Shown in pieces: positions 1-64,000 of a stretch of 64,000 nt of DNA. The notes under the pieces were generated by a model, which was not told the origin of the DNA, did no database searches, and worked only from the letters and a program-made list of their open reading frames with translations. Source of the DNA: Paramacrobiotus metropolitanus (Eukaryota > Tardigrada > Eutardigrada > Parachela > Macrobiotidae); the NCBI RefSeq assembly GCF_019649055.1, contig NW_026570433.1, forward strand, positions 62,001 to 126,000, in the 5' to 3' direction. Each line of letters begins with the position of its first letter. The stretch's first letter is position 1. A program made the position numbers and the translations under genes.

Positions 1-350
1 TTGTATTTATCCAGACTCATCTGAGATCCGATGTGGTAAATTCTGCCGCGGTAGCGCAACTTAGTGTCCGGGTGTAACACGATGTACTCGCTGTCCGGGT
101 CATACGGGCACTGATGTAAACCAGACGGGGGAATATATCCATGTTCTCCACGCGCGTACTCATACGGGGATGGCGGAAGACCGCAATGAACCATTCTGCC
201 CGTCCATTCAAACGTTTCTGGCCAGCCAACGTGGGGATCATCATTCAGTGGCTGCGGAACATCAGCTATAACTTGCACAGAATCCTCTGAAGAACTCGTA
301 GTGTCTTCATGCTGAGTTGAACGATGCGGTGGTAATCTCGGACGATGCAT
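1..350 (-). CDS. Partial hydrophilic ORF running off the left edge
   Basis: A minus-strand frame opens with ATG at 350-348 and stays open for about 116 codons to the window edge. The product is Pro, His, Tyr and Asp rich, with a Ser/Glu/Asp-rich stretch near residues 17-24 and a more ordered part with several Gly, Tyr and His residues after residue 40. I do not recognise it. It lies downstream of the pol region of the adjacent retroelement on the same strand, so it could be a post-pol ORF of that element or an exon of a neighbouring gene. It has no obvious signal peptide or membrane segment. Confidence 0.4.
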   Translation of the reverse strand, partial: MHRPRLPPHRSTQHEDTTSSSEDSVQVIADVPQPLNDDPHVGWPETFEWTGRMVHCGLPPSPYEYARGEHGYIPPSGLHQCPYDPDSEYIVLHPDTKLRYRGRIYHIGSQMSLDKY

Positions 351-704
351 GGTAAGAGACTCCGGTAAATGCCAAGAAAAGAATAGAGAGAACAATCACC
401 GCACAACGATAGACTCGTAAATGAAAATTTGCAAATTAGGAAGGCTGATAGTGATTTTCGCAGGCAGCGGCTTCAATAGTTTGGCCAAGTTATCCGGCCA
501 ACCTCGCCCAAACAAGTGCCTGTGTGGGGCGACGAACCCGACGTCATCAGCGAATAGCCAATGGCGAAACTGGACGACCGAACTGTACGTACACTCGAGT
601 TTTCTGGGAACTTTCCACAATATCCACAGGTAAAATTATAAAGTAAACAATTTAAAATTGAAGATTCAAAGTGAAATACATAATTACACGGCCGCTCGGG
701 CATT
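351..704. other. No gene supported
   Basis: Only short overlapping open frames on both strands are seen and none has a recognisable domain. The stretch separates the left-edge ORF from the decayed zinc-module fragment. Confidence 0.4.
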
Positions 705-1253
705 TTAATCGATATTACACAAGGTACAAATCCGACTAAATTTCATCACATCGGACTTCATCTCAGGCCAGAAGACCCGAAGACTTTTATATAAGTATTC
801 ATACGGAGAAATGGCACTGCGATATTTATGTAATAACCGGCGATGCACTGACTCAACAAGAATTTTACGCCACTGATAGGGGATTAATATTCTGGGAATT
901 CTTTTCGCAACATCCTCTTTCTCTCCATAATGACAGATAACACCGTTGATTTTCAGGACCAAAGGAAGATGCCAGGCCGCATAGGGGGAGTCTTCCAGGG
1001 TGAAATCTCCATCAACCACAGCGTCCTACAACATGGTGTCACTACACTCCATCTGCCGATATTTCCAGAACTCTTGTTTGTCCAAAGCGTCGTCAGTGAC
1101 CACGCCCTGGGGCCAAAACTGTTCAACGGGACATGCCCAGGCTGGGGCTGGAAGAATTCTGTCTTCTACCTTGACCGAGGAAGTTTTCAATGACTGTGCC
1201 GGGCCGATCTCCATTGCATTACAGGTAATTGGCGAGGTGTTACTGGCCAACGG
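705..1253 (-). pseudogene. Decayed integrase-type H2C2 zinc-module fragment downstream of pol
   Basis: After the TAG that ends the integrase ORF at 1,254-1,256, the same reading frame stays open to another TAG at 1,026-1,028 and then to a TAA at 705-707. The downstream part ends in an HHCC pattern: His-x4-His, then about 30 residues, then Cys-x2-Cys in the final motif SRICTLCN. This is the N-terminal zinc-binding fold of retroelement integrases. The upstream part (QEFWKYRQ) aligns by eye with the stretch preceding the zinc module at the start of the RT ORF (PQFWRETQ). It is either a C-terminal extension of pol behind two amber codons or a remnant of a second copy. No catalytic integrase core follows. 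Confidence 0.5.
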
Positions 1254-3542
1254 CTAGACTAATTCAGATTGGCCCCTTCCCGGCTGGGATACATTCAGAA
1301 CAGCCGGGTCTCTATTATTTGTAACCATACGCTTTTTAACATCAACCGACGGGTCTCTCTTGCGTTTTTTGTCGTTGTTCTCATTAATAAATCTTTCTAC
1401 AGGTTTCACCACACGCCCGGAGCGGGTCTTCAACAATGGAACTTTCTCCATCTGATCGTCCAAGTACTTAGCGTATTCCGCGTCCAGCAGTGACGATGCT
1501 GTATCCGGTGATGGTATTACCGGCGGCGGCGCGGGCGCCTCAACGATTTCATCGGGGCATTCCTTCTCAACACAATCCAGTAATTTAGGTAGTTGTTCAT
1601 CTTGTAGGATAGTGTCAACGTCGCGGAAGTTATAAGGCTTTAAACGGCTAACATGAACTGTGTCCGTTTTAACATTCCCGCGCCGATTACTCTTCACAAC
1701 ATAGTGCACTGGCCCTGACGGGCGAACAATTTCCCATCCAGCGGTCCAACGGGGCATAAGCGATGGATTTTTGCCCACTTTCCGGTGTAAGACATACACC
1801 AGCACTTGATCTCCCGGTTTATATGTAGTATATGAAATGTTGGTATCATATCTGATTTTATCTTTCAGCTTATGGCGGAATTCTTCTGCGTTCACCAAAT
1901 CCAAGGCCTCACCAAGACCACGCTGCATCTGTTGCACAAAAACGTGTGCGGGGATTACGAAATCCTCTTCAAACGGAAGAAAGTTATTCACCGGTAAGCG
2001 CATCTCGGTGCCGTGCATCATGAAAAATGGTGTACGGCCCGTTCGTTCCACAACTTTACTGTTAAAGGCAGCGCAAAGGGCTGGGAGGAAAATATCCCAG
2101 TCACTTTGCTGCTCGTTAACGTATTTCGCCAATGCCTTCTTGATTTCTCCTACACGTTTTTCAACTAAACCGTTGCCCTGCTGGTGTCCTGACGCTGTAG
2201 GTGCATGAGCAACACCAGCAAGAGCAAGAAGCTCTCGAAACATTTCCGACATAAAATTACTGCCTCGATCTGACGTAATGTGTATAGGCATCCCGAAGAC
2301 CGTTAAAATCCTTTTATAAAAGAATAATGCCAATGCGGCGGCATCATTTCTTTCTACAGCTTCAGCCACGATATATTTGCTCCCGTAATCTACTGCAATA
2401 ATTATGTTTTTGTTTCCAGATTCCGTCGTTGGAAGTGCCGGGGCGACATCGATTGCCCACACTAATCGTGGAGGAACTGTCGGGTTTGGCTGCAAAGCTC
2501 CAGCCGGAGCTGTAGCAGGGACGTTCTGAGCAAGACACGCCGGACAGGATGCACAGTAATTCTTCACCGACTCGAACATCCGAGGCCAATAGAAGTATTT
2601 GTACATCCGTTTATAAGTAGCCAAAACTCCTAAATGCGCTGCCAAAGGTGAGTTGTGATTGTCCTGCAGAAACTGAAGACGCCAATGTACCGGCACATAC
2701 ATACAGTAGTAGATCTTGCGATTTAATTCGAACTTATAATACACGACACCTTGCTTGACTACAAACTTATTAAGATGCAACTGCTCATGCTCCGACATTT
2801 TTTCCTTTTTATTTTCCAGGAGTAACCGCCATCGGACAATGCGCGCGTCCCGAGACTGTTCTTCAGCCCAATATGAGGCTTTGTCGTCTGTAATCAACTT
2901 CTGAACTTTATCTGCGTCGAAAGCTTTCATATCTTCCTCCGAAATGGCTTTCACTTCGGCCGACATCATTTCAAAACAGATATCCGCGTAGTCTCTTTCC
3001 AAAACCGCAAAACAGCATTCAATCATTGCTGCGTCACCGGCAAAAGAGTAAGTCTGCCGATAATCAAATTCAATATCCGAATCGTCAGAGTCGGGTTCCG
3101 GTTGTTCCCCTGGATTTCTGCTTAAAGCATCCGCAATCACGTTCTCCTTGCCAGGTATGTGAACTGGTTTAGTATTGAATTGCTGGATATACAATGCCCA
3201 GCGTCCAAGACGGCCAGCGGCATCGCGCATATTATTAAGGAAACCTAGCGCCTGATGATCAGTCTGGACTTCAAACTGATAGTCAGACAGGTAATGTTTC
3301 CACTTCTTGAGAGCGCAAATAACAGCATAGGCTTCAAGTTCTGTAGGAAAATGGAGCCGCTTTTGAGTTTCCGTTAACTTGCGACTTAAGTATGCGATAG
3401 GCTTCCAGTTCGTCGCTACATCAGTCGGCTTATCCCGAGGGCACTGCATAAGTACTGCACCGACAGCGATAGTACTGGCATCCACCACAACTCGCGATAA
3501 AGCCTCTGGATCATAACGGGCTAGGACCGGCGCCGTCATCAA
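1254..3542 (-). CDS. pol: Pol, C-terminal part: RNase H and integrase
   Basis: A 762-codon frame. RNase H starts at once: VVVDAST holds the first catalytic Asp (about residue 21), and TDHQALGF and DALSRNP are typical Ty3/Gypsy signatures. The integrase zinc module (two His, then YCASC) lies at about residues 295-330. The DDE core shows Asp in AIDVAPA (about 364), Asp in TSDRGSNF (about 425) and Glu in GLVEKRVGE (about 460). A GPY/F-like module follows (WEIVRPSGPVHYVV). It is in the same frame as the upstream RT ORF, separated only by a TAG at 3,555-3,557 and a few codons, so the two were one Pol protein. Its role is degradation of the RNA template and insertion of the DNA copy. The C-terminal 90 residues are acidic then basic and probably disordered. 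Confidence 0.9.
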   Translation of the reverse strand: MMTAPVLARYDPEALSRVVVDASTIAVGAVLMQCPRDKPTDVATNWKPIAYLSRKLTETQKRLHFPTELEAYAVICALKKWKHYLSDYQFEVQTDHQALGFLNNMRDAAGRLGRWALYIQQFNTKPVHIPGKENVIADALSRNPGEQPEPDSDDSDIEFDYRQTYSFAGDAAMIECCFAVLERDYADICFEMMSAEVKAISEEDMKAFDADKVQKLITDDKASYWAEEQSRDARIVRWRLLLENKKEKMSEHEQLHLNKFVVKQGVVYYKFELNRKIYYCMYVPVHWRLQFLQDNHNSPLAAHLGVLATYKRMYKYFYWPRMFESVKNYCASCPACLAQNVPATAPAGALQPNPTVPPRLVWAIDVAPALPTTESGNKNIIIAVDYGSKYIVAEAVERNDAAALALFFYKRILTVFGMPIHITSDRGSNFMSEMFRELLALAGVAHAPTASGHQQGNGLVEKRVGEIKKALAKYVNEQQSDWDIFLPALCAAFNSKVVERTGRTPFFMMHGTEMRLPVNNFLPFEEDFVIPAHVFVQQMQRGLGEALDLVNAEEFRHKLKDKIRYDTNISYTTYKPGDQVLVYVLHRKVGKNPSLMPRWTAGWEIVRPSGPVHYVVKSNRRGNVKTDTVHVSRLKPYNFRDVDTILQDEQLPKLLDCVEKECPDEIVEAPAPPPVIPSPDTASSLLDAEYAKYLDDQMEKVPLLKTRSGRVVKPVERFINENNDKKRKRDPSVDVKKRMVTNNRDPAVLNVSQPGRGQSELV

Positions 3543-3554
3543 GGCTTCTTTCAG

Positions 3555-6476
3555 CTACTCCACAGCTCTACACTGATCAGTTCCCCACTCAAAGGTAATT
3601 TTTTTAGGAATCAACTTTTGAAGCGGTTCTGCAATTTCTTGGAAATTCTTAATAAATTGACGATAATACCCGACCATGCCCAAAAACCTTAAAATGTCTT
3701 TCTTATCTTTTATAGGGCCGAATTCCTTAACTGCCTGGATCTTCTCTGCATCTGTGCTGATACCGAACTGATCTACAGTGTGTCCCAAAAATGTTATTGA
3801 ATTAACAAATAATTCTGTCTTTTCAGGGTTGATGGTCCAACCGCACTCCTGGAGCCTCAGAAAAAGCTCCTGTAAATCCCGCATGTGATCGGCTAAATTT
3901 TTGCTAAAGACGATAATGTCGTCTATGAAAACCAGAAGGTTCCTCCATTTCATGTTCGCAAGCGTCAAGTCCATTGCTCGTTGAAAAGCAGAAGGCGCAT
4001 CCTTCAAGCCAAACGGTAAGTCTTTATACTGGAATGTAAACTCTTCTCCGACCATCGTTGTTTTACACCGGTCTTCCGGCTTAATCTTTATCTGCCAAAA
4101 CCCCGACTTAAGATCTATTTTACTAAACATAGTGGCTTTATCAAGGGCGTTTAAAATGTCGTCGACTCTAGGCAAGGGATAGCTACTGCCCATTAACCGT
4201 TCATTTAATTTACGAAAGTCAACAGTTAGTCGCCGGGATTTATCCTTCTTTTTTACTATACAAATAGGACTTCCCCACGCCGAATTAGTTGGCTCAATAA
4301 TGCCGTCTTTAATCATTTCTTGTGTTTTAGCTTGGAGCCATTTACGATCCTCAAACGATGTACGGTACGGAGGAGTTCGAACCGGCAAACTCGTTCCCGT
4401 ATCTACCGAGTGCTCGTAAATGGTGCAACATCCGACTGGACGAGCTTTCGTCGGTAAAACTGACTTTGCTTGATAGAAAATCTGTTTGAGCTCTTCTTTG
4501 CTGGGACAGATATCTCCCACCTTAATTTTAGCAAACGTTTCCTCCGTTTCAGGATCAACATCACTGGGAGCGGAAGGCTGCAACTGTATCGCAACACATT
4601 CATTAATTTTGGCCGGTACCGGAACACCTTTTTCATCGCGTGAAACGCCGCAAGAGTCACCGTGACAGCTTTCCTGAAATTCTGGAGAGTCCATTTGATA
4701 CACTGCATCAACGAGTGCAACTTCTCCAAGGTTAGTTTCTTCGTTTAAAACCAGTGGTTTGTCAGAAACGTTGACAACACAGACCCGACAGTTACCGTAC
4801 TCGTTAAGTGTCAAGACGCCGTCCAATAATACTGCATTTTTATTCGATTCAGGTATTTTTCCTTCGTAGAGAAATGGCTGGGTATATAAATACTCGTCCT
4901 GAAACTCCATGAATTGTTCATCAGACATGGCTGTTGTTGCGCGGATAATTCCCTGCGAATGAGGCTGAATTATAACCGGTGAAGCCGGGAACAGCTCCAT
5001 TTTAAAACAATCAATTGGACCGGGCTCTGGCTCGAATCGGTAAATGTCTTGCTCCGCAGAGTTGATTTCCGCCTGTGCTTGTGCTTGTTTCAGGTGAGCG
5101 TCCCTGTACGCCAACTCGATGACATCCTTTGTGTACACGCATGCCGGTATTTCCGTGGATTCCCGGACATTCTGGGACCGTTTCGGTAAGTTTTTAGGTA
5201 CTTGCTGCTGCACCGGAGCCGATTGCACTGTCTCGGCGGACATTTGCATTGCAGCTTCACGCTCGGCATATTCGCGTCTAATTCGGCGACTGTAACTGGA
5301 TTTTTTGCGCCGGGGTGAACTCCTTCCCGAACCTTCCATTGACGGTTCAACATTTCCCACGGTAGGTTGTGCTGAATTAACACCCACTGACTCTCTTAAC
5401 GCTTTCTGTTTTTGTATTTCGTTCCAAATTGCCCACTGTTCATTAATATTTACATTCACAGGAGCATCGTATGTTGCCCTGACAGCTGGAGGTACCAAAT
5501 CTGACATGTGCTGACTCGTTAGCACATATTCTTGCGGTGAGTTATCGGTCGTTTGAGAAGCTATTACTCTTTGCTTCTCCGCCTGTTTATCTTTGTAGGA
5601 GACCGGACAGGGGCCAATATCAATGGGCCGCATATCATCAGCAGGAATAAAGCTACCGTTGTCAAATTCACCTGCCGGTGCCGGGTTATCTACAGAAAAG
5701 GTAACTTTACGTTTTCCTGTTATTTTCTGAGCGGCCAGCTGCTCATTTCTTTTTAACGTTTCGAAGTGCCGACGATCATTCAGGGAATTTCTACACGTAT
5801 CACAGTTCTTTTCATACCGTTCGATATCAATAATACAATCCGGCCAATAAAAGACTTTGACAAGATACGGATATAATTTTTCACACCGGCCATATACCTG
5901 CTTATGCACTAAAATATCGTGAAAGCAAGCTATCAATTTCTGCCGCCATTGGTGTGGCACGTAAATCCTCGGACAAGCACCAGAGTGATCAGGCACTCTG
6001 CACAAAATTCCTTCGCAAATTATCATCCGATTAATTTCATACATGGTATAATTGGTATTAGCGTGCGACGGTTTCTTATACATTTTGTACCACATACGGC
6101 TGTCCACACACATCTGTTGAGTTTCCCTCCAAAACTGAGGATCTCTAAACCTTCTTTCTGTAGGAAACAGGCCTTTATCCTGCGGCCTATCCATCGGTGA
6201 CATCCACCTTTTCAATTCAGGATTCCGTGCCATGAAAGACGGATAATCATGGACTTCATCGACGTCTCTGCGGTCACGTTCAACAGGTATAACGTTTAAT
6301 AACTTGTTATCCATGCTGAGACATTCCACTGATTTAGACGATTTTTCTAGGACCCCCATGTACAAATATTTAGCCGCAGGATGCTGCTGTAGGACTGCGT
6401 CCAAGGATGAAATCTGGATTGGAAGTTGCAAGGGATCGTCACCCCCACGAACTTGACGTGAACCAGGGCTGGGCAC
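3555..6476 (-). CDS. pol: Pol, N-terminal part: extra zinc module and reverse transcriptase
   Basis: A 973-codon frame that is open as far upstream as about 6,597 without needing its own start. Residues 186-228 form an integrase-type HHCC zinc module (His186, His191, Cys225, Cys228), which is out of place before a reverse transcriptase. A 350-residue charged linker follows. The RT occupies about residues 680-970: TVDFRKLN, FSKIDLKSGFWQI, LPFGLKDAPSAFQ and the active site VFIDDII (Asp852, Asp853). The frame ends at a TAG (3,555-3,557) between RT and RNase H where related proteins continue; a single C-to-T change in a Gln codon would explain it. Expression probably uses a -1 frameshift from the Gag-protease frame. 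Confidence 0.88.
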   Translation of the reverse strand: MPSPGSRQVRGGDDPLQLPIQISSLDAVLQQHPAAKYLYMGVLEKSSKSVECLSMDNKLLNVIPVERDRRDVDEVHDYPSFMARNPELKRWMSPMDRPQDKGLFPTERRFRDPQFWRETQQMCVDSRMWYKMYKKPSHANTNYTMYEINRMIICEGILCRVPDHSGACPRIYVPHQWRQKLIACFHDILVHKQVYGRCEKLYPYLVKVFYWPDCIIDIERYEKNCDTCRNSLNDRRHFETLKRNEQLAAQKITGKRKVTFSVDNPAPAGEFDNGSFIPADDMRPIDIGPCPVSYKDKQAEKQRVIASQTTDNSPQEYVLTSQHMSDLVPPAVRATYDAPVNVNINEQWAIWNEIQKQKALRESVGVNSAQPTVGNVEPSMEGSGRSSPRRKKSSYSRRIRREYAEREAAMQMSAETVQSAPVQQQVPKNLPKRSQNVRESTEIPACVYTKDVIELAYRDAHLKQAQAQAEINSAEQDIYRFEPEPGPIDCFKMELFPASPVIIQPHSQGIIRATTAMSDEQFMEFQDEYLYTQPFLYEGKIPESNKNAVLLDGVLTLNEYGNCRVCVVNVSDKPLVLNEETNLGEVALVDAVYQMDSPEFQESCHGDSCGVSRDEKGVPVPAKINECVAIQLQPSAPSDVDPETEETFAKIKVGDICPSKEELKQIFYQAKSVLPTKARPVGCCTIYEHSVDTGTSLPVRTPPYRTSFEDRKWLQAKTQEMIKDGIIEPTNSAWGSPICIVKKKDKSRRLTVDFRKLNERLMGSSYPLPRVDDILNALDKATMFSKIDLKSGFWQIKIKPEDRCKTTMVGEEFTFQYKDLPFGLKDAPSAFQRAMDLTLANMKWRNLLVFIDDIIVFSKNLADHMRDLQELFLRLQECGWTINPEKTELFVNSITFLGHTVDQFGISTDAEKIQAVKEFGPIKDKKDILRFLGMVGYYRQFIKNFQEIAEPLQKLIPKKITFEWGTDQCRAVE

Positions 6477-6597
6477 AGGACTGACCGATGCCGAAGACGA
6501 GGTACTCGAACTGCATGCCGGCGACGGCTGACAGATTTTTTCTTGTTTAATTGGCGACTGGGGAGGCGCCTGTTCTCTCCCCGCGAACTTGACTGCA
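6347..6597 (-). other. Gag-protease / Pol overlap with -1 frame relation
   Basis: The Gag-protease frame ends at a TAG at 6,347-6,349. The Pol frame, one base back (-1), is open from just after a TAA near 6,597, giving about 250 bases of overlap. A run of six A on the coding strand (6,536-6,541), read as AAG AAA AAA in the upstream frame, is the best slip candidate, but it is not a perfect XXXYYYZ heptamer. Confidence 0.5.
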
Positions 6598-9475
6598 TAT
6601 TATTTACTACTATTTCACCGCCTCCCCCACGAACTTGACTTGGTTCCGGGTTTTTCTCTGTCTTAATTTCTTTTTTAATTACAGGTTTGATCGGTTCGTC
6701 AGCAACCAAGGCTGCTTTCGGAAGATACTGCCGAATCATCTCCTGAACTACACTACGAACAAACTCCTCATCGCGTTGATCGGATCCTTTCTTCGACGGT
6801 GCCGCTTGTACGGGCACAACTTCCTTGATTTCCGCTTTAACAGGTACATCCGTCGTTTTTATTACTGGAAAAGGCTGAGCTGGGCGAGGCCATTCCTGTT
6901 TGGCTTTTTGTAAATGTAAGATACAAATTTCTGGATCAGCTTTTGCCAGGATTAAATGTGCAGATTCGTATGGCACAAATTTTGCTTCTTTAGCGACACC
7001 AATTCGCTCGGTCAACATCAGTGCAGGGATTGCGGGTGACGGCTTAACTCCCACCGGAATTAGTGGATCGAAATCGTGTGAGCGGATGACATCCGACATT
7101 AGGTGAGTTTCACGGCGTAAAAATACTGGCGCACCGGGCGGTCTGCGCGAAAGACGCCACGTCATTGTATTCATGTCAAGGACAAACGGTTTTGTAGCTA
7201 AAAAGTCTAAACCTAAAACAACATGGTCCCTGTCGAAGGTGGAACTCACCAGAATTGCGTGTTCAAAGGCCATCCCAAATTCATGGATGGTAACGACTAC
7301 GGAGAGTGGCTCGATTAACTGTCTTCCCTGGTAAGCCGTGTGAACGACTCTGCCTTTAATGTGATCAGGGCACCGGTGAATATTCAATTTTAAATCATTT
7401 GCCATTTTTAAAGACATAACCGAAATGCTAGAACCGGTATCTAACATGGTTTTCACCTTCTGATAATTTATGTCAATTACAGAATACCAAGCCTGTGCGT
7501 CTAACGTTGGCAACAAGCATACATGATCCGCCAGCGGATATTGGGAAAAGTCCTGAACTTCCATTTTATTACACTGAGGCGTCGGGGAAGACAAACCAGC
7601 TGGTAGGTCTAACTCCATCATGTTAATTTGCTGCTGAGGGTTGTTATATTTTGCCAACAACTCTGCAGACGGTTCGTACTGACGAGGAAGTACAAATTGA
7701 TTCGTACAACCTGCTGCCGGATGCAAACCGTGGCAACGGAAACAAATCTCGACTCCGCGGTTTGTTCGCCATTTATCTTTTAAAATGTTACGCTCATCGA
7801 ACGGAGGTTGATTACCAGCCTGCTGTTGCGGGCGATAATTCTGATTCTGATTTTGGTTTTGTTGACGATTGTTGTTATTATTATAACCCCCACGCTGATT
7901 GTTATTTCCGCGGAAGTTATTGTTTTGCCGAAAATTCCCACGGTTATTGCTACCGCTGTAATTATTATTATTTACAGGACCACCCTGCTGATACTGCGGA
8001 TCGAAATTCTGGACATTCTGTACCGGCTGCTGGAACTGGGGCTGCATTACCGGTATCATTCGATTCATCATCTGGACGGGAACCGGCATAGCAGCTTGCA
8101 TCGGAATGGGCTGCTGAAATGTCTGCGCAAATTGTACCGGTTGTTGTTCAACAAATTGTGGCTGTTGATACACTGGAATCGGAACGTATTGCGGCTGGGG
8201 TACAGTCAGGACAGGTTGGACTGGAGCCGCAGAGTTCTGCTGCTGTGGAATCACAGTTTCAGTGTATGAACGGGAATATCCTCCACGATTATTCCCGTAA
8301 TTTCCGCGACCTCCCCGATTCGGGTAATAATTTCCTCTTTGGGACGAGCCACCACGGCCGCCTCTATTTTCGTAGTTCGGAATATTATTATTGTTTCCAG
8401 CACTTCTCGGTTCTGCCAGTATATTCTTTTGAGTGGACTCGGGTACTTTTTTATCCTTATTCATCCGCTTCCACAATTTTTCACAATCTTGGAGTTTCTT
8501 TTCAAATTCTGAGTAATTCTTTGGTGATGCGTTGTAGATCTCGCGGAACCATGCTGGCCGATGATCCTGAACACCCTCCAAGAGCGCTTCAACCTGCTCT
8601 TCGTCTGAAATTTTTAGCTCCTCGAACCATGGGAGGAAACTATCCAGGTAAGCACGAACTGGCTCGTAAAAATCCAGTTTACGATTATTCATTTTTCTGC
8701 GTATATCCGCTTTAGACAGTGAGCCATTAAAATGCTCAATAATTGCCGGTTTAAAGAAATCAGACCATGATTTTCCTTTATTATCCTTCCAGAATTTTTC
8801 GAACCATTGGAAGGATGCTCCAGTAAAGGCGCTAGTTACTCTTCGACAAGTAACCTCATCATTCCAATTATTTGTGGTTTGACATTGCTCCACATTCATG
8901 AGCCACCTCTGAATTTTTTCTGGATGAGAATCATCGAAGGTAAACAGTTTCATACTGCCTTCAGCTTTATCGTTTCCTTTTTCCGCAAGTTTTGTAATTA
9001 ATTCAACAACACACTCTTGTGTAAGCGCTGCCCTGTCCGATATCTGCGTGTGCTTGATTAACCATTCTTCCAGATTTAAATTTCTGGACGTAGATTCGTT
9101 ACTGGCTGTGCTACTGGGACGCCGATGCTCATCCTCCAGCGGCAAATCATCCATTAATTCATTTTCAGTATCAGAACCGTCTCTGTTTTCAGATCTACGT
9201 GCATGACGACTAACGTCATCGGGCGGCCTTTTGAATATCTCTTGACGCAAATCTGTTGACCGATTTTTCTTTTGATTAGGCGGCACCGTTTCCTTAGGAA
9301 CCTGACTTTCAGAAGACGAACGCGGCATAGCATGGGCTTCTGAAAATTCAACCCGTGATTCCTGTCTAGGCTTCCGAAGAATACTGGCCGGATTAGTTAC
9401 AACAGCTGATGGCTGTTCGTGAGACGCCGAAAAATTCTGGGGGTCAAACAGGGAAAGTGGGGTGGACCGCAACAC
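6347..9475 (-). CDS. gag-pro: Gag-protease polyprotein
   Basis: A 1,042-codon open frame whose first possible start is non-ATG; it is open upstream to about 9,535 and is probably entered by frameshifting. Residues 150-340 are a retrotransposon Gag domain (FTFDDSHPEKIQRWLMNVE, FQWFEKFW, AYLDSFLPWFEEL). A long Asn/Gln/Gly/Arg-rich stretch at 350-570 is low complexity. A variant zinc knuckle follows (CFRCHGLHPAAGC, spacing C-x2-C-x3-H-x4-C) near residue 577. The aspartic protease has its catalytic motif MLDTGSS near residue 678 and the partner motif VVLGLDFL about 80 residues later. Gag packages the RNA and the protease matures the polyproteins. The C-terminus overlaps Pol. Confidence 0.88.
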   Translation of the reverse strand: MLRSTPLSLFDPQNFSASHEQPSAVVTNPASILRKPRQESRVEFSEAHAMPRSSSESQVPKETVPPNQKKNRSTDLRQEIFKRPPDDVSRHARRSENRDGSDTENELMDDLPLEDEHRRPSSTASNESTSRNLNLEEWLIKHTQISDRAALTQECVVELITKLAEKGNDKAEGSMKLFTFDDSHPEKIQRWLMNVEQCQTTNNWNDEVTCRRVTSAFTGASFQWFEKFWKDNKGKSWSDFFKPAIIEHFNGSLSKADIRRKMNNRKLDFYEPVRAYLDSFLPWFEELKISDEEQVEALLEGVQDHRPAWFREIYNASPKNYSEFEKKLQDCEKLWKRMNKDKKVPESTQKNILAEPRSAGNNNNIPNYENRGGRGGSSQRGNYYPNRGGRGNYGNNRGGYSRSYTETVIPQQQNSAAPVQPVLTVPQPQYVPIPVYQQPQFVEQQPVQFAQTFQQPIPMQAAMPVPVQMMNRMIPVMQPQFQQPVQNVQNFDPQYQQGGPVNNNNYSGSNNRGNFRQNNNFRGNNNQRGGYNNNNNRQQNQNQNQNYRPQQQAGNQPPFDERNILKDKWRTNRGVEICFRCHGLHPAAGCTNQFVLPRQYEPSAELLAKYNNPQQQINMMELDLPAGLSSPTPQCNKMEVQDFSQYPLADHVCLLPTLDAQAWYSVIDINYQKVKTMLDTGSSISVMSLKMANDLKLNIHRCPDHIKGRVVHTAYQGRQLIEPLSVVVTIHEFGMAFEHAILVSSTFDRDHVVLGLDFLATKPFVLDMNTMTWRLSRRPPGAPVFLRRETHLMSDVIRSHDFDPLIPVGVKPSPAIPALMLTERIGVAKEAKFVPYESAHLILAKADPEICILHLQKAKQEWPRPAQPFPVIKTTDVPVKAEIKEVVPVQAAPSKKGSDQRDEEFVRSVVQEMIRQYLPKAALVADEPIKPVIKKEIKTEKNPEPSQVRGGGGEIVVNNMQSSSRGENRRLPSRQLNKKKSVSRRRHAVRVPRLRHRSVLCPALVHVKFVGVTIPCNFQSRFHPWTQSYSSILRLNICTWGS

Positions 9476-9486
9476 ATCTCCTGTCG

Positions 9487-11250
9487 CTACCGGGGCTTCC
9501 CTTGGAAACTGTCTATGAAATTTTGATCCTTCTCAAAGGCCGCAGCTTGTGCTTCCTTTCTCGCCTGCGTCGCTTTCTCACAATTTGCGCATTTTTTGTC
9601 ATTTTTCATATCGCTCAGTTCCTTCTGGACTTTGCGATAATTTTCCTTTTCCGTATCCAATAATCCTTCGAGTCGTTCGATTTCTTTTTGAGACTGCTCA
9701 TCCTTTTCCTTAGGAATATGCATCGGGCCAACAGTAGACAGTTTATTAAGCTGTACGTTTGCTTTTGTCAGATCCCGCTGCAGGGTATCCTCTCTGTCTT
9801 AAGCGCGCTTCTTTTCATCATCTAAATCCTTAGAAAGCTTTTGAGAGAGATTTTGTGCATCCGCTAAGTTTTTATTGGTCAACTTGTGCGCGTCTTTTTC
9901 AGCATTTAAATCCCTCTGTGCTTTCGTTAGTTTCTGGTCTAAATCCGCGACCTGCTTCGACATATCAGGGAGCGTTTGTGCTTTAAAGCCGTCAATGGTG
10001 GCTTTCGCTGCCGACAGCTCCCTCTGAGAGTCTTCTAACTGTTTTTCTAAATGCCGATTTGCATCTTTTAATCCATCATGATCATTTTTCATATTGTCAT
10101 AGGCATTTTGTGCATGTTTATTTACATCTCTTAACCGCGAGAGATTATCAACCGCGATGCGTAATTCATTCGCCAACCGGTCGTTCTCAGTTTGTTTGCG
10201 TTCAAATTTAATGCGCATTTCATTAAAATCATTCTGAAATTTTAATTTCAGATTACGTTCTTCGTCGACTCGGGCATCCAGCGACATGGAATTTCCCATT
10301 TCGTCAACTTTTAATTTCGTGGTGGCTATCCATGTCCGCAGACCCTGGAGTAGCACGGGCATCGTCTTCCGGGCGACTAGTCCCACATCTTGATCCGTTT
10401 GCGTTAGAGCCAATAACTCATCAACCTCCTTGGCTTTGGTGAGGAACTCTTCATCAGGTTGCTCGAAGTCTTTCTCCGAGACAAAGGCATGCAATTTCAA
10501 TTGTGACGGGTGAAAGGACATTGCACCACCCAAAATGCTTTTCTTTCTTGCAGAAGCTTCTGGGGCTACATCCGTATTTTCACCAAACGCCATGTGAATA
10601 GGCGTATCATCCTCTGATCGGCTATCCAACTCATCCATATCAAAATCTGGAAGAGGCTGCTCCTTGCCAAAGAGGCTTTCCTCTGAAAGTGGTTCTACAA
10701 GCTTAAGCGGCTCTGTATTTGGTTCACTACGAGTAGCTTGTTCTGCCTTCTCGTTAGTTTTTGACTTGGCTGCCACCGCTCTCTTGGGTCGATCGTCAGA
10801 AACGGACTCCTTTGGTTTTGCTCCAACTTTTGCAGCTGCCTCAAACGCAATAAGAGCCGCTTGTCTACGATCTTCCAAATTTTTCTTGTAACCAGGTAAC
10901 CACTTGTAAGCCTTTTTTACCGCTTCGTTAAACTGATCATCAGTAACATCCACATAAGTTTCTGGAATGCACCGTTCAGTCTCATACCATCCGTTATAAT
11001 AAAAAGGAGCCTTTTTGTTTGGATCAACTGACTTCCCCAATTCTTGGAAATCTACCCACGACTTACCACAGTAAGCTCTCGTTTGGCTGGGTGCCTCCAA
11101 GTTCAAAGCGAAGTACATTAATCCTAACGGAATTTCATCCGGTTTGAATTTGAATCTGGTTTGTGTCGCTGCTGCTTCATATGGGCCAATTATGACCTTA
11201 TCTTCTGGAACCTGGCTTAACGCCTTGTTCCTATTTCCTGGATTGGACAT
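9487..11250 (-). CDS. Long coiled-coil ORF upstream of Gag
   Basis: ATG at 11,250. The frame runs to a TAA at 9,801-9,799 and, in the same frame, on to the TAG at 9,489, about 588 codons with one internal stop. Residues 1-290 are mixed and acidic. From about 300 on it is almost pure heptad-rich helix with many Lys, Glu, Asp, Asn and Gln (for example ANRHLEKQLEDSQREL and LTKAQRDLNAEKDAHKL). Near residue 560 a KKCANCEKA pair of cysteines occurs. It precedes Gag and is joined to it through a -1 slip site, so it is probably the N-terminal structural part of the capsid precursor. The TAA may be a recent loss mutation (a Gln codon would fit). Confidence 0.75.
9517..9523 (-). promoter_or_regulatory. 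Canonical -1 frameshift heptamer A AAU UUC
   Basis: On the minus strand the heptamer AAATTTC is read as A-AAT-TTC in the frame of the coiled-coil ORF, which fits X-XXY-YYZ exactly. The coiled-coil frame stops at TAG 9,489-9,487. The Gag frame lies at -1 and opens after a TGA near 9,535, so the overlap is about 48 bases and the heptamer falls inside it. A slip here would fuse the coiled-coil protein to Gag-protease. I did not fold the downstream RNA for a stimulatory structure. Confidence 0.6.
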
Positions 11251-11251
11251 T

Positions 11252-11690
11252 CTTACGGTACGTACAGTAACTATTGTGCTACTGATTACCGTAAACTTTA
11301 AAAATTGCGATTGTGCAATTTAATTTCGCTAGACAGTCCTCCTTTGAGGTTTGAACTGCTTAGCGAAACTTTTACCACAGCCAACCTTTGCGGTTCGACT
11401 GAAAAGATAACTATTAAAATTACTCAGCTGCACTTTGCGTGCTGCCGTAATCTTAACTTACAGATCAATCTTACGGTACATACAGTAGCTATTGTGCTAC
11501 TGTTTCTCGTAAAATTCTAATATTGCAATTGTGCAATTCGGTTTCCACTAGACAGTCCTCCTTTAAGGTTTGAACTGTTCAGTAGAAAATTAATCACAGC
11601 CGACCTTTGCGGTTTCGACTGAAAAACTAAATGCTAAAATTACTTTGCTGCACTTTGCGTGCTGCCGTAATTTAACTCACAGGTCAATCA
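11252..11690 (-). repeat. Two tandem 218-bp repeats in the element 1 leader
   Basis: The stretch from 11,252 (CTTACGGTACGTACAGTA) recurs from 11,470 with a period of about 218-220 bases and roughly 85-90 percent identity by eye. Each unit contains TACAGTAnCTATTGTGCTACTG, a GACAGTCCTCCTTTnAGGTTTGAACTG block, an ACC-TTTGC-GGT mini-hairpin and GCTGCACTTTGCGTGCTGCCGTAA. A degenerate third echo of the middle block lies at 11,928-11,960. The repeats lie directly before the ATG of the first ORF, so they may be promoter or leader modules. Confidence 0.75.
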
Positions 11691-12820
11691 CCGTTTGCCG
11701 GTGTTTACCTTTTCCACAAACAACTATCTCTAGCTGCTGATTCTGGCTACCGCTTGCGGCTTGCCTTTATCAAGCTGCTGGAGATTGTTATCTCACTTGG
11801 CCACTGACAGTGGCTTAATGCTTACTATCTGATCTGTCTGCAGGCCAGGCACACTGACACTGCAAACTACGGTTTATTCACCGCGGTTACTGCTTCGCGC
11901 AGGCAACCCGGAAATTACCGATTTTCAATACAGCCGACCTTTGAGGTTTCGACTGTTTTCCTACGGTCCAATTAAATCAATTTAATTTAATTGGCGAGGA
12001 AGCTCACCACCAGTGAGGAAGCTCACAAATTGCGAGGAAGCTCGCCCAAAAATGAATAAAACTAGGCCAGATCAGGAACGCTGACCTCCTTCGGCGCACC
12101 TTTGCGGTTCGACGCCTTTCGGTTACGGACCACTTTTACTGTAAATTACCACCAAACTTTCCACCAATAATTTTCTGTTACATCGGGAAAATTAAAAGAC
12201 ACCGGTGGGCGCCATGTCGTGTATAAGCGTTCACACCGGTTAGGGTTCCATGAACAATCTTTACTCTTCCACGCCTGTAATGCTCAATCGGTAGGCAACT
12301 CTCATCTCAAACTGTAACAGATCCTTATGGTGGAAATACAACGACTCAGGAACGCGAGAACTCAGGAATCCCTAAGCAGGAACACTCCAATCACAACTTC
12401 CGGTCGTAAGTCCTGTGAGGATCGGCAAGAGCTAGGACGATTGTGTCACGAGCAAACCTGTATACTAAGCGATAATCCGAGAACGACTATGCACTTCCGT
12501 AGGAACAAGTATTGCTGCCTCTTTATCCAATTCACACCACAGTTCACAACGCAAGGAAATCGTAATTAGAAAACAGTCTCAGAAGTCAAGTTCCAGACTA
12601 CTGATCAGTGACTGCTGCCGATATTAGTGACAACCTGAACTTATATAGACTTCGCGTTATGACATCATATACACCGCTAGTAAAAGAGAACAGCAAATCA
12701 CAGTAGAGATTGACTAGATTATCTGTTATGTTGCAGGTGGAAGGCGGACAGTCAGCATCCGTACGTACATCCCGGCGTGTGATCCTACTCCCACACGTCA
12801 GTTCTGCTGTATAAAAATCC
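11691..12820 (-). other. Element 1 leader or LTR-like DNA, no ORF
   Basis: Non-coding DNA between the tandem repeats and the point where receptor homology resumes. It holds three GAGGAAGCTC copies, further ACC-TTTGC-GGT hairpins (near 12,098), and short palindromic patches. No perfect duplicate elsewhere in the window marks it as a complete LTR. Confidence 0.45.
11996..12043 (+). repeat. Three copies of GAGGAAGCTC at 19-bp spacing
   Basis: GAGGAAGCTC starts at 11,996, 12,015 and 12,034, an exact 19-bp period. A related AAGGAAGCTC appears in the leader side of element 2 near 43,588. Regular spacing suggests a protein-binding array or a recent slippage product. Confidence 0.6.
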
Positions 12821-12836
12821 ACCCGTTACGATAACC

Positions 12837-13592
12837 ATTCTCGATCAAATCCAGCTCATCCGTAATCTGGTCATGTCGCTTCGCTGTCCCGTTTTAATCA
12901 TCGTGTTCTTCCGAAAATCCGATGTTAACGACATTCTCAAAGCGCTGGAGGATTTAGTCGCTTCTGGCTTCGTCAGTTATCGAAAAGTAGGCAGAACGGC
13001 TCTTCGCAAATCGTGTATTTCGGTTTGTCTTGCTGCAGTGGTTTTCATTGCTGTGGATTGTACCAGCTGGACGCATCCGCGATACACGAGGGAAGCGTTT
13101 CTAACCGTGTCGGATTTGCATGGCCGAGGCGTGATCCTGCCGCACTGGTTGCACTTAATTATCTGGGAGTTGATGACAACCGTTCCGATTGTGTTCATAA
13201 CACTGTTGCAGATACTGTGTGTCTTGTGCGGCTATTTGCTCGAGCACGGTGTGGACTGTTACCGTGAGGCAATAGAGTCCGATCGCATGGAACTGCATTG
13301 TCAACTGCCGTACCTTATAGCTTTTCACCAGAAACTGGACTGTCTTTCGAAGACTATTCAATACCATTTTGGAGCGTTTGTGGCCGTGGCTTTTCTGGCC
13401 GATGGATACATTATGGTCAGCAGGATGGCAACAGCGAATATCCTGTCGGACCAGCCGAACTTTGGATATCTGGACACCACGTTAGCCGCTGCCGGGTTTT
13501 TGATAGTCGGGTTGATGCCTTACGTACGGGTTCACAAAAAGGTACGGATGAACGACCAGATTTCCGTTTACCTCGATGCTTTTTTGCATTAG
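12837..13592 (+). CDS. Multi-pass membrane receptor-like protein, 5' part missing
   Basis: The frame is open from before 12,837 through an internal ATG at 12,873 to a TAG at 13,590-13,592. The product (about 250 residues) has at least four hydrophobic spans: ISVCLAAVVFIAV, LIIWELMTTVPIVFITLLQ, FGAFVAVAFLADGYIMV and LAAAGFLIVGLMPYV. The segment from LDQIQLIRN to SLRCPVLIIV is nearly identical to part of the copy at 17,013, which also carries an N-terminal portion lacking here. The missing 5' part would lie where element 1 abuts, so insertion probably truncated the gene. General shape resembles invertebrate gustatory-type receptors, but I see no diagnostic motif. Membrane location is firm; ligand and function are unknown. 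Confidence 0.6.
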   Translation: MLDQIQLIRNLVMSLRCPVLIIVFFRKSDVNDILKALEDLVASGFVSYRKVGRTALRKSCISVCLAAVVFIAVDCTSWTHPRYTREAFLTVSDLHGRGVILPHWLHLIIWELMTTVPIVFITLLQILCVLCGYLLEHGVDCYREAIESDRMELHCQLPYLIAFHQKLDCLSKTIQYHFGAFVAVAFLADGYIMVSRMATANILSDQPNFGYLDTTLAAAGFLIVGLMPYVRVHKKVRMNDQISVYLDAFLH

Positions 13593-13831
13593 GAAAGCTT
13601 CCAATTTTTCGAAAGTAAAACGTCTGGCTGCATTGTCCGTCCCTTATAGCAAGACATGTTCAAATTACGGCGTTTTTAATTCACAAACAGAGAGGCATAA
13701 ATCAGTTGATTAGTTTATAAGGCAAAAGCCATCCGAATACTTACCATAAAGGCAAACGCAGGCGCACTACTTAACGGTAAAAATTTTGTACATTGAAAAA
13801 CAACATAAATCTCTCTCATCAAAAAGCTGGG

Positions 13832-13979
13832 AAAAGAATGCAGCAGCACAACGGGGAAGCACGCTCACATGAATTTCTGCGGCAGCGTTTGTCCATCGAA
13901 ATTCAACGGGGAAATGCGGCTTCAGTGCTGGGCACGATGGAAGGGCTGGATAAGCTGAACGAAATTTTTCTGTTATAGT
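13832..13979 (+). CDS. Possible 3' exon of the receptor-like gene
   Basis: An open frame after a plausible acceptor (GAATGCAG) encodes about 45 residues (EARSHEFLRQRLSIEIQ, then a Gly/Leu-rich end) and stops with TAG at 13,977-13,979. It lies 50 bases before an AATAAA. Distance and orientation fit a last exon of the receptor-like gene. No donor in the upstream ORF was pinned down, so the link is inferred. Confidence 0.3.
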
Positions 13980-14029
13980 TCAGCAGTGTGTTTCTTTTTA
14001 TGTTTATGTATTGCTTTTTTGATTTGACC

Positions 14030-14035
14030 AATAAA
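14030..14035 (+). terminator. AATAAA poly(A) signal
   Basis: AATAAA follows the TAG at 13,979 by 50 bases and is followed by T/C-rich sequence, as expected for the 3' end of the receptor-like transcription unit. Confidence 0.4.
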
Positions 14036-16990
14036 GTCTCCAATCTCTATTCTGCCTTGAGTTAAAAGGCACCGTACTTAAAACCGCTGTAGCGTTTCTC
14101 AGCTTTCTCTTAAAGACAGCCCAACCAAAACATAGCTTGAGAAAAGCAGTACATCACGCAATGTAGTAGAATGCAGTAGCAGATTCTATTTCAGCTTTGG
14201 ATTAATGCAAATCTTTTTTAAGCAGGAAGAAGACCTACAGAATAAACTTTGTGTTCTTCTGACCAAAGCTGAGGATACGGTAAGTACTCTGATTAAGTCG
14301 TATCTTTAACCCGTTGACGGGCATTGGCGTCAGGACGCAACATGGTCTTCTGAATTTTTTTCCCAATGATTGAGAACAGTTAATGAATATCAATTAGCAT
14401 AATTAGCAATAAGAGACTTTAAAGCAGCAGTAAAAACATAATTCAAACTTATATCTCAAGTTAATTACAAATGACCGTTGCCCGAAAATTGCTAATTTCG
14501 GACTTTTCAAGCTCTCGTAGATCTTGCTAATTAACTATAATTAGTGGATGAATAATTAAACCAGAGATAAATCAGCAAGGTACAACTAGCAACGTTCTAT
14601 CCAAAATCGATTAACACAGGTCTTTTAAATTGAACAGTAGAAGACCACAGTCCGTCAAAACCTTGTGTTGCGTGCCAACACCATTGCCCATGAAGGGTCT
14701 CAGATACACGGGCGGATGCAATTTCGACTGTTTCTCTTTTTCACATAATCAGATAAAGTTACTGTCGGTTCGTACGCAAAACATGCGCCACGCGGTTCTG
14801 TTGGTCGAAAGCTGGCAAAAAACACTTTTGCGTATCAACACCCCGGGAGGTCGGCGAAAACCAAAATCGCCTCTAAATTTGTCTGCTTCAGGAAAACAGA
14901 ATGCAGGTAAACCGAACACGGTAGTCCTCATTGTAATTCTAACGTCTTTGCAATAACACTGTGAATGGCGGCACAACACCACGTACTTTGCCGCGTTTTT
15001 ACATATTGATGCATCGCTTGGATAAGCTAGGTCAGAGCTGCACAGCTTTTCAGAAACATGAATTTTGTGTGATCAGTCTCGGGTGGTTGAAAACTACAGT
15101 AATTGCACACTTACGCGTGCACATTGGGGATCTTGATCTTTGCGGCAGCCTAGCTAGTTTCTTCCGGTCGCTAATGCGTTCCAGAACGTGCCAGTGACCA
15201 GTGACCGCTAATATCTCACTTTGCGCCAATTGCCACTGCAGCTGGACTATCCGCGCCGCTTTTTAGATAGTAGCACTTGCGGTCACACCAAGGAAAAATG
15301 CAAGCGCGCACAACGCGGGCAGTATAAAGGCGGCTAGGCGTGCCAGACACACAGGAAATGCAATGCTAAACTTCAAAAATAATGCTTCGTGCAGTCTCGT
15401 ATGAGCATATAATGAAAGTTATGGGAGAGAATATCGTTAGTATCGTTTAATTTCTGTATTTGATTTGTTAATAGTGGTCAATATACATGGCAACGGGATT
15501 TGGTAGTTTTTAGTTTTTTGCTGACCAGTGGCCAACAAGTTGACCACTGCTATGCTCCTGTTTGGAAGTGCATTTTTTGTACTATTTAATGAAATTATTG
15601 CTTTTATGTAATTCCCGTTCGTCTAATTATCAGAAAATTAATCGTTTTTAAGCTGTAAACCGTTCATGGGCATTGGCGTTGGCAAACACCCTAGTCACCA
15701 CGGCTGACCTATGGTCAGCACAAGCTTACAAAAAATTCCCTTTCTTAATTGATTTTTTTCACCGGGAAATCCCGAATTTCAAAATGAAACTCGCACTCCT
15801 TCGGGTACCGCCCGCTGGAGGGTTAATATGCATGATTTGATTACTTGTAACTGTTTAACAGAACTGCAATAATACAGTGAGGAAATGCAAGTCTTTACTG
15901 TGCATAACCGAATGTGTCCGACTCTCCATGAAACCGGCGGAGATCCCAGAAATTAGTTCGTCTTGGCTTTTTAAGGTTTGCGCAAGATTTCAAAAACTGA
16001 GAAGGGACTGTGATCACGAGCGATCTATATTTTTATCAATTATTTGCAGACTTTCACTATGATTATCAGCGTGTCCATTGTCGTTCCCGAGCTGCTGCCA
16101 AAGACACCTACCGGCTGCCCAGGTGTAGTTACGGGTTCCAACTGCAGTTGCAGTACTGCGTAAACCATCGACAATAATTTATTGTGTTCGGCTTGATGTG
16201 TTTGTGATACACAAGTTTAATGCAGCATTTTACGCGTATGAAAATACAGTATGTAACCGATGAAAATACAGTGCGTATGCGGCTACATACTATATTTTCA
16301 CCGGTTTAAGGAACGCTCCAGGGTCCGGACCGCGCACACAGATTTTCGGCCCCTTTCAGATCAAAGTAACCAACGGTCCGTATGCGTTGGCTACGCCTCC
16401 ACGTGCTCCTTAAGCTTGCGAAAATATGCTACTTGGTAGAACAGCGCATACGGTTCCATGCTCACACTAGATAGATATCATTTAATTTTTTTAATATTAA
16501 AAGGTCAACTTCGACTGTTTCTCGTACGGCTCAAATATAAGTACGGACAACAAACTGCGAGAACAGCATCTGTATTGTTTCCGGTGAATTAATCGTACCA
16601 TACTTTTACTTGGTGACTGCTTGGAAATGCACTGATATTATTTAAGAATAATTACATCTTTATCATAATATAACATTTTCTGTAAGGGGCGCAACAAAAC
16701 TAAATGGATGAAGGTTGAGATATATTAACGATTGTCAAAATCGTACTGTACAACCTTCAGATCGCTTCAGTGGCATTGTTCCGACCCGTTACTTTGACCA
16801 CTTGCTTGATTAGTTTAGGCAGTCCGAAACTAAACTTGGTACGGCGGCAGCTCAAAAGCATTGTCCAAATCGGTTTTTGCATCCGGTTTACGAGATATTT
16901 CGCATTTTTTTGCTTCAGTGGTGTGCTTGATGGCTGGCAAATTTACTGATTAAGATTCAAGCCTCTGTTCTAAAATAAACGGTAGGCTAG
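14036..16990. other. Long stretch without supported gene
   Basis: Only ORFs below about 110 codons occur, with no domain, signal peptide or splice pattern I can support. An imperfect palindrome lies at 16,239-16,300. Text near 16,505-16,540 resembles the TTCGACTGTTTCTCGTACGG words of the retroelement leaders and may be a small relic. Confidence 0.5.
16239..16300. repeat. Imperfect palindrome with nested direct repeats
   Basis: Arms 16,239-16,255 and 16,284-16,300 (TGAAAATACAGTATGTA and its complement) match at 16 of 17 positions. A second copy of ATGAAAATACAGT lies inside the loop, so the right arm can pair with either left copy. This is MITE-like or attenuator-like in form; nothing else identifies it. 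Confidence 0.5.
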
Positions 16991-17012
16991 CGAATATGCT
17001 ACCTTTATCCGA

Positions 17013-17690
17013 ATGGGAAGCCGACCAGGGGTTACTGTTGTTGTATTCTTTCACACTTTATTGTCTCTGCTCGGTCTGACTAAACCATTATCCCGAACAA
17101 AGTTCATTGCACACTGGGTTATCCGAGGATTCTTGATTGCCGCTGGAGCTGGTTTAGCTTTAACATACTTCATATGCTTCATTCTTGTATACACCGAAGT
17201 TGCCCCGTCAGTCATCACCCTTCTCGATCAGATCCAGATCATCCGTAATCTGTTCATTTCGCTTCGCTGTCCGATCTTGATCATCGTCTTGATCACTTGA
17301 TCATCTGGGAGTTTATGGCGAGCATTCCGACGCTTAGATGCTATATTATATAACGCTGCTGCAGATATACTGTTTGTTCTGTGTGGTTATTTGCTGGAGC
17401 ACGGTATGGACTGCTTTACTGCCAAAATTAAACCAAAAACCAAACGGAGCCTAACGGTAAACTGCGATACCTTATGGAATTCCGGCGGAAAGTGGTCTGT
17501 CTATCGAAGACGATTCAGTGTCAGTGTGGAGCGTTTGTGGCCGTGGCTTCCTAGCTGATGGCTCCATTACGGTCAGCCGGCTGGGAACCGCGAATATTTT
17601 GTCAGACAGACCGAGTTCTGCGTCCCAGTACGCCACGTTAGCCGCTGCCTTGTTTCTGGCAGTTTTTCTTTGTTGACCTGTTTTCATTTC
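17013..17690 (+). pseudogene. Decayed paralogue of the receptor-like gene
   Basis: An ATG at 17,013 opens a 95-codon frame with two hydrophobic spans (VIRGFLIAAGAGLALTYFICF is part of one), followed by LDQIQIIRN and SLRCPILIIV, nearly matching the gene at 12,837. After 17,300 DNA similarity continues (ATCTGGGAGTTnATG, CTGCTGCAGATACTGT, TATTTGCTGGAGCACGGT) but frames are broken and a segment between the two matching blocks is deleted relative to the other copy. A local tandem duplication followed by decay explains this. A few small ORFs to 18,062 may be a further degraded tail. Confidence 0.65.
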
Positions 17691-18346
17691 CTGTTGCGGT
17701 GTTAAGCGATCTTTGGACGGAAATGGCCGAGAGGCACCTAACGCAGTACCCTGTCACGAAGGACGATGACGATAATTTTACGATGTTTTTGTTCACAAAA
17801 GTCGGTCATGACAAAAGCACTGGCAAATCGACAAGTCGACAATGGTCCATCTTTTGCGATTGGGATGTCCAGTTCAATAAAGCCGGTCTGGGGAAGTTTT
17901 ATTGCGCAAATTCAGATTAATGATGTAAACACTAAACAGTCGTTTGAAGATTGTGCAGAAGCGAAATTTGTCAGTGCAATGAAAACAGCGTGGTCGGTGG
18001 TGGCTATCATACTAACCAAAAGCGCTAATATCGTTCTACCGGAACCTCTTCCATCCGACTGAGGGCACCAAGTACAGGGATTGCGTAGCTCAGCTTTCGA
18101 AAAACATTTTAATATTTACAGTATGTGTTTTCGAATGTTAATGAAGTACTTGAGTAACATCGTAGAGACAACATGAGCTACAGTAAATGATTTTTATCGA
18201 AATATCGGCATGTCTAACACCCGTTAAGCCGTGAAGCTAACAATCTAATTAAGCTGATAACAACATTATACAATCATCGCTGGCGTACTGTTAGTTAAAG
18301 CAATCATATTAATAGCGTTGGAGAATTCTATAGTATTGTTGGTTAA

Positions 18347-18907
18347 TCAGTCGCAGCGAAGACTGGCAGCGGCATCACCGCTAGCTTTTTCCGTGATTTG
18401 GTTGCCCACGGAGTCTACACACCAGGCACCCGTGGAGTCATACTGCTTATGCTCCCATCCCAATGGCCACTCCTTGCACGCCGGCACCCAGCGAACAGGA
18501 CCTCCAAACGCAACACCTACCGGAACCAAGCCGTAATACATACATACCACATATAAAAGCTAGCTTGTTTAGCACACAGACGTGGATTTTACGGCGTTCC
18601 AACCGCCGATTGTTGAGATCAAGGAAGTGAAAATCACGTCTGCACAAAATAATTTCGTATGCCACATCTGCGAATTGTTCTGTGACTTGCCTGATTCGGT
18701 TTCGGCTTCTTCTCGGGCTTCTGTACAGCTGCATGACCAGGGAGCTCGTCGCTGGTTCAAGTAACCGTAACCCGACATGCTGCGGTCACTGAGTTCCAAC
18801 GGCAAATATAACATACACAGCTCTCGACCATAAAGCGTGCATTCACCGGACACAACACACAGCGCTACCGCTAGGCATATAAGCGATAGTTTACCGGGTG
18901 CAGCCAT
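18347..18907 (-). CDS. Secreted protein with thyroglobulin type-1-like C-terminus
   Basis: ATG at 18,907 starts MAAPGKLSLICLAVALCVV, a clear signal peptide with cleavage expected near SGE-C. A Cys-containing ectodomain follows, with SCTEAREEAE resembling the first Cys segment of thyroglobulin type-1 repeats. The last block (18,347-18,530) reads RWVPACKEW, then KQYDSTGAWCVDSVGNQI and a final Cys before TGA, which matches the QC-CWCV core of that domain family with Tyr-Asp in place of the usual Gln-Cys. The two parts lie in the same frame but with TAA and TAG between them near 18,560, so a small intron must lie between; I could not place it with certainty. The role could be protease inhibition or matrix binding; that is inference. 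Confidence 0.5.
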
Positions 18908-19607
18908 GTTTTTGTGTGAGAATGTTATATGGATTAAAAACAGCAAGCGACACTATCAGATCCTAAGCCAACGTCTGTTGTAGACCGCAAACGCGGATGT
19001 ACATTTGTTAACTGATGTTAAATGTATTATGTGATAATTATAAGAGTTAGCTCTCTGGTTTAAAAGTTCATGCACATGCGAGTCCCTGAGGTCATCAGAT
19101 CCGGTTCTTCCGTTTTCTTGTGTCGCGCACCTGAGACGCCTAGCCGCTTCTGTTGGGGGTAGACAGGTCACGTCCACGTGGAGATTTTTGTTTGCCGGTG
19201 ACGCTGGCCAACTGGCCGGTACTGTTGCGGGCAGGTGGTCTTCGTCATCGGGGATTCATTAAGGGGGTGCAGGTCGAGTGTTTTAACTCGGTCTGCCTAG
19301 GATGTTCCATAGTAGACGTGGGGAAGCAGGTCTCGGCGGAGTCGTTGGTACACCGGTAGCCAAATCACCGTCGCTGTTCCTCTTCAGGGAATGGCAGCAC
19401 GCTCGGGACGCGCGTAGTCGTGGTCACCGGTGAATCGGCTGGTTTACCCGATATCCTCCGGGGGAGACTTCGGTTGAACTCCGGGTACAGGTTCCTAGTT
19501 GAGTTCCTGTAGATCTGGGTTCAAACGAAGAATCCAGTTAGGCTGCCACGTAACTACTGCTAACTTCCGTCCATTCTTGCTGGTCGACTTCTATTGGCCG
19601 CTATGGT

Positions 19608-19746
19608 CGACCTGTGTGGTCGGCCGCCGTGCACCTAGTCGATCTGTGTGATCGACTATGGTAATTAAGTCGTAATTCGGCGATCTGCCTCCTTGCGAAT
19701 CCGTTCCGGAATTGATGAATTTCCCACAACCGATCTTTGTGATCGG
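19608..19746. repeat. Three short hairpins with 5-nt TGTGT or TTTGT loops
   Basis: CGACC-TGTGT-GGTCG at 19,608-19,622, GTCGATC-TGTGT-GATCGAC at 19,638-19,656, and CCGATC-TTTGT-GATCGG at 19,730-19,746. Stem sequences differ but remain perfectly complementary, and loop length is always 5. A fourth, GCTGACT-TGTGT-AGTCAGC, lies at 20,281-20,299. All are in the 3' non-coding part of element 2. Confidence 0.75.
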
Positions 19747-20386
19747 CTCGAGTACTCATAGTTAAATCCGAGTCGTCCTGCGCTGTTGGCAGCTTGGCCA
19801 AGGGATATCCGCTGTTTGCACTGGTAAAGGCTGTTCGGCTACCCGTTTCCGAGGTCGGCCACGGGTGCTTGGCAAACACGCGGTCAAAGGCACAGCAAGG
19901 TCTTTGATCGCATGTTAGCGTAATCCTCTCGGTTTCTGCTCCGGAGTCGGTTGGCCGGAGTAATCTTCATAACTGATACTGGTTAATGGCGCATTTTGTA
20001 CCATGTAACTTAATTGGTCAGCTCCATGTAACGCGGATTGAGGCTTCTGTTGGCTCCGATGGTAGCAGAACGTGGTTCGCGATGTGCTATCTTAGACCGG
20101 AGCGTCTGTTGGCGTCCGGTAGGAGCTGATGTGGTTCGCGATCTGCCGGTGCCATACTGGGGAACTGAGGTCGGCTTGCTCAGTTCTATCCAGGGGATTC
20201 CTCGGAAGACGTACCGGATCGGTGGAAAAAGCCGGCTTGTCAGGTCTAAACACTCGTGTCCGGGTCGAACCGAAGATCCGGCTGACTTGTGTAGTCAGCA
20301 CTCTGGCAAAGTTATCGTTGATGTCCGCTGTATACATGGTTGGTCAGTTTCTGTAAAAAGAACTAAAGAAGAGTGTCCATTCCGAA

Positions 20387-20463
20387 GTCGTTTCTCGACA
20401 ATGCTGTTTCTCAGCTAGACTGTTTCTCAGTCAGGTCGGTTCTCGACCATGCCGTTTCTCGGC
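20387..20463. repeat. Array of five consecutive hairpins with a constant TTTCT loop
   Basis: Five perfect mini-hairpins with 1-3 bases between them: GTCG-TTTCT-CGAC (20,387-20,399), GCTG-TTTCT-CAGC (20,403-20,415), GACTG-TTTCT-CAGTC (20,418-20,432), GGTCG-GTTCT-CGACC (20,434-20,448) and GCCG-TTTCT-CGGC (20,451-20,463). Stems all differ, the loop is fixed except for one base. On the element's transcript strand the loop reads AGAAA. The array sits just downstream of the last ORF. Confidence 0.85.
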
Positions 20464-20466
20464 GCC

Positions 20467-20538
20467 AAGTCCCATTAGATATTCCACGTGGGGGACCGAG
20501 TTCCAATGTAGGAACTCGATCTTAATTCAATGGGACTT
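20467..20538. terminator. Nested stem-loop spanning the stop of the last ORF of element 2
   Basis: An outer perfect 10-bp stem pairs 20,467-20,476 (AAGTCCCATT) with 20,529-20,538, and an inner 7-bp stem pairs GAGTTCC (20,498-20,504) with GGAACTC (20,511-20,517). The TAA of the last ORF (20,524-20,522) lies inside. It directly follows the five-hairpin array, so a structured 3' end of the RNA is likely. Confidence 0.55.
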
Positions 20539-22288
20539 CAACGGGTTTATCGCCGCCGAAGTAATCTTCTTCATCTTCGTCGTCCGGGCAAGGTCGGTGG
20601 TGTGGCCGCAAGGTCGGGTCCTTGGGTTTACAAGTCGCCGGGCCACTCCGTTGAGACATATCGTCAGTCTCATCCGTTTCCTGGCCGGGACGTTCCGCTC
20701 TAGTCTTCTTCGATTCCTTAGCTGCCTGCCTTCGGAGCCGCAGCGCAAACGGCTGTGCGCCATGTGCTATGGCGTCCGACATCCAAGTTTCGTAAGGCGC
20801 TGAGTTGAATCCGCTGGGTAAAGTCTTCCTTTCACGGTACCAGCTAATAAATCTGGTCGAGTCGTCGCTGGGATCTATGTGATCCTCACGGAAGGCATAC
20901 TTTGTCGCATGCCGTTCGTGGGTGTACAGCAAGTCGCGCATCCAGACGGCGAGGATAACACTTCTCATCGGTGTGCCGAGTTGGGCTACGAGGGTTTCCA
21001 AAGCCGCTGGTATAATCTCCGTTTGATACAGTCCGTACACGGTGTAACGGCAAAAGTAATTGCCAAGCCTTGCCGCAAAGATGAATCGCAGGAATGCCGT
21101 GGCTCCGTCTGGGGCAAAGTCAATCTCCCCTTCTGGAAGGTACTGGGTTAAGTCCAGTGCTGCCCGAGCCGCGGTAATAACAAAGGCTGGATGTGGGTCC
21201 GTGATGACGAACTGGGCAATACTCTCCAACTCGTCATGGGGGTATTCCCGAGCTCCTAGTTGGCTCGCACGTGTTCCGTCCGGGCTATACAGCGGTACGT
21301 TCAACAAGACCGGGTCCGTCATCGAGGGTAACGCATTCGATCTGGTGTATGGGTGTTTAACGTTTAGCGCTGTGTGCGCGTTCATGTTGAAGTCGGGTTG
21401 CCACTGATGTTGTTCCAGCAGCGTCTGGTATCCAGATCAGACGAGGAATTGGCGGAGGTTTTCTACCATCCGCCAAACTTGTGGTCGATTCCGTTCCTCG
21501 TAATTCATGACGTTCATGATGTGATTCGTTCGTTCGGTCGGATGTGGCATCACGACCTCGATTCCCTGTTGTCGGGCATGGTCGTAACGAGGATCTTCTC
21601 GGGCCGGCACTTCCACTTGTGGTAGTTGTGCCATCTGATCGGCCACGTCGACGTCCATTTGCTCGGGTTGAGCTGCTGGTTCAACTTGAGCTTCAGCCGC
21701 CGGTTCTGCCTGATGGGCTTCCGGCTGGGGTTCGGGTGGGACGAAGTCGAAGTTACGCTTCGACTTACTTGTTAAGTCGACTGTTTCTCCGGATCCAGTG
21801 CGTTTTCCTGGTGGAGGTCTGGTCGGTTCTTTTCCGACTTGGCGGATGACAGGTCGTTGCTCTTTGATTCTGTCTCAAAGATCAGCAGGGCCAATCCTAT
21901 GTCGGAGGTCGTGTCCCGCGAGGTTTTTGCCGGGTCGGCGCTGCTGCTGTTGAGCCGCCGATTGAGTCCGAGTTCCATGTTGGGGAATCTGCTGAGAAAC
22001 AGTTGGACGAGCCTGTGTGACTACTGGCGTTGCCCTATGTGGGATTGCCATCAACTGTTCCTCCGTCGCCGGGACAAGGGTAACCGGTCGTTGGGTTCCG
22101 TCCGGCATGTTTATCATCATCGTCACCGATGCGCCAGTCAATGGTCGATGTGGATCGCCGACGAAGACATCACGTATGTTGTGCATCAGTTGCTCGGTAT
22201 TCGGGCGACCCTGTGTGGGTGCCGGTAACCGAATCTTTATTTCTAGTTCGTAAGAAGTCGGTGGGGGATGGACTTTCATTGTGGCCAT
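20522..22288 (-). pseudogene. Element 2 last accessory ORF
   Basis: One reading frame runs from an ATG at 22,288 to the TAA at 20,524-20,522 (589 codons) and is broken only by two TGA codons ending at 21,875 and 21,437. Residues 1-140 contain ELEIKIRLPAPTQ and a Gln-rich tail; 140-280 are Pro/Glu/Ala rich and basic. The C-terminal 290 residues look globular, with many aromatic residues (FIFAARLGNYFCRYTVYGLY, VWMRDLLYTHERH), ending in an acidic tail (CPDDEDEEDYFGG). No membrane span typical of an envelope protein is present. I do not recognise a family. Confidence 0.5.
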
Positions 22289-22680
22289 CCGTTCCTTAAC
22301 TTCCCTGCTCCGTTCCTCAACTTCTGATCCTCCAATTGTCGGTTAACGTCCTGTATTTGGCGATACTCCCACAGTCTATCTGTTAAGACTGGTGGTCGAG
22401 TTCCTTCCCATCTCGGATCGCGACTTCGTTGTCGCTGGATTATGGCCAAATTATCCTGGTCATGCGACTCTAGTTGGTCGACGAGGTATTCTCTGCCGGC
22501 CAGGTACCGATATGCGCTCAAGTTACCAGTGACGACATTAATGTAAAGTGCCGCTGCCTGAGCTCGGTGTTGCGGTCCAGTACCGACGGTCCGTTCATTG
22601 GTGAAAGACACAATGCATTGCGCACAGGGCAATCTGTTGTTGTCCCTCTTTGCGTTATCCCTGCACTGTTGGCAGTCCAC
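22276..22680 (-). CDS. Element 2 accessory ORF with paired CxxC motifs
   Basis: A 134-codon ORF starting MDCQQC, with a second pair LPCAQC 13 residues after the first, spacing suited to a zinc ribbon. The rest is polar and helical (DQLESHDQDNLAIIQRQRSR). Its 3' end overlaps the start of the next ORF by about 13 bases. It may be one more section of a larger product broken by frame changes. Function unknown. Confidence 0.4.
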   Translation of the reverse strand: MDCQQCRDNAKRDNNRLPCAQCIVSFTNERTVGTGPQHRAQAAALYINVVTGNLSAYRYLAGREYLVDQLESHDQDNLAIIQRQRSRDPRWEGTRPPVLTDRLWEYRQIQDVNRQLEDQKLRNGAGKLRNGWPQ

Positions 22681-22918
22681 CGTATAAGCTTCCGTACGAG
22701 TCTGTCAAAACAAAAATAAGCAAACCGTTTCTCGGTTGCGTCCTATAAGTTTACACCCTATGATTACTACGGTCGGGCCAGGTCGGTTCTCGAACTGGGC
22801 CAAGACGCCTTGGTGGTCGCCTAATGAGGTAAGTCGACTTCTGTTGGTCGATGACGTCTATGTGGTGTCAATGGAGGAAGGTCGATTATGCCACTCCTCC
22901 GACGCGTTCTGCGTCCCC
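22681..22918. other. Inter-ORF spacer with hairpins
   Basis: A short spacer between accessory ORFs containing AACCG-TTTCT-CGGTT at 22,723-22,737, the same loop as the five-hairpin array, and a weaker relative near 22,772. Confidence 0.4.
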
Positions 22919-23790
22919 TCATTCCCGTGTAGGTGCTCCAGTCGGCTCCGGCCGACCTGTTTGGTGCGAGTCGGCCGACTCGGTCGATTGTGCCGAGGTC
23001 GTTCGTTCCGTCGCTAGGTGTCCGTGCCGGTGAGTTGATGGGTTTAAGGCTAAAAACTGTTGCCCTCCCTGGACCTGGTCGGTGTTTGAGGCAAACCATT
23101 GTTGGGCAAGCCCTTTCGATAAGACGAATTCCAAGTCATCTTCCAGGGAATATCTCTTCCTTTCTTCGGTTGTGTCCGGTTTGGCCTTGTATTTAGGGTC
23201 GGTTAGCTGTGGTTCCGCTGCCCTCCATTCGAACTCGAACCGCGCTGTGAGTTGGTGGAGTATTTCTCCGCGGGTCAATCGTTCAGGATGCCAAGACATT
23301 CCCATGCACGCTTCGATGGCGTGTATCCATCCTTCGTATGTTGAAGGAGCCGGGTCTCCTTTAGTCGGTGGGAACTCGTAGTACATCCGCTTTGTGCTGA
23401 TGTACGTACATATGATCTTCCCTTCATGGTATCCTAGGTCGCAGTAATGTCGTACGTTGTTTTGGCTTAGTTATCGCCAATCGCCGGTTTCATCTACCTT
23501 CCAATGTTGGAGGAGCTGGAACGCAGTCCTCGGTGTGGCGAACTTCGGTCCACGCGTCGCAAAGGCCTTTAGGGCGGCGAATGTGTACATCCATCCTGCG
23601 TCATATTCCGAAACAGCTGGCTTCGGTTTTTGGGCTGTTTTGATGTACTTCACCCTTACATTGGAAACCTGGGGATATCGTCCGGCAAAACTTCTATCGT
23701 GTCTCCATTAAACTCGGAAAGGAGTGGCCGGTGGTCGGAGTCGGGCGTTAGTGGTATTCGTCTACCGTACTGACGAGGGACCTATACTCC
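22919..23790 (-). pseudogene. Element 2 accessory ORF, Trp/Tyr-rich globular
   Basis: The frame from about 23,653 to 22,919 is interrupted by one TAA at 23,473-23,471; upstream coding character continues in a neighbouring frame to about 23,790 (RRIPLTPDSD, EFNGDTIEVLPDDIP). The product is rich in Trp, Tyr and Phe (YDAGWMYTFAALKAF, TYEGWIHAIEACMGMSW, FEFEWRAAEPQL), so it is probably folded, and ends in a Ser/Thr/Pro/His tail. No family was recognised. Confidence 0.45.
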
Positions 23791-23919
23791 GCCATCTTCT
23801 TCGTTGCCCTTAGAATCATCGGCTTTGTCGCCGCTGTCCTTTTCCTCGTTTGTCCGGTATCTCCGGTTCGCCCTGCTGTTGAGGTGCTGGGGCCGACGGT
23901 GGTTTTTGACCGTTCTTAT

Positions 23920-24260
23920 CGTCATCGTCATCTTTTGGCGATCCATTCCCAGGTGTTCGGAAATCGTTGTCGTCGTCATCGTTAGTTTCTTCTTCGGATG
24001 ACGAGATCAGTTCTGATGACTTTGGTTCCTCCTTCTTCGTCTGATTCCTTTGGTTCCTCCTTCTTCGTCATCTTTTGGCGATCCATTCCCAGGTGACTTT
24101 GGTTCCTCCGTCTTCGTTCTGATGACTTTGGTTCCTCCTTCTTCGTCATCTTTTGGCGATCCATTCCCAGGTGTTCGGAAATCGTTGTCGTCGTCATCGT
24201 TAGTTTCTTCTTCGGATGACGAGATCAGTTCTGATGACTTTGGTTCCTCCTTCTTCGCCG
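23920..24260 (-). repeat. Tandem repeats at the 3' end of an accessory ORF
   Basis: A block of about 110 bases (from CATCTTTTGGCGATCCATTC to CCTCCTTCTTCG) at about 23,928-24,037 recurs almost exactly at 24,147-24,257, spaced by about 219 bases. Shorter partial units fill the interval. In protein they give repeats of GNGSPKDDEEGGTK in an acidic/basic disordered tail. Frame changes and stops cluster in this array, as expected of slippage. Confidence 0.7.
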
Positions 24261-25302
24261 GCTTCTGATTCGTCTTAGTCGACTTTGACTTTCCCTTCTG
24301 TTGGGTCAAATCTTCCGGCTCCGGCGAAATTTCTATGGGCGAGGACGGTGGGAGTGACTGTACGTCCTTCGGTATGAAACGTCCTTTCGCACTCCGACTC
24401 GGTTTCGCCGTGCTTGCTCGTCCTGTGGGAGCCGATGCCGTACCGACATAGGTTGTCGGTTCGAAAGGTGCTCGTGGTCGGGGTAAAGCTTGGACTCGTC
24501 TTTGTGACGACTGTCCAGCCGTACGAGCTATATGCAGCATGTTAGCTGCTTCATCCGACGGTTGTTCGTTCGAATCGCTATAAACTTCGGTAGGTTCCGT
24601 GCCCGCCGGAGGCTTGTCCGTGTTGACATAAGACATCCGGAGGTTGAATTCACGCCGCTGTTGTTTCGGTATGAAGTTGGGCACGGTGTACCGTACAGGT
24701 ACATCGCGTTCCGCGTTGGTCGTCTGGAAGGTGTGTTCCTGGACCAGGGCTTCGACTCGGCCTGCTATATGGTCGATGATGTCGTCGATATTCCCCTTTT
24801 TGTCCATGTACATTACGTTATATACACGGGCGATTTGGACCAATGTCGATCCACGGGGATTCGTGGTGTATCCGATGCACCTGGCGATTCTAGTCGGTGT
24901 ATCGTCCGCGTTCCTTGCGGCTGCACTTCTAAGTGCTTCGATGAGGTCCGGTTGGATCAGTTCAGCCATCCGTCCCCATTGTCGGTGGACGGCTACTGCT
25001 AATCCAAAATCCAAAGTCCAGCCGACGATCTGCATCATGAGTTGATGCGTTAGCCACGTTCCGGTTTCGCCTCCGGCTTGGATATTATTCGACAAGTCTT
25101 GTACCAAGGACTGGTAAATGTCCTTGGCATTTTCCTTAGCGTTCCTAATACTTTGGACGACTTTGACGTGAACTCGGACGGTACGGATTATCGTATCGAC
25201 CGGGTCGTCCTCCTGTTCGTCTGGGAGGCACTGGCGTACATTGTCTGGAGCTGGCCATTGTGATTCATCGGTGTCCGCTCCGTGCTTGAAGATTTCCTTC
25301 AT
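24007..25302 (-). CDS. Element 2 accessory ORF, helical domain plus disordered tail
   Basis: A 431-codon ORF. Residues 25-215 look globular and helical (VVQSIRNAKENAKDIYQSL, LMMQIVGWTLDFGLAVAVHR, IARCIGYTTNPRGSTLVQIA). The rest is Pro/Ser/Lys rich and ends in acidic repeats derived from the tandem DNA array. The upstream ORF at 25,421-26,707 is in a different frame. I do not recognise the domain. Confidence 0.5.
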   Translation of the reverse strand: MKEIFKHGADTDESQWPAPDNVRQCLPDEQEDDPVDTIIRTVRVHVKVVQSIRNAKENAKDIYQSLVQDLSNNIQAGGETGTWLTHQLMMQIVGWTLDFGLAVAVHRQWGRMAELIQPDLIEALRSAAARNADDTPTRIARCIGYTTNPRGSTLVQIARVYNVMYMDKKGNIDDIIDHIAGRVEALVQEHTFQTTNAERDVPVRYTVPNFIPKQQRREFNLRMSYVNTDKPPAGTEPTEVYSDSNEQPSDEAANMLHIARTAGQSSQRRVQALPRPRAPFEPTTYVGTASAPTGRASTAKPSRSAKGRFIPKDVQSLPPSSPIEISPEPEDLTQQKGKSKSTKTNQKPAKKEEPKSSELISSSEEETNDDDDNDFRTPGNGSPKDDEEGGTKVIRTKTEEPKSPGNGSPKDDEEGGTKGIRRRRRNQSHQN

Positions 25303-25420
25303 ATCTCCTTTAAATCCCTCGTAAGGATCGTCTTCTCCGTTGTCGGAGATCGAATCCTTTGCCTCAATCTGGTCGGATTCCGCATCGGAATGTGGTTTCG
25401 ATGTGGAAGGTTGGGGATCT

Positions 25421-26707
25421 TCAGTCGACCGTCGGCGGCTTGGACGACTTCTGTGGTCGACTAGCTGGAGTTTTGGTCGGCTTTGTGCCGGCCCGCTCCA
25501 TAACTTCCTTAAATTTACGCTCCACCGCTTCCTTGTCGTGTGGTTCTCGAGCCTTTTCCTTCTGCTCAGCTTTTTGTGAGCCGGCGTCTGAGATGTCCAA
25601 GTCGTCGGATGACTTATGCCGCTTGGCCGGGTTGGGCTTCGGCGTCTTCACCGTAGAGTCCGACTTCGGTTTAGTCGACTCCTTGGCTTCCGACTTCACT
25701 GGTTTCTTCTGTGTTTCCGTCGGTTGCGGTTTAGCGGGCGGTTTTGCCGCTTCCTTCTTAGCCTTCCGTTTATCCTTATGGGACTTCGTGGAATTAGCCG
25801 AGTTAATGACTCGTAAATCGAGGTCTTCTTCGATCTGCACGGAAGGTTGTTCAGTCGGTGAGGGAACTTTCATCTTAACGACGGGCTGCTGTACCGTCTT
25901 CTTGGTCGACTTGGGATCCGGAGCGGTGACTTTGTGTCGAGTCGGCGTAGCCAATTGTAAGGCTTTAGGTCGACTTTTCTCCGCCCGGTAATGTTCTCCC
26001 ATACGTTTCATGACGTCGGCCATCTTCTCGGTAAGTCGGTCGGGGTCGCGCCGAGCTTTCGTGGTATTTCCGACTATACTGGCACGTCGGAGTCTCAACG
26101 AGTGCCAAAGTTCCCTATCTTCCGGATACGCCATGTCAATGCAATCGTCCTGTTCCGATCTCGTCAAGTCTTTTACGTGTTGAAAGGCGGGATCGTCATG
26201 GAGTTCCCGCGACGAGTCCTGAGGTGGTTTGGGCTTAGTTATACTCCGCTTGGTCGGTATGTTGACCGGCTCGTCTGCCGACTCGTTCGTTCGAGACTCG
26301 TCTACCGTTAGACGTGGGCCGGAGTGTATCGAAGTCGGTTTGTCCCTTTGTGGTGACGTTTCGACCGTGGTTTCGGCTCGTTCTTCCGAAGGGGACGTTG
26401 TGTCCATCTCTTCTTGGGTTTTCTTCGGTTTCGTCGGGGTGTTCCGAGGTGAGAACGTAGGTGGTTTCTCAATCGTCGGTTGACTCGGCAGCTTAGTCGG
26501 CTGGGATGCTGATCGGTTCGGTGAAATTTGTTTTACCGGCGATCTACCGCGTTTTGGCGTGGATCCCTTGGGTGGTGCTGCCGCCTTTTGTTGAATGGAG
26601 TCATCGGAGTCGACGTCGTCTTCGTCCTCCTCTTCTTCGCTACTGTCCGACATTGTTATCGGAATCTTTTCAGTTACCTCTTCTCCAGCCCGAGGTTGGA
26701 CCTCCAA
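25421..26707 (-). CDS. Element 2 accessory ORF, highly charged and disordered
   Basis: A 428-codon ORF that is almost wholly Lys, Glu, Ser, Pro and Thr, with an acidic SSEEEEDEDDVDSDDS patch near residue 20 and long basic stretches (HKDKRKAKKEAAKPP). One more ordered segment occurs near residues 185-235 (DCIDMAYPEDRELWHSLRLR). Charge and composition would fit a nucleic-acid-binding or scaffold role, which is inference only. Confidence 0.5.
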   Translation of the reverse strand: MEVQPRAGEEVTEKIPITMSDSSEEEEDEDDVDSDDSIQQKAAAPPKGSTPKRGRSPVKQISPNRSASQPTKLPSQPTIEKPPTFSPRNTPTKPKKTQEEMDTTSPSEERAETTVETSPQRDKPTSIHSGPRLTVDESRTNESADEPVNIPTKRSITKPKPPQDSSRELHDDPAFQHVKDLTRSEQDDCIDMAYPEDRELWHSLRLRRASIVGNTTKARRDPDRLTEKMADVMKRMGEHYRAEKSRPKALQLATPTRHKVTAPDPKSTKKTVQQPVVKMKVPSPTEQPSVQIEEDLDLRVINSANSTKSHKDKRKAKKEAAKPPAKPQPTETQKKPVKSEAKESTKPKSDSTVKTPKPNPAKRHKSSDDLDISDAGSQKAEQKEKAREPHDKEAVERKFKEVMERAGTKPTKTPASRPQKSSKPPTVD

Positions 26708-26746
26708 TGTATAGGCGCCCGGGTTGATGTTCGGGTTGCGGAGACG

Positions 26747-28615
26747 TTAGATCGTCAATATCATGTTCGAGTCGAGCGGGAGTTGTCGTAGGTCCTGCTT
26801 TCCGCACCTTAGAACCATCAACCGTCTCAAGGCTTTGTCTCTATCCTGGATCGTAGCGTGAATCTTCTGAGCCATTTGAGTCTGTTGCTCTTCCGACATG
26901 GTTCGATCTCGGATACCTCCTTGAAGTTGTGCTTTATAAAGTATCCGTTGAAGATCCATCGTTTTGGCTTGGCTGACCAACTTCTTATGGACGCCTGGAG
27001 TAAATAAGGCCTTTGCTCCCATCACTTTCCGTGACGGGCTCGGCTTTTCTTCTGCCGGAGGTAAGGAAGAGGGAGTCGCCTTTAGCAGTTCCAAGAGTTG
27101 TTCCTTGGTTCTGACTGGTGATGGCGACTTCGACGGGAAGAGACGTCTGCGTGGTCCGTGCTCTTCAATGTTATCAGTCGCTTTCGGCTTCCTTAAGAAT
27201 TTCGGTGAGTTTGATCCGCCTGTTTGGAGGACAAGTCGACCGTCAGGTGTTCGTTCACTCTGCGGTTCTCTTTGTGAGAGCCCGGGTAACGTTGTTGGTC
27301 GTTCGAGGGGCTTAGGTCGGCTACCTTCTGTTGCTCCGACTTCTTCCAATGTGTCCATCGGCTCATCCTCGCCTTCGAGTCCCCGTACTGATAAGTCGTA
27401 CATCGGCTCGTCTTGGTGACTCACCGTTGGGACTACCTGTGTCGGCTTGACAGGTTGTACCTTAGGCTTCTTGGCGGAGGGCGGCTTATTCAGCTTCCTC
27501 CGTTGCTCCGCTTCCTTCCGTTTATGGAAGTCGTCTACGAAGGACTGGATTATGGCCGACAAAGTTTGCAGCCGCTCCCGATTCTTTGCCGACCACACTG
27601 TTGTTGGTCGGAGGATGAATCGGGCTTCCTTGGCGTTATTCTCCAAGTGTCCGAGGTTGATGTCGATCTGACAGTACTGCGGGCTCCGTTGGTCGGTTTC
27701 GTCCATCATCTTTCGGAGTACGGAAATGACGGCGTCCGCTCGCAGTAACTGAGTGTTAACTGCTTTTACCCATTCCAGGGCGGGTTTTGCTGGGGGAGCT
27801 GGAGGTGGAAGTCGAACCGAGTCGAAGGTCGGTTTCCAAACTGACTGGATCTTTGTGATCCGAGACGGTCGACCTTCAGCCATGGCATTTGTTACCAGGC
27901 TGGTCGGTTCCTTCTCCTTGTCTCTCTCCTTTTCTTCCTCGTACTCGTTTACTCTTGTTTCCAACCACGAGGTAGTTTGGATAAGGTGTTGTCAAGTCCT
28001 AGTCGTTTGTGGGGCGTCCGGATGACAAAGTCGTCGTATGAACCGTGCGTTGTTTCCCCATGCCAGGATATCTCGATGCAGGTCGTTTGCCTCCTGACTG
28101 TTATCTACGCTGAAATTTCTTCGGGCTCTCATCTCTGTGATGAGTTCCGCTACTTTAGCCAGCAGTTTGACTACATGTGGCGCGACCGTGCTCGGCAGTT
28201 CGTCCGTGTCCGGTATGGCTTCCATGATCCGAGCTTCTGTGGCCGGAGACATGGGCCGGTCGGCCATATCCATTGGTTTCGGTTAAGCCGGGCCTGCTGT
28301 TGAGGTCGGCTGGAGTCGAATCCGGTCTGTTGTCGAAGTCGGCTGACTCGAAGTGGTCGGCTGTTGCGACCCGGATGCGCGTTGTTCCGCTTCTTTCCGG
28401 TGTTCTACGAGTTCTTTTCGCCGTAATATTTCGAGATCGACTTGCACGTCTTGAATGTGCATCCGCGAGATCCTTATTTGATCCTCAATTGCCGTCCGAA
28501 TGTTACGGATGGTCGGATCTGTTCCGTCCATATTGTCGACTTGGCGTTGCAAGTCGTCGGCAATCTTCTGTGTTCGAGCCAACTTCTGGTTAAGGGCTTC
28601 ACGCTGTTCTACCAA
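26747..28615 (-). pseudogene. Element 2 accessory ORF, helical, with two in-frame stops
   Basis: A single frame from about 28,615 to 26,747 broken by a TAA at 28,285-28,283 and a TGA at 27,994-27,992. The N-terminal part is coiled coil (QREALNQKLARTQKIADDLQ, DQIRISRMHIQDVQVDL); the middle is charged (NEYEEEKERDKEKEP); the C-terminal part has helical patches (FLRKPKATDNIEEH, LYKAQLQGGIRDRTM) and ends LRQLPLDSNMILTI. The frame shift to the upstream ORF occurs near 28,660. Unknown function. Confidence 0.45.
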
Positions 28616-28701
28616 TGTGGGCTCCAGCGGTTGTTGCGAGGCAGTTGGCTGCGACTGGTGGAGGTCGGCTAAACCTTTTGTGGGTTAGCCTCTAGGATTT
28701 T

Positions 28702-30183
28702 CTACAAGTCTTCGACCCGCCGGGAGCAGATGCTGTACTGTTGATCCAAAGCGTCACGCATTTGCTTCTCCATGGCGTTATTAGGGTCGAGTTGCCGGAG
28801 TTGTTTTCCGAGCTTCTCCATGACGTCAACCGCTTCTCGGTACTGATCTTCGACTTTCCCAGTGTCGACTTCTTGTTGGTCGACCGCGCTGTCTACGAAT
28901 GGGAGTTGAACATCGAGTCCCGGTGATGGAACTGGAGATGGTTCGTCCTGTCTTGGCGCTCCCGCTTTGTTCGGGTTTGCCAAGTACTGTTTCACATAGT
29001 CGATCACCGAATGAAGTACTTCGTTAAGTCGGTCTCGGTTCGGACCTGGTGATGGGGTTCCCCATGAGCCTAGAGTATCGGCCCAATCCAACTCGAGTCG
29101 TAAGGCTCGGTCGATCCGTGCGAGGTCGGTTGCCTCCTGGTCGGTTAGGGTTTCACTAAGTCGGTGGTAGAAAATATCAGCTAAGTCTTGTCCGGCTTGG
29201 ACGATTATGTCCAAGTTACCAGGTAAATTTTCCATCGGCGTCGTGCCGACTAGAGTCATCACCGCTGTCGTAGTCGGTGTTGCTCGGCGAGGTGGCGACG
29301 GCGTCGCGATCCGAGTGTACTCGGGTTCCGCGTTGAGGATCTCTGTGATCCGTTCAACTACCGACCTGAGTTGCCGTTCGTCGACATCAGTCGGTTCTTC
29401 TTTGGGGATAAGGTCGTCTGCCTTTTTCAGGTAGGCCGTCAAATCGTTCATCTTCTGCCGTGCCACTCTAAGGGTTTCAGGATCCGTTGGTGTGCTGTTC
29501 ACAAAGGATCGCTGGAGGTCTTCCAGTAGATCCCATCCATCGCTGATGGTGGCTGACATTCGGTGACGACGTTCCTTCCGCATCGCCGAATGCATCTCCG
29601 CCGCCGATGAAGTCGACGGTAATGTATCCGGAGTCTTCCTGTCGAAGTCCGGTGGTCGGCGTTGACTTCGGCTGAAGTCTCGCAGCTGGTTTATGCCGTT
29701 CTGGACGAATTGAGAATGGACTCCCGGTTCGACCACACCTGGTTGTATCAGGTTCCTCACAAGTTGTATGTGGGCGGTGAACTCGGAAATTATCTTCTGA
29801 GCATTCGGCTCGAGTCCCTTTTCGGCACGTTGCTGTATCTGCCTTAGAATTCCTTCCGCCTCTTGTATGGCATTTCTGCCGTGGGCGATTACCGTGTCAC
29901 TTGCCAAAGTCGTCAACGTTACGGCCTGTGTGGTCGTCGCTGGCGTTAAGGCTGTGGCGAGGTGGACTTTCTGTTCCTCCGACTGGATGAGTCTGTCCAA
30001 GTCGGTATGCCGATTGTACAGTTGTTTGTACTCATCGAGCAAGGCTTGGAATTCCTGGGGGTGGTTATCTTCTTCTGTTGGAAGGGTAGCCATCCGTTGC
30101 CTAGTATCGTTCGATCGGGCAATTACGTCCTCCCGTTCCCTCTTCAGTTCGGTCAGTCTTCGGATACGTTCCGAGTTAGTCAT
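28702..30183 (-). CDS. Element 2 accessory ORF, long helical protein
   Basis: A 493-codon ORF starting with ATG at 30,183, which overlaps the TGA of the preceding ORF as ATGA. The first 170 residues are coiled-coil rich (RIRRLTELKREREDVI, FQALLDEYKQLYNRHTDLDR, AEGILRQIQQRAEKG). Further helical repeats follow, among them DQYREAVDVMEKLGKQLRQL near the end. The protein ends near TAG 28,704-28,702, and in the same frame a few more codons precede a second TAG. Structural role likely, identity unknown. Confidence 0.55.
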   Translation of the reverse strand: MTNSERIRRLTELKREREDVIARSNDTRQRMATLPTEEDNHPQEFQALLDEYKQLYNRHTDLDRLIQSEEQKVHLATALTPATTTQAVTLTTLASDTVIAHGRNAIQEAEGILRQIQQRAEKGLEPNAQKIISEFTAHIQLVRNLIQPGVVEPGVHSQFVQNGINQLRDFSRSQRRPPDFDRKTPDTLPSTSSAAEMHSAMRKERRHRMSATISDGWDLLEDLQRSFVNSTPTDPETLRVARQKMNDLTAYLKKADDLIPKEEPTDVDERQLRSVVERITEILNAEPEYTRIATPSPPRRATPTTTAVMTLVGTTPMENLPGNLDIIVQAGQDLADIFYHRLSETLTDQEATDLARIDRALRLELDWADTLGSWGTPSPGPNRDRLNEVLHSVIDYVKQYLANPNKAGAPRQDEPSPVPSPGLDVQLPFVDSAVDQQEVDTGKVEDQYREAVDVMEKLGKQLRQLDPNNAMEKQMRDALDQQYSICSRRVEDL

Positions 30184-30575
30184 TTGGGATCCTGTGAGTG
30201 TGCCCCCGTGACAACCTGTGTGGTCGGCAACGGTGGTGACGATATCGGTGAGGTGCTGACGTCTCCTGGAATAGCCGTCGATCCTTCAGTGTTGAAGGTC
30301 GGAAACTTTTCTGACCAGCGAGCCCTGTTTATACGGCCTATGACTGCTCGAAGTCGGTTTTTGTTCTCCTCTGTGGCGAGCGTACCGGACTTCATTAGAT
30401 CTTCAACCGACTTTATGTCGGTTATGAGATCGTTAATTTGGCTAAACTTAAAGTCAAGGCTTCCAGGCCAGGCATGGTCGTAGATATGCTGAATGGTCTG
30501 TTTGCCTATGAGGATCGCTTTCCAGCTTCTGTCGGCTGGCCCTCCTTTCCGATTCGAGCTGTCATAACATGACAA
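30180..30575 (-). CDS. Element 2 accessory ORF, short
   Basis: A 131-codon ORF with helical character (FKFSQINDLITDIKSVEDL, NRLRAVIGRINRARWSEKF) ending in a Ser/Pro/Thr-rich segment with TTQVVTG. The TGA stop overlaps the next ATG (ATGA). The first part, before about residue 20, lies in another frame of the same region, so the real start may be upstream. Confidence 0.45.
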   Translation of the reverse strand: MSCYDSSNRKGGPADRSWKAILIGKQTIQHIYDHAWPGSLDFKFSQINDLITDIKSVEDLMKSGTLATEENKNRLRAVIGRINRARWSEKFPTFNTEGSTAIPGDVSTSPISSPPLPTTQVVTGAHSQDPK

Positions 30576-30645
30576 GTTGGGACCTGTTGTTCGGCTCCTT
30601 GTGGGTCGCTCTGGATCATCTGTTGTATCCGTCGAACGTGCTGGT

Positions 30646-30849
30646 TCAGCCTAACGCTTGATCGTCCGTGGCTGGGTATCCAGGTGCCGTGAGTCGTCCG
30701 GCTATCCGGAGACTCCAACGAAGGGCGCTGATTCTATTCGCTGTTCCGTCGACGGTCACCCGAGTTTGTAGTGTCATCCTCCAGCTGTCGAGGAGTCGTT
30801 CTCCCCTGACCAGGTTTGGTTGTACCTGTTCAGGTGTGAGTACCCTCAC
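30646..30849 (-). CDS. Element 2 accessory fragment
   Basis: A 67-codon frame (VQPNLVRGERLLDSWRMTLQ) with the same helical, Arg-rich style as its neighbours. It bridges the 30,948-31,940 and 30,180-30,575 ORFs in a third frame, so frame changes have split a longer sequence. Confidence 0.3.
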   Translation of the reverse strand: MRVLTPEQVQPNLVRGERLLDSWRMTLQTRVTVDGTANRISALRWSLRIAGRLTAPGYPATDDQALG

Positions 30850-30947
30850 TCCATCCGACCGTCGTTCGGCCGCTTCTAAGTTCTGGGTCAGCTAGGGATG
30901 TCGCTCCGCTCTGTTACGGGCGTTCTTCATCCGGTTGCTAATTGCCA

Positions 30948-31940
30948 TCAGCAAAGCTGGGTCCGTCGGCATACCGGTTTCAGGTACGATCGAAGCCACT
31001 GTGTGTGTGCTTCGATGGTTGCTCGGTCGCTATTGAGTTCGATAGCCTCCGGAGTTCCTTTTTGTGTATCTTCCAATATTACGTCGATCCGTCCGATGAC
31101 TATGTTAGTCATCCGCAGAAGGTCTCTGAGCTCCTGTAGTGTTGGGAGCGGTTCGACCGGTGGTCCTTGTTGGACTTGCTGTGTCGGGTTCAACTGTAGA
31201 GATGGCACCATAATTGGTGGCAAGTCTTGGCCTACGTTTAATGCCATCATTGGTTGAGGTCGGCTCGTCGGAACGACTGCTGTTTGAGTCGTCGTCGGCT
31301 GTAGAGCTCGGATTTCGTTATCCTTCTCCGTCAGCTTCCTAGTCCAATGCGCGATTTGGTCGGAGTTGCACCGGACGGCTGAGGGATAGTGTTCCTTGGT
31401 CGGATCAAGTGTGGCCAAGCGTTTCTTCACCTCATTTATCTCGTGAAGATATTCACCCCGCTTTTTCGCCAAGCCATCCAACCGGGCTAGTCGGACTTCT
31501 TTGTCAATCACAGCCTGTGTGGTCGGTGCTGACGTTCCTTGCGGGCGCAGGAGCTGTTCCTGTGCTCGTATCCGCTTTTCCAAGTCGGCTGCCGAGTCGA
31601 TATGACGTCGTTCTTGTCGGCCTATCCTACCCAGCTCGGCAGTGTAGTTCTCCGTCGATTGAGGAAGTGCTGTATAACTCATTCTGAGTTTCACTGCCTG
31701 TTTTACGGCCTCTTCCTTCTGGATCCGTAGTTTCCCAATCTCCAATGACGGTGCTCGGTTAAACGTCTGTTGGCCTACCGAGGTCGATGGAGTTGGCTGA
31801 GACATCGGCGTGACGACCTGTGTGGCCGTAGCCGGGAAGCCAGTGTCTTCTCCTATCTCTGGGCTATCTGTTGAGCCACTGCCCGCTGGCATATCAGTTG
31901 TTTGGGCCAACATAGTTGATGACCGTCCAGATTCCGTCAT
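30948..31940 (-). CDS. First post-integrase accessory ORF of element 2
   Basis: A 330-codon ORF whose start overlaps the 3' end of the integrase frame (31,894) by 47 bases in another frame. It opens with a Ser/Thr/Pro-rich region containing TQVVTPMS, then a long coiled coil (LEIGKLRIQKEEAVKQAV, AELGRIGRQERRHIDSAADL, ARLDGLAKKRGEYLHEINEV). No signal peptide or membrane span is present, so this is not a classic envelope gene. Its overlap with integrase is the kind of arrangement seen for extra genes of retroelements, but its identity is unknown. Confidence 0.55.
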   Translation of the reverse strand: MTESGRSSTMLAQTTDMPAGSGSTDSPEIGEDTGFPATATQVVTPMSQPTPSTSVGQQTFNRAPSLEIGKLRIQKEEAVKQAVKLRMSYTALPQSTENYTAELGRIGRQERRHIDSAADLEKRIRAQEQLLRPQGTSAPTTQAVIDKEVRLARLDGLAKKRGEYLHEINEVKKRLATLDPTKEHYPSAVRCNSDQIAHWTRKLTEKDNEIRALQPTTTQTAVVPTSRPQPMMALNVGQDLPPIMVPSLQLNPTQQVQQGPPVEPLPTLQELRDLLRMTNIVIGRIDVILEDTQKGTPEAIELNSDRATIEAHTQWLRSYLKPVCRRTQLC

Positions 31941-34776
31941 AGCCTTCCTTCCGAGTTGGGTCCTTTTTCGGAAATTTCACTGTCACCTTATCCCTCGGTT
32001 TGAAGGTCGGAATCGACTTCTTCTTGTTATAGTGCTCGGCACTTCGTTCGAATGCCTTATCAATGTTAATGTGGGCAATCTCGTGCGAACGCTGAAGTCG
32101 TTCCTTTATCCGTCGGATATAATGTTCCTTATCCGTAAAGGTTTCCGGTGTGTTCGTTCCGGCCACTACGTCTTGTGGCATGGTCATTTCTCGACCGTAC
32201 AGCAAGTAGAATGGTGAGAAGTTAGTCGCGGCGTGGACAGCTCGGTTCATTCCGCTAACGACGTAATCCAAGGCTCTGTGCCATCAGTGTCCGTCTTTCA
32301 CATCGCAGAACTTCCTTATTTCGTCTCAAATCGTCTGCATTTGCCGTTCGACTTGTCCTTGTCCTTCCGGATGATGGGCGGTTCCGAGTGTATGTTGGAT
32401 GCCGAAGATCCGTGCGACCTTAGCGAACGTCTTCGCTGTGAAATGTGTCTCTCTGTCCGAGTGGATGATGGTCGGCATTCCATACTTCAGTAAGACATCC
32501 TTGACGAAGAATCGTTCGAATTCTCTCGCCGTGTTCGTCTTCGTCGCCCGGGCTACGGTGAACTTCGTCAGCTGGTCGGTTACCACTGCGATATACTGGT
32601 ATTCCTTCGTCTCCGTCCGAGGAAGGGGACCTTTGAAGTCCGCATAGATGCGATACCAAGCTTCACCGACTTCCGTTTTTTGGAGTTTACCCGGTGGTGG
32701 ACATCATTGTTTGTTCGTCATGATGCACTGTCGGCATTTCTCGATGTAGGCAATGGCGTCGCTATTCATCTTTATCCAGTAATAGCGCAACTTCAGTGCT
32801 TCGATCGTCTTCTCCCGTCCGAAATGGTTTCCGGTTTTTCCGTCGTGGAGCGATCGGATGATTTGATTGCGCATAAGGAGCGGTACGACGAAGCAACGTT
32901 CCAACTTTGTGTTGATCGTCTTCAGTCTGTACAGTACTCCTTGCGCCATCTGGTAGTGTTCCAGATGTTTCGACTTATGGTCGAGTTTCTCTGGATTCTC
33001 CAGTTCATCGATGATTTTGCGTAGCTGTGGGTCTCGCAACTGCGCTTTCCGAAGTTCCAAGTTCGGTTCGGGCGGAGGTGGAAGCGTTTCTTCAGCGTCC
33101 AACTCACCGTCTTCCGCCATGTTGACGGTCCGAATGTTCGGTTCCGGTGTCTCCGGTGCTGGTATATTAATGACTCGAACCTCTGTGGTACTCAAGTCAT
33201 GCCAGTCGGTTATGACGCTGCATCCGGGGAGAACCGGTGGAAGGGGGATTTCCGGTGGGTTTTCCTTATCCTTCTTCCTCTTCTTCGAGGCGTTCGCCTT
33301 CAGACGTCTAAGAGTCCGTATTGTACAGACCTTAATTTCGTCCTTAAAGTCCTCGAAGTTGGGGTCTTGATCCAACTCTTCGTGTGGATCTTTGTCTTCA
33401 CTGCTTTCGAGTGGCCATCTCGACAGGGCGTCTGCATTGTCGCAAAATACGCCTGGCTTGTACTCGATGGTTATGTCCCGTCCTTGTAAAGCCAGTGCCC
33501 ATCTCGTTAGTCTAGGGTTGATGCCGGGTCGGTTCGACTCGCATCGGAGCAGGTTCTGCAGTGCTCGGTGATCTGTCCTTACGGTGAATGGTCCGTGGCC
33601 GATGAAGTGCTTGAATTTCTGCACTGCCCATACCACGGCCAAGCATTCCCATTCGGTAACTCCATAGTTGAGTTCCGGTCCACGTAGGACTCTGCTGGCG
33701 TAGGCGATTGGATGATCGTCTTGTGAGATTACCGCCCCAAGTCCGGCTCCGCTTGCGTCACATTCAATGACGGTTTTTTTAGTCGGGTCGAACTTCGCCA
33801 GTACAAGTGCTTCTGTTAGCGCCTTCTTAATGTCGTTGAACTCGGCCGTATGGGCTTCCGTCCAATCGAGCTTGATATTCTTGTCCTTCCGTAGGAGCTC
33901 GTACATTTTCGAAGTCTTTTGAGCGTATCCTCGGATGAACTTACGATAATAGTTGGCCAGTCCGAGGAACGACCTAAGTTGTCGTTCGGTTCTTGGGCAG
34001 CTTCGTTCTGCAATATAGGCCACTTTCTCGTCATCGGTCTGGACTCCGTCTTTGCTGAGAACGTGTCCGAGGAACAGCAGTCTATCCGTTCCGATCTCAC
34101 ATTTCGAGGGTTTGACCGTAAATCCAGCATCGCGGAGGCATTCGAGAGTCGCTCGGAAAGCCTCAAGGAAGTCTTCGAACGTTTTTCCGAAGAAGATAAT
34201 GTCGTCGATGTAGGCGAACACACCTTTCTTCCGAGCTGATGCTGTTATTTTATCCATATGCATTTGGAAGGTTGCTGGTCCGTTGCACACTCCAAACGGC
34301 ATACGGTAAAATCGCCACATGCCTTCGGGTGTGACGAAGGTCGTGTAGTCTTTGGATTGTTCGTCCATAGGAATTTGCCAAAAGCCGGACTGACAGTCTA
34401 CCTTGCCGTAATACTCCATTCCGGCGCATCGGTCCAGTAGCTCGTCCGGGTTCGGTAATGGGTAGTTGTTCTTCTTCGTGACGGAGTTCAACTTTATATA
34501 GTTGATACAGAAGCGTGTTCCTACCGTGCCGTCTCCGTTCCGTTTCGCGGCTAAGACGATGGGGAAGCTCCATGCGGCCGATGATGGTTCGATGACTCCT
34601 TGGTCGAGCATCTCCTGCACGTGTTTCTGGATGAATTCACGTCCCTTCCAGCTTGTCCTGGTGGGGTTCATCTTAATCGGCTGTGCCCCTTGGACGTCGA
34701 TAGTATGTGTTACCCCTGTGACGTCTCCGTAATGTTTGTTCGAGTTTTGGAAATACGGTCCGGTAATCCCATGCAA
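31894..34776 (-). pseudogene. pol: Pol of element 2: RT, RNase H, integrase with three in-frame TGA
   Basis: One continuous frame carries RT (KVDCQSGFWQIP, MPFGVCNGPATFQ, active site AYIDDIIFF near residue 190), RNase H (ECDASGAGLGAV near 341, RTDHRALQNL, DALSRWP), the integrase zinc module (two His, then EKCRQC) and the DDE core (YADFKG, HSDRETHF, GQVERQMQ). TGA codons interrupt it at 32,706-32,704, 32,328-32,326 and 32,286-32,284, all in the integrase half. Each could derive from an Arg CGA codon by one C-to-T change. RT and RNase H appear intact. The start is taken at the first in-frame non-ATG position because the upstream linker is in another frame. Confidence 0.88.
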
Positions 34777-35041
34777 CTGCCTTCAGTTTGGCTAGTTGCT
34801 CGTCGGTTAAGTTTTTACCGAAGTCGATGATTCTCCGTCGCTCCTCTTGGGATTCCGCGTCTTCCTTTTCTACCTCAGCCGTGTTGACTCGTGCTTTTTC
34901 GACCTTTTGGTCGTCCGTCATCATCGTGAATGCCTCAACTCGACCCATCGGTGCACCTTTGCGTAAGGTGACCTCTCGGTGAGTATGGTTTGCCACCATG
35001 ACGATGAATCGTTTCCCGCCATGCTTAGTTATGCCGTCCAT
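34673..35041 (-). CDS. Protease-RT linker segment of element 2
   Basis: A 122-codon frame immediately before RT (RFIVMVANHTHREVTLRKG, FGKNLTDEQLAKLKAVAWDY). The AWDYRTVFP segment is the kind of sequence found just before Ty3/Gypsy RT domains. It continues into the RT frame through a one-base step near 34,745. It is part of Pol rather than a separate gene. Confidence 0.5.
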   Translation of the reverse strand: MDGITKHGGKRFIVMVANHTHREVTLRKGAPMGRVEAFTMMTDDQKVEKARVNTAEVEKEDAESQEERRRIIDFGKNLTDEQLAKLKAVAWDYRTVFPKLEQTLRRRHRGNTYYRRPRGTAD

Positions 35042-36165
35042 GAATTCAACTCCGTCCGTTTGGGGTCGGATTCACCTAGGTACATTAGTTTCTGTTCCGT
35101 GGATACTGGTACGTCCAGGACGACTTCTACCATTGTTACGGCACGAGGTATGAGTTTGACCTTCCGTTGGGATCGAACTCCTGTTGCCTCAAAAACTTCG
35201 AATTGGGGTTTTGGCTTCACTTCTCGTGTGGGCGGCCATGTCTTCGCCACTTTGTGTGGGAGCTCCCATTCGACGTATTCGTTGTTGATACCCGGTTCGT
35301 AGATATCAGCGTATTGCATATGGCCAAGTCGTACGCCTTTCTTCAGCACCTTCGTTTGGTGAGACGTATTCTGGATGTTTATCCAGGCCGTATCGACCTG
35401 AGGTCGGATGTCGATCTTGGATTCGATTGGCCGAATAGGTCGGACTACCCGTTGTAGGGTAGAGAAGTAAATTCGTCTTCTCGGGTCCATTGGTTTGGCC
35501 GTCCGTACCTTGATCGAACATGTTGACCATGGCGGGAGGGAGACTCGTTCGCTGTTAAAGACGACTTGTCGGTCTAGCGCTTTCGTCTCTACGTAAGGAT
35601 CCAGCTTTAGGTGGTGAACTTCTGGGCATTTGTTGTCCAGATTCAGCTCTTCAATCGTCGTTACTTTGGCGACCCGTGCATTCCATGTGGTGAACTGCAC
35701 TGACTTCTGTTGGTCGGTCAAGTTAACCGAGGTCGGTTGTTCCGTTGACAACTGCTGGACGACTATGGTTTGAGGTCGGAGATCGTCTTCCTCCGGTTTA
35801 CCTCCTCCAAATTCCCACAAAGCTTTAAGTTGATCGAGTTCCTCCTGTTGTTCGGAGTCGACCGGTTTGTTCTGTTCTGGTTGTTCCGTCTGCTCGTCTA
35901 TGAATTCTGTGTGAATTATAGACCGCAAAGCTGTAGTTAGCCGGACATCGAAGGTCGGTTCTTCGTCCTCCGATGACGAGTCGTTTATGCTCGGTTTAGC
36001 CGTCTTACAGTGTCGGACTGACGGATCGAATTCTTCGTCGTCATCTTCTTCCTCGGATTCTTCCGAAGGTCGGTTATCGGAGTCCGTCCGCCGAATCACT
36101 CGTGCTTTGTATGTCCGAGTCGTCCGACTGGTATTCTTCATTTTCGACGGTTGTTCCGTCTTCAT
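35029..36165 (-). CDS. Protease-RT linker of element 2, acidic and globular parts
   Basis: A 378-codon frame. The first 110 residues are acidic and disordered (SEESEEEDDDEEFDPS). The later part (VETKALDRQVVFNSERVSLP, STCSIKVRTAKPMDPRRRIY, IDIRPQVDTAWINIQNT) is beta-rich and resembles the dUTPase-like or linker sections that precede RT in some Ty3/Gypsy elements; I cannot assign it firmly. It overlaps its neighbours in other frames. Confidence 0.45.
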   Translation of the reverse strand: MKTEQPSKMKNTSRTTRTYKARVIRRTDSDNRPSEESEEEDDDEEFDPSVRHCKTAKPSINDSSSEDEEPTFDVRLTTALRSIIHTEFIDEQTEQPEQNKPVDSEQQEELDQLKALWEFGGGKPEEDDLRPQTIVVQQLSTEQPTSVNLTDQQKSVQFTTWNARVAKVTTIEELNLDNKCPEVHHLKLDPYVETKALDRQVVFNSERVSLPPWSTCSIKVRTAKPMDPRRRIYFSTLQRVVRPIRPIESKIDIRPQVDTAWINIQNTSHQTKVLKKGVRLGHMQYADIYEPGINNEYVEWELPHKVAKTWPPTREVKPKPQFEVFEATGVRSQRKVKLIPRAVTMVEVVLDVPVSTEQKLMYLGESDPKRTELNSWTA

Positions 36166-36943
36166 GTCCGACTTGCGGTATGTTACCGACTTCGACCTGT
36201 GTGGTCGATTCAGTTCGGTCGGCCATGTCCGTCAGTTGGGTAGGTCGACTCGCTCCGTCCTGGTTCTCGAGGTCGGTTGGGTGTGAGCTTGTGTCGCTCA
36301 GCCATCGGATGCTCGTCGGTCGAGGCTTCCGAAAACGGTCTACCTTCCGTTCCTGTTGCGGAGGCTGTCGGCGGATAGGATTACGTTCATCTCCCCATTC
36401 CCACGCTTCATCATCTATGTCGTTCATAAGGGCGATTACGGGTTCGCTCCTTTGTTGTGCTTCCAGTATCTGGTCGGGAGTTACCGCTCCGTTCTGTTGC
36501 AGAGTGGTCACTATCTCCGACGTCCGTTGGTCGAGAAAGCGTCGAACTCCCAAGAACCAAGTTCGGTACTTTTGTCGTATCTCTTCTCGGTTCAGGGCAT
36601 CCGCGTCAGCGGATGCCTCTGGTATCGGGATAGACTTCATTACAGTCTTGACCGGTCGTAGTGTACCGTCGCGTATCCGTCTCTGATAGTGTTTTATCAC
36701 ATTATGGAGTGCTAGTTCCTCCAGCAGAGTGCGGTTCGTATCCCGGCAATCACGGCAGATGTTACGTGTGGAGTTCGCCGGGTGATCAAGCTGACTAATC
36801 CAAACTTCGTTTCCGACCATGTCTGATGTCTCTGGTATCGGGATAGACCGCACTACCGTCGTTCCTTCTGGTTGTTCCGGAATAGGAATCGGTGTCAGAA
36901 TAAAGGTGAACTTCGAATGCAAGTAGTCGCATCCGAGTAGCAC
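36074..36943 (-). CDS. C-terminal half of protease plus linker, element 2
   Basis: A 289-codon frame that starts inside the protease fold at VLLGCDYL, the partner motif of retroviral-type aspartic proteases. A TAG at 36,967-36,965 in this frame and a one-base step near 37,015 separate it from the DTG half. IPIPE recurs three times within 110 residues, a CRDC pair lies between, and the C-terminal half is acidic and contains ESTTQVEVG encoded by a CGACC-TGTGT-GGTCG hairpin at 36,193-36,207. Confidence 0.5.
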   Translation of the reverse strand: MLLGCDYLHSKFTFILTPIPIPEQPEGTTVVRSIPIPETSDMVGNEVWISQLDHPANSTRNICRDCRDTNRTLLEELALHNVIKHYQRRIRDGTLRPVKTVMKSIPIPEASADADALNREEIRQKYRTWFLGVRRFLDQRTSEIVTTLQQNGAVTPDQILEAQQRSEPVIALMNDIDDEAWEWGDERNPIRRQPPQQERKVDRFRKPRPTSIRWLSDTSSHPTDLENQDGASRPTQLTDMADRTESTTQVEVGNIPQVGHEDGTTVENEEYQSDDSDIQSTSDSADGLR

Positions 36944-36986
36944 TGGGATGTCCGCGTCGGTCGGCTAGACGTGGAAAGTGTGATGG

Positions 36987-38060
36987 CTAGTAAAGCCCTG
37001 CATTGTTACAGGTGCCGTACATACAATGAGACACTACGAAGGCAACTTGTCCGCCCACACCAAGTATTTTGGTGTAATGTCCGAGGGGTTGCATCGTTAA
37101 ACCGTTCCTCTCGCAAAACCGTTGTTCGATGAGCGAAGTCTCCGCCCCGGTATCCAACATCGCCAATGTGGATTTCGTGTGCCCAAGCTCGAACTGTCTT
37201 CGGTTTCTTATGTGTTCGTTTTCGAACGTAACCTCCCGTACCGTTGGTTTGATTGGGATTATTGATACTGGTCCGTGATCGACTAGCTGTTGTGAACCTT
37301 GTGTAGATTCAGCGTCGGGTTTGGCCATTTCGCGCACTTCCGGTCGGTTCGCGAGTCCGTCCGTCGGTTCGTTATTGGCTTGTGCCCGTCGTGCGTGATC
37401 CAGTATTCGTTCCTCCATTGAGACTTCTGTTGGTCTCAATTTCGACCACATTTGGCCGAGGTTGAGGAATGTTCGAGAGCCAGCTACTGTTCGTGCTGGT
37501 TGCTCTTTTCGTTGGAAGAGGTCCGCTTCCTCCGGCCGAGAGTAGGCAGGTACCTGTGCTTCCAATGGGACTGTTTCCCAGCCTTCTATGTGGAAGGCTG
37601 GTTGTTCTCGAAGAATGGGAAACGTTGGATTGGACCGTTCTGTTGGGTCGTTCTCTATGTTTGCGGTGTATCGATCCGTTGCGCGTGCGGATGATACATT
37701 GGGGAAGTTTCTGTTGCCCCGGTGCGTGGATCGGCGTCCCGGTCCTCCACGTCTTGGGCCTCGTCTGGGCTGCTCGGTTGAGTTTATCCTCACCGGCAAT
37801 CCGGTCCAACTTCCGTGGCCGAACCGTGCTACGTCACTTTGTGTGACGGACGGCGCAGTCGCATTGTTTGCGCTGCTTAGGCCGGGCGTTTCTCGCGTTC
37901 CGACCTCCGACGTTCCAGCACCAAGTCGATGCGCTGGGTCGGTTGCCACGAGTGCCTGTTGCATCCCGGGCCAAGCTTCGACGGTGCCGTTGTTGGCGTA
38001 TACGCCGAGCTGAGCGGCTAACTTCCGAGCCGTCTCCGCCTCCTTTGTGGAGGTCGACAT
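36987..38060 (-). CDS. pro: Repeat module 2 and aspartic protease active site, element 2
   Basis: A 357-codon frame. Residues 3-60 are the second copy of a duplicated module (STKEAETARKLAAQLGVY, HRLGAGTSEV). A Gly/Arg/Asn-rich stretch follows. The catalytic aspartic protease motif AMLDTGAETSLI lies near residue 302, followed by KILGVGGQVAFVV. The frame ends at TAG 36,989-36,987, and the remainder of the protease lies in the next frame, so the enzyme is split in this copy. Confidence 0.65.
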   Translation of the reverse strand: MSTSTKEAETARKLAAQLGVYANNGTVEAWPGMQQALVATDPAHRLGAGTSEVGTRETPGLSSANNATAPSVTQSDVARFGHGSWTGLPVRINSTEQPRRGPRRGGPGRRSTHRGNRNFPNVSSARATDRYTANIENDPTERSNPTFPILREQPAFHIEGWETVPLEAQVPAYSRPEEADLFQRKEQPARTVAGSRTFLNLGQMWSKLRPTEVSMEERILDHARRAQANNEPTDGLANRPEVREMAKPDAESTQGSQQLVDHGPVSIIPIKPTVREVTFENEHIRNRRQFELGHTKSTLAMLDTGAETSLIEQRFCERNGLTMQPLGHYTKILGVGGQVAFVVSHCMYGTCNNAGLY

Positions 38061-38521
38061 GGCTTTTGCAAGTCTTCTTCTGAGCTGTTTTCGTTTAGTC
38101 CGAGTATTTGGAGGATGGTTGCTATCTGTTGAGTGCCTTCCTCGATCGTCGTAGGAAAGTTCGATTCATTCCATACCTCCGACCTTCCAGCGCCAATTTG
38201 ATGCACTGGGTCGATTTGGTCGAGTGTTTCTTGCGTTCCGGTCCGGATCTCGATTTCACCGTTGTTAATGAAAATACCGAGTTCGGCTGCCACAGTTCGG
38301 GCAGCCATCGCCTCCTTTGTGGGGGCTGACAGTGCCATTAGGAGTTCTTCCTCCGTGCAACTGTGCCAATCCAGTCCTAATGCGTTTAGGACTGTTGCTA
38401 TCCGTTTTTGTAACGGAGCAAAGTTAGGTTCGTTCCGGGGGGTAAGCGGCTGGTTAGTCGGGTTATCCTTGTCCGGTGGTTCGGTTGGATGTTGGAGGTC
38501 GAATGAGTCACCGGAGCTCAT
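38018..38521 (-). CDS. Repeat module 1 before the protease, element 2
   Basis: A 167-codon frame with ATG at 38,521. It carries KRIATVLNALGLD, TKEAMAARTVAAELGIF, and VHQIGAGRSEV, and then begins a second round with QQIATILQILGLN. The second copy continues after a frame change as the next ORF. The unit is about 90 residues and is not recognised as a known domain. It lies between the Gag zinc knuckle and the protease. Confidence 0.55.
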   Translation of the reverse strand: MSSGDSFDLQHPTEPPDKDNPTNQPLTPRNEPNFAPLQKRIATVLNALGLDWHSCTEEELLMALSAPTKEAMAARTVAAELGIFINNGEIEIRTGTQETLDQIDPVHQIGAGRSEVWNESNFPTTIEEGTQQIATILQILGLNENSSEEDLQKPCRPPQRRRRRLGS

Positions 38522-38582
38522 CGACCTTGGGCGTTTCCCGGGGAGTTACTCCGAGCCGGCCCATTGTTGGGTGGCGTCGAGT

Positions 38583-39194
38583 TCAACGACTGGCGGGGCG
38601 GCAACGGTCCTCTGTATGCCGGGGAACCTTGTTGGTTCCCGCCGCTATTCCTGCGGTTTCCGCCGTTCCCTTGGTCGGGCGACTGGTTCCGTTGCCGGAA
38701 CTACCCGAGCCACCAGCCTGTTGCTGGCGAAGGCGTGGTGGTGGCACGATGTCCCTCCAAAATGGATCGACCGAGCCAACCGGGCCATTCTTCGAGTATC
38801 GACGGTACCAATCGTCATACCACCGGAGATTCGGATTATCATCCGATCCATATATGCAGCGTGACTCGTCATGGTTATTGAACATGCAGTGCCTGCATGA
38901 GAAGGTCTTGGCCTTTGTCCACTGGAAAACGGCTGCCTCCATCTTGTCGACGTACATCATCGCTTGCCGAGTTCCCTGTTGTGCTTGGGAAGGTCGGTTA
39001 TCTTGTTGGTTGCCGCCTCCGCCGCGGTTTAGGAAAGTTTCCGTGGCAGCGATTCCCGCCGCCACGTCCTCTTCCGCGTCCAAAGCCTCCGCCGCCGTAT
39101 CCTTGCTTAGGATACTGGCCGTAGGCTGAGTATCCCTGGTTGGGGTTCTGGCCGTAACCAAAACCTGTGTGGCCTTGGTTACCACCCGAGCCAT
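38583..39194 (-). CDS. gag: Gag C-terminal part with CCHC zinc knuckle, element 2
   Basis: In this frame CRHCMFNNHDESRC has the exact C-x2-C-x4-H-x4-C spacing of the retroviral nucleocapsid knuckle (Cys100, Cys103, His108, Cys113). It is followed by aromatic residues and a Gly/Ser-rich tail. The first 45 residues are the shadow of the Gag frame; the true junction with Gag lies near 39,050. It would bind the element RNA. Confidence 0.7.
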   Translation of the reverse strand: MARVVTKATQVLVTARTPTRDTQPTASILSKDTAAEALDAEEDVAAGIAATETFLNRGGGGNQQDNRPSQAQQGTRQAMMYVDKMEAAVFQWTKAKTFSCRHCMFNNHDESRCIYGSDDNPNLRWYDDWYRRYSKNGPVGSVDPFWRDIVPPPRLRQQQAGGSGSSGNGTSRPTKGTAETAGIAAGTNKVPRHTEDRCRPASR

Positions 39195-40091
39195 AACCTG
39201 CGCCGCCGTAGTTGTTAACGGGGGCTCCGGTTGCAGGTTCTGGGGGATTTGGGTTCGCCGCTACCGTTCCAGCCCAAGTCTGTGGTTGAACTGGTGCTTG
39301 TTGCACTGGTGGCGTCGGCGCCGGACTTAGTTGTCCGTACTGTGCCGTCGGAGTTTGATATCCCGGCATCATGTGTGGCTGATATCCGGTCTGTTGCGGC
39401 ATCGCCGGAGGTGGAGTTGGAGCAGGTGCAGGTGTTGCTGCCCGAACTCGGATGTAGTCGCCATCACGTGGTTTCCGCACCTCATACATTTCTTTGCCGT
39501 TGACGAAGCTCCGTATGTAGTCACGGAGCTCGATTGGCGTCGCCGGCATCCTGATTTCCAGGGCTTCCCGTAGTTTGGGTTCGTGGAGGTTCTCCTTAAG
39601 ATGATGCAGAATCATCTGATCGGTGATTGTGCGGACTTGGGACTTCATAAACATCATGGCATCGTAATACTGTTCCGGCATTTCTTCGCCGAAACGAAAT
39701 ATCCGTCTGTTGATCCGGGGTATTATGTTTACTTCCCTGTTCTTGTCCGCAAATCGCTCCTGAAATTTGGTCAGCCACAAGTTGACTGGCCATCCGCCGA
39801 GTAGTTCGTCGACGGCAACAAGGTCGTGCCATTCTTCCGCCTGGCCCTTGAGTTCGGCCACCAGGTCGGACATGAAGGTTTGATCGTCTTCGTACCACTG
39901 TTGGGCTTGGCGATACAAACTGCGAATCTGTTTGAGCCACCCGTGGAGCTTAGTGTGGTCGCCATCGAACAACGGCATGGGTTGCCTACGTCCGTGGGCC
40001 ATTGCTCGTACCAAGGCGACGTGTGCCGGGTCCTGTTCCGGGATAATCCGGTGTGCCGCCAGCGCAGCTTGTTGTGCAGCCGGGGCGGGTT
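38998..40091 (-). CDS. gag: Gag capsid domain, element 2
   Basis: The frame is open from about 40,091 (LAAHRIIPEQDPAHVALV) to TAG or equivalent at 38,998. The capsid domain has PLFDGDHTKLHGWLKQIRSL, EEWHDLVAVDELL, WLTKFQERFAD, IFRFGEEMPEQYYDAMMFM and ALEIRMPATPIELRDYIRSF, the usual order in Ty3/Gypsy Gag. The last 120 residues are Gly/Tyr/Gln rich. Upstream coding continues in the frame of the Pro/Tyr/Gln region after a one-base step in a C-rich run near 40,085. Confidence 0.8.
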
Positions 40092-40907
40092 AGGGTATGG
40101 CATCCGACCTTGTTGGTCTTCGTATGCCCCCTGATGATAAGCCGGTTCGTACTGGTGATCATATTCGTCCTGTTGCGGATGCGGTGCCTGAGCCTGGTTT
40201 GCGTAACAAGGCTGTTCGGGCTGGTCCCCATTCTGTTGTGGAGGAGGCGCTCGATTTTGTCTCGGCGCCTGCGGATAGAATCCTCTCGGTTGTTCGGTGA
40301 CTCTTCCGTACGAGTTGGGCTGTCTTTCCCGGGCAGGCATCCGACCTTGTGTAGGTCGGTGCGGAGGTATTCGACCTTGTTGGTCGGAGCTATCTCCCTT
40401 GTTATGTCCGTCCTGCCGCTGGTCGGTCGGGTTAAATGGCCGAGTCCGTGCTCGGTCAAAGTCAAACGGCGAGTTCTGGCGGGGTAAGTTACCCATGTTC
40501 GGGTTTGAGTTCGTCCTTGGTGGGTGATATGCTTCTGCTCCAGGTCTCGGTAGCGGGATTGGGAGGCGTAAGGGATCTGTTGTCCGATCGCCTCTTAATG
40601 CATTGTGCGGGTTAAATGCATTAGGTACCGGCGCGTGCGTTGTTGTCCGCGTCGCGTACGAGGTGCTGGTGTATGCACCGGCCGACGTTGTTGTCGCCAC
40701 TGTCGACGTTGACACTTGTGGTGTCGCGGTCGACGTGTTGCGTTCCGGTTCCGGAGCACTCGGTATGGTCGGTGGTTGTGGGATTGTTCCCACGCTCGGG
40801 TCGGTTGTTACGACTCCGACAAAGTAGGAGGTGTTGTTCTCCTTCTTTGCCATTTCCTGGGCCGGGTTAGTGCCCCACAGGATGTCGTTTATCGTCCGCG
40901 ACGGATG
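40092..40907 (-). CDS. Pro/Gln/Tyr-rich region before Gag, element 2
   Basis: Same frame as the coiled-coil ORF upstream, from which it is separated by a single TAG (40,910-40,908). The product is low complexity (QPEQPCYANQAQAPHPQQDE, YDHQYEPAYHQGAYED), rich in Thr/Ser at its start. It is probably a disordered linker of the Gag precursor. Two TGTGT/TTGTT hairpins (40,341-40,359 and 40,372-40,386) lie inside it. Confidence 0.5.
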
Positions 40908-41934
40908 CTAATCCTGTGCCATGGACGTTCGATATGAGGGAGGTTCAGCCCGGCTTTGTTCCAGGTGCTTTTTCTCCTCCCGCAGACACCGTACTTCGGT
41001 ATCCATTTCGTCCATCTGCCGCATCATTTCTGTGAGGTTGCGGGCAGCCTGTTCACCGAAGTCGTATAGTTCGACTTCGCGGGCCTCCAGGTAAACGATG
41101 CGACTTTGTTGCGCCTCGTTCACCTTGTGGGCTTCGGCCAAGCTGTATTCCAGCTGGGCTCGGAGTTTCTGTTCCTCCTAGAGGACCTCGTTTAGTCCGT
41201 GGACTTGGTCGGCTAGCTGAGCGTTCGCTTCAACTAGGTCGGCATCGGCCGTCCTTTGGTTAGGAGTAATCGAGTTGTGGTAATCGATATACTGCCGTCC
41301 CATTCTGGCTAAGAGGATTTCGTGTTTCGACTGCAGTTGGTCGGCCAGGTGCGTTAGTCGGTCGATCTCGTTGTCGGCCTTCCTGATTTCCACCACATAT
41401 CTATCGACTTCGTTTCGATAGACCTCGGCTTCTTCGTTGGCCTGAGTTGCTGGTGGAATGAGTTGAGTTGCTGGTGGAATGCTCCTGCTGCCATTTCCGA
41501 TTCAACCAACGCTGTCTGTACGTCAGCCAATTCCTTCTTTGCTCCTCGAGTGCTTTCTGCGATTCCTCGAGTTCGTGTTTAATCTCGAAGACGGCCGCTG
41601 TTGACCGCTCCAACCTACCATTGAGTATGGCGACTTCGTCGACGTCGTATCGACACGGTAGATCGGCTCGTGTCAGTATTGCGCTAAGTCGATCGATTTC
41701 CCGTTGTTGGGTGGCGATGCCTTTGTTGGCATCCGCCATATCTCGTTCCCATTTCCTCCGTTCGAGTTTATGGGTGTCTTCCGAGTTTCGGATGGATCCT
41801 TCCGCCGAGTCGACGATTTGGTCTGCCAAAACGATCTGTGTGATCAGTTTACGGCATCTCGCGCGGAGTCGGTCGATGTCCTCGATCTTTTCGGGCGGTG
41901 TTGCCGGGATTCACTTCTTCGCCGTATCTTCGAG
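40908..41934 (-). pseudogene. Coiled-coil section of the element 2 precursor
   Basis: Heptad-rich helix throughout: PPEKIEDIDRLRARCRKLI, FEIKHELEESQKALEEQRR, VEIRKADNEIDRLTHLADQL and DFGEQAARNLTEMMRQMDEM. Breaks are TGA at 41,937-41,935 and 41,913-41,911, TAG at 41,180-41,178, and a frame step near 41,440 at a 21-bp tandem duplication. It parallels the coiled-coil ORF that precedes Gag in element 1. Confidence 0.6.
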
Positions 41935-43145
41935 TCAGCTGGTCCGGTAGCCAAGGTTGTCCTTATCGGACTTCGGCGGTGTTATGAAGAATCCGTCGGC
42001 GCTGTTATGTCTTGGCGCGTTTGTTGCGTCAAAGACTTCATCTGTCGGTGGCGGAGTTTTCCCACTACCCAGTTCGGTACGTTCGAACATCAGTGGTGAC
42101 GAGCTGATCTTCAAGTCGACAGGTCGACTTTGTGTCGCCTTAGTCGACTTCACCGTTTGTTGAGCTTCCGTTGCTCGAGTCGACTCGCTTACTGTTGGCG
42201 AGGGTCGCCTCAACGGCGAAATAACCCGTTCGTTGGGTGCCGGTATGTTAGTAGGTAATCCAGCTGGGTGAGGGCCGCTTCGTGGCGGTGCCTCGGAATC
42301 TTCCGTTGTGACCGTTGGTTCGGTCGGCTGGGTGGCCGTATCCGACTTGTTGTCGGTCGGTTGCCGTTCCAGGCTAGTCGGTTGCTTATTGCCGACTTCC
42401 TTTTGCGCGTCCTCCGTGGTCAGTTTCGGTTGACCGACCTCCGTGGTCGGCTTCTGTTGTTCGGCCTTCGGGGTTGGGGAAGTCCTTCCGACCTGCGTGG
42501 TCGGTTGGGCTTTGCCAACGTCTCTTGTCAGCTGTTGTGGTAGGTCGACCTTCTGTTGGTCGACTTCCTTTGCCGAAGGTTGGTCGACCGTTTGTTGGTC
42601 GACTTCTCTGGTCGGTTGTTGTTCACCGACTTCTTTGGTCGGAGATTTTCGCTCGACCTGTGTGGTCGGTGATTTCCGTCCGACTTCCTTAGTCGCCTTG
42701 TCCATGTTGGGTAAGGTCGACTTTGGCACTTCTTCCAAGTTGGGTGATCGCCGTCCGAGCTCGGTGGCTTTTGTAGCCGTTACCGAGTCTTCAGCTCTAT
42801 GTGGGCTCGACTGTTGGTCGGCACGAGACAATGTGGTCTCCGCCTGCTGCTGTTCCACATCCTCCCCGGTCCGGTGGGACGGGGCTGCTACGTCAGCTGG
42901 GGCTTCCAGGAATGTTTTATCCCTCTCGTCCTCGAAACTGTCATCCGAGGTCGGATTCGAGTCGGCAAGGAGGATTCGTTCATTACGCCTTTCCCTTGCT
43001 TCGGCCGACTTGGTCGAGTCGGTTGAGGACGGCTGACTCTTTTCTTGACCGGCGTACCGGAGTGAGTACGTTCCGGTCGTGTTCGCGCGCCGAGAGTAGT
43101 CCTTGTTGTACTTCTTGGCGTACTCGTTCTCTCAGGGTTCGACAT
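41935..43145 (-). pseudogene. N-terminal disordered section of the element 2 precursor
   Basis: ATG at 43,145 starts MSNPE, like the MSNPG start of the element 1 coiled-coil ORF. A two-base step (GAGAG) near 43,130 and then a long open frame to 41,935 follow. The product is Lys/Glu/Asp/Thr/Gln rich with repeated PTKEVG, PTREVD, PTTQVG-like pentapeptides near residues 60-150, encoded by a cluster of hairpins with CGACC/GGTCG stems (42,434-42,695). Probably an intrinsically disordered leader of the capsid precursor. Confidence 0.55.
42434..42695. repeat. Hairpin cluster inside coding sequence
   Basis: CCGACC-TCCGT-GGTCGG (42,434-42,450), CCGACC-TGCGT-GGTCGG (42,488-42,504), CCGACT-TCTTT-GGTCGG with one G-T pair (42,626-42,642), CGACC-TGTGT-GGTCG (42,654-42,668) and CGACT-TCCTT-AGTCG (42,681-42,695), with longer-looped relatives between. 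Loop length 5 is kept even though the loops vary. Confidence 0.75.
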
Positions 43146-43409
43146 TGTGGTCAAACCAGGTCGGCTCTGATGGAGCCTTAAAGGGTTTATCAGTTAGAAA
43201 AAGAAAGTCGAACGATCTTCTGTGTGAAGATGTTCGGTGAATTCAGGAACGTCTTTTGGTTCTGGAACTTCCGAGTGTCAGGACCGTCCGGTTTGTTGTT
43301 GTTTGTTGTGTCTGTTGGTGACTCAGTACACAGGATTAATATGCAGTACGATGGTACAGTACAGTACGTAATAGTAGTACGGTGTAGTACGTCCTATACT
43401 ACTGTGCTG

Positions 43410-43590
43410 ACCAATATGACGTAACAGGTTAAGTGGTCTTGCACTTCTGCCTACGTCACAGAATGCGAGTCGCGTGCAAAAGTTACAAAAAACTGATGAT
43501 TCACCCTATGTTAGGCTATGGGAACTTTCCCTTGCACGCTGATTGGCTGCCTCTTAAGTACTGATAATCGGTCGTTCTGACGTCACAAGG
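43410..43590 (-). promoter_or_regulatory. Promoter-like segment of element 2
   Basis: A perfect TGACGTCA (CRE/ATF-type palindrome) lies at 43,578-43,585, with half-sites TGACGTAA near 43,418 and TACGTCAC near 43,453. The minus strand carries CCAAT near 43,540. Position upstream of the first ORF fits a transcription control region. A GTAC-rich stretch (43,340-43,400) lies between it and the ORF. Confidence 0.35.
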
Positions 43591-44586
43591 AAGCTCAAGA
43601 ATTTTGGCGCTATTTTTCGTGAATAAAACAATTTATTTTTAGTCGGCCAGAAAGTTTATCTAGTCGGATTTTCGAATTTTTAAACGATAGAAATTAGTTT
43701 ATTATTTAAGAAAATTTTCTGGCGGTCGAAACGCCGTTAGAAATCAAAATAAAGAGAATTTCCGACCTGTTGCCGGTTAGCCTTTGTCTAACTGCCTAGA
43801 CAGGTTTGTCGACCTAGCAGGTCGGTTCTCGACCAAAAGTGAAAATCCGAGTCGGTTTCTCCGTCGGAAATTACTTTTTAACCGTTAGAAAGTTTAAATT
43901 TACGGATAGAAATCGTTTTCTACCGCTAGAAAGTAAAAAGCCGACCTAGTTTCGGCTAAAATCAACCTAGAACTATTCCTTTACCAGTGTCGGTGTCGGT
44001 GTTGGTTCCGCTCGATTTCCTCCGTCCGAGGTCGGAAATCCGTCGTTTCCGCGCTAAATTCCGCCGTTAAAGTTGCGGGTCGGTGTTCAAACCGATGGTT
44101 CCCGTATTATTGGAGTAATCCGTGCGCGCTGCAGACTCGCGTTCGAGTCTGATCCAACGCGAGTCTGATCCGTCAGTTGGGAGAAGAAAGTGTCCGTGCG
44201 TTCGGGATACGTGCTCTTCAATGTGGAAGAGACAAAAACTGCGCTCACCAGCTGTGGGGAGAATCACTTCAGTGATCCTCGTTTTTCCGCAGCTGTAAGA
44301 CGGCAAGATCGTTCTGATCAAAGTCAGGGCAGAGACTGCTTCAGCAGTCAATCTGGCAGTGACTTGCAGGTTCCTCACGAGTTCTCCGAAAGTAAGCCTT
44401 CACCGTCTCCTCAAAGATTCCGTAGGGTCGAAAACCTTATGGATGCTGCTACCATGTAACAGACAAGTGCGAGGAGATCACGAGTGAGCTTTATTGACAA
44501 ATAAAGGGAACAATGCTCAATGCTGCGTAATAGCAGGAAGACAAGAACAAAGGCATCGATGGCCGAAAGTAGCAACTTAAGAACAG
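43591..44586. other. Leader-side DNA of element 2 and beyond, no gene
   Basis: Contains GGTCG-GTTCT-CGACC at 43,820-43,834 and other CGACC/GGTCG palindromes to about 43,980, after which the composition changes. A short direct repeat GCGAGTCTGATCC occurs near 44,130-44,170. No supported ORF. Confidence 0.4.
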
Positions 44587-44632
44587 AAGAACCACTTTAG
44601 CAACCACCCAAGTGGTTGCTAAAGTGGTTCTT
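44587..44632. repeat. Perfect 21-bp inverted repeat with 4-nt loop
   Basis: AAGAACCACTTTAGCAACCAC at 44,587-44,607, loop CCAA, and the exact complement at 44,612-44,632. A 21-bp perfect stem with a tetraloop is far beyond chance in 64 kb. It could be a small palindromic insertion, a cruciform site or a small-RNA hairpin. Confidence 0.85.
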
Positions 44633-44977
44633 GAGCGTCTGATTGCGTGAAAGATGTGCTGGCGGCAACCACGTGCGTGCTGCAGGCCAGTCGTATCAGC
44701 TGTGTGATGATGCGCAGACTGGACTCTATCCAACGCAAGCGTATGAACGCGCCGGCGAATTCTCATGATACGAATGCGCTTAATCGTCACGCGCGTTGCT
44801 CCGTGCGAGAAAAGCAGATTAGTACCGTGCACGCTCAGTAAGCAGTTAGCAGAAACCCGAGTAAATGTCGAATAAACCCCCGGAAACTGTCGCTGTTGCT
44901 GTCTGAAGTGCTATGGAAATTAAATATTCGTTGTGTGTTTCTTATGTTTAACACGGGTGCCGGTTGTGCGGGGAAGA

Positions 44978-45196
44978 ATGACCACTGAAAATCAGCCCTA
45001 TCGCGAGTGCGGGTTTCTCACCACCCGGGACGCGCCAATCCTCCCACGGCCGCGCAGTCACGTTTTCGGGATTGCCGACTGCCGGCAGATCCTGGCCAAG
45101 CACCTGGACCCGGTGGTCGTGGAGGTGGCCCCTGGGCTTCCTGTGCGACGTGGACCGGCCGGGCGGCCGCGTCCTGGTGGACTGGGCCTGTTCTAA
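44978..45196 (+). CDS. GC-rich coding segment, unknown gene (5' part)
   Basis: ATG at 44,978 opens MTTENQPYRECGFLTTRDAP and HLDPVVVEVAPG. In an overlapping frame at 45,125-45,235 the text FLCDVDRPGGRVLVDWACS looks strongly protein-like, so one frame step is likely near 45,120. GC content jumps compared with flanks. No family recognised. Confidence 0.4.
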   Translation: MTTENQPYRECGFLTTRDAPILPRPRSHVFGIADCRQILAKHLDPVVVEVAPGLPVRRGPAGRPRPGGLGLF

Positions 45197-45410
45197 CCGC
45201 CCCCCCGCAGTGGATTCCCTGGGACAAAGTATACCATCATGATCCGCTCCCCCGCAGCGCCACCATCGCCAGGATGCCGGTCATGGCCGCGGTGCGCCGG
45301 GACTCCGCCACTCCGTTCCTGTTTTGCCCGGGGAGCGTGGTCTGTGTCAACACCCGCTGACCGCCAACCACCGGCAACAGCGCCTGGATTGCGCCAAACT
45401 GGGATATCTT

Positions 45411-45719
45411 ATGAAGACGTGTTGGACGCTGCGTTTGCACAAGGTCATGATAACGTCCATCTTCGATCCCATCGCCGGGCTGTGGTGCTCGCAGGAGGAC
45501 GTTCGCGACGACCTGAATGTGTACCTGTGGAACGTCTGCATCGACTGTATGCAACCGGAAGCCGGCCAACTGCGGCAGTTTCTCGGCGCGGTGAACCGCA
45601 TCTGCCGAGAGTTGACGCCCGCGGAACGGGAAGACATCCGTCTGGCCTGCGACGAGCTGGCCGTCGGCGCCGGCGGACATGCGTTTCGGGTGCCGTTGAT
45701 GCTGAAATTGTACGCGTAA
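45411..45719 (+). CDS. GC-rich coding segment, unknown gene (3' part)
   Basis: An ATG at 45,411 lies in a frame open from 45,324 to TAA at 45,717-45,719. The later part (WCSQEDVRDDLNVYLWNVCI, LRQFLGAVNRICRELTPAER, EDIRLACDELAV) is convincingly helical protein. The stretch before it is better in another frame (GISYEDVLDAAFAQGHDN), which suggests a frame step near 45,470. It probably belongs to the same gene as the segment at 44,978. Function unknown. Confidence 0.45.
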   Translation: MKTCWTLRLHKVMITSIFDPIAGLWCSQEDVRDDLNVYLWNVCIDCMQPEAGQLRQFLGAVNRICRELTPAEREDIRLACDELAVGAGGHAFRVPLMLKLYA

Positions 45720-48534
45720 CGCGACCGGTGTCTAAATAAGCGAAATCTTTACTGCCGGTGTATATAATTGCAGGTTGAACCAGCGGCCGCAGTCGCTGCT
45801 GTCCCCGCTGGCCGCGCACGCCTTTCTCTACTCCTACCCGCTAATCCAGACCGTCCCTGCCCCGCCTCGGATGTCCCCGGCCGGCAGTCGGCTGGAGGCT
45901 TGTCCGCATGGCAGCCACCGTCACGCCGCTGTCCTCAGCAAGCTTTCCCGCCCGCACAACCACGCCCATTCCCGTTCGCGGCGGACCAGAGGGCGCCGAC
46001 CTCCCGACCATCCCGAAGGCATGTGGAGCAAACCTGCGCCCGCCTTCACCGCTAAACATTCCTCCCTCCCCTTTTTTCCCCTGTTGTGAAATGGACGCCA
46101 CGATCGTCACTCGCTGCGTTATATGTGCGTATTTCTTTCTTTCTGTAAGCCGGGGACGTGATGCGAGCCCTGTTTGCAATGATGGATGATTTACTGAACG
46201 CACTTTGGTAACTTCGCGTGCATTAGTGATAAGTGATAACAACTTTGGGGTCATATGCTCGTATAATTGTATTACTTCATTAAAGCGTATGAATGTTGTA
46301 CAAGCGGTTCACCATGTGTGGCTACCTGTTCTGACCAGCTCACCATGCGGATAGCATGACTAGACACATTTATCGGAAGCTGACTATTCTATTTCTAAAC
46401 TTGATTTTAGTTTTGTTTCTTCTTCCGTTCGTACGGGACGCGTTCTAATAAATCGGCCTGCGATCTGGCCGTACAGTGAACTGGTGTTTCTCTCCTCTGG
46501 TAATGAGAAGTACTATTTTATTGAATTACATCGCGTATTACACAAGAGTAGTAAAAGGCGTCCCGCAAGGGATTTGAGGATTTTGACTCTACTGGCGGAG
46601 CGCGCTCTGCGTTTTTGTCATGTCCGGTCTGGACTTCCGTGGACACACCTACGACATAATATAAACTATATAATATAAGTAAATGAAATAATTTCGTAAT
46701 TAGCTAATAATTATTGATCTGCATAATTGTTCAGCGTTCTTAACTGAGACACATAATTCACAATAAAATTATATTATGCATTGATATTTGCCATATCGTC
46801 TTCACACGATAAGAAGATAAAAATTTTGTGGTCATTAAATACCACAAAATGGCACGCACCGGATTACTGATATCAATGTTTCCTTCCCATGCAGTGGCAA
46901 CTCTAGGAAACTGTCAAACATCGTAGTCACATTATTTCTGATATATGCAAATCGATGAAATGCACTGTATTTCGATCAACGCACAGGAAACATAAAAAAT
47001 ATTACCAGCGTGGAAATCCACGTTTCTTTGAAGGATCAAAGTGAAAGCACACTACCCAGTAAGAGAATGCTTATCCTCTGCAAAGCGGAGCAAAAAATGT
47101 AAACAACAACAAATTATCCGTGGAAACGCACAGAATTCGGCTCATCTGTATACCACACTATATATCCACATCTCCACTGTAACGACGCAGTTTATCCAAG
47201 TTTACCATCTGATCCAGCGGAAAAATCAAAGAAATGCTAAAACGGTCGAACACATGATATTTCTTGATCTGTAAACTGAATAATCGGATATGAAAGAGTT
47301 AACTATTTGACAGCAATATACCAATACATTCACTTATTCGAACTTGTTTGCAGAAAAACTTAGTAAATGCATTTTATTTTAAATGAAATCAATTGAATAA
47401 CCATAAGAAAATTCAATAACGTTTTGCAAACATAACAACGCTAAATATAATTTCACACTGTAGCCTCAAAGAATTTTTTAAAAATATGAAAATTACCACA
47501 AAAAAATACACAGAAATTGAGCAACAATCGAATTGTCTGCATTTCTTCTGCAACTCTTACCTTGAGAATCTTGACGAGGACGAGATTCCTGATAAACAGA
47601 GGATCCGTCACTGATAAAGGTGCTATTAACTAAAATAAAGAATGAAATCTGCAGTTGCACCGATAATCCGATTCAGCATTGATGAAAGATCTCTTATAAT
47701 TTTGTTGTTTATCGATACCGTCAATGTATAAAAGAATATGGCAACAGTAAAATCGTTAATATAAATAAATTATAAATTAAATTAAGAAAATTCAGCAGAA
47801 TTCTGTGAAATTTCAGTGCCATCCAGACTACCGTCAGAATAAAAAATTAAAGAAAAATACGAGAAAAATACGAGAAAAAAACCTGACTTAAGCAAAATCA
47901 TTTATTAGTCTGCAGCATTATCTGTGAGTCCGCCAGTCCAACGTCTCCTGTTTTCTCCTGTCTACCGTCGCTTTCATGGCATCCCAAAATCCTCCTAGGT
48001 ACCACGTCGTCTCTGCTTCTGTCGTATTGAAGATCGTCCGCTGTTGTGGCCCATAAACAGCAAACTCCATTGCAGCCTCTGTCTATTACAGCCCCCGTAA
48101 GTCACAGCCCGCGTTGCCACAGCTCTGCGTCCGTCACAACCCTGCGCCTCCGCAGCCCAGCTTCCTGCCATTCTTCGGTCCCCCCACCCCCTGCCCTCAA
48201 GCCTGCTGTTCTGCCTACTGTTACCTATTTCCGCGTCCTCCGCAGCTCACCTTTCTGCCATTCTCTTGGTACCAACCGCCCTCACCCTCTTGCCCCTCGC
48301 TGGCAGCCCTGGTTGTATGTTACCTATAACGCCCTTGTTTGTACTGCTATCTATATGCGTTACAAAGCCACACTGCGGACGATTATCGTCTGAGAATTTT
48401 ATTTACCTTCGTATTAAAAGAATTGCCACAGAATCACCAAGTATACAGTTTCAAGTAACAAATTACTAAAATTACTTAGCCAAATTAAACTAGATATATG
48501 AAATAGGATGGCATAGGCAAAACACTGGATATTG
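45720..48534. other. No supported gene
   Basis: The GC-rich island ends near 46,090 with Pro/Ser/Arg-rich open frames typical of GC-rich non-coding or decayed DNA. From 46,200 the DNA is AT rich, with short ORFs only. A perfect 10-bp inverted repeat (ATTTTGTGGT, 8-nt loop) lies at 46,823-46,850. A C/T-rich stretch at 48,050-48,330 gives low-complexity open frames. Confidence 0.45.
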
Positions 48535-48888
48535 TCAAAACTGCTTTTTATGGTAAAGATCGTCGTCCAAGTCGGCCTTCCATTTGGCCGCCTGTTTCAT
48601 TTCTTCATGCATCTGGGGCGTAATTTTAGAGGCAAAAAATGCCAAAGGCACTAAAAAATAATTAAATTACCTAAAAGCTAAGAAAATTTATAAACACGAC
48701 TTACAATTTGCCTGCTGAGCGCTACGACGCAAAAACGCGATGGTGTCCGCATCCAGATTCAATCTGCGGATTTCTTCTGGAAGATCGCTGTCTCCGGAAT
48801 GGTGGATGAAATCTCGTTGCTTTGCTGGCTGGCCATGTTGTTGGAAATCTTGAAGTTGCAGACTGGAGATGACTGACTGAATTCATTC
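48535..48888 (-). CDS. Small spliced gene, unknown
   Basis: Two exons on the minus strand. The first is open from an acceptor-like TTCAG near 48,880 and reads QLQDFQQHGQPAKQ and LPEEIRRLNLDADTIAFLRR to 48,705. A 54-base intron with perfect GTAAGT...TTTTTTAG borders lies at 48,651-48,704. The second exon (PLAFFASKITPQMHEEMKQ, LDDDLYHKKQF) ends with TGA at 48,537-48,535. Frames join cleanly. The first exon or start was not found with certainty. Charged, helical, no family recognised. Confidence 0.5.
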
Positions 48889-49094
48889 TCTCTAGCACAG
48901 ACTTATGAGGTTAGAAAAATCTTTAACTGTCAACACGATGGAACGTGATGTTCCATCACTTTCTGTTGAACAATCGCATTGGAATGCATACGTTTTCGAT
49001 TGCGATTCTCCTAAAATACAATATCTCTAATTTTACGCTTAAACGTTAGAAAATTTAACAGGTACGTACAAATATGAGTTGTATATGCTTGTGA

Positions 49095-49685
49095 ATGAAG
49101 TATAATGGTGATGTTTGTGATCTAGCTGGCCGTTCCATTGTGATATCGTTTCTTCCTTTGAAGCGTCTGTTTAGCGTGTGCGTGTACGTCTGTGGCCAGA
49201 AAAATCCTGGTGGCACTACGCACATTTTTTCCGCACGAACTCCACCGTAAGTTCCTTGTCTAATTACTATGTACTAATTAACTTTTTTTACCTAATATTC
49301 GAAGGCTTACACTAAATACTTTCTATTTTGTTGTACTTGTGCAGAATTAGGATTTTGTAATCCAGTAAACAGTTTCGGGACTTGTACAGTGCCCTGGCTC
49401 TATCGGAAAATTTTCAACACTGATCTAGACGAAATTTTTCTTTCTGCCTAAAAATCAACTTTTAATCTTTTGCTCTCTGTTTCATACTATAAGACTTGTT
49501 AATTATTATTGAACATTATATTATAGGTACTTATGAGTCCGAATGCAATTAATGACTGAAATTAATTATTTACAGGTTATTACATGCGGGATAGCGATAC
49601 TATTAGGAACACCATCTCACACACACAGCATTGCGTGAACGTCTACGACGGTACATATTCGGAACCAAATTATTCTGTGTTCTAG
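49095..49685 (+). CDS. Possible small spliced gene
   Basis: ATG at 49,095 opens a frame to a GTAAGT donor at 49,247. Acceptors TTGTGCAG (before 49,344) and TTTACAG (before 49,576) precede further open stretches: LGFCNPVNSFGTCTVPWLYR and YYMRDSDTIRNTISH, the latter ending TAG at 49,683-49,685. Joining exon 1 to exon 2 in the obvious frame gives a stop, so the model is uncertain. The Cys content suggests a small secreted protein. Confidence 0.25.
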
Positions 49686-49980
49686 CATAATATTAATATT
49701 GTTACATCCGAATTAATGCTATACCTTTAGTTTACCGCATTTTATTTTTAGTATCATTAAACTGTCTTAATTGCAGATAATTTACCACAATTACAACAGA
49801 CTGGGCTATATCAAGCGCCAAAGTAAATTTCACCCTTAAATAATCGTCTGTAAAATATCTGAATACTATTTTAATTTTAATGTATTATAGCAATTGATCA
49901 GTTATATCTGCTAATTATAAGTGTAACCATTTGCAGGCTGACATCACGACTGTGCTAGCATCATCACAACGCAAGTCCAT

Positions 49981-50483
49981 ATGGCTGAGCAGGGCAAAGG
50001 TCAAAGCGGAAAATGGAACCAACAGAGTAAGCAGATTTCGTAAAATATTCAGTGAAGCAAAAAGGTTTTTTAAAGCATAATTTATACTTTTCTCGATAAT
50101 CGATCCCGGTTTTCAAAATTTACCGTATAATACTGCTACTGAATAATATTTTATCTGCTGTACAACCAAATCAACCAAGTCTTGTATTTTTTCCTTTATT
50201 TTATTTTGAACGTAAGCAAAATAGAAATACAGTAAAATCAAAATTGTTCAATAGTTCAAAGACATCGATACTATTTAAGTCATCAATTAGCCGAGTCGCC
50301 AGTGATGCAGTGCCAGAGTTAATTTGCAAAATGGAGCAGCAGAGAAAACACAAGCCAGCTCTCAGCGCTTGCTGCGGCTTGTATAATTATCCTGGTGATA
50401 ATAATTTTAGTAGGCGATATTATTCTGCCCATCGTAATAGCGACGATACAGCAACAACAACAAGAACAGCAGCAAGAGCTTAA
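49981..50483 (+). CDS. Small spliced gene converging on polymerase B
   Basis: Exon 1 (49,981-50,026) begins MAEQGKGQSGKWNQQ and ends at a GTAAGC donor. A join to an acceptor GATGCAG at 50,310 keeps the frame and yields a polar, Thr/Arg-rich protein (QQRKHKPALSACCGLY) ending TAA at 50,481-50,483 that overlaps an AATAAA. The last bases overlap the polymerase B stop on the other strand. An alternative frame in exon 2 would give a hydrophobic span (IIILVIIILVGDIILPIVI), so the reading is not settled. Confidence 0.3.
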
Positions 50484-53400
50484 TAAAAATCAATCAGGAA
50501 CGTGTTATTTTCGTCGACGTACCCAAACGGGAGCGTCGTCAAGTCCGGGAGTATCCTACGTTTATCATAGGTAAGCTTAAAGCGCTTTACCTGGTCCACA
50601 GCATCAATTTCAAGGGTCCGTTTATTACGTCGTATCACGGAAGAATACCGTAAGGGGTACACTTGAGGTCCAGGTGTTGTCCAGAGTGAAGTGAAAGTAT
50701 TTAAATTAAGTGTTTTCTTGATAGTTCGATTGAGTGTAAAACCTTTAACTTTGCAGACATGCTTTCCTTTGTTCGTCACACAAGCATAAGATTTAGGAGC
50801 ACAGATGGTGACCTCTGTGATGAATTCACCATCATTTAATTCGTTTGTCAAGTCCCCATGTAGTTTCCCAACGGAACTTCAGGATCTCCTTGCCGATGAA
50901 TCCACATTAATGAATCAGTATCAAAATATATTAGGTTACGTCCAACTTGAGCCATATAATTGTATAAGTGAAGGCGGGCATGGGCAGTCGTAAACCTAAA
51001 TTCATCCAACAATAAATATTTTTGAGAAAAACGTATTTATTATATTTAATTTGAACTTACGCCGCAAGGATTACATTAGTCTTTGGATTAACTGGAATGA
51101 AGTCTTCCTTGGACTTGTACGCAACTTGAATTACGGTGTCACTGAAGAATTCGATATTGTGAATTTCCAACGCATCATTTAATAAAAGTTCGTAAAATCT
51201 TTGGGCTCGGAAATGAACTGTGTAGACAATCTGTCCTCGCGCATCCCGAGTCGGCCCCAAAAAACTACAAAGAGAAAAGAAACATTAAGCACTTTCAACT
51301 AATGTATTCCTAATGAAACAGAAGACATACTTGTTTAAAAATAACTTTGCAAGAGCGAAGCCCCAGGTTTTTTCCACTTTCTCGGCGTCAATAGATACAC
51401 CTCTCGAAGTAAAAATTCTTCCATATACTGCTTTTTCTCTTCTTCTGTTTTAACATTAGAGGCCAGCTGCTTTAAGCCTGCTTTTAATTTCAAGAAATGC
51501 TGGATGTACTTTTAAAGAACCTTCGCAAGAGCTTGATTTAGAACTTTGACGAAGGTCGATAGGCAGAACAGGCAACAATAGACTTTGGGCGGTAGAATGG
51601 TCAGGTAAAATAGTCCGAAATAATTTTCCAATTGCATCAAAGTCCGCAGTAATTCGCACGTGTGGGCCAACTGGATATCTTTCCGCGAATTCACAGGATA
51701 TTCCGAAATGACATCGGCAAACCTAAATAAACAACTCTCATTAAAACTGAAATTATAATCTTTACGTAACTAGTTGTACCGTATTTGTTCTCGGGCTCGC
51801 ATTTATAATGCAACCGTGTCCCGTTAGTCCGGCCTCCATATATAGAGCATCGGGGGTTGAAGAGTGAACATGAATATCTTTTATTGTTTCACGAAAATCC
51901 TCATCCTCTGCCAATTTCTGATCGTACTCGCTTTCCCAAATTTTAGTAACAGAGTATCCCATTTGCTCAAGGGCGATTTCCGCTGGACGGTTGCCGCATG
52001 CAAATTCTCCATCGTTTGCTTGAGATGAGGATTTACAAATGTGCGTTTGTGGTTGGGATTGCCGTGCCAGAAGTCGCCATAGAATTCGTAAATATTTCCG
52101 CTTCTTCTCATAACCGTCCACGTAATTTTCCAATCTTCTGTTCTCTTGCAAGTGCTTTACCTTCCGTCATTTCAATATAGCTTAACCATTTACCACATTT
52201 GACTGATGCGCTGACTAGGCTTTACAACAGCAATAAGGTTTTTTCCAATATCCGTGCGCGCCAGAAAAATGGCATATACCCGCGATTGTTATGGAAGAAA
52301 ATGGGCAAAGCCCCGAAATACCCATGAACAGCTTTGAATTCTTGAGAGCAAACGCGTAAAGTGTTAACATCCTGCTTGCAGTATTGACGAGCTCCTCGTT
52401 GACATTGTACTTTCCTTTCTGCGATCTTTTCGATAAAATCCTTTGATAAGTCTTTCTCTTTGTTATTCATCAAGCTATAATTGAAATCCTCCCTTTAGGA
52501 TAGGGATAATTCTGCCAAAATTTTCTGGGCGATTGACGGATGAGGGAATTTACCTTTTGCTCTGTCGCTCCAACGCTTGAGCCCAAGCGTCTAGCGATTG
52601 GGATTGTAATTCAAAGTATCACGAAATTTTATGCCAAATTCAGGAACATCCAGTTGCATAATTTTCGAGCCGTTCATTATCAGCTTTGGAACTATCCCAT
52701 TTTTAGTAACCATTTTAGAACAAAAAAACCGTCGAACGCTCGAAGATTATGAGCCAAGACGTAGAAGTTTTAAATAATCCGGAAACAAAACTCGCAAAAT
52801 TCTGTTGTTATATCTCGGCCAATATCGCACGAGTCAGAAAAATCCATTCCTGGCCGTTGTCGTTTTGAAGAACGGCCAGGTTCGAATAAAACGCCCGTTT
52901 CCGGACACGGGTAAGTCTCAAAATCGAAATAGAGAACTGGGCTGTTCTTGCTTTCGAGATCCTGGTCCGTCAGGACTTCGGGCCTCAATGTAGCAACATG
53001 GTCATTTGTTACGTGTTCTTTGCACACCGAGCAAAATCCACGCACACGTGGTCCGTGTACGAAAAGCTCTGGAGACAAATGATTGGCAAGAAGGACAGAC
53101 AAATAACGTTTGACATACCGTAATCCCGTTTTCTCCCGAGCCAGCAGCGCGATGATGATTGAAACACTCTTCACTGTAAAATGTTCGGCAGCAGTCCGAA
53201 CAGTATATTCTTCTCCAGGATTACATTCGAATCGCAGGCATTGTTTGCAACGGTATTGGCATCGATGGCGATTTTTATGATCGTATCCGCGATTGCAACG
53301 GTCGCACCAGTACGATGTTTTGAACCAAGCCGGCAGGTTTTCAAGACATCAAAATGGTTATTATGATGTAGCAAACGAATCTTTTTTTCGGCATATTCGC

Positions 53401-54218
53401 CGGCATAGACGATCGTATTGAGGTGGTCGACACTCGTTATCAGGATTTGGTAGTCCGGTAAGGCCAGTTGAAACTGTTGAACGTCTTCCAAAGTATATTG
53501 TCGAAGATCCAGTCCTGCGTTAGCAATGAGTTCTTTAGCCATTTTTGTCTGCAGCGTTCTGTCGGAAGCCGTACAGAGTCCTTTGGTGTGATACAAGCGT
53601 GTGTATAGCGGAATATTATCATCTGCGAGGGCCTTAGCTATAACAAGCGCACGAGCCAAACAGAGATTGTCTGAATTACGAACAGGTATTACGCTCCTCA
53701 TGGTCTCCAGCTTTTCGCAATAAAGAACATCGTATCGACAGGATCCAGCGGGAAGGTTGGAATGGTGAATTTCCAGCTCAAAAGAATCATCCAGTACAAA
53801 TTCTTGGGAATTGAGTACGCGGAAACTTCTTTCATCAATCGCGCAACGGTTAACTGATCACGACGAATGAAAGGTGTGTGAATAGGGAACGAGAGGTGAC
53901 GGCTATGCAACTTGATTCTTACCCGTTCGTGATCTGGGATGTCAGTAAGGATTTCGTTTAAAATTTCGTTCAAAATGGCTGTTATGACATCGGGAATCTC
54001 AGCAAAAGGAATATGATTGAGGTGATGAACTTTGCACGCAAATCTTTTACACGTCATCTGATAACGGCGGTGGTAAAATCGTTTATCGGTTTCAACACAA
54101 AAAAGTTCTTTATATGAAGCGGGTCTTCAGTAACATCGCCATCATCAACAGCATTAGTATCGTAATCATTATTAGATTCAATTGAATCAGCAGAAGCTTC
54201 AGCAGCTATGCGAGACAT
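50480..54218 (-). pseudogene. polB: Protein-primed DNA polymerase B with introns and frame breaks
   Basis: ATG at 54,218 to TAA at 50,482-50,480. Order along the gene: N-terminal region (RIKLHSRHLSFPI), a Cys/His zinc-ribbon section near 53,180-53,300, the exonuclease motif YFDFET near 52,920, exonuclease motif YCKQDV near 52,380, the TPR-type motif EFYGDFWHGNP near 52,070, LENYFGLFYLTILPP near 51,620, polymerase motif B-like LAKLFLN near 51,335, motif C YFDTDS (Asp codons at 50,914-50,922) and the end KSYACVTNKG. GT-AG introns fit at 50,996-51,060, 51,265-51,330 and 51,724-51,771. Other breaks, for example at a G run near 50,857 and at A-rich runs near 52,100, are single-base changes. Replicates the element; this copy is probably dead. 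Confidence 0.85.
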
Positions 54219-54235
54219 TTTTGCAAGCAGAAAGG

Positions 54236-55666
54236 TCACAGCAACTGGTTCTTAATGACAGAAAAGTGTTCCTGACACTGCTTTACAAATTCTAACTCAT
54301 CTGACTTTATATTCACACAATTTTTTATGGCATCGCCAGATCTGATACGTACAGACATGGTTGAGTCATCGGAGGCAGTCGTAGTACGGTTTTCATGTAC
54401 AAAAGCTGCTTGGGTATTGGACGTGGTGTCAATAATGCACCAAGATAGGGTTTCCGGGTGCGCATTGGCGGTGGAGGTGGAGACTGTTTTTTGGCGGTAT
54501 TTTGCAAAAGCAGCCGTATTGGTCCATTCTACAATTTTTCCAGAATATCCATTCCAACAACCAGTTCATTGCACCGCGTATTTTATGGCGGGCAATAACG
54601 AACTACGTTGGATTTTTATGCAACCGGTAGAAAGCCATGAAAGGATTATTGATCCTTTTCTGACAAAGATGCTATACGCATCGCGGTACTGTGAATAACT
54701 TCGGAAGGTCCGGTCGTCCCGTTTATCAGTAAAGGTCTGGTAGAGCCAGTCCACGGATTGAGCGTTTGCTAATCTGATACGCTTGGCAGGCACGAGATGC
54801 TGGTCCCCAGAATCCGCTGGCGCTGCAGTAACAGTATCTGCAGAATAAACAATGTAAATAATCAAAAAGAGTTAAGGATCAGTGAAACTTACTTTTGACG
54901 ATGATGGAAGTGCAGAGGTACTGGGTCCAGCAACTTCAGCAGTTGGAGATGTAGTACAACAGAGAACGGAAAGCGGTGCTGATGAAACAACTGATCTGTG
55001 ATAGGTAATGGATCGGAAGTTGTTGATCACCATGGAGAGCTGTAGGTTGCTGCAGAGTGTTATGTGGCGACAGAATAATGTAGAGATGGCGCTGCTTGTA
55101 GTATTCGTAACGCGCTATATATCCTTGCACTGGATCAATGCCTGCAACATCACTATATTTTGAAAATAAGTTGCAAAACAAACAAAGCACTAAACTTGCT
55201 TTTTAAGTCTTCCAGGCGGCCATATAATGGTGTTAAACGGAATATCTGGTCACCCACTGCAACATGAAAATGAAACTTGAGGCGTATGTTGCTGGCACAG
55301 AAATAAAATTGTGTAGATACCGTGGTGGCAGATTTCCGCACCAGTTGCTTCATCTATAAAATTAAAGAAACTTTTAAATTCAGTGAACGAGATGATAAAA
55401 CACTAAACCTTTAAAAATCGGCTGAATGGGTGGTGAGACCACGGGCTTGATTGAAAGTGTAGTTCTGGCTGTTGCTGTTGTTGTTGTTGTTGCGTTACTA
55501 AACAAATTTATATTTCAACAACTGTACAAAAAATTTTTGCGTTTAATTATACCCAAAGTACTTGTTGTCGGAGTCGTAAGAACATTATAGTCCTGCAGCT
55601 GAATTTCCAGTCACTTAAAACTTTATCCCAAAGAGCCTCGCCATCAAACGCATTAAGATCATCCAT
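54236..55666 (-). CDS. Spliced gene of unknown function in the Polinton
   Basis: ATG at 55,666 (MDDLNAFDGEALWDKVL). Exons are linked by GT-AG introns of about 55 bases (55,354-55,408), 43 bases (near 55,153-55,195) and about 55 bases (54,840-54,890). A Gln run precedes QSSPWSHHPFSRFLK; next come KFHFHVAVGDQIFRLTPLYG and DPVQGYIARYEYYKQRH; the last exon reads RIRLANAQSVDWLYQTFTD and, after a TGA at 54,568-54,566, GYSGKIVEWTNTAAFAKY, ending TGA at 54,238-54,236. One frame step is needed near 55,085. It lies just upstream of polymerase B in the same orientation. No family recognised. Confidence 0.5.
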
Positions 55667-55822
55667 TATCCATTACGTTTAAAGAATCAACAGCGAATGA
55701 AAGCAAGTAGAGAAAAAGGAAGCAGAATAAAACTATTACAGTTATATAGTATCAGCAGAATGCAACTGCTACATTTTGCAGTGCAACATTTTACACACAA
55801 TTTTCCAGAACAGCAAAATGTA

Positions 55823-57153
55823 TCAAGTAAAATAAAGTGACGTGACGGCTTCAACAGGCTGACGGTAAGGCAGAGGCTTCCTCGGTCTAGGGTCGCTTTG
55901 GCGCACTGTCCGCACATGACCAGATGTTTACACGGACTGATCAGCGTGTTGGCATACCGCGACAGACAGATTTTACATTTTAACTGCTCAACGGTACGGG
56001 CATCGTCTCCGACGGGTACTTCGGTGGCATAGTGCAAAAATGCTTTGCTCCAGAAATCGGCGTTATGGAACTCCACCGCTTCTTCCAGTTCCTCCCAAAA
56101 ATAGAAACGGCCCTTCTTCTTAGCCTTAGCGGCATCAATTTGGTCTTGACTGAAGCCAACGAGCCGTGCTTTGTTTTCCAAAACAGTCATACCTACATAA
56201 TATTAAAAAAGAAATACACAAAAAAAATAAAAGTAACAAACAGATCAAACACACCTTGTATTCCAATGTCGGTAACAGGGGACTTGCAAGCTCGTATAAC
56301 ATCGTTGATGAACCGTTTGCCTTTACATTCATCAGATATGCACAGGCTGGTGATTGGCGGGCATGTTCAATCCATGGTTCCAGATCCAGCGGCAATCCAG
56401 AAATGAAAACATAGCAGTAAAACAGCGTACAGCATCCGGGCATACCAAACACTCCGGCACAGCAAGACCTGCATAATAATAAAACCCATTGTCCTGTAAC
56501 AGGCGACCGAAGCGCCCGGTCGACGTTATTTACCGCGTCCGACACATTAGCCAAATGTGTCGGCAGCGAGCAACGGGGCCCCCACCCCCCCTTCGCCTGG
56601 TTTAACTGTTCGACCAGTAATCGTAACCGTTGTTTTTTTGTCGATCTGATAGCCAAAAAATGTTTTGTTGTAAAGCTCACCGCAGTTGTAGAATCCAGCT
56701 TCGGCCAGCTTGTACACCAAGTGTTTTTTCTTCGGGCCACGGTCTGTCGTCAAGGAAAACGCCCGCGCATACATGGTGTTATACTTTGCGCAGTCGGGAT
56801 TGTTTGCGGTGAATGGTTGTACTCAATGTTGTCCTGATCGTAATCCATCCGCAGCCCGTTGCATTCCACCCACATCTGTGGAAGTTATCTTTAACCGCTT
56901 TGCCAAAGCATGGATTCTTGCACGGTGTGCGATAGATGCCCGTTAGACATGTTCCCTCAATCTCACAGCAGTAAACGCAACGGATCTGGTGCTGGATCCC
57001 CGTGCAATACCAGCCCAGTTCGGCGTACTCTTTCGCCACTTCGAGGGTAATTTTACCCCCACAACCACGAAAAGTTTCAATGCGATTCTCAATACTTTCG
57101 GCTGGATAGCGCGGATCCCAACGAGGGCCAAAAGCACTTGCAAAACCGTCCAT
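55823..57153 (-). pseudogene. Inhibitor-of-apoptosis-like BIR/RING gene
   Basis: The first ORF (57,153-56,779) has a BIR-like section: RIETFRGCGG, YAELGWYCTG, CVYC and FHRC. A second BIR-like section is spread over frames: LAEAGFYNCGELY near 56,690, and PWIEHARQSPACAYL near 56,370, the classic HxxxxxxC end. A 62-base GT-AG intron (56,193-56,254) leads to an exon with KARLVGFSQDQIDAA and a RING start CKICLSRYANTLISPCKHL, MCGQCA. The final RING residues (YRQPVEAV, one Cys replaced by Tyr) are in the next frame, ending TGA near 55,823. Such proteins block caspases and act as ubiquitin ligases. Several frame breaks make it non-functional here unless more introns exist. Confidence 0.7.
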
Positions 57154-57376
57154 TGTTCTGTTAGCGTGTAGGCGTGCGTGCGTGTGTGCTCTATGCTCTA
57201 CGGTTTTATGAAGCCCAGTGTGAACGCAAAATGCTGAGCAACAAATTGCTGAACCGGATTTTGTGGTCAGGGTGTTTAGTGTATTTGATTATTATAAATA
57301 CAGGCTTCTAATTCCAACTCGTTTTCATTATTCTTCCTGACACTTTTAGTTAGTCTACCTTTTCTGCTGATATACC

Positions 57377-58447
57377 ATGACTAGTCTGCCTCCTGCCAAA
57401 CGCGGTTTCGTACCCGATAAAACTGATCTTGTCGGGGAAGCAAAGCGCAAGTTTGCGAGCGAAAGATCGCGTTCCACTACGAAGGATTCCCTACCATGAA
57501 GTTCGGGTACGACAAGTTCATCTGCACCCGCATCAACAGTGACACCCAGGCCTTGGAGTTCATTATTGGCGACTTTACGACTGCCAATCCTCCTGGACCA
57601 GATGCAAAATGGACGCTGGGAGAGAAACACATTTTTCTCACCATTGAACAGTTCATGCGCCTCGTTGGACTCATCTACAACAACATTACGACTTTAATCC
57701 GGGATCCACAGCTAACCAGCGGTAACCTGTCCACCCTGTTTCACCTCGGAAACGACGTCTACTTTGTGTGGTCAAGCTATGACAGTGTAGCGCTGGCCAA
57801 TATCCGCCAGTTCTGCAAGAGAGGCAACGGCGACATGCAGGCCACCAAGAATGGTGTTTCTTTTGGGATAAAGTCGTTTGAATCACTTCGTACCACCATC
57901 CAAGACCTGTCAATGTTCAAGGACATCAATGCTTTGTTGAAAGCACGTGGCTCGCTGGTGATTCACAACGAACCAACGGCAGCGGATTTTTCAAGCCTGT
58001 TGGCTGGCCTGCCGTTCACCATGTATGGTATGTGGCTTGACCGTCTGCACGAGAACTGTGCACGTTGCGGGGAAATGGTCACGTTGTTTACACAACCAAC
58101 TGTTCGTGAAGCCAGCCATGCCTGTGAATGGGGATTGGGTACACTGAATCTAACGGAAGAAATGATGAACGACATCATTACTGAGCTTGAAATGGCAAAC
58201 GTCTCATTGGCATGATGTTGTTACTGCGTCCTTGGGGCCAGCTTACCGGATTTGACGACATTTTGGGTTTTAACGCCAAACAGTTTTGGACCAGCACAAG
58301 GATACCCTGTGGGAGTCTGTCAAGCGTATTGCCATGGAGAAGCTGAAGATTACGGAGATTGGAGACGGGAAGATGAAACTACCTATCGAAGTCAACAAGG
58401 CCCAGGAAGGAAACAGCGGCAACGGTGGTGAAGACGGTGGTGTCTAA
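57377..58447 (+). CDS. Opposite-strand gene in the Polinton, unknown
   Basis: The main ORF starts ATG 57,496 and runs 239 codons to TGA at 58,213-58,215 (FICTRINSDTQALEFIIGDF, EKHIFLTIEQFMRLVGLIYN, FAR-like CARCGEM near the end). An upstream 40-codon ORF from ATG 57,377 (MTSLPPAKRGFVPDKTDLVG) ends TGA overlapping the main ATG (ATGA); protein-like text FHYEGFPT just before the main ATG suggests one original protein with a frame step. Downstream, VKRIAMEKLKITEIGDGKM in another frame ends TAA 58,445-58,447. It is the only sizeable plus-strand gene in this element. I do not recognise it. Confidence 0.55.
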
Positions 58448-58611
58448 GACGACGGAAATCGTTTGCGTTTTGTGTTACGGTAAAGCATGTCTGTGTTACC
58501 ATAAAAATTTCAATGTAAACGCGAAAAAAAAAAAGTGCTGATTGCTTCACTTCTACCTCAGGGACATAAAATGTGAAATGTAAAACCCAAAAAATTTGCT
58601 GCTTTTTTATT
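58448..58611. other. Short AT-rich spacer
   Basis: A convergent spacer between the plus-strand gene and the protease gene with an A run near 58,525-58,535. No gene is seen. Confidence 0.4.
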
Positions 58612-59091
58612 TTATTCAAGTTCTGCATACATTGCTGTGTTCATGTTAAAGTGATTGTTTACCCATTGACAAACCGTTGCATCATTGTTTGCGTAATTTT
58701 TTGTGAAATAATGAATAATGTCTTTATATGATTCTCCGCTTGCGCGCTTATAAATAAAAAAAATGCAAAATTGACCGCAGACTGTCGAAAACGTTTGTTG
58801 TATACGTTCCATTTGATAAACAACATGTAAATCAGTTAACCATTCTCTAATCTCGTCAAAATACTCCACAGATCGTCCGTATGAGTCGAAAAACTCGATG
58901 GATGACGGCTCGCTTTGATAGAATGCTAGCCAGTGTTCACCAGAACCACTGGATTTGTCCGTGTTGACGATGTAGGCGGCAGGTAAAACATTGGACAGTT
59001 CGGGAAGTGTATCCCGGGCATAAACTCCTCGAAATATCCTCTCCGTTTTTGGATTTTGGCAAAGTATCTTTGTCATTGTTCGATTATCCAT
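58612..59091 (-). CDS. pro: Adenain-type cysteine protease
   Basis: A complete 159-codon ORF. GEHWLAFY holds the catalytic His53, FFDSYG the acidic Asp69, IQQTF a Gln at 98-99 and VCGQFCIFF the nucleophile Cys109, the His-Asp-Gln-Cys set of adenovirus-type and Polinton maturation proteases. In virions this enzyme cleaves capsid precursors. ATG at 59,091 is 5 bases after the major capsid stop. No frame break is seen, in contrast to neighbouring genes, so the protein may still be expressible. Confidence 0.9.
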   Translation of the reverse strand: MDNRTMTKILCQNPKTERIFRGVYARDTLPELSNVLPAAYIVNTDKSSGSGEHWLAFYQSEPSSIEFFDSYGRSVEYFDEIREWLTDLHVVYQMERIQQTFSTVCGQFCIFFIYKRASGESYKDIIHYFTKNYANNDATVCQWVNNHFNMNTAMYAELE

Positions 59092-59096
59092 TTTAG

Positions 59097-60484
59097 TTAA
59101 TTGGTAAAGTCACAAATTAGCTGACGAAAATTGTTAATTTCTATTACCGCGTCAAACGTAAGAAATGTGACCATGATCGTGGGCTGCTTGAGCGGTTGGT
59201 TGAAGACTACTCGGATGCCTAAATTACCCTGACGAATTAGACTTAGAGGGCCGAGTCCGGTTCCCCCTGGCGTTAAATCAAAGCCGTAAATACAAAATCC
59301 GTTTGCATACTCGTCGCGATTAAAAGGCAGTGCGCCAAAAGGACTGTTACGCCGTCCTAAAGTGTCTAGCAGACCATCGTAGCACTCCAAGTAATTACCG
59401 TTTGCATAATCCGGCTCGTACGGCCGATTAGGAAAAGACTGTCCATCAACTTCGACGCTGATTTGAGACAAATTAAAGTGTTGAAAATTGAATGGATTTG
59501 TCTTTTCGTGCCGTTAAAAGCATCCGCTGCGACAAAAGCCACAAAAGCACCTTGGGGACTTGACCAATGTGTATGTTATTAAAACAGTGCTTTGTATGTT
59601 GGCAGGTAATTCGATCGGGCGCATCAGAACACGTTCTATAGGATATTTTGCTGTTGTGGTTAATAACCGCTTGCTTATAGCATTCATGTATTCTGGAACC
59701 CTGTAATACAATGCATTAGATTTTTATGCAGATATTTTCAAATTTTTCCTGCTGCTTACCAACATAACGGCGAACAAAAATTCTTAGGATTGCGTATGAA
59801 CAATTTAAATTGTCCTGCGCCGGATTCGCAAAATCGCGAAGATAGAATTCGGGTTTATTTAAAACAAAGCGTATTTGTAATGGAACTCCAGTTATCAAAG
59901 GCTTGTCTTGCATGAAAATATCCGAAAACAATTTCCCGCTTAAAGGGATGTATTCATGTTTTGCGAAAAGCCTGAGTCGTGATTGTTCGGCTGAGTTGTT
60001 AACAGAATCTTTCAAAGCTTCCAGCGACATCCAAGTAAACCACAGGATGTTAGCTGTGTATTCATCGCCTCTTTGTGTAATTTAGCAAGCACTCAAACAT
60101 TGCTCTGTATGGATAATAGATTGCGCAGTCGCTTACCAATCGGTTAGCAACCGAAACTTGAACTGATTGAAACATTGAATGAATCAAATTATTTACAGGA
60201 GCACAGGTATCCGTCGCTTTGATTCGCTCCCAACTACCATCAGCATTCCTTTTCTTTCAGTGCTACTTCTAATTCTATGCTTAAATCCGGTAAAGAAACC
60301 ATGGCGTTTGATGAAGGAGCTATATAAAATTTATGTCACCACCCGCCGGAATATTTTCCGGAATGGCGGCTGTGGGCCGATTCTTTCTTCTTCTGTCCGA
60401 ATCGGTCCGCAAACGAAGGCGGTATGGCAAAATGTGCGATTCTGCAGCAATGGCAGGTTCTGACCCTTCGATTATGGAAGCCAT
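59097..60484 (-). pseudogene. mcp: Major capsid protein (hexon-like, double jelly roll)
   Basis: ATG at 60,484 to TAA at 59,099-59,097. Recognisable pieces in order: NNLIHSMFQSVQVSVANRL and YYPYRAMFECLLNY (about 60,200-60,100), KLFSDIFMQDKPLITGVPLQ (about 59,930), AKYPIERVLMRPIELP (about 59,640), then an uninterrupted end with FGALPFNRDEYANGFCIYGF, SLIRQGNLGIRVVF and AVIEINNF. These match the order seen in Polinton hexon-like proteins. At least three frame changes are needed (near 60,300, 60,080 and 59,560); no GT-AG intron explained them. It would build the icosahedral shell. Confidence 0.82.
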
Positions 60485-60559
60485 TTCTAAATATAGTCAG
60501 GAAGATCAAATGGTGGGACCACGGCAATTTTGGTAGTGCGTTTCGCTTCGTTGGCTTCT

Positions 60560-60907
60560 TTAATACCCTTTTCTTCCTTTTTTACCGCCGCTAGATGTTT
60601 GTTGAGTTGGTGCGAGAACTTGGGCGATTTTGTTGCCCACAGATTTTGCAGCTTCATGTACCGCTGTACTAGCTGCTTCTTTTAAATGAGGCGTAGCAGC
60701 TAAAGCGGCTTGTGCCTGCGGCGCTGCCGCCCTTACAACTGGTGCAACAAAACGAGCAACCTTGGAAAATACTGCACGCAGAAAACTACCAAAACCTCCA
60801 CCGTTTTGATAGCTTCCACGATATTGAACAAATCCGCTCCCCAGCTGTGTATGACCCAGTAAATCATCAAATAATCCCGGATCGGGTGCAAAAGCTTTAT
60901 ATCCCAT
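60560..60907 (-). CDS. Small basic/hydrophobic virion protein
   Basis: A complete 115-codon ORF beginning MGYKAFAPDPGLFDDLLGH. A Gly-rich stretch (YQNGGGFGSFLRAVFSKVAR) is followed by an Ala-rich amphipathic helix and a basic end (SSGGKKGRKGY). It lies between penton and major capsid genes, ATG 2 bases after the penton stop. Composition and position match the minor virion proteins of Polintons that resemble adenovirus core or membrane-lytic peptides. The specific role is inference. Confidence 0.65.
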   Translation of the reverse strand: MGYKAFAPDPGLFDDLLGHTQLGSGFVQYRGSYQNGGGFGSFLRAVFSKVARFVAPVVRAAAPQAQAALAATPHLKEAASTAVHEAAKSVGNKIAQVLAPTQQTSSGGKKGRKGY

Positions 60908-60909
60908 TT

Positions 60910-62060
60910 TCAGTATCTTGCCGGTCGGAAATGGAGCTTCACCATCGATTTTCCTGTTGCGAATTTAGCGTTGTCTCCGAGATCAGTGGCAATTGTTACT
61001 TCGATGTTGTCGAAAATGGGGCGTAAAAGTGGAACATAATGAGGCATTTCAAACGTTCCGTGATAATTTTGAAAGCCTCCGTTGCCTTAATAGGCACTGC
61101 TCTTAAAACCTGCGCATACGTGTCACCAAGCAAAGTAAAATCCGCAACATCGCAATAAATATATAAAGATTGATTCCCAATCATGGCGTTTATAGCTTCC
61201 TGGGCAGCAAACAAAAAATTTTGGATAATTATCGGTGCCGGCTTTGACTTTTTTCGTTCCGGTTGTTGAACGCTTTCTAAACCAGACGTATTTTGTTTTG
61301 AACCGGTTCCTTCGGTATTTTTGATGACGGTGATTCTGTTTTTTCGCAGATATAGAAGCTGTTGCTGGCGCAGCTGGCTTTGGCGCTGGTGTCTGCGCAG
61401 GCGGCGGTGGTGGTTGGGGCGGTGAAACTGTATTTGCTTTCGCAACTGTTTGTTGTCGAGCTTTTCTTTGAAAAATTCCTCCAGCTGATTTAAACCGTCA
61501 AAATTTTGCGCAAGGTCAACGATATTTGCAGGATCAGAATAGGCAAACAGTTGTCGATGCTGACACCCCAAAATGCGTTTCAGCAGTTCATTGTTAATAG
61601 CCAGAATAACGGTATTGGCATTAATTGCAGTTTGCACTTTTTGATTGTTAGCTAGTAATTCAATAGAAAATGCTCTCCTCTTTTTGGATTCTTGTCCTTT
61701 TGCCAAGAGGAGCTTCGGAATTTGCGAAGAGATTGTTGCAATGATTTGTTCGTTGGTATAATTACCGGCGTGTAAAGTAATGCGCTTTTTCTCAAACAGA
61801 AACTTTTCCAACCCTGTTTTAGCATCCGAATTTGTTACAATATCGTAAACCTGCAAACAATCCATGGTCTGCTCTGTAGGAGATTGTACATGGAATTTGG
61901 GTAATAGAGTTCGACAATTGCAACTTCCCATTTTCCAGACAATGAAATCGTTTTGCATAATTTGGTTTTCCAACTGGATGCAGTGTTATTCGAGTAAATA
62001 TCTGCAAGCATCACTCGGCAATGTGATGTAAAATGGCTGTTGATATTGCAAGCTATTCAT
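60910..62060 (-). pseudogene. Penton (minor capsid) protein
   Basis: ATG at 62,060 (MNSLQYQQPFYITLPSDA) to TGA at 60,912-60,910. In another frame SGKWEVAIVELYYPNS follows near 61,930, a hallmark of Polinton penton proteins. The long central frame (61,973-60,996) includes KRITLHAGNYTNEQIIATI and, near its end, QSLYIYCDVADFTLLGDTYA. The last part (FDNIEVTIATDLGDN, MVKLHFR) lies in a third frame. Frame steps fall near 62,000, 61,850 and 61,060. A basic, Gln-rich insertion (residues 185-230 of the central frame) is unusual. It would form the fivefold vertices. Confidence 0.75.
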
Positions 62061-62071
62061 TTTCTAATCCG

Positions 62072-63116
62072 TTAGCTCCTTGCATAAAATTTTCCTACTA
62101 ATGGTTCCTCTTTTTCATCCTCGATTTGATACACTGGCTCCGGTGTATGTGGTATTACTTTGCTATTCGAAAAGCTCCTCCTGAAAGTTTGTTTCAAAAC
62201 CTTTTCAAAGTCCTGCTTTTTGGCAATTCTGACGACATCTTTCACCTTAAATACTGGTTTCTTTTTTTTATGGTCTGTTTCTCGTATAATCGATTAAACA
62301 CAAGCAGGAATTTTCTTCAGTCACATCCGCAGGACAAAAGCCATGAGAAGAGTGAGGAGTGTGATTATATGTCTTACAATATTTTGTAGCCGATCGTAAT
62401 ATTTTGGAGATTTTCGACTAGTAAATAAGCGCCATATGCGCTCACGCAGCGTTCGAATAACGCGCTCCGCCATCGAACATTTTATGTCATCGTTTTCCGA
62501 ACTGAATAGCATAATTTCTTTCCGTTTGAGTAAATCACATTTTATTGAAAATTCACGGCCTTTATCAGCCTGTATTTTGTCGAATGGACCCAGGCGTTCT
62601 AGTATTTTTCCAGTGCTTTTGCCGTTGATAAACCATCTTTACACTTAATTAGCTCGCATTCTATTTTTTAGAAAAACAATCAATAGCAACCAACACGTAG
62701 CCATAATTTTGTTCCACTTTTGAACTTTTGCATATCCATCAAATCCACCTGGAGCTGGCTATTTTTATTTAAGGACGACCACCGGATTCCTGTGGAATTT
62801 TCGGTTGACAGGCTTATGTAAAGTGTAGGCATCGAGCCCCTCAAGAATATTTTTGGCTTTTTCCTTGGAAACATTTTCTGGAAGGTTTTTGTGAAACCGC
62901 TCCGAGCCCCCTAGGCTGCTCAGTGTACTAGGATTGAGATAGTGCTGGTCCATCGGAAACAGGCTGAGTAATTTTAGGTACCTCGTTGGCTTTATCACCA
63001 GCTTTAGACGAATCTTCTATTTTATTTTCGTCACTGTCATCAGAACAGCAAGAAGAAACACAATTCAATTTCATCCCTTGTCCAAAATTTAGATTTACCG
63101 GCACACAACCCGACAT
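62072..63116 (-). pseudogene. int: Retroviral-type integrase of the Polinton
   Basis: ATG at 63,116 to TAA at 62,074-62,072. In order: an acidic Cys-containing start (CVSSCCSDDSDENK), YLNPSTLSSLGGSERFHKNL, AYTLHKPVNRKFHRNPVVV, the first catalytic Asp region VDLMDMQKF, then YVLVAIDCFSKK, DKGREF with the second Asp, AERVIRTLRERIWRLFT with the catalytic Glu, YNHTPHSSHGF, and a chromodomain-like end VFKVKDVVRIAKKQDF and PVYQIEDE. At least four frame changes (near 62,930, 62,730, 62,640 and 62,370) separate these, so the gene is broken although the DDE residues remain. It would insert the element into the genome. Confidence 0.85.
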
Positions 63117-63357
63117 TTTAAAGAACCTTTAGCCAGCGGCCTTTAATACCTTGCCCTTTATAAAAAACTTTGTCTGCTCTCGTACCGCTCGCCACGCCGG
63201 CGTGGAACTTCTTCTGCGCTTACAGCTTGAATTTGTTATCGGGTGATACTTGTTTCGTTTAGCGTTTGTTCCAGTACGCGTTTACCGCGTTTCCTTTTCA
63301 TTTGACGGTAATGAAAACACTGGGAGATCATATTCATCCGAATCATCCGAATCAATA
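63117..63357. other. Short spacer
   Basis: No gene is supported between the integrase start and the unknown ORF; a TATAAA-like TTTATAAAA on the minus strand side near 63,160 could be a promoter element but cannot be confirmed. Confidence 0.3.
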
Positions 63358-63732
63358 TCAGTCAGGGTTTTTTCTTGATTTTCTGCGTGATTTTGACGAT
63401 GCTGTTGTGGCGCGAACTTTTCTTTTTCGCTTTCGTTCAGTTAACGGTGTGGTTAAGATTGATGGAGTCGGAGTTGTGGCGTCGTTTACACTTACAGACA
63501 GACTATCCAAGGGATTACCTTCTTGAAGTGCTCTGGGCTTTAATGCCATGAACCGTTCTAAATTTTTACTAAGTAATTGTGCTTTCTGCCATTCACTTAA
63601 ATTTTGACTTGAAAGGATTTTGATGTCAAATCGCCAAGCGATAAAATGTTGTTCGCCAGGTGGAGCCTGTAAAACTGTCAGCTCGGCGGCTCGCTTCTTG
63701 ATATCCCGCTCAGGCACAATATAATGTACCAT
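63358..63732 (-). CDS. Unknown Polinton protein
   Basis: A complete 124-codon ORF with ATG at 63,732 (MVHYIVPERDIKKRAAELTV). The N-terminal 70 residues are helical (NLSEWQKAQLLSKNLERFM), the end is Ser/Thr-rich and strongly basic (ERKRKRKVRA, SKSRRKSRKNPD). ATG lies 10 bases after the stop of the upstream small protein. Many Polintons carry a short basic protein here; I cannot name it. Confidence 0.55.
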   Translation of the reverse strand: MVHYIVPERDIKKRAAELTVLQAPPGEQHFIAWRFDIKILSSQNLSEWQKAQLLSKNLERFMALKPRALQEGNPLDSLSVSVNDATTPTPSILTTPLTERKRKRKVRATTASSKSRRKSRKNPD

Positions 63733-63741
63733 GACCTTAAA

Positions 63742-64000
63742 TTAGGAATTTAGCGCTCCGGCCAGAACGCTTGCTAAAACTGGCAGCACTGCACCCAGAA
63801 AACCACCTTTTGTGTTAATAGCGCTTTTAGCTTTTGTGGGATACCGTCGAAGAGCTAATAATCGTATCGGCTTTTCCAGCGTCTGCAAATTCGCGTACTT
63901 TCTGGTGATAAATTTACGGTATTTTTACGATATTCAAGCAGCACTCTTCCAGTCCTTTAATATGCTTTTTTGTTACAATGATTCGCGACAGCTCTATGAT
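63742..64000 (-). CDS. PX-like small virion protein, partial at window edge
   Basis: The frame ends TAA at 63,744-63,742 and its last 50 residues read YANLQTLEKPIRLLALRRYP, then NTKGGFLGAVLPVLASVLAG. A basic segment followed by a Gly-Gly-Phe-Leu hydrophobic segment is typical of the small PX-like proteins of Polintons and of adenovirus core peptides. The upstream part is in other frames or beyond the window. Confidence 0.5.

What the first reader, a model, noticed from the sequence alone, without database searches (positions are those of the whole stretch)
20387..20463. Five back-to-back hairpins with compensated stems and a fixed 5-nt loop
Within 77 bases five perfect mini-hairpins follow each other with 1-3 base spacers. 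Every stem is different yet fully complementary, and the loop is TTTCT four times and GTTCT once. That is the pattern expected when structure and loop are conserved and stem sequence is free. On the transcript the loops read AGAAA, and the array sits immediately 3' of the last ORF of a giant retroelement. I know of no described retroelement signal with this design. It could be a packaging, dimerisation, export or protein-docking array.
Basis: partly seen in the sequence, partly recalled or inferred. Interest (0 to 1): 0.88.

Follow-up and report, generated by a model that had tools for sequence, protein, structure and literature searches.

The report
Retroelement-wide array of RNA hairpins
A very large retrovirus-like element, in a genome that looks like a tardigrade's, carries dozens of tiny RNA hairpins with nearly the same loop, spread through coding and non-coding parts and kept by selection; in a related branch of the element many of these loops differ in one and the same way, as if they dock a shared protein.

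Summary
The five-hairpin array is real. It is in all 40 scored copies (the window's included), with 758 of 770 stem cells paired. It belongs to a larger system. The host is a Ty3-type LTR retroelement on the minus strand (19049-44750, 3'-truncated). Its sense strand holds 36 perfect stems of 5 bp or more around motif pentaloops (22 ACRNA, 5 AGAAM, 9 others) against 1.3-1.4 expected. Third-codon substitutions are 6.7% inside ACRNA hairpins, 23.2% outside hairpins and 24.0% in hairpins with other loops: selection acts on the RNA. In diverged relatives the array persists with covarying stems. In one of them, family B, many ACRNA loops are N-ACRNA-A heptaloops instead: of 9 homologous sites that keep the core and have G after the loop in the window copy, 8 have A and 1 has T. 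Best reading: dispersed docking sites for an element-encoded RNA-binding protein that condenses or packages the RNA. Binding and partner are inferred; the zinc-knuckle segment does not track loop type. Eight paper searches showed no such system in a retroelement.

The parts
19049..44750 (-). giant Ty3-type LTR retroelement copy (3'-truncated at 19049, ORFs interrupted), host of the hairpins
   Evidence: similarity to 39 listed copies starts at 19049-19051 and that of 19 listed copies ends at 44743-44750; other copies go on beyond 19049; RT, RNase H, integrase zinc-binding and protease-like matches
44455..44750 (-). part of the 5' LTR, with AATAAA
   Evidence: matches the LTR found twice in the C1 copy, whose LTR is about 196 nt longer at this side
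20387..20399 (-). array hairpin, loop AGAAA, 4 bp
20403..20415 (-). array hairpin, loop AGAAA, 4 bp (G-U paired AUAAA variant in some copies)
20418..20432 (-). array hairpin, loop AGAAA, 5 bp; A-U/G-C and U-A/G-U changes in the other families
20434..20448 (-). array hairpin, loop AGAAC, 5 bp; this 15-mer has 163 exact matches in the genome, reversed control 0
20451..20463 (-). array hairpin, loop AGAAA, 4 bp; G-C to A-U in L012
43820..43834 (-). 5'-region hairpin GGTCG-AGAAC-CGACC, the same 15-mer as in the array; fully paired in 6 of 6 copies
22723..22737 (-). AGAAA hairpin, fully paired in 7 of 7 copies; A-U to U-A in family B
22901..22915 (-). AGAAC hairpin; G-C to A-U within family A, 5 of 7 copies fully paired
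19608..19622 (-). ACACA hairpin, fully paired in 4 of 4 copies
19636..19658 (-). ACACA hairpin, 9 bp; 0 of 2 comparable copies fully paired (one break each within the inner 8 bp)
19730..19746 (-). ACAAA hairpin, 6 bp; no copy could be compared
20281..20299 (-). ACACA hairpin, 7 bp, 5 of 7 copies fully paired
20871..20885 (-). ACATA hairpin inside the last ORF, 6 of 7 copies fully paired
24496..24510 (-). ACAAA hairpin in ORF 24007-25647, 7 of 7 copies fully paired; A instead of G after the loop in family B
27847..27861 (-). ACAAA hairpin in ORF 26747-27991, 7 of 7 copies fully paired; A instead of G after the loop in family B
28128..28144 (-). ACAGA hairpin, 6 of 7 copies fully paired; A instead of G after the loop in family B
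34954..34970 (-). ACGCA hairpin, 6 bp, 3 of 7 copies fully paired; fully paired in family B
36192..36208 (-). ACACA hairpin, 7 of 7 copies fully paired, U-A to C-G change; A instead of G after the loop in family B
37832..37848 (-). ACAAA hairpin, 7 of 7 copies fully paired
40341..40359 (-). ACACA hairpin, 7 bp, in an ORF; only 1 of 5 copies fully paired
42342..42668 (-). cluster of ACRNA and AACAA hairpins in an ORF, read as PTTQVG-like peptide repeats
43215..43231 (-). ACACA hairpin, U-A to C-G change, 5 of 6 copies fully paired; A instead of G after the loop in family B
38998..40089 (-). Gag-like ORF by my reading; no homologue found
   Evidence: fold of low confidence
38583..39260 (-). ORF with a C-x2-C-x4-H-x4-C knuckle (motif recalled), candidate nucleocapsid
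32704..34782 (-). reverse transcriptase, RNase H, integrase H2C2
20522..21436 (-). last ORF, no known domain; fold not informative

Best explanation
The RNA of a giant Ty3-type retroelement displays dozens of short hairpins whose loops are mainly of two kinds: ACRNA (spread over the element, in all codon phases) and AGAAM (mostly outside ORFs, including the five-fold array). Shown: they are enriched almost only on the sense strand; loop and pairing of both classes are under selection, for ACRNA demonstrably at the RNA level; in a diverged family the ACRNA loop context differs in the same way at many homologous sites, while the AGAAM array keeps its loops and changes its stems. Inferred: the hairpins are multivalent docking sites for an RNA-binding protein encoded by the element, perhaps one protein or domain per loop class. 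Bound along the RNA it would condense, protect or package a transcript of roughly 28 kb or more, the array being a dense entry point. A change in the protein would select for the same loop change at many sites.
For: Enrichment: stems of 5 bp or more around motif pentaloops, 36 against 1.3-1.4 (maximum 4) in 40 sequences each of Markov order 2, 3 and 4; ACA.A loops with stems of 4 bp or more, 27 of 190 against 1.2 (maximum 6 of 300) when 3' flanks are swapped among the same loops. Strand: 0 of 177 motif pentamers have such stems on the other strand; outside the element 0 of 1766 have stems of 5 bp or more and 10 have 4 or more; in 20 stretches of seven other copies 229 sense against 7 antisense. 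Copies: motif hairpins fully paired in 153 of 207 copy instances, non-motif in 46 of 136. Substitutions: ACRNA stems 85 of 1930 and flanks 499 of 3773; other pentaloops 665 of 4594 and 1442 of 10195. Third codon position: 45 of 668 in ACRNA hairpins, 7445 of 32101 outside hairpins, 445 of 1856 in non-motif hairpins; outside ORFs 34 of 743 (ACRNA) and 45 of 809 (AGAA) against 4723 of 37358. Codon phases 15, 12, 12. Family B: 7-nt-loop hairpins 66 against 21.1 +- 3.4; [CA]AC[AG].AA loops with stems 28 of 109 in C23 (swapped 1.8), 5 of 69 in the window copy. Base after the loop: 9 homologous sites with G in A and the core kept in B: 8 A, 1 T; background G to A 14.9%. Array covariation across families. 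Both families live in one genome, hence with the same host proteins, which points to an element-encoded partner.
Against: No binding, packaging or transcription was measured. The obvious candidate module, the CCHC knuckle segment, does not track loop type: copies C65 and C3 (pentaloop family) have a segment 46% like the window's but 88% like that of heptaloop family B. Within family A covariation is weak: 8 distinct both-side changes against 36 distinct breaks in ACRNA+AGAA hairpins, 22 against 174 in control hairpins, 4 against 16 for AACA. AACA loops are only weakly constrained (stem 10.1%, flank 19.3%), and AGAA hairpins inside ORFs show 6 of 40 third-position changes. Some motif hairpins fail in all copies compared (31553: 0 of 6; 36151: 0 of 7). 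Between families many sites are not kept: of 50 comparable motif hairpin instances 11 are fully paired in family B, of 91 others 21. Family B also keeps an excess of pentaloops (44 against 18.8). A third lineage (8 kb) is mixed and modest. The 16-nt step varies in 16 of 40 copies.
Confidence: 0.5

Rival explanations
1. The hairpins are sites for a host RNA-binding protein (stability, localisation, export or translation) that the element exploits.
For: Loop-specific, multi-copy hairpins suit host regulators too; 9 of 10 AGAAM hairpins lie outside the listed ORFs.
Against: Two families in one genome use different ACRNA loop contexts; sites lie in coding regions in all phases.
Confidence: 0.2
2. 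General genome-scale RNA structure (compaction, or escape from small-RNA silencing) with A-rich loops left over because A rarely pairs.
For: Mean fold z is -1.49 in the element against -0.12 to -0.57 elsewhere on the same strand; stems around loops of 4 and 6-12 nt are also in excess.
Against: Does not predict one loop length and sequence per family, low substitution in the loop itself, or a shared change from 5- to 7-nt loops.
Confidence: 0.15
3. Hairpins mark steps of reverse transcription, recombination or dimerisation (RNA-RNA contacts), not protein binding; the same GGTCGAGAACCGACC at both ends could pair in trans.
For: Identical 15-mer at 43820-43834 and 20434-20448.
Against: The loops are not self-complementary, and the spread of ACRNA hairpins over the element has no obvious role in strand transfer (inference).
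Confidence: 0.08
4. Mutational artefact: a spreading palindromic repeat or a base-composition effect.
For: Some stems recur (GACC/GGTC), and a local cluster lies at 42342-42668.
Against: Markov-2 to -4 and flank-swap controls, strand specificity and reduced third-position change.
Confidence: 0.02

Closest known systems
[quoted passage not shown]
   Same: Many short stem-loops with indifferent stems and an A-rich loop; the passages seen give AXXA in 4-, 5- or 6-base loops, about 30 copies per genome, aptamer loop ACAA (PMC3593212).
   Different: Here the host is an LTR retroelement of roughly 28 kb or more, the loop is ACRNA (5 nt) or N-ACRNA-A (7 nt), there is a second AGAAM class with a spaced array, and no protein partner is known. 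ACACA does not contain AXXA.
Hepatitis B virus core-protein RNA packaging signals
   Same: Several stem-loops with a short loop motif (RGAG) dispersed on the genome of a virus that (recalled) reverse-transcribes (start of the abstract of PMC7612645).
   Different: Unrelated loop and virus group; here all sites are inferred from sequence.
Giant gypsy-like retrotransposons Burro (planarians) and Ogre (plants)
   Same: Gypsy-type LTR elements of comparable size with extra ORFs (passages of PMC6431247).
   Different: No array of hairpins is mentioned in the passages seen; the accessory ORFs scanned here reach no Pfam cut-off.
Retroviral leader hairpins bound by Gag
   Same: RNA sites bound by Gag, as in MMTV and Ty1 (starts of abstracts).
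   Different: Known ones lie mainly in the 5' leader (recalled); here sites run through the whole element.

Membership tests
Ty3/gypsy (Metaviridae) LTR retroelement | RT, RNase H and integrase zinc-binding domain of this type | tested here: met
   RVT_1, RT_RNaseH, Integrase_H2C2 in window 32704-34776
Ty3/gypsy (Metaviridae) LTR retroelement | paired LTRs | tested here: met
   445 nt, 96.4% identical, in the C1 copy; the window copy lacks the 3' LTR
Ty3/gypsy (Metaviridae) LTR retroelement | integrase catalytic core | tested here: inconclusive
   no rve match in the giant-element ORFs scanned in the window nor in six ORFs of copies; pol downstream of H2C2 in other copies was not scanned
PS-mediated assembly (STNV type) | many dispersed stem-loops with a shared loop motif | tested here: met
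PS-mediated assembly (STNV type) | coat protein binds the loop motif | not testable with these tools
   needs a binding assay; the CCHC segment does not track loop type
PS-mediated assembly (STNV type) | loop changes impair assembly | not testable with these tools
   needs an assembly assay
Known Rfam RNA family | match at gathering score | tested here: not met
   0 matches in 19000-44800

The most novel reading that the evidence does not exclude
A retroelement whose whole genomic RNA is an addressable scaffold: dozens of hairpins form two loop codes read by two element-encoded proteins. One code (ACRNA) differs in concert, closed pentaloop against open heptaloop, between coexisting families, which would let each family's protein tell its own giant RNA from the other's.
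Probability: 0.3. Interest if true: 0.95.

Novelty: new variant of a known kind. Interest (0 to 1): 0.86.

Why it matters
How very long retroelement RNAs are selected and compacted is open; packaging capacity is named as a possible size limit for retrotransposons (PMC6431247, passages). Here candidate cis-acting sites can be read from sequence: two loop classes, a spaced array, and two related families in one host whose loops differ in a defined way. That gives a ready binding experiment (matched against mismatched loops) and a natural case of many RNA sites that seem to have co-evolved with one partner inside protein-coding sequence.

Tried and rejected
Non-autonomous family idea: the C12 copy (L095) lacks the pol part yet keeps hairpins, which suggested a trans-mobilised family. 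The junction is spanned whole by 1 of 40 scored matches, C12 itself (231 candidates), so it looks like a one-off deletion and the argument was dropped.

Zinc knuckle as reader of the loop: the segment in heptaloop family B is 88% like that of the pentaloop copies C65/C3, so it does not track loop type.

Covariation inside family A as main proof: too few changes; replaced by substitution rates and between-family covariation.

Structure prediction of the last ORF and Gag: mean pLDDT 34.6 and 39.7; not used, no fold search run. Gag ORF protein search: none at E <= 0.001 among 7997 scored candidates. RT search: 1359 proteins, 120 listed, 32-44% identical. PDB sequence search with the Gag ORF: three matches with E 0.52-0.61, taken as chance.

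Rows left out: of 58 pentaloop hairpins (5 bp or more) in 19049-44750, 36 fit my motif set and 22 do not; both are reported. The motif set was chosen after seeing the window hairpins and is looser than ACRNA/AGAAM; family B and the substitution tests are the less circular checks. In one search, 47 motif and 67 other hairpin-copy cells had no family-B alignment, 10 and 14 had gaps, 3 and 4 were partial. In one search, 28 of 34 ACRNA sites aligned. For A4 I gave 19 rows: 8 of the 40 window-family arrays and 11 of 18 newly fetched arrays (left out: L083, L085, L086, L088, near-identical to L082; L080, whose slice was misplaced; L091 and L093, short or rearranged).

Full report
WHAT WAS CHECKED. 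The five hairpins at 20387-20463 are as described: stems of 4, 4, 5, 5 and 4 bp, loops TTTCT four times and GTTCT once on the + strand, hence AGAAA and AGAAC on the transcript. Loop starts are 16 nt apart. The array begins 58 nt after the last ORF (20522-21436, minus strand).

WHERE IT LIES. The window is a 64-kb part of a 169.8-Mb genome in 533 contigs. The longest contig seen, 4,484,719 bp (C1), and the total size are close to those of the tardigrade Paramacrobiotus sp. TYO assembly (170,483,395 bp, longest scaffold 4,484,941 bp, 684 scaffolds; PMC8277472, passages seen). That is an inference from assembly figures; no tool named the genome. The host element is of the Ty3/gypsy type: protease-like, RT, RNase H and integrase zinc-binding matches. 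Similarity of 19 listed copies ends at 44743-44750; that of 39 listed copies begins at 19049-19051, but other copies share more sequence beyond that point, so the window copy is 3'-truncated. The C1 copy carries two LTRs 96.4% identical over 445 nt. It spans about 34 kb, perhaps with insertions, which I did not check; 25.7 kb in the window plus about 2 kb of further 3' sequence in L075 suggests roughly 28 kb. That the LTR starts TG and ends CA and is followed by a primer-site-like TGGTAGCAGCATC is my reading by recalled rules.

THE ARRAY IN OTHER COPIES. A search with 20300-20600 scored 40 of 143 candidates: the window itself and 39 others at 84-92% identity. All 40 hold the array. In 35 distinct rows 758 of 770 cells (98.4%) form standard pairs; both-side changes occur at 2 pairs, namely G-C to A-U in L012 and a G-U variant with loop AUAAA. 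In 15 of 40 copies 3 nt are added between two hairpins and in 1 a base is missing there. Inside this family the stems are mostly constant, so covariation is weak.

IT IS PART OF AN ELEMENT-WIDE SET. In 19500-44000 there are 58 perfect pentaloop hairpins of 5 bp or more against 15.2 +- 3.9 from Markov-1 sequences; the neighbouring gypsy element has 10 against 7.2, 11300-19500 has 7 against 6.3, and 44000-64000 has 27 against 17.8 +- 4.7. With Markov-2 to -4 models over 19049-44750 the total is 58 against about 18, and the number with motif loops 36 against 1.3-1.4. Of the 36, 22 are ACRNA, 5 AGAAM and 9 others (list). Swapping 3' flanks among occurrences of the same loop, which keeps local composition, gives on average 1.2 ACA.A loops with stems of 4 bp or more, against 27 observed. 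On the opposite strand 0 of 177 motif pentamers are so flanked; in the other parts of the window tested, 10 of 1766 have 4 bp or more and 0 have 5. In 20 stretches of seven other copies there are 229 motif hairpins on the sense and 7 on the antisense strand. Nearly all are thus oriented with the transcript, which argues for RNA rather than DNA.

TWO LOOP CLASSES. ACRNA loops (34 with stems of 4 bp or more) are closed by C-G in 24 of 34 and spread over the element; AGAAM loops are closed by G-C in 7 of 10, and 9 of 10 lie outside the listed ORFs. Of 62 motif hairpins (4 bp or more), 39 lie in a single ORF, in codon phases 15, 12 and 12; 19 lie outside ORFs and 4 in overlaps. So they are not a peptide motif, although at 42342-42668 they coincide with peptide repeats such as PTTQVG.

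SELECTION ON THE RNA. Seven other copies (one of them in part) were compared piece by piece. Motif hairpins are fully paired in 153 of 207 instances with 64 broken of 1116 cells; non-motif hairpins in 46 of 136 with 159 broken of 707. ACRNA stems differ at 4.4% and their flanks at 13.2%; AGAA stems 4.5% and 13.0%; AACA stems 10.1% and 19.3%; other pentaloops 14.5% and 14.1%. At third codon positions 45 of 668 sites differ in ACRNA hairpins, 7445 of 32101 outside hairpins, 445 of 1856 in non-motif hairpins, 43 of 282 in AACA and 6 of 40 in AGAA hairpins; outside ORFs 34 of 743 in ACRNA and 45 of 809 in AGAA hairpins against 4723 of 37358. Copies are related, so these are not independent events, but the same copies serve as control.

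DIVERGED RELATIVES. The spaced pattern GAGAAMC x3 is found 134+127 times, reversed control 0+0; some hits are plain tandem repeats. I fetched 18 places with other stems. Nine of 18 hold all five hairpins in 16-nt steps, the other nine 1-4 by the same criterion. The group I call family B (L077, L078, L080-L088, and C12 and C23 at length) is about 65-76% identical to the window where it aligns. On 19 chosen rows of both kinds 93.7% of 412 cells pair, 7 pairs change on both sides (shuffled 2.8), 23 cells do so (shuffled 7.0), and the covariation score is 0.167 against at most 0.087 when partners are slid; further pair types are not significant (54 of 500).

A CONCERTED LOOP DIFFERENCE. In family B the largest excess is at 7-nt loops: in C23, 66 against 21.1 +- 3.4 (5-nt: 44 against 18.8 +- 3.5). 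[CA]AC[AG].AA heptamers have stems of 4 bp or more in 28 of 109 (swapped 1.8, maximum 5) in C23 and 10 of 49 (0.57, maximum 4) in C12, against 5 of 69 (0.41, maximum 3) in the window copy. Pentaloop AC[AG].A hairpins are 34 of 434 in the window copy, 11 of 395 in C23 (swapped 1.55, maximum 6) and 5 of 154 in C12. Site by site, 28 ACRNA sites align; 20 have G after the loop in A, and in B these are 10 A, 8 G, 1 T, 1 gap. Among the 9 of them that keep the AC[AG].A core, 8 are A and 1 is T; background G to A is 14.9%. So where the core survives, the closing pair is opened in B. Which state is older is unknown. A third lineage (L099, 8 kb) is mixed: pentaloops 5 of 115 (swapped 0.51, maximum 3), heptaloops 3 of 19 (0.5, maximum 3). 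Many single sites are not shared between A and B.

WHAT IT MOST LIKELY IS. Shared loops under RNA-level selection, stems that differ between families, and a joint difference of loop context are what one expects of many binding sites for one protein. Because families A and B sit in one genome, an element-encoded partner is more likely than a host one. The element's RNA is also more structured overall (mean z -1.49 on the transcript strand, -1.10 on the other). I propose that the partner coats, condenses or packages the long RNA, the array being a dense entry point. Binding, partner and packaging are inferred. The CCHC segment is not the loop reader by the test made. The rest of Gag (61% identical between window and C23), and the products of the ORFs near 28 kb (44%), 24 kb (60%) and the last ORF (60-62%) have diverged and remain candidates; RT is 88% identical in its main part.

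COMPARISON WITH THE KNOWN. It works like the multi-site packaging signals of STNV, with AXXA in 4-6-base loops and indifferent stems (PMC3593212, passages). Membership cannot be claimed without a binding test. No Rfam family matches. Paper searches (listings and starts of abstracts, with passages of PMC6431247, PMC8277472 and PMC3593212) showed no description of such a system in a retroelement; most subscription papers and all bioRxiv preprints are outside that library.

Noticed in passing
window 52770-59091: Remains resembling a Polinton/Maverick (my reading): an adenovirus-type endoprotease match (Peptidase_C5, E 1.4e-6) at 58612-59091 beside other ORFs without clear domains.
   Followed up: partly
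window 1254-11250: A second gypsy-type element on the same strand, without a clear hairpin excess.
   Followed up: partly
window 44592-44627: A 16-bp perfect inverted repeat with a 4-nt loop inside the LTR of the window copy, not seen in the same form in L074 or L076.
   Followed up: no
window 23922-24265: Short tandem duplications (126 nt at 97%) at the 3' end of ORF 24007-25647.
   Followed up: no
window 12831-13502 and 17214-17658: Two diverged copies (71-86%) of a gene-like stretch, one holding a 239-aa ORF.
   Followed up: no
window 20497-20518: An 8-bp hairpin with loop TACATT between the last ORF and the array, seen in most of the aligned copies.
   Followed up: no
L051 and L066, zinc-knuckle region: Copies C65 and C3 carry a knuckle segment only 46% like the window's but 88% like family B's, suggesting recombination between families.
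   Followed up: partly
L095:6822-6823: Copy C12 has a deletion joining the equivalents of window 34889 and 23413, seen in no other scored match.
   Followed up: yes
window 19049-44750: Stems around loops of 4 and 6-12 nt are also in excess, more mildly; some 7-nt loops in the window copy contain ACAAA or ACAGA.
   Followed up: partly
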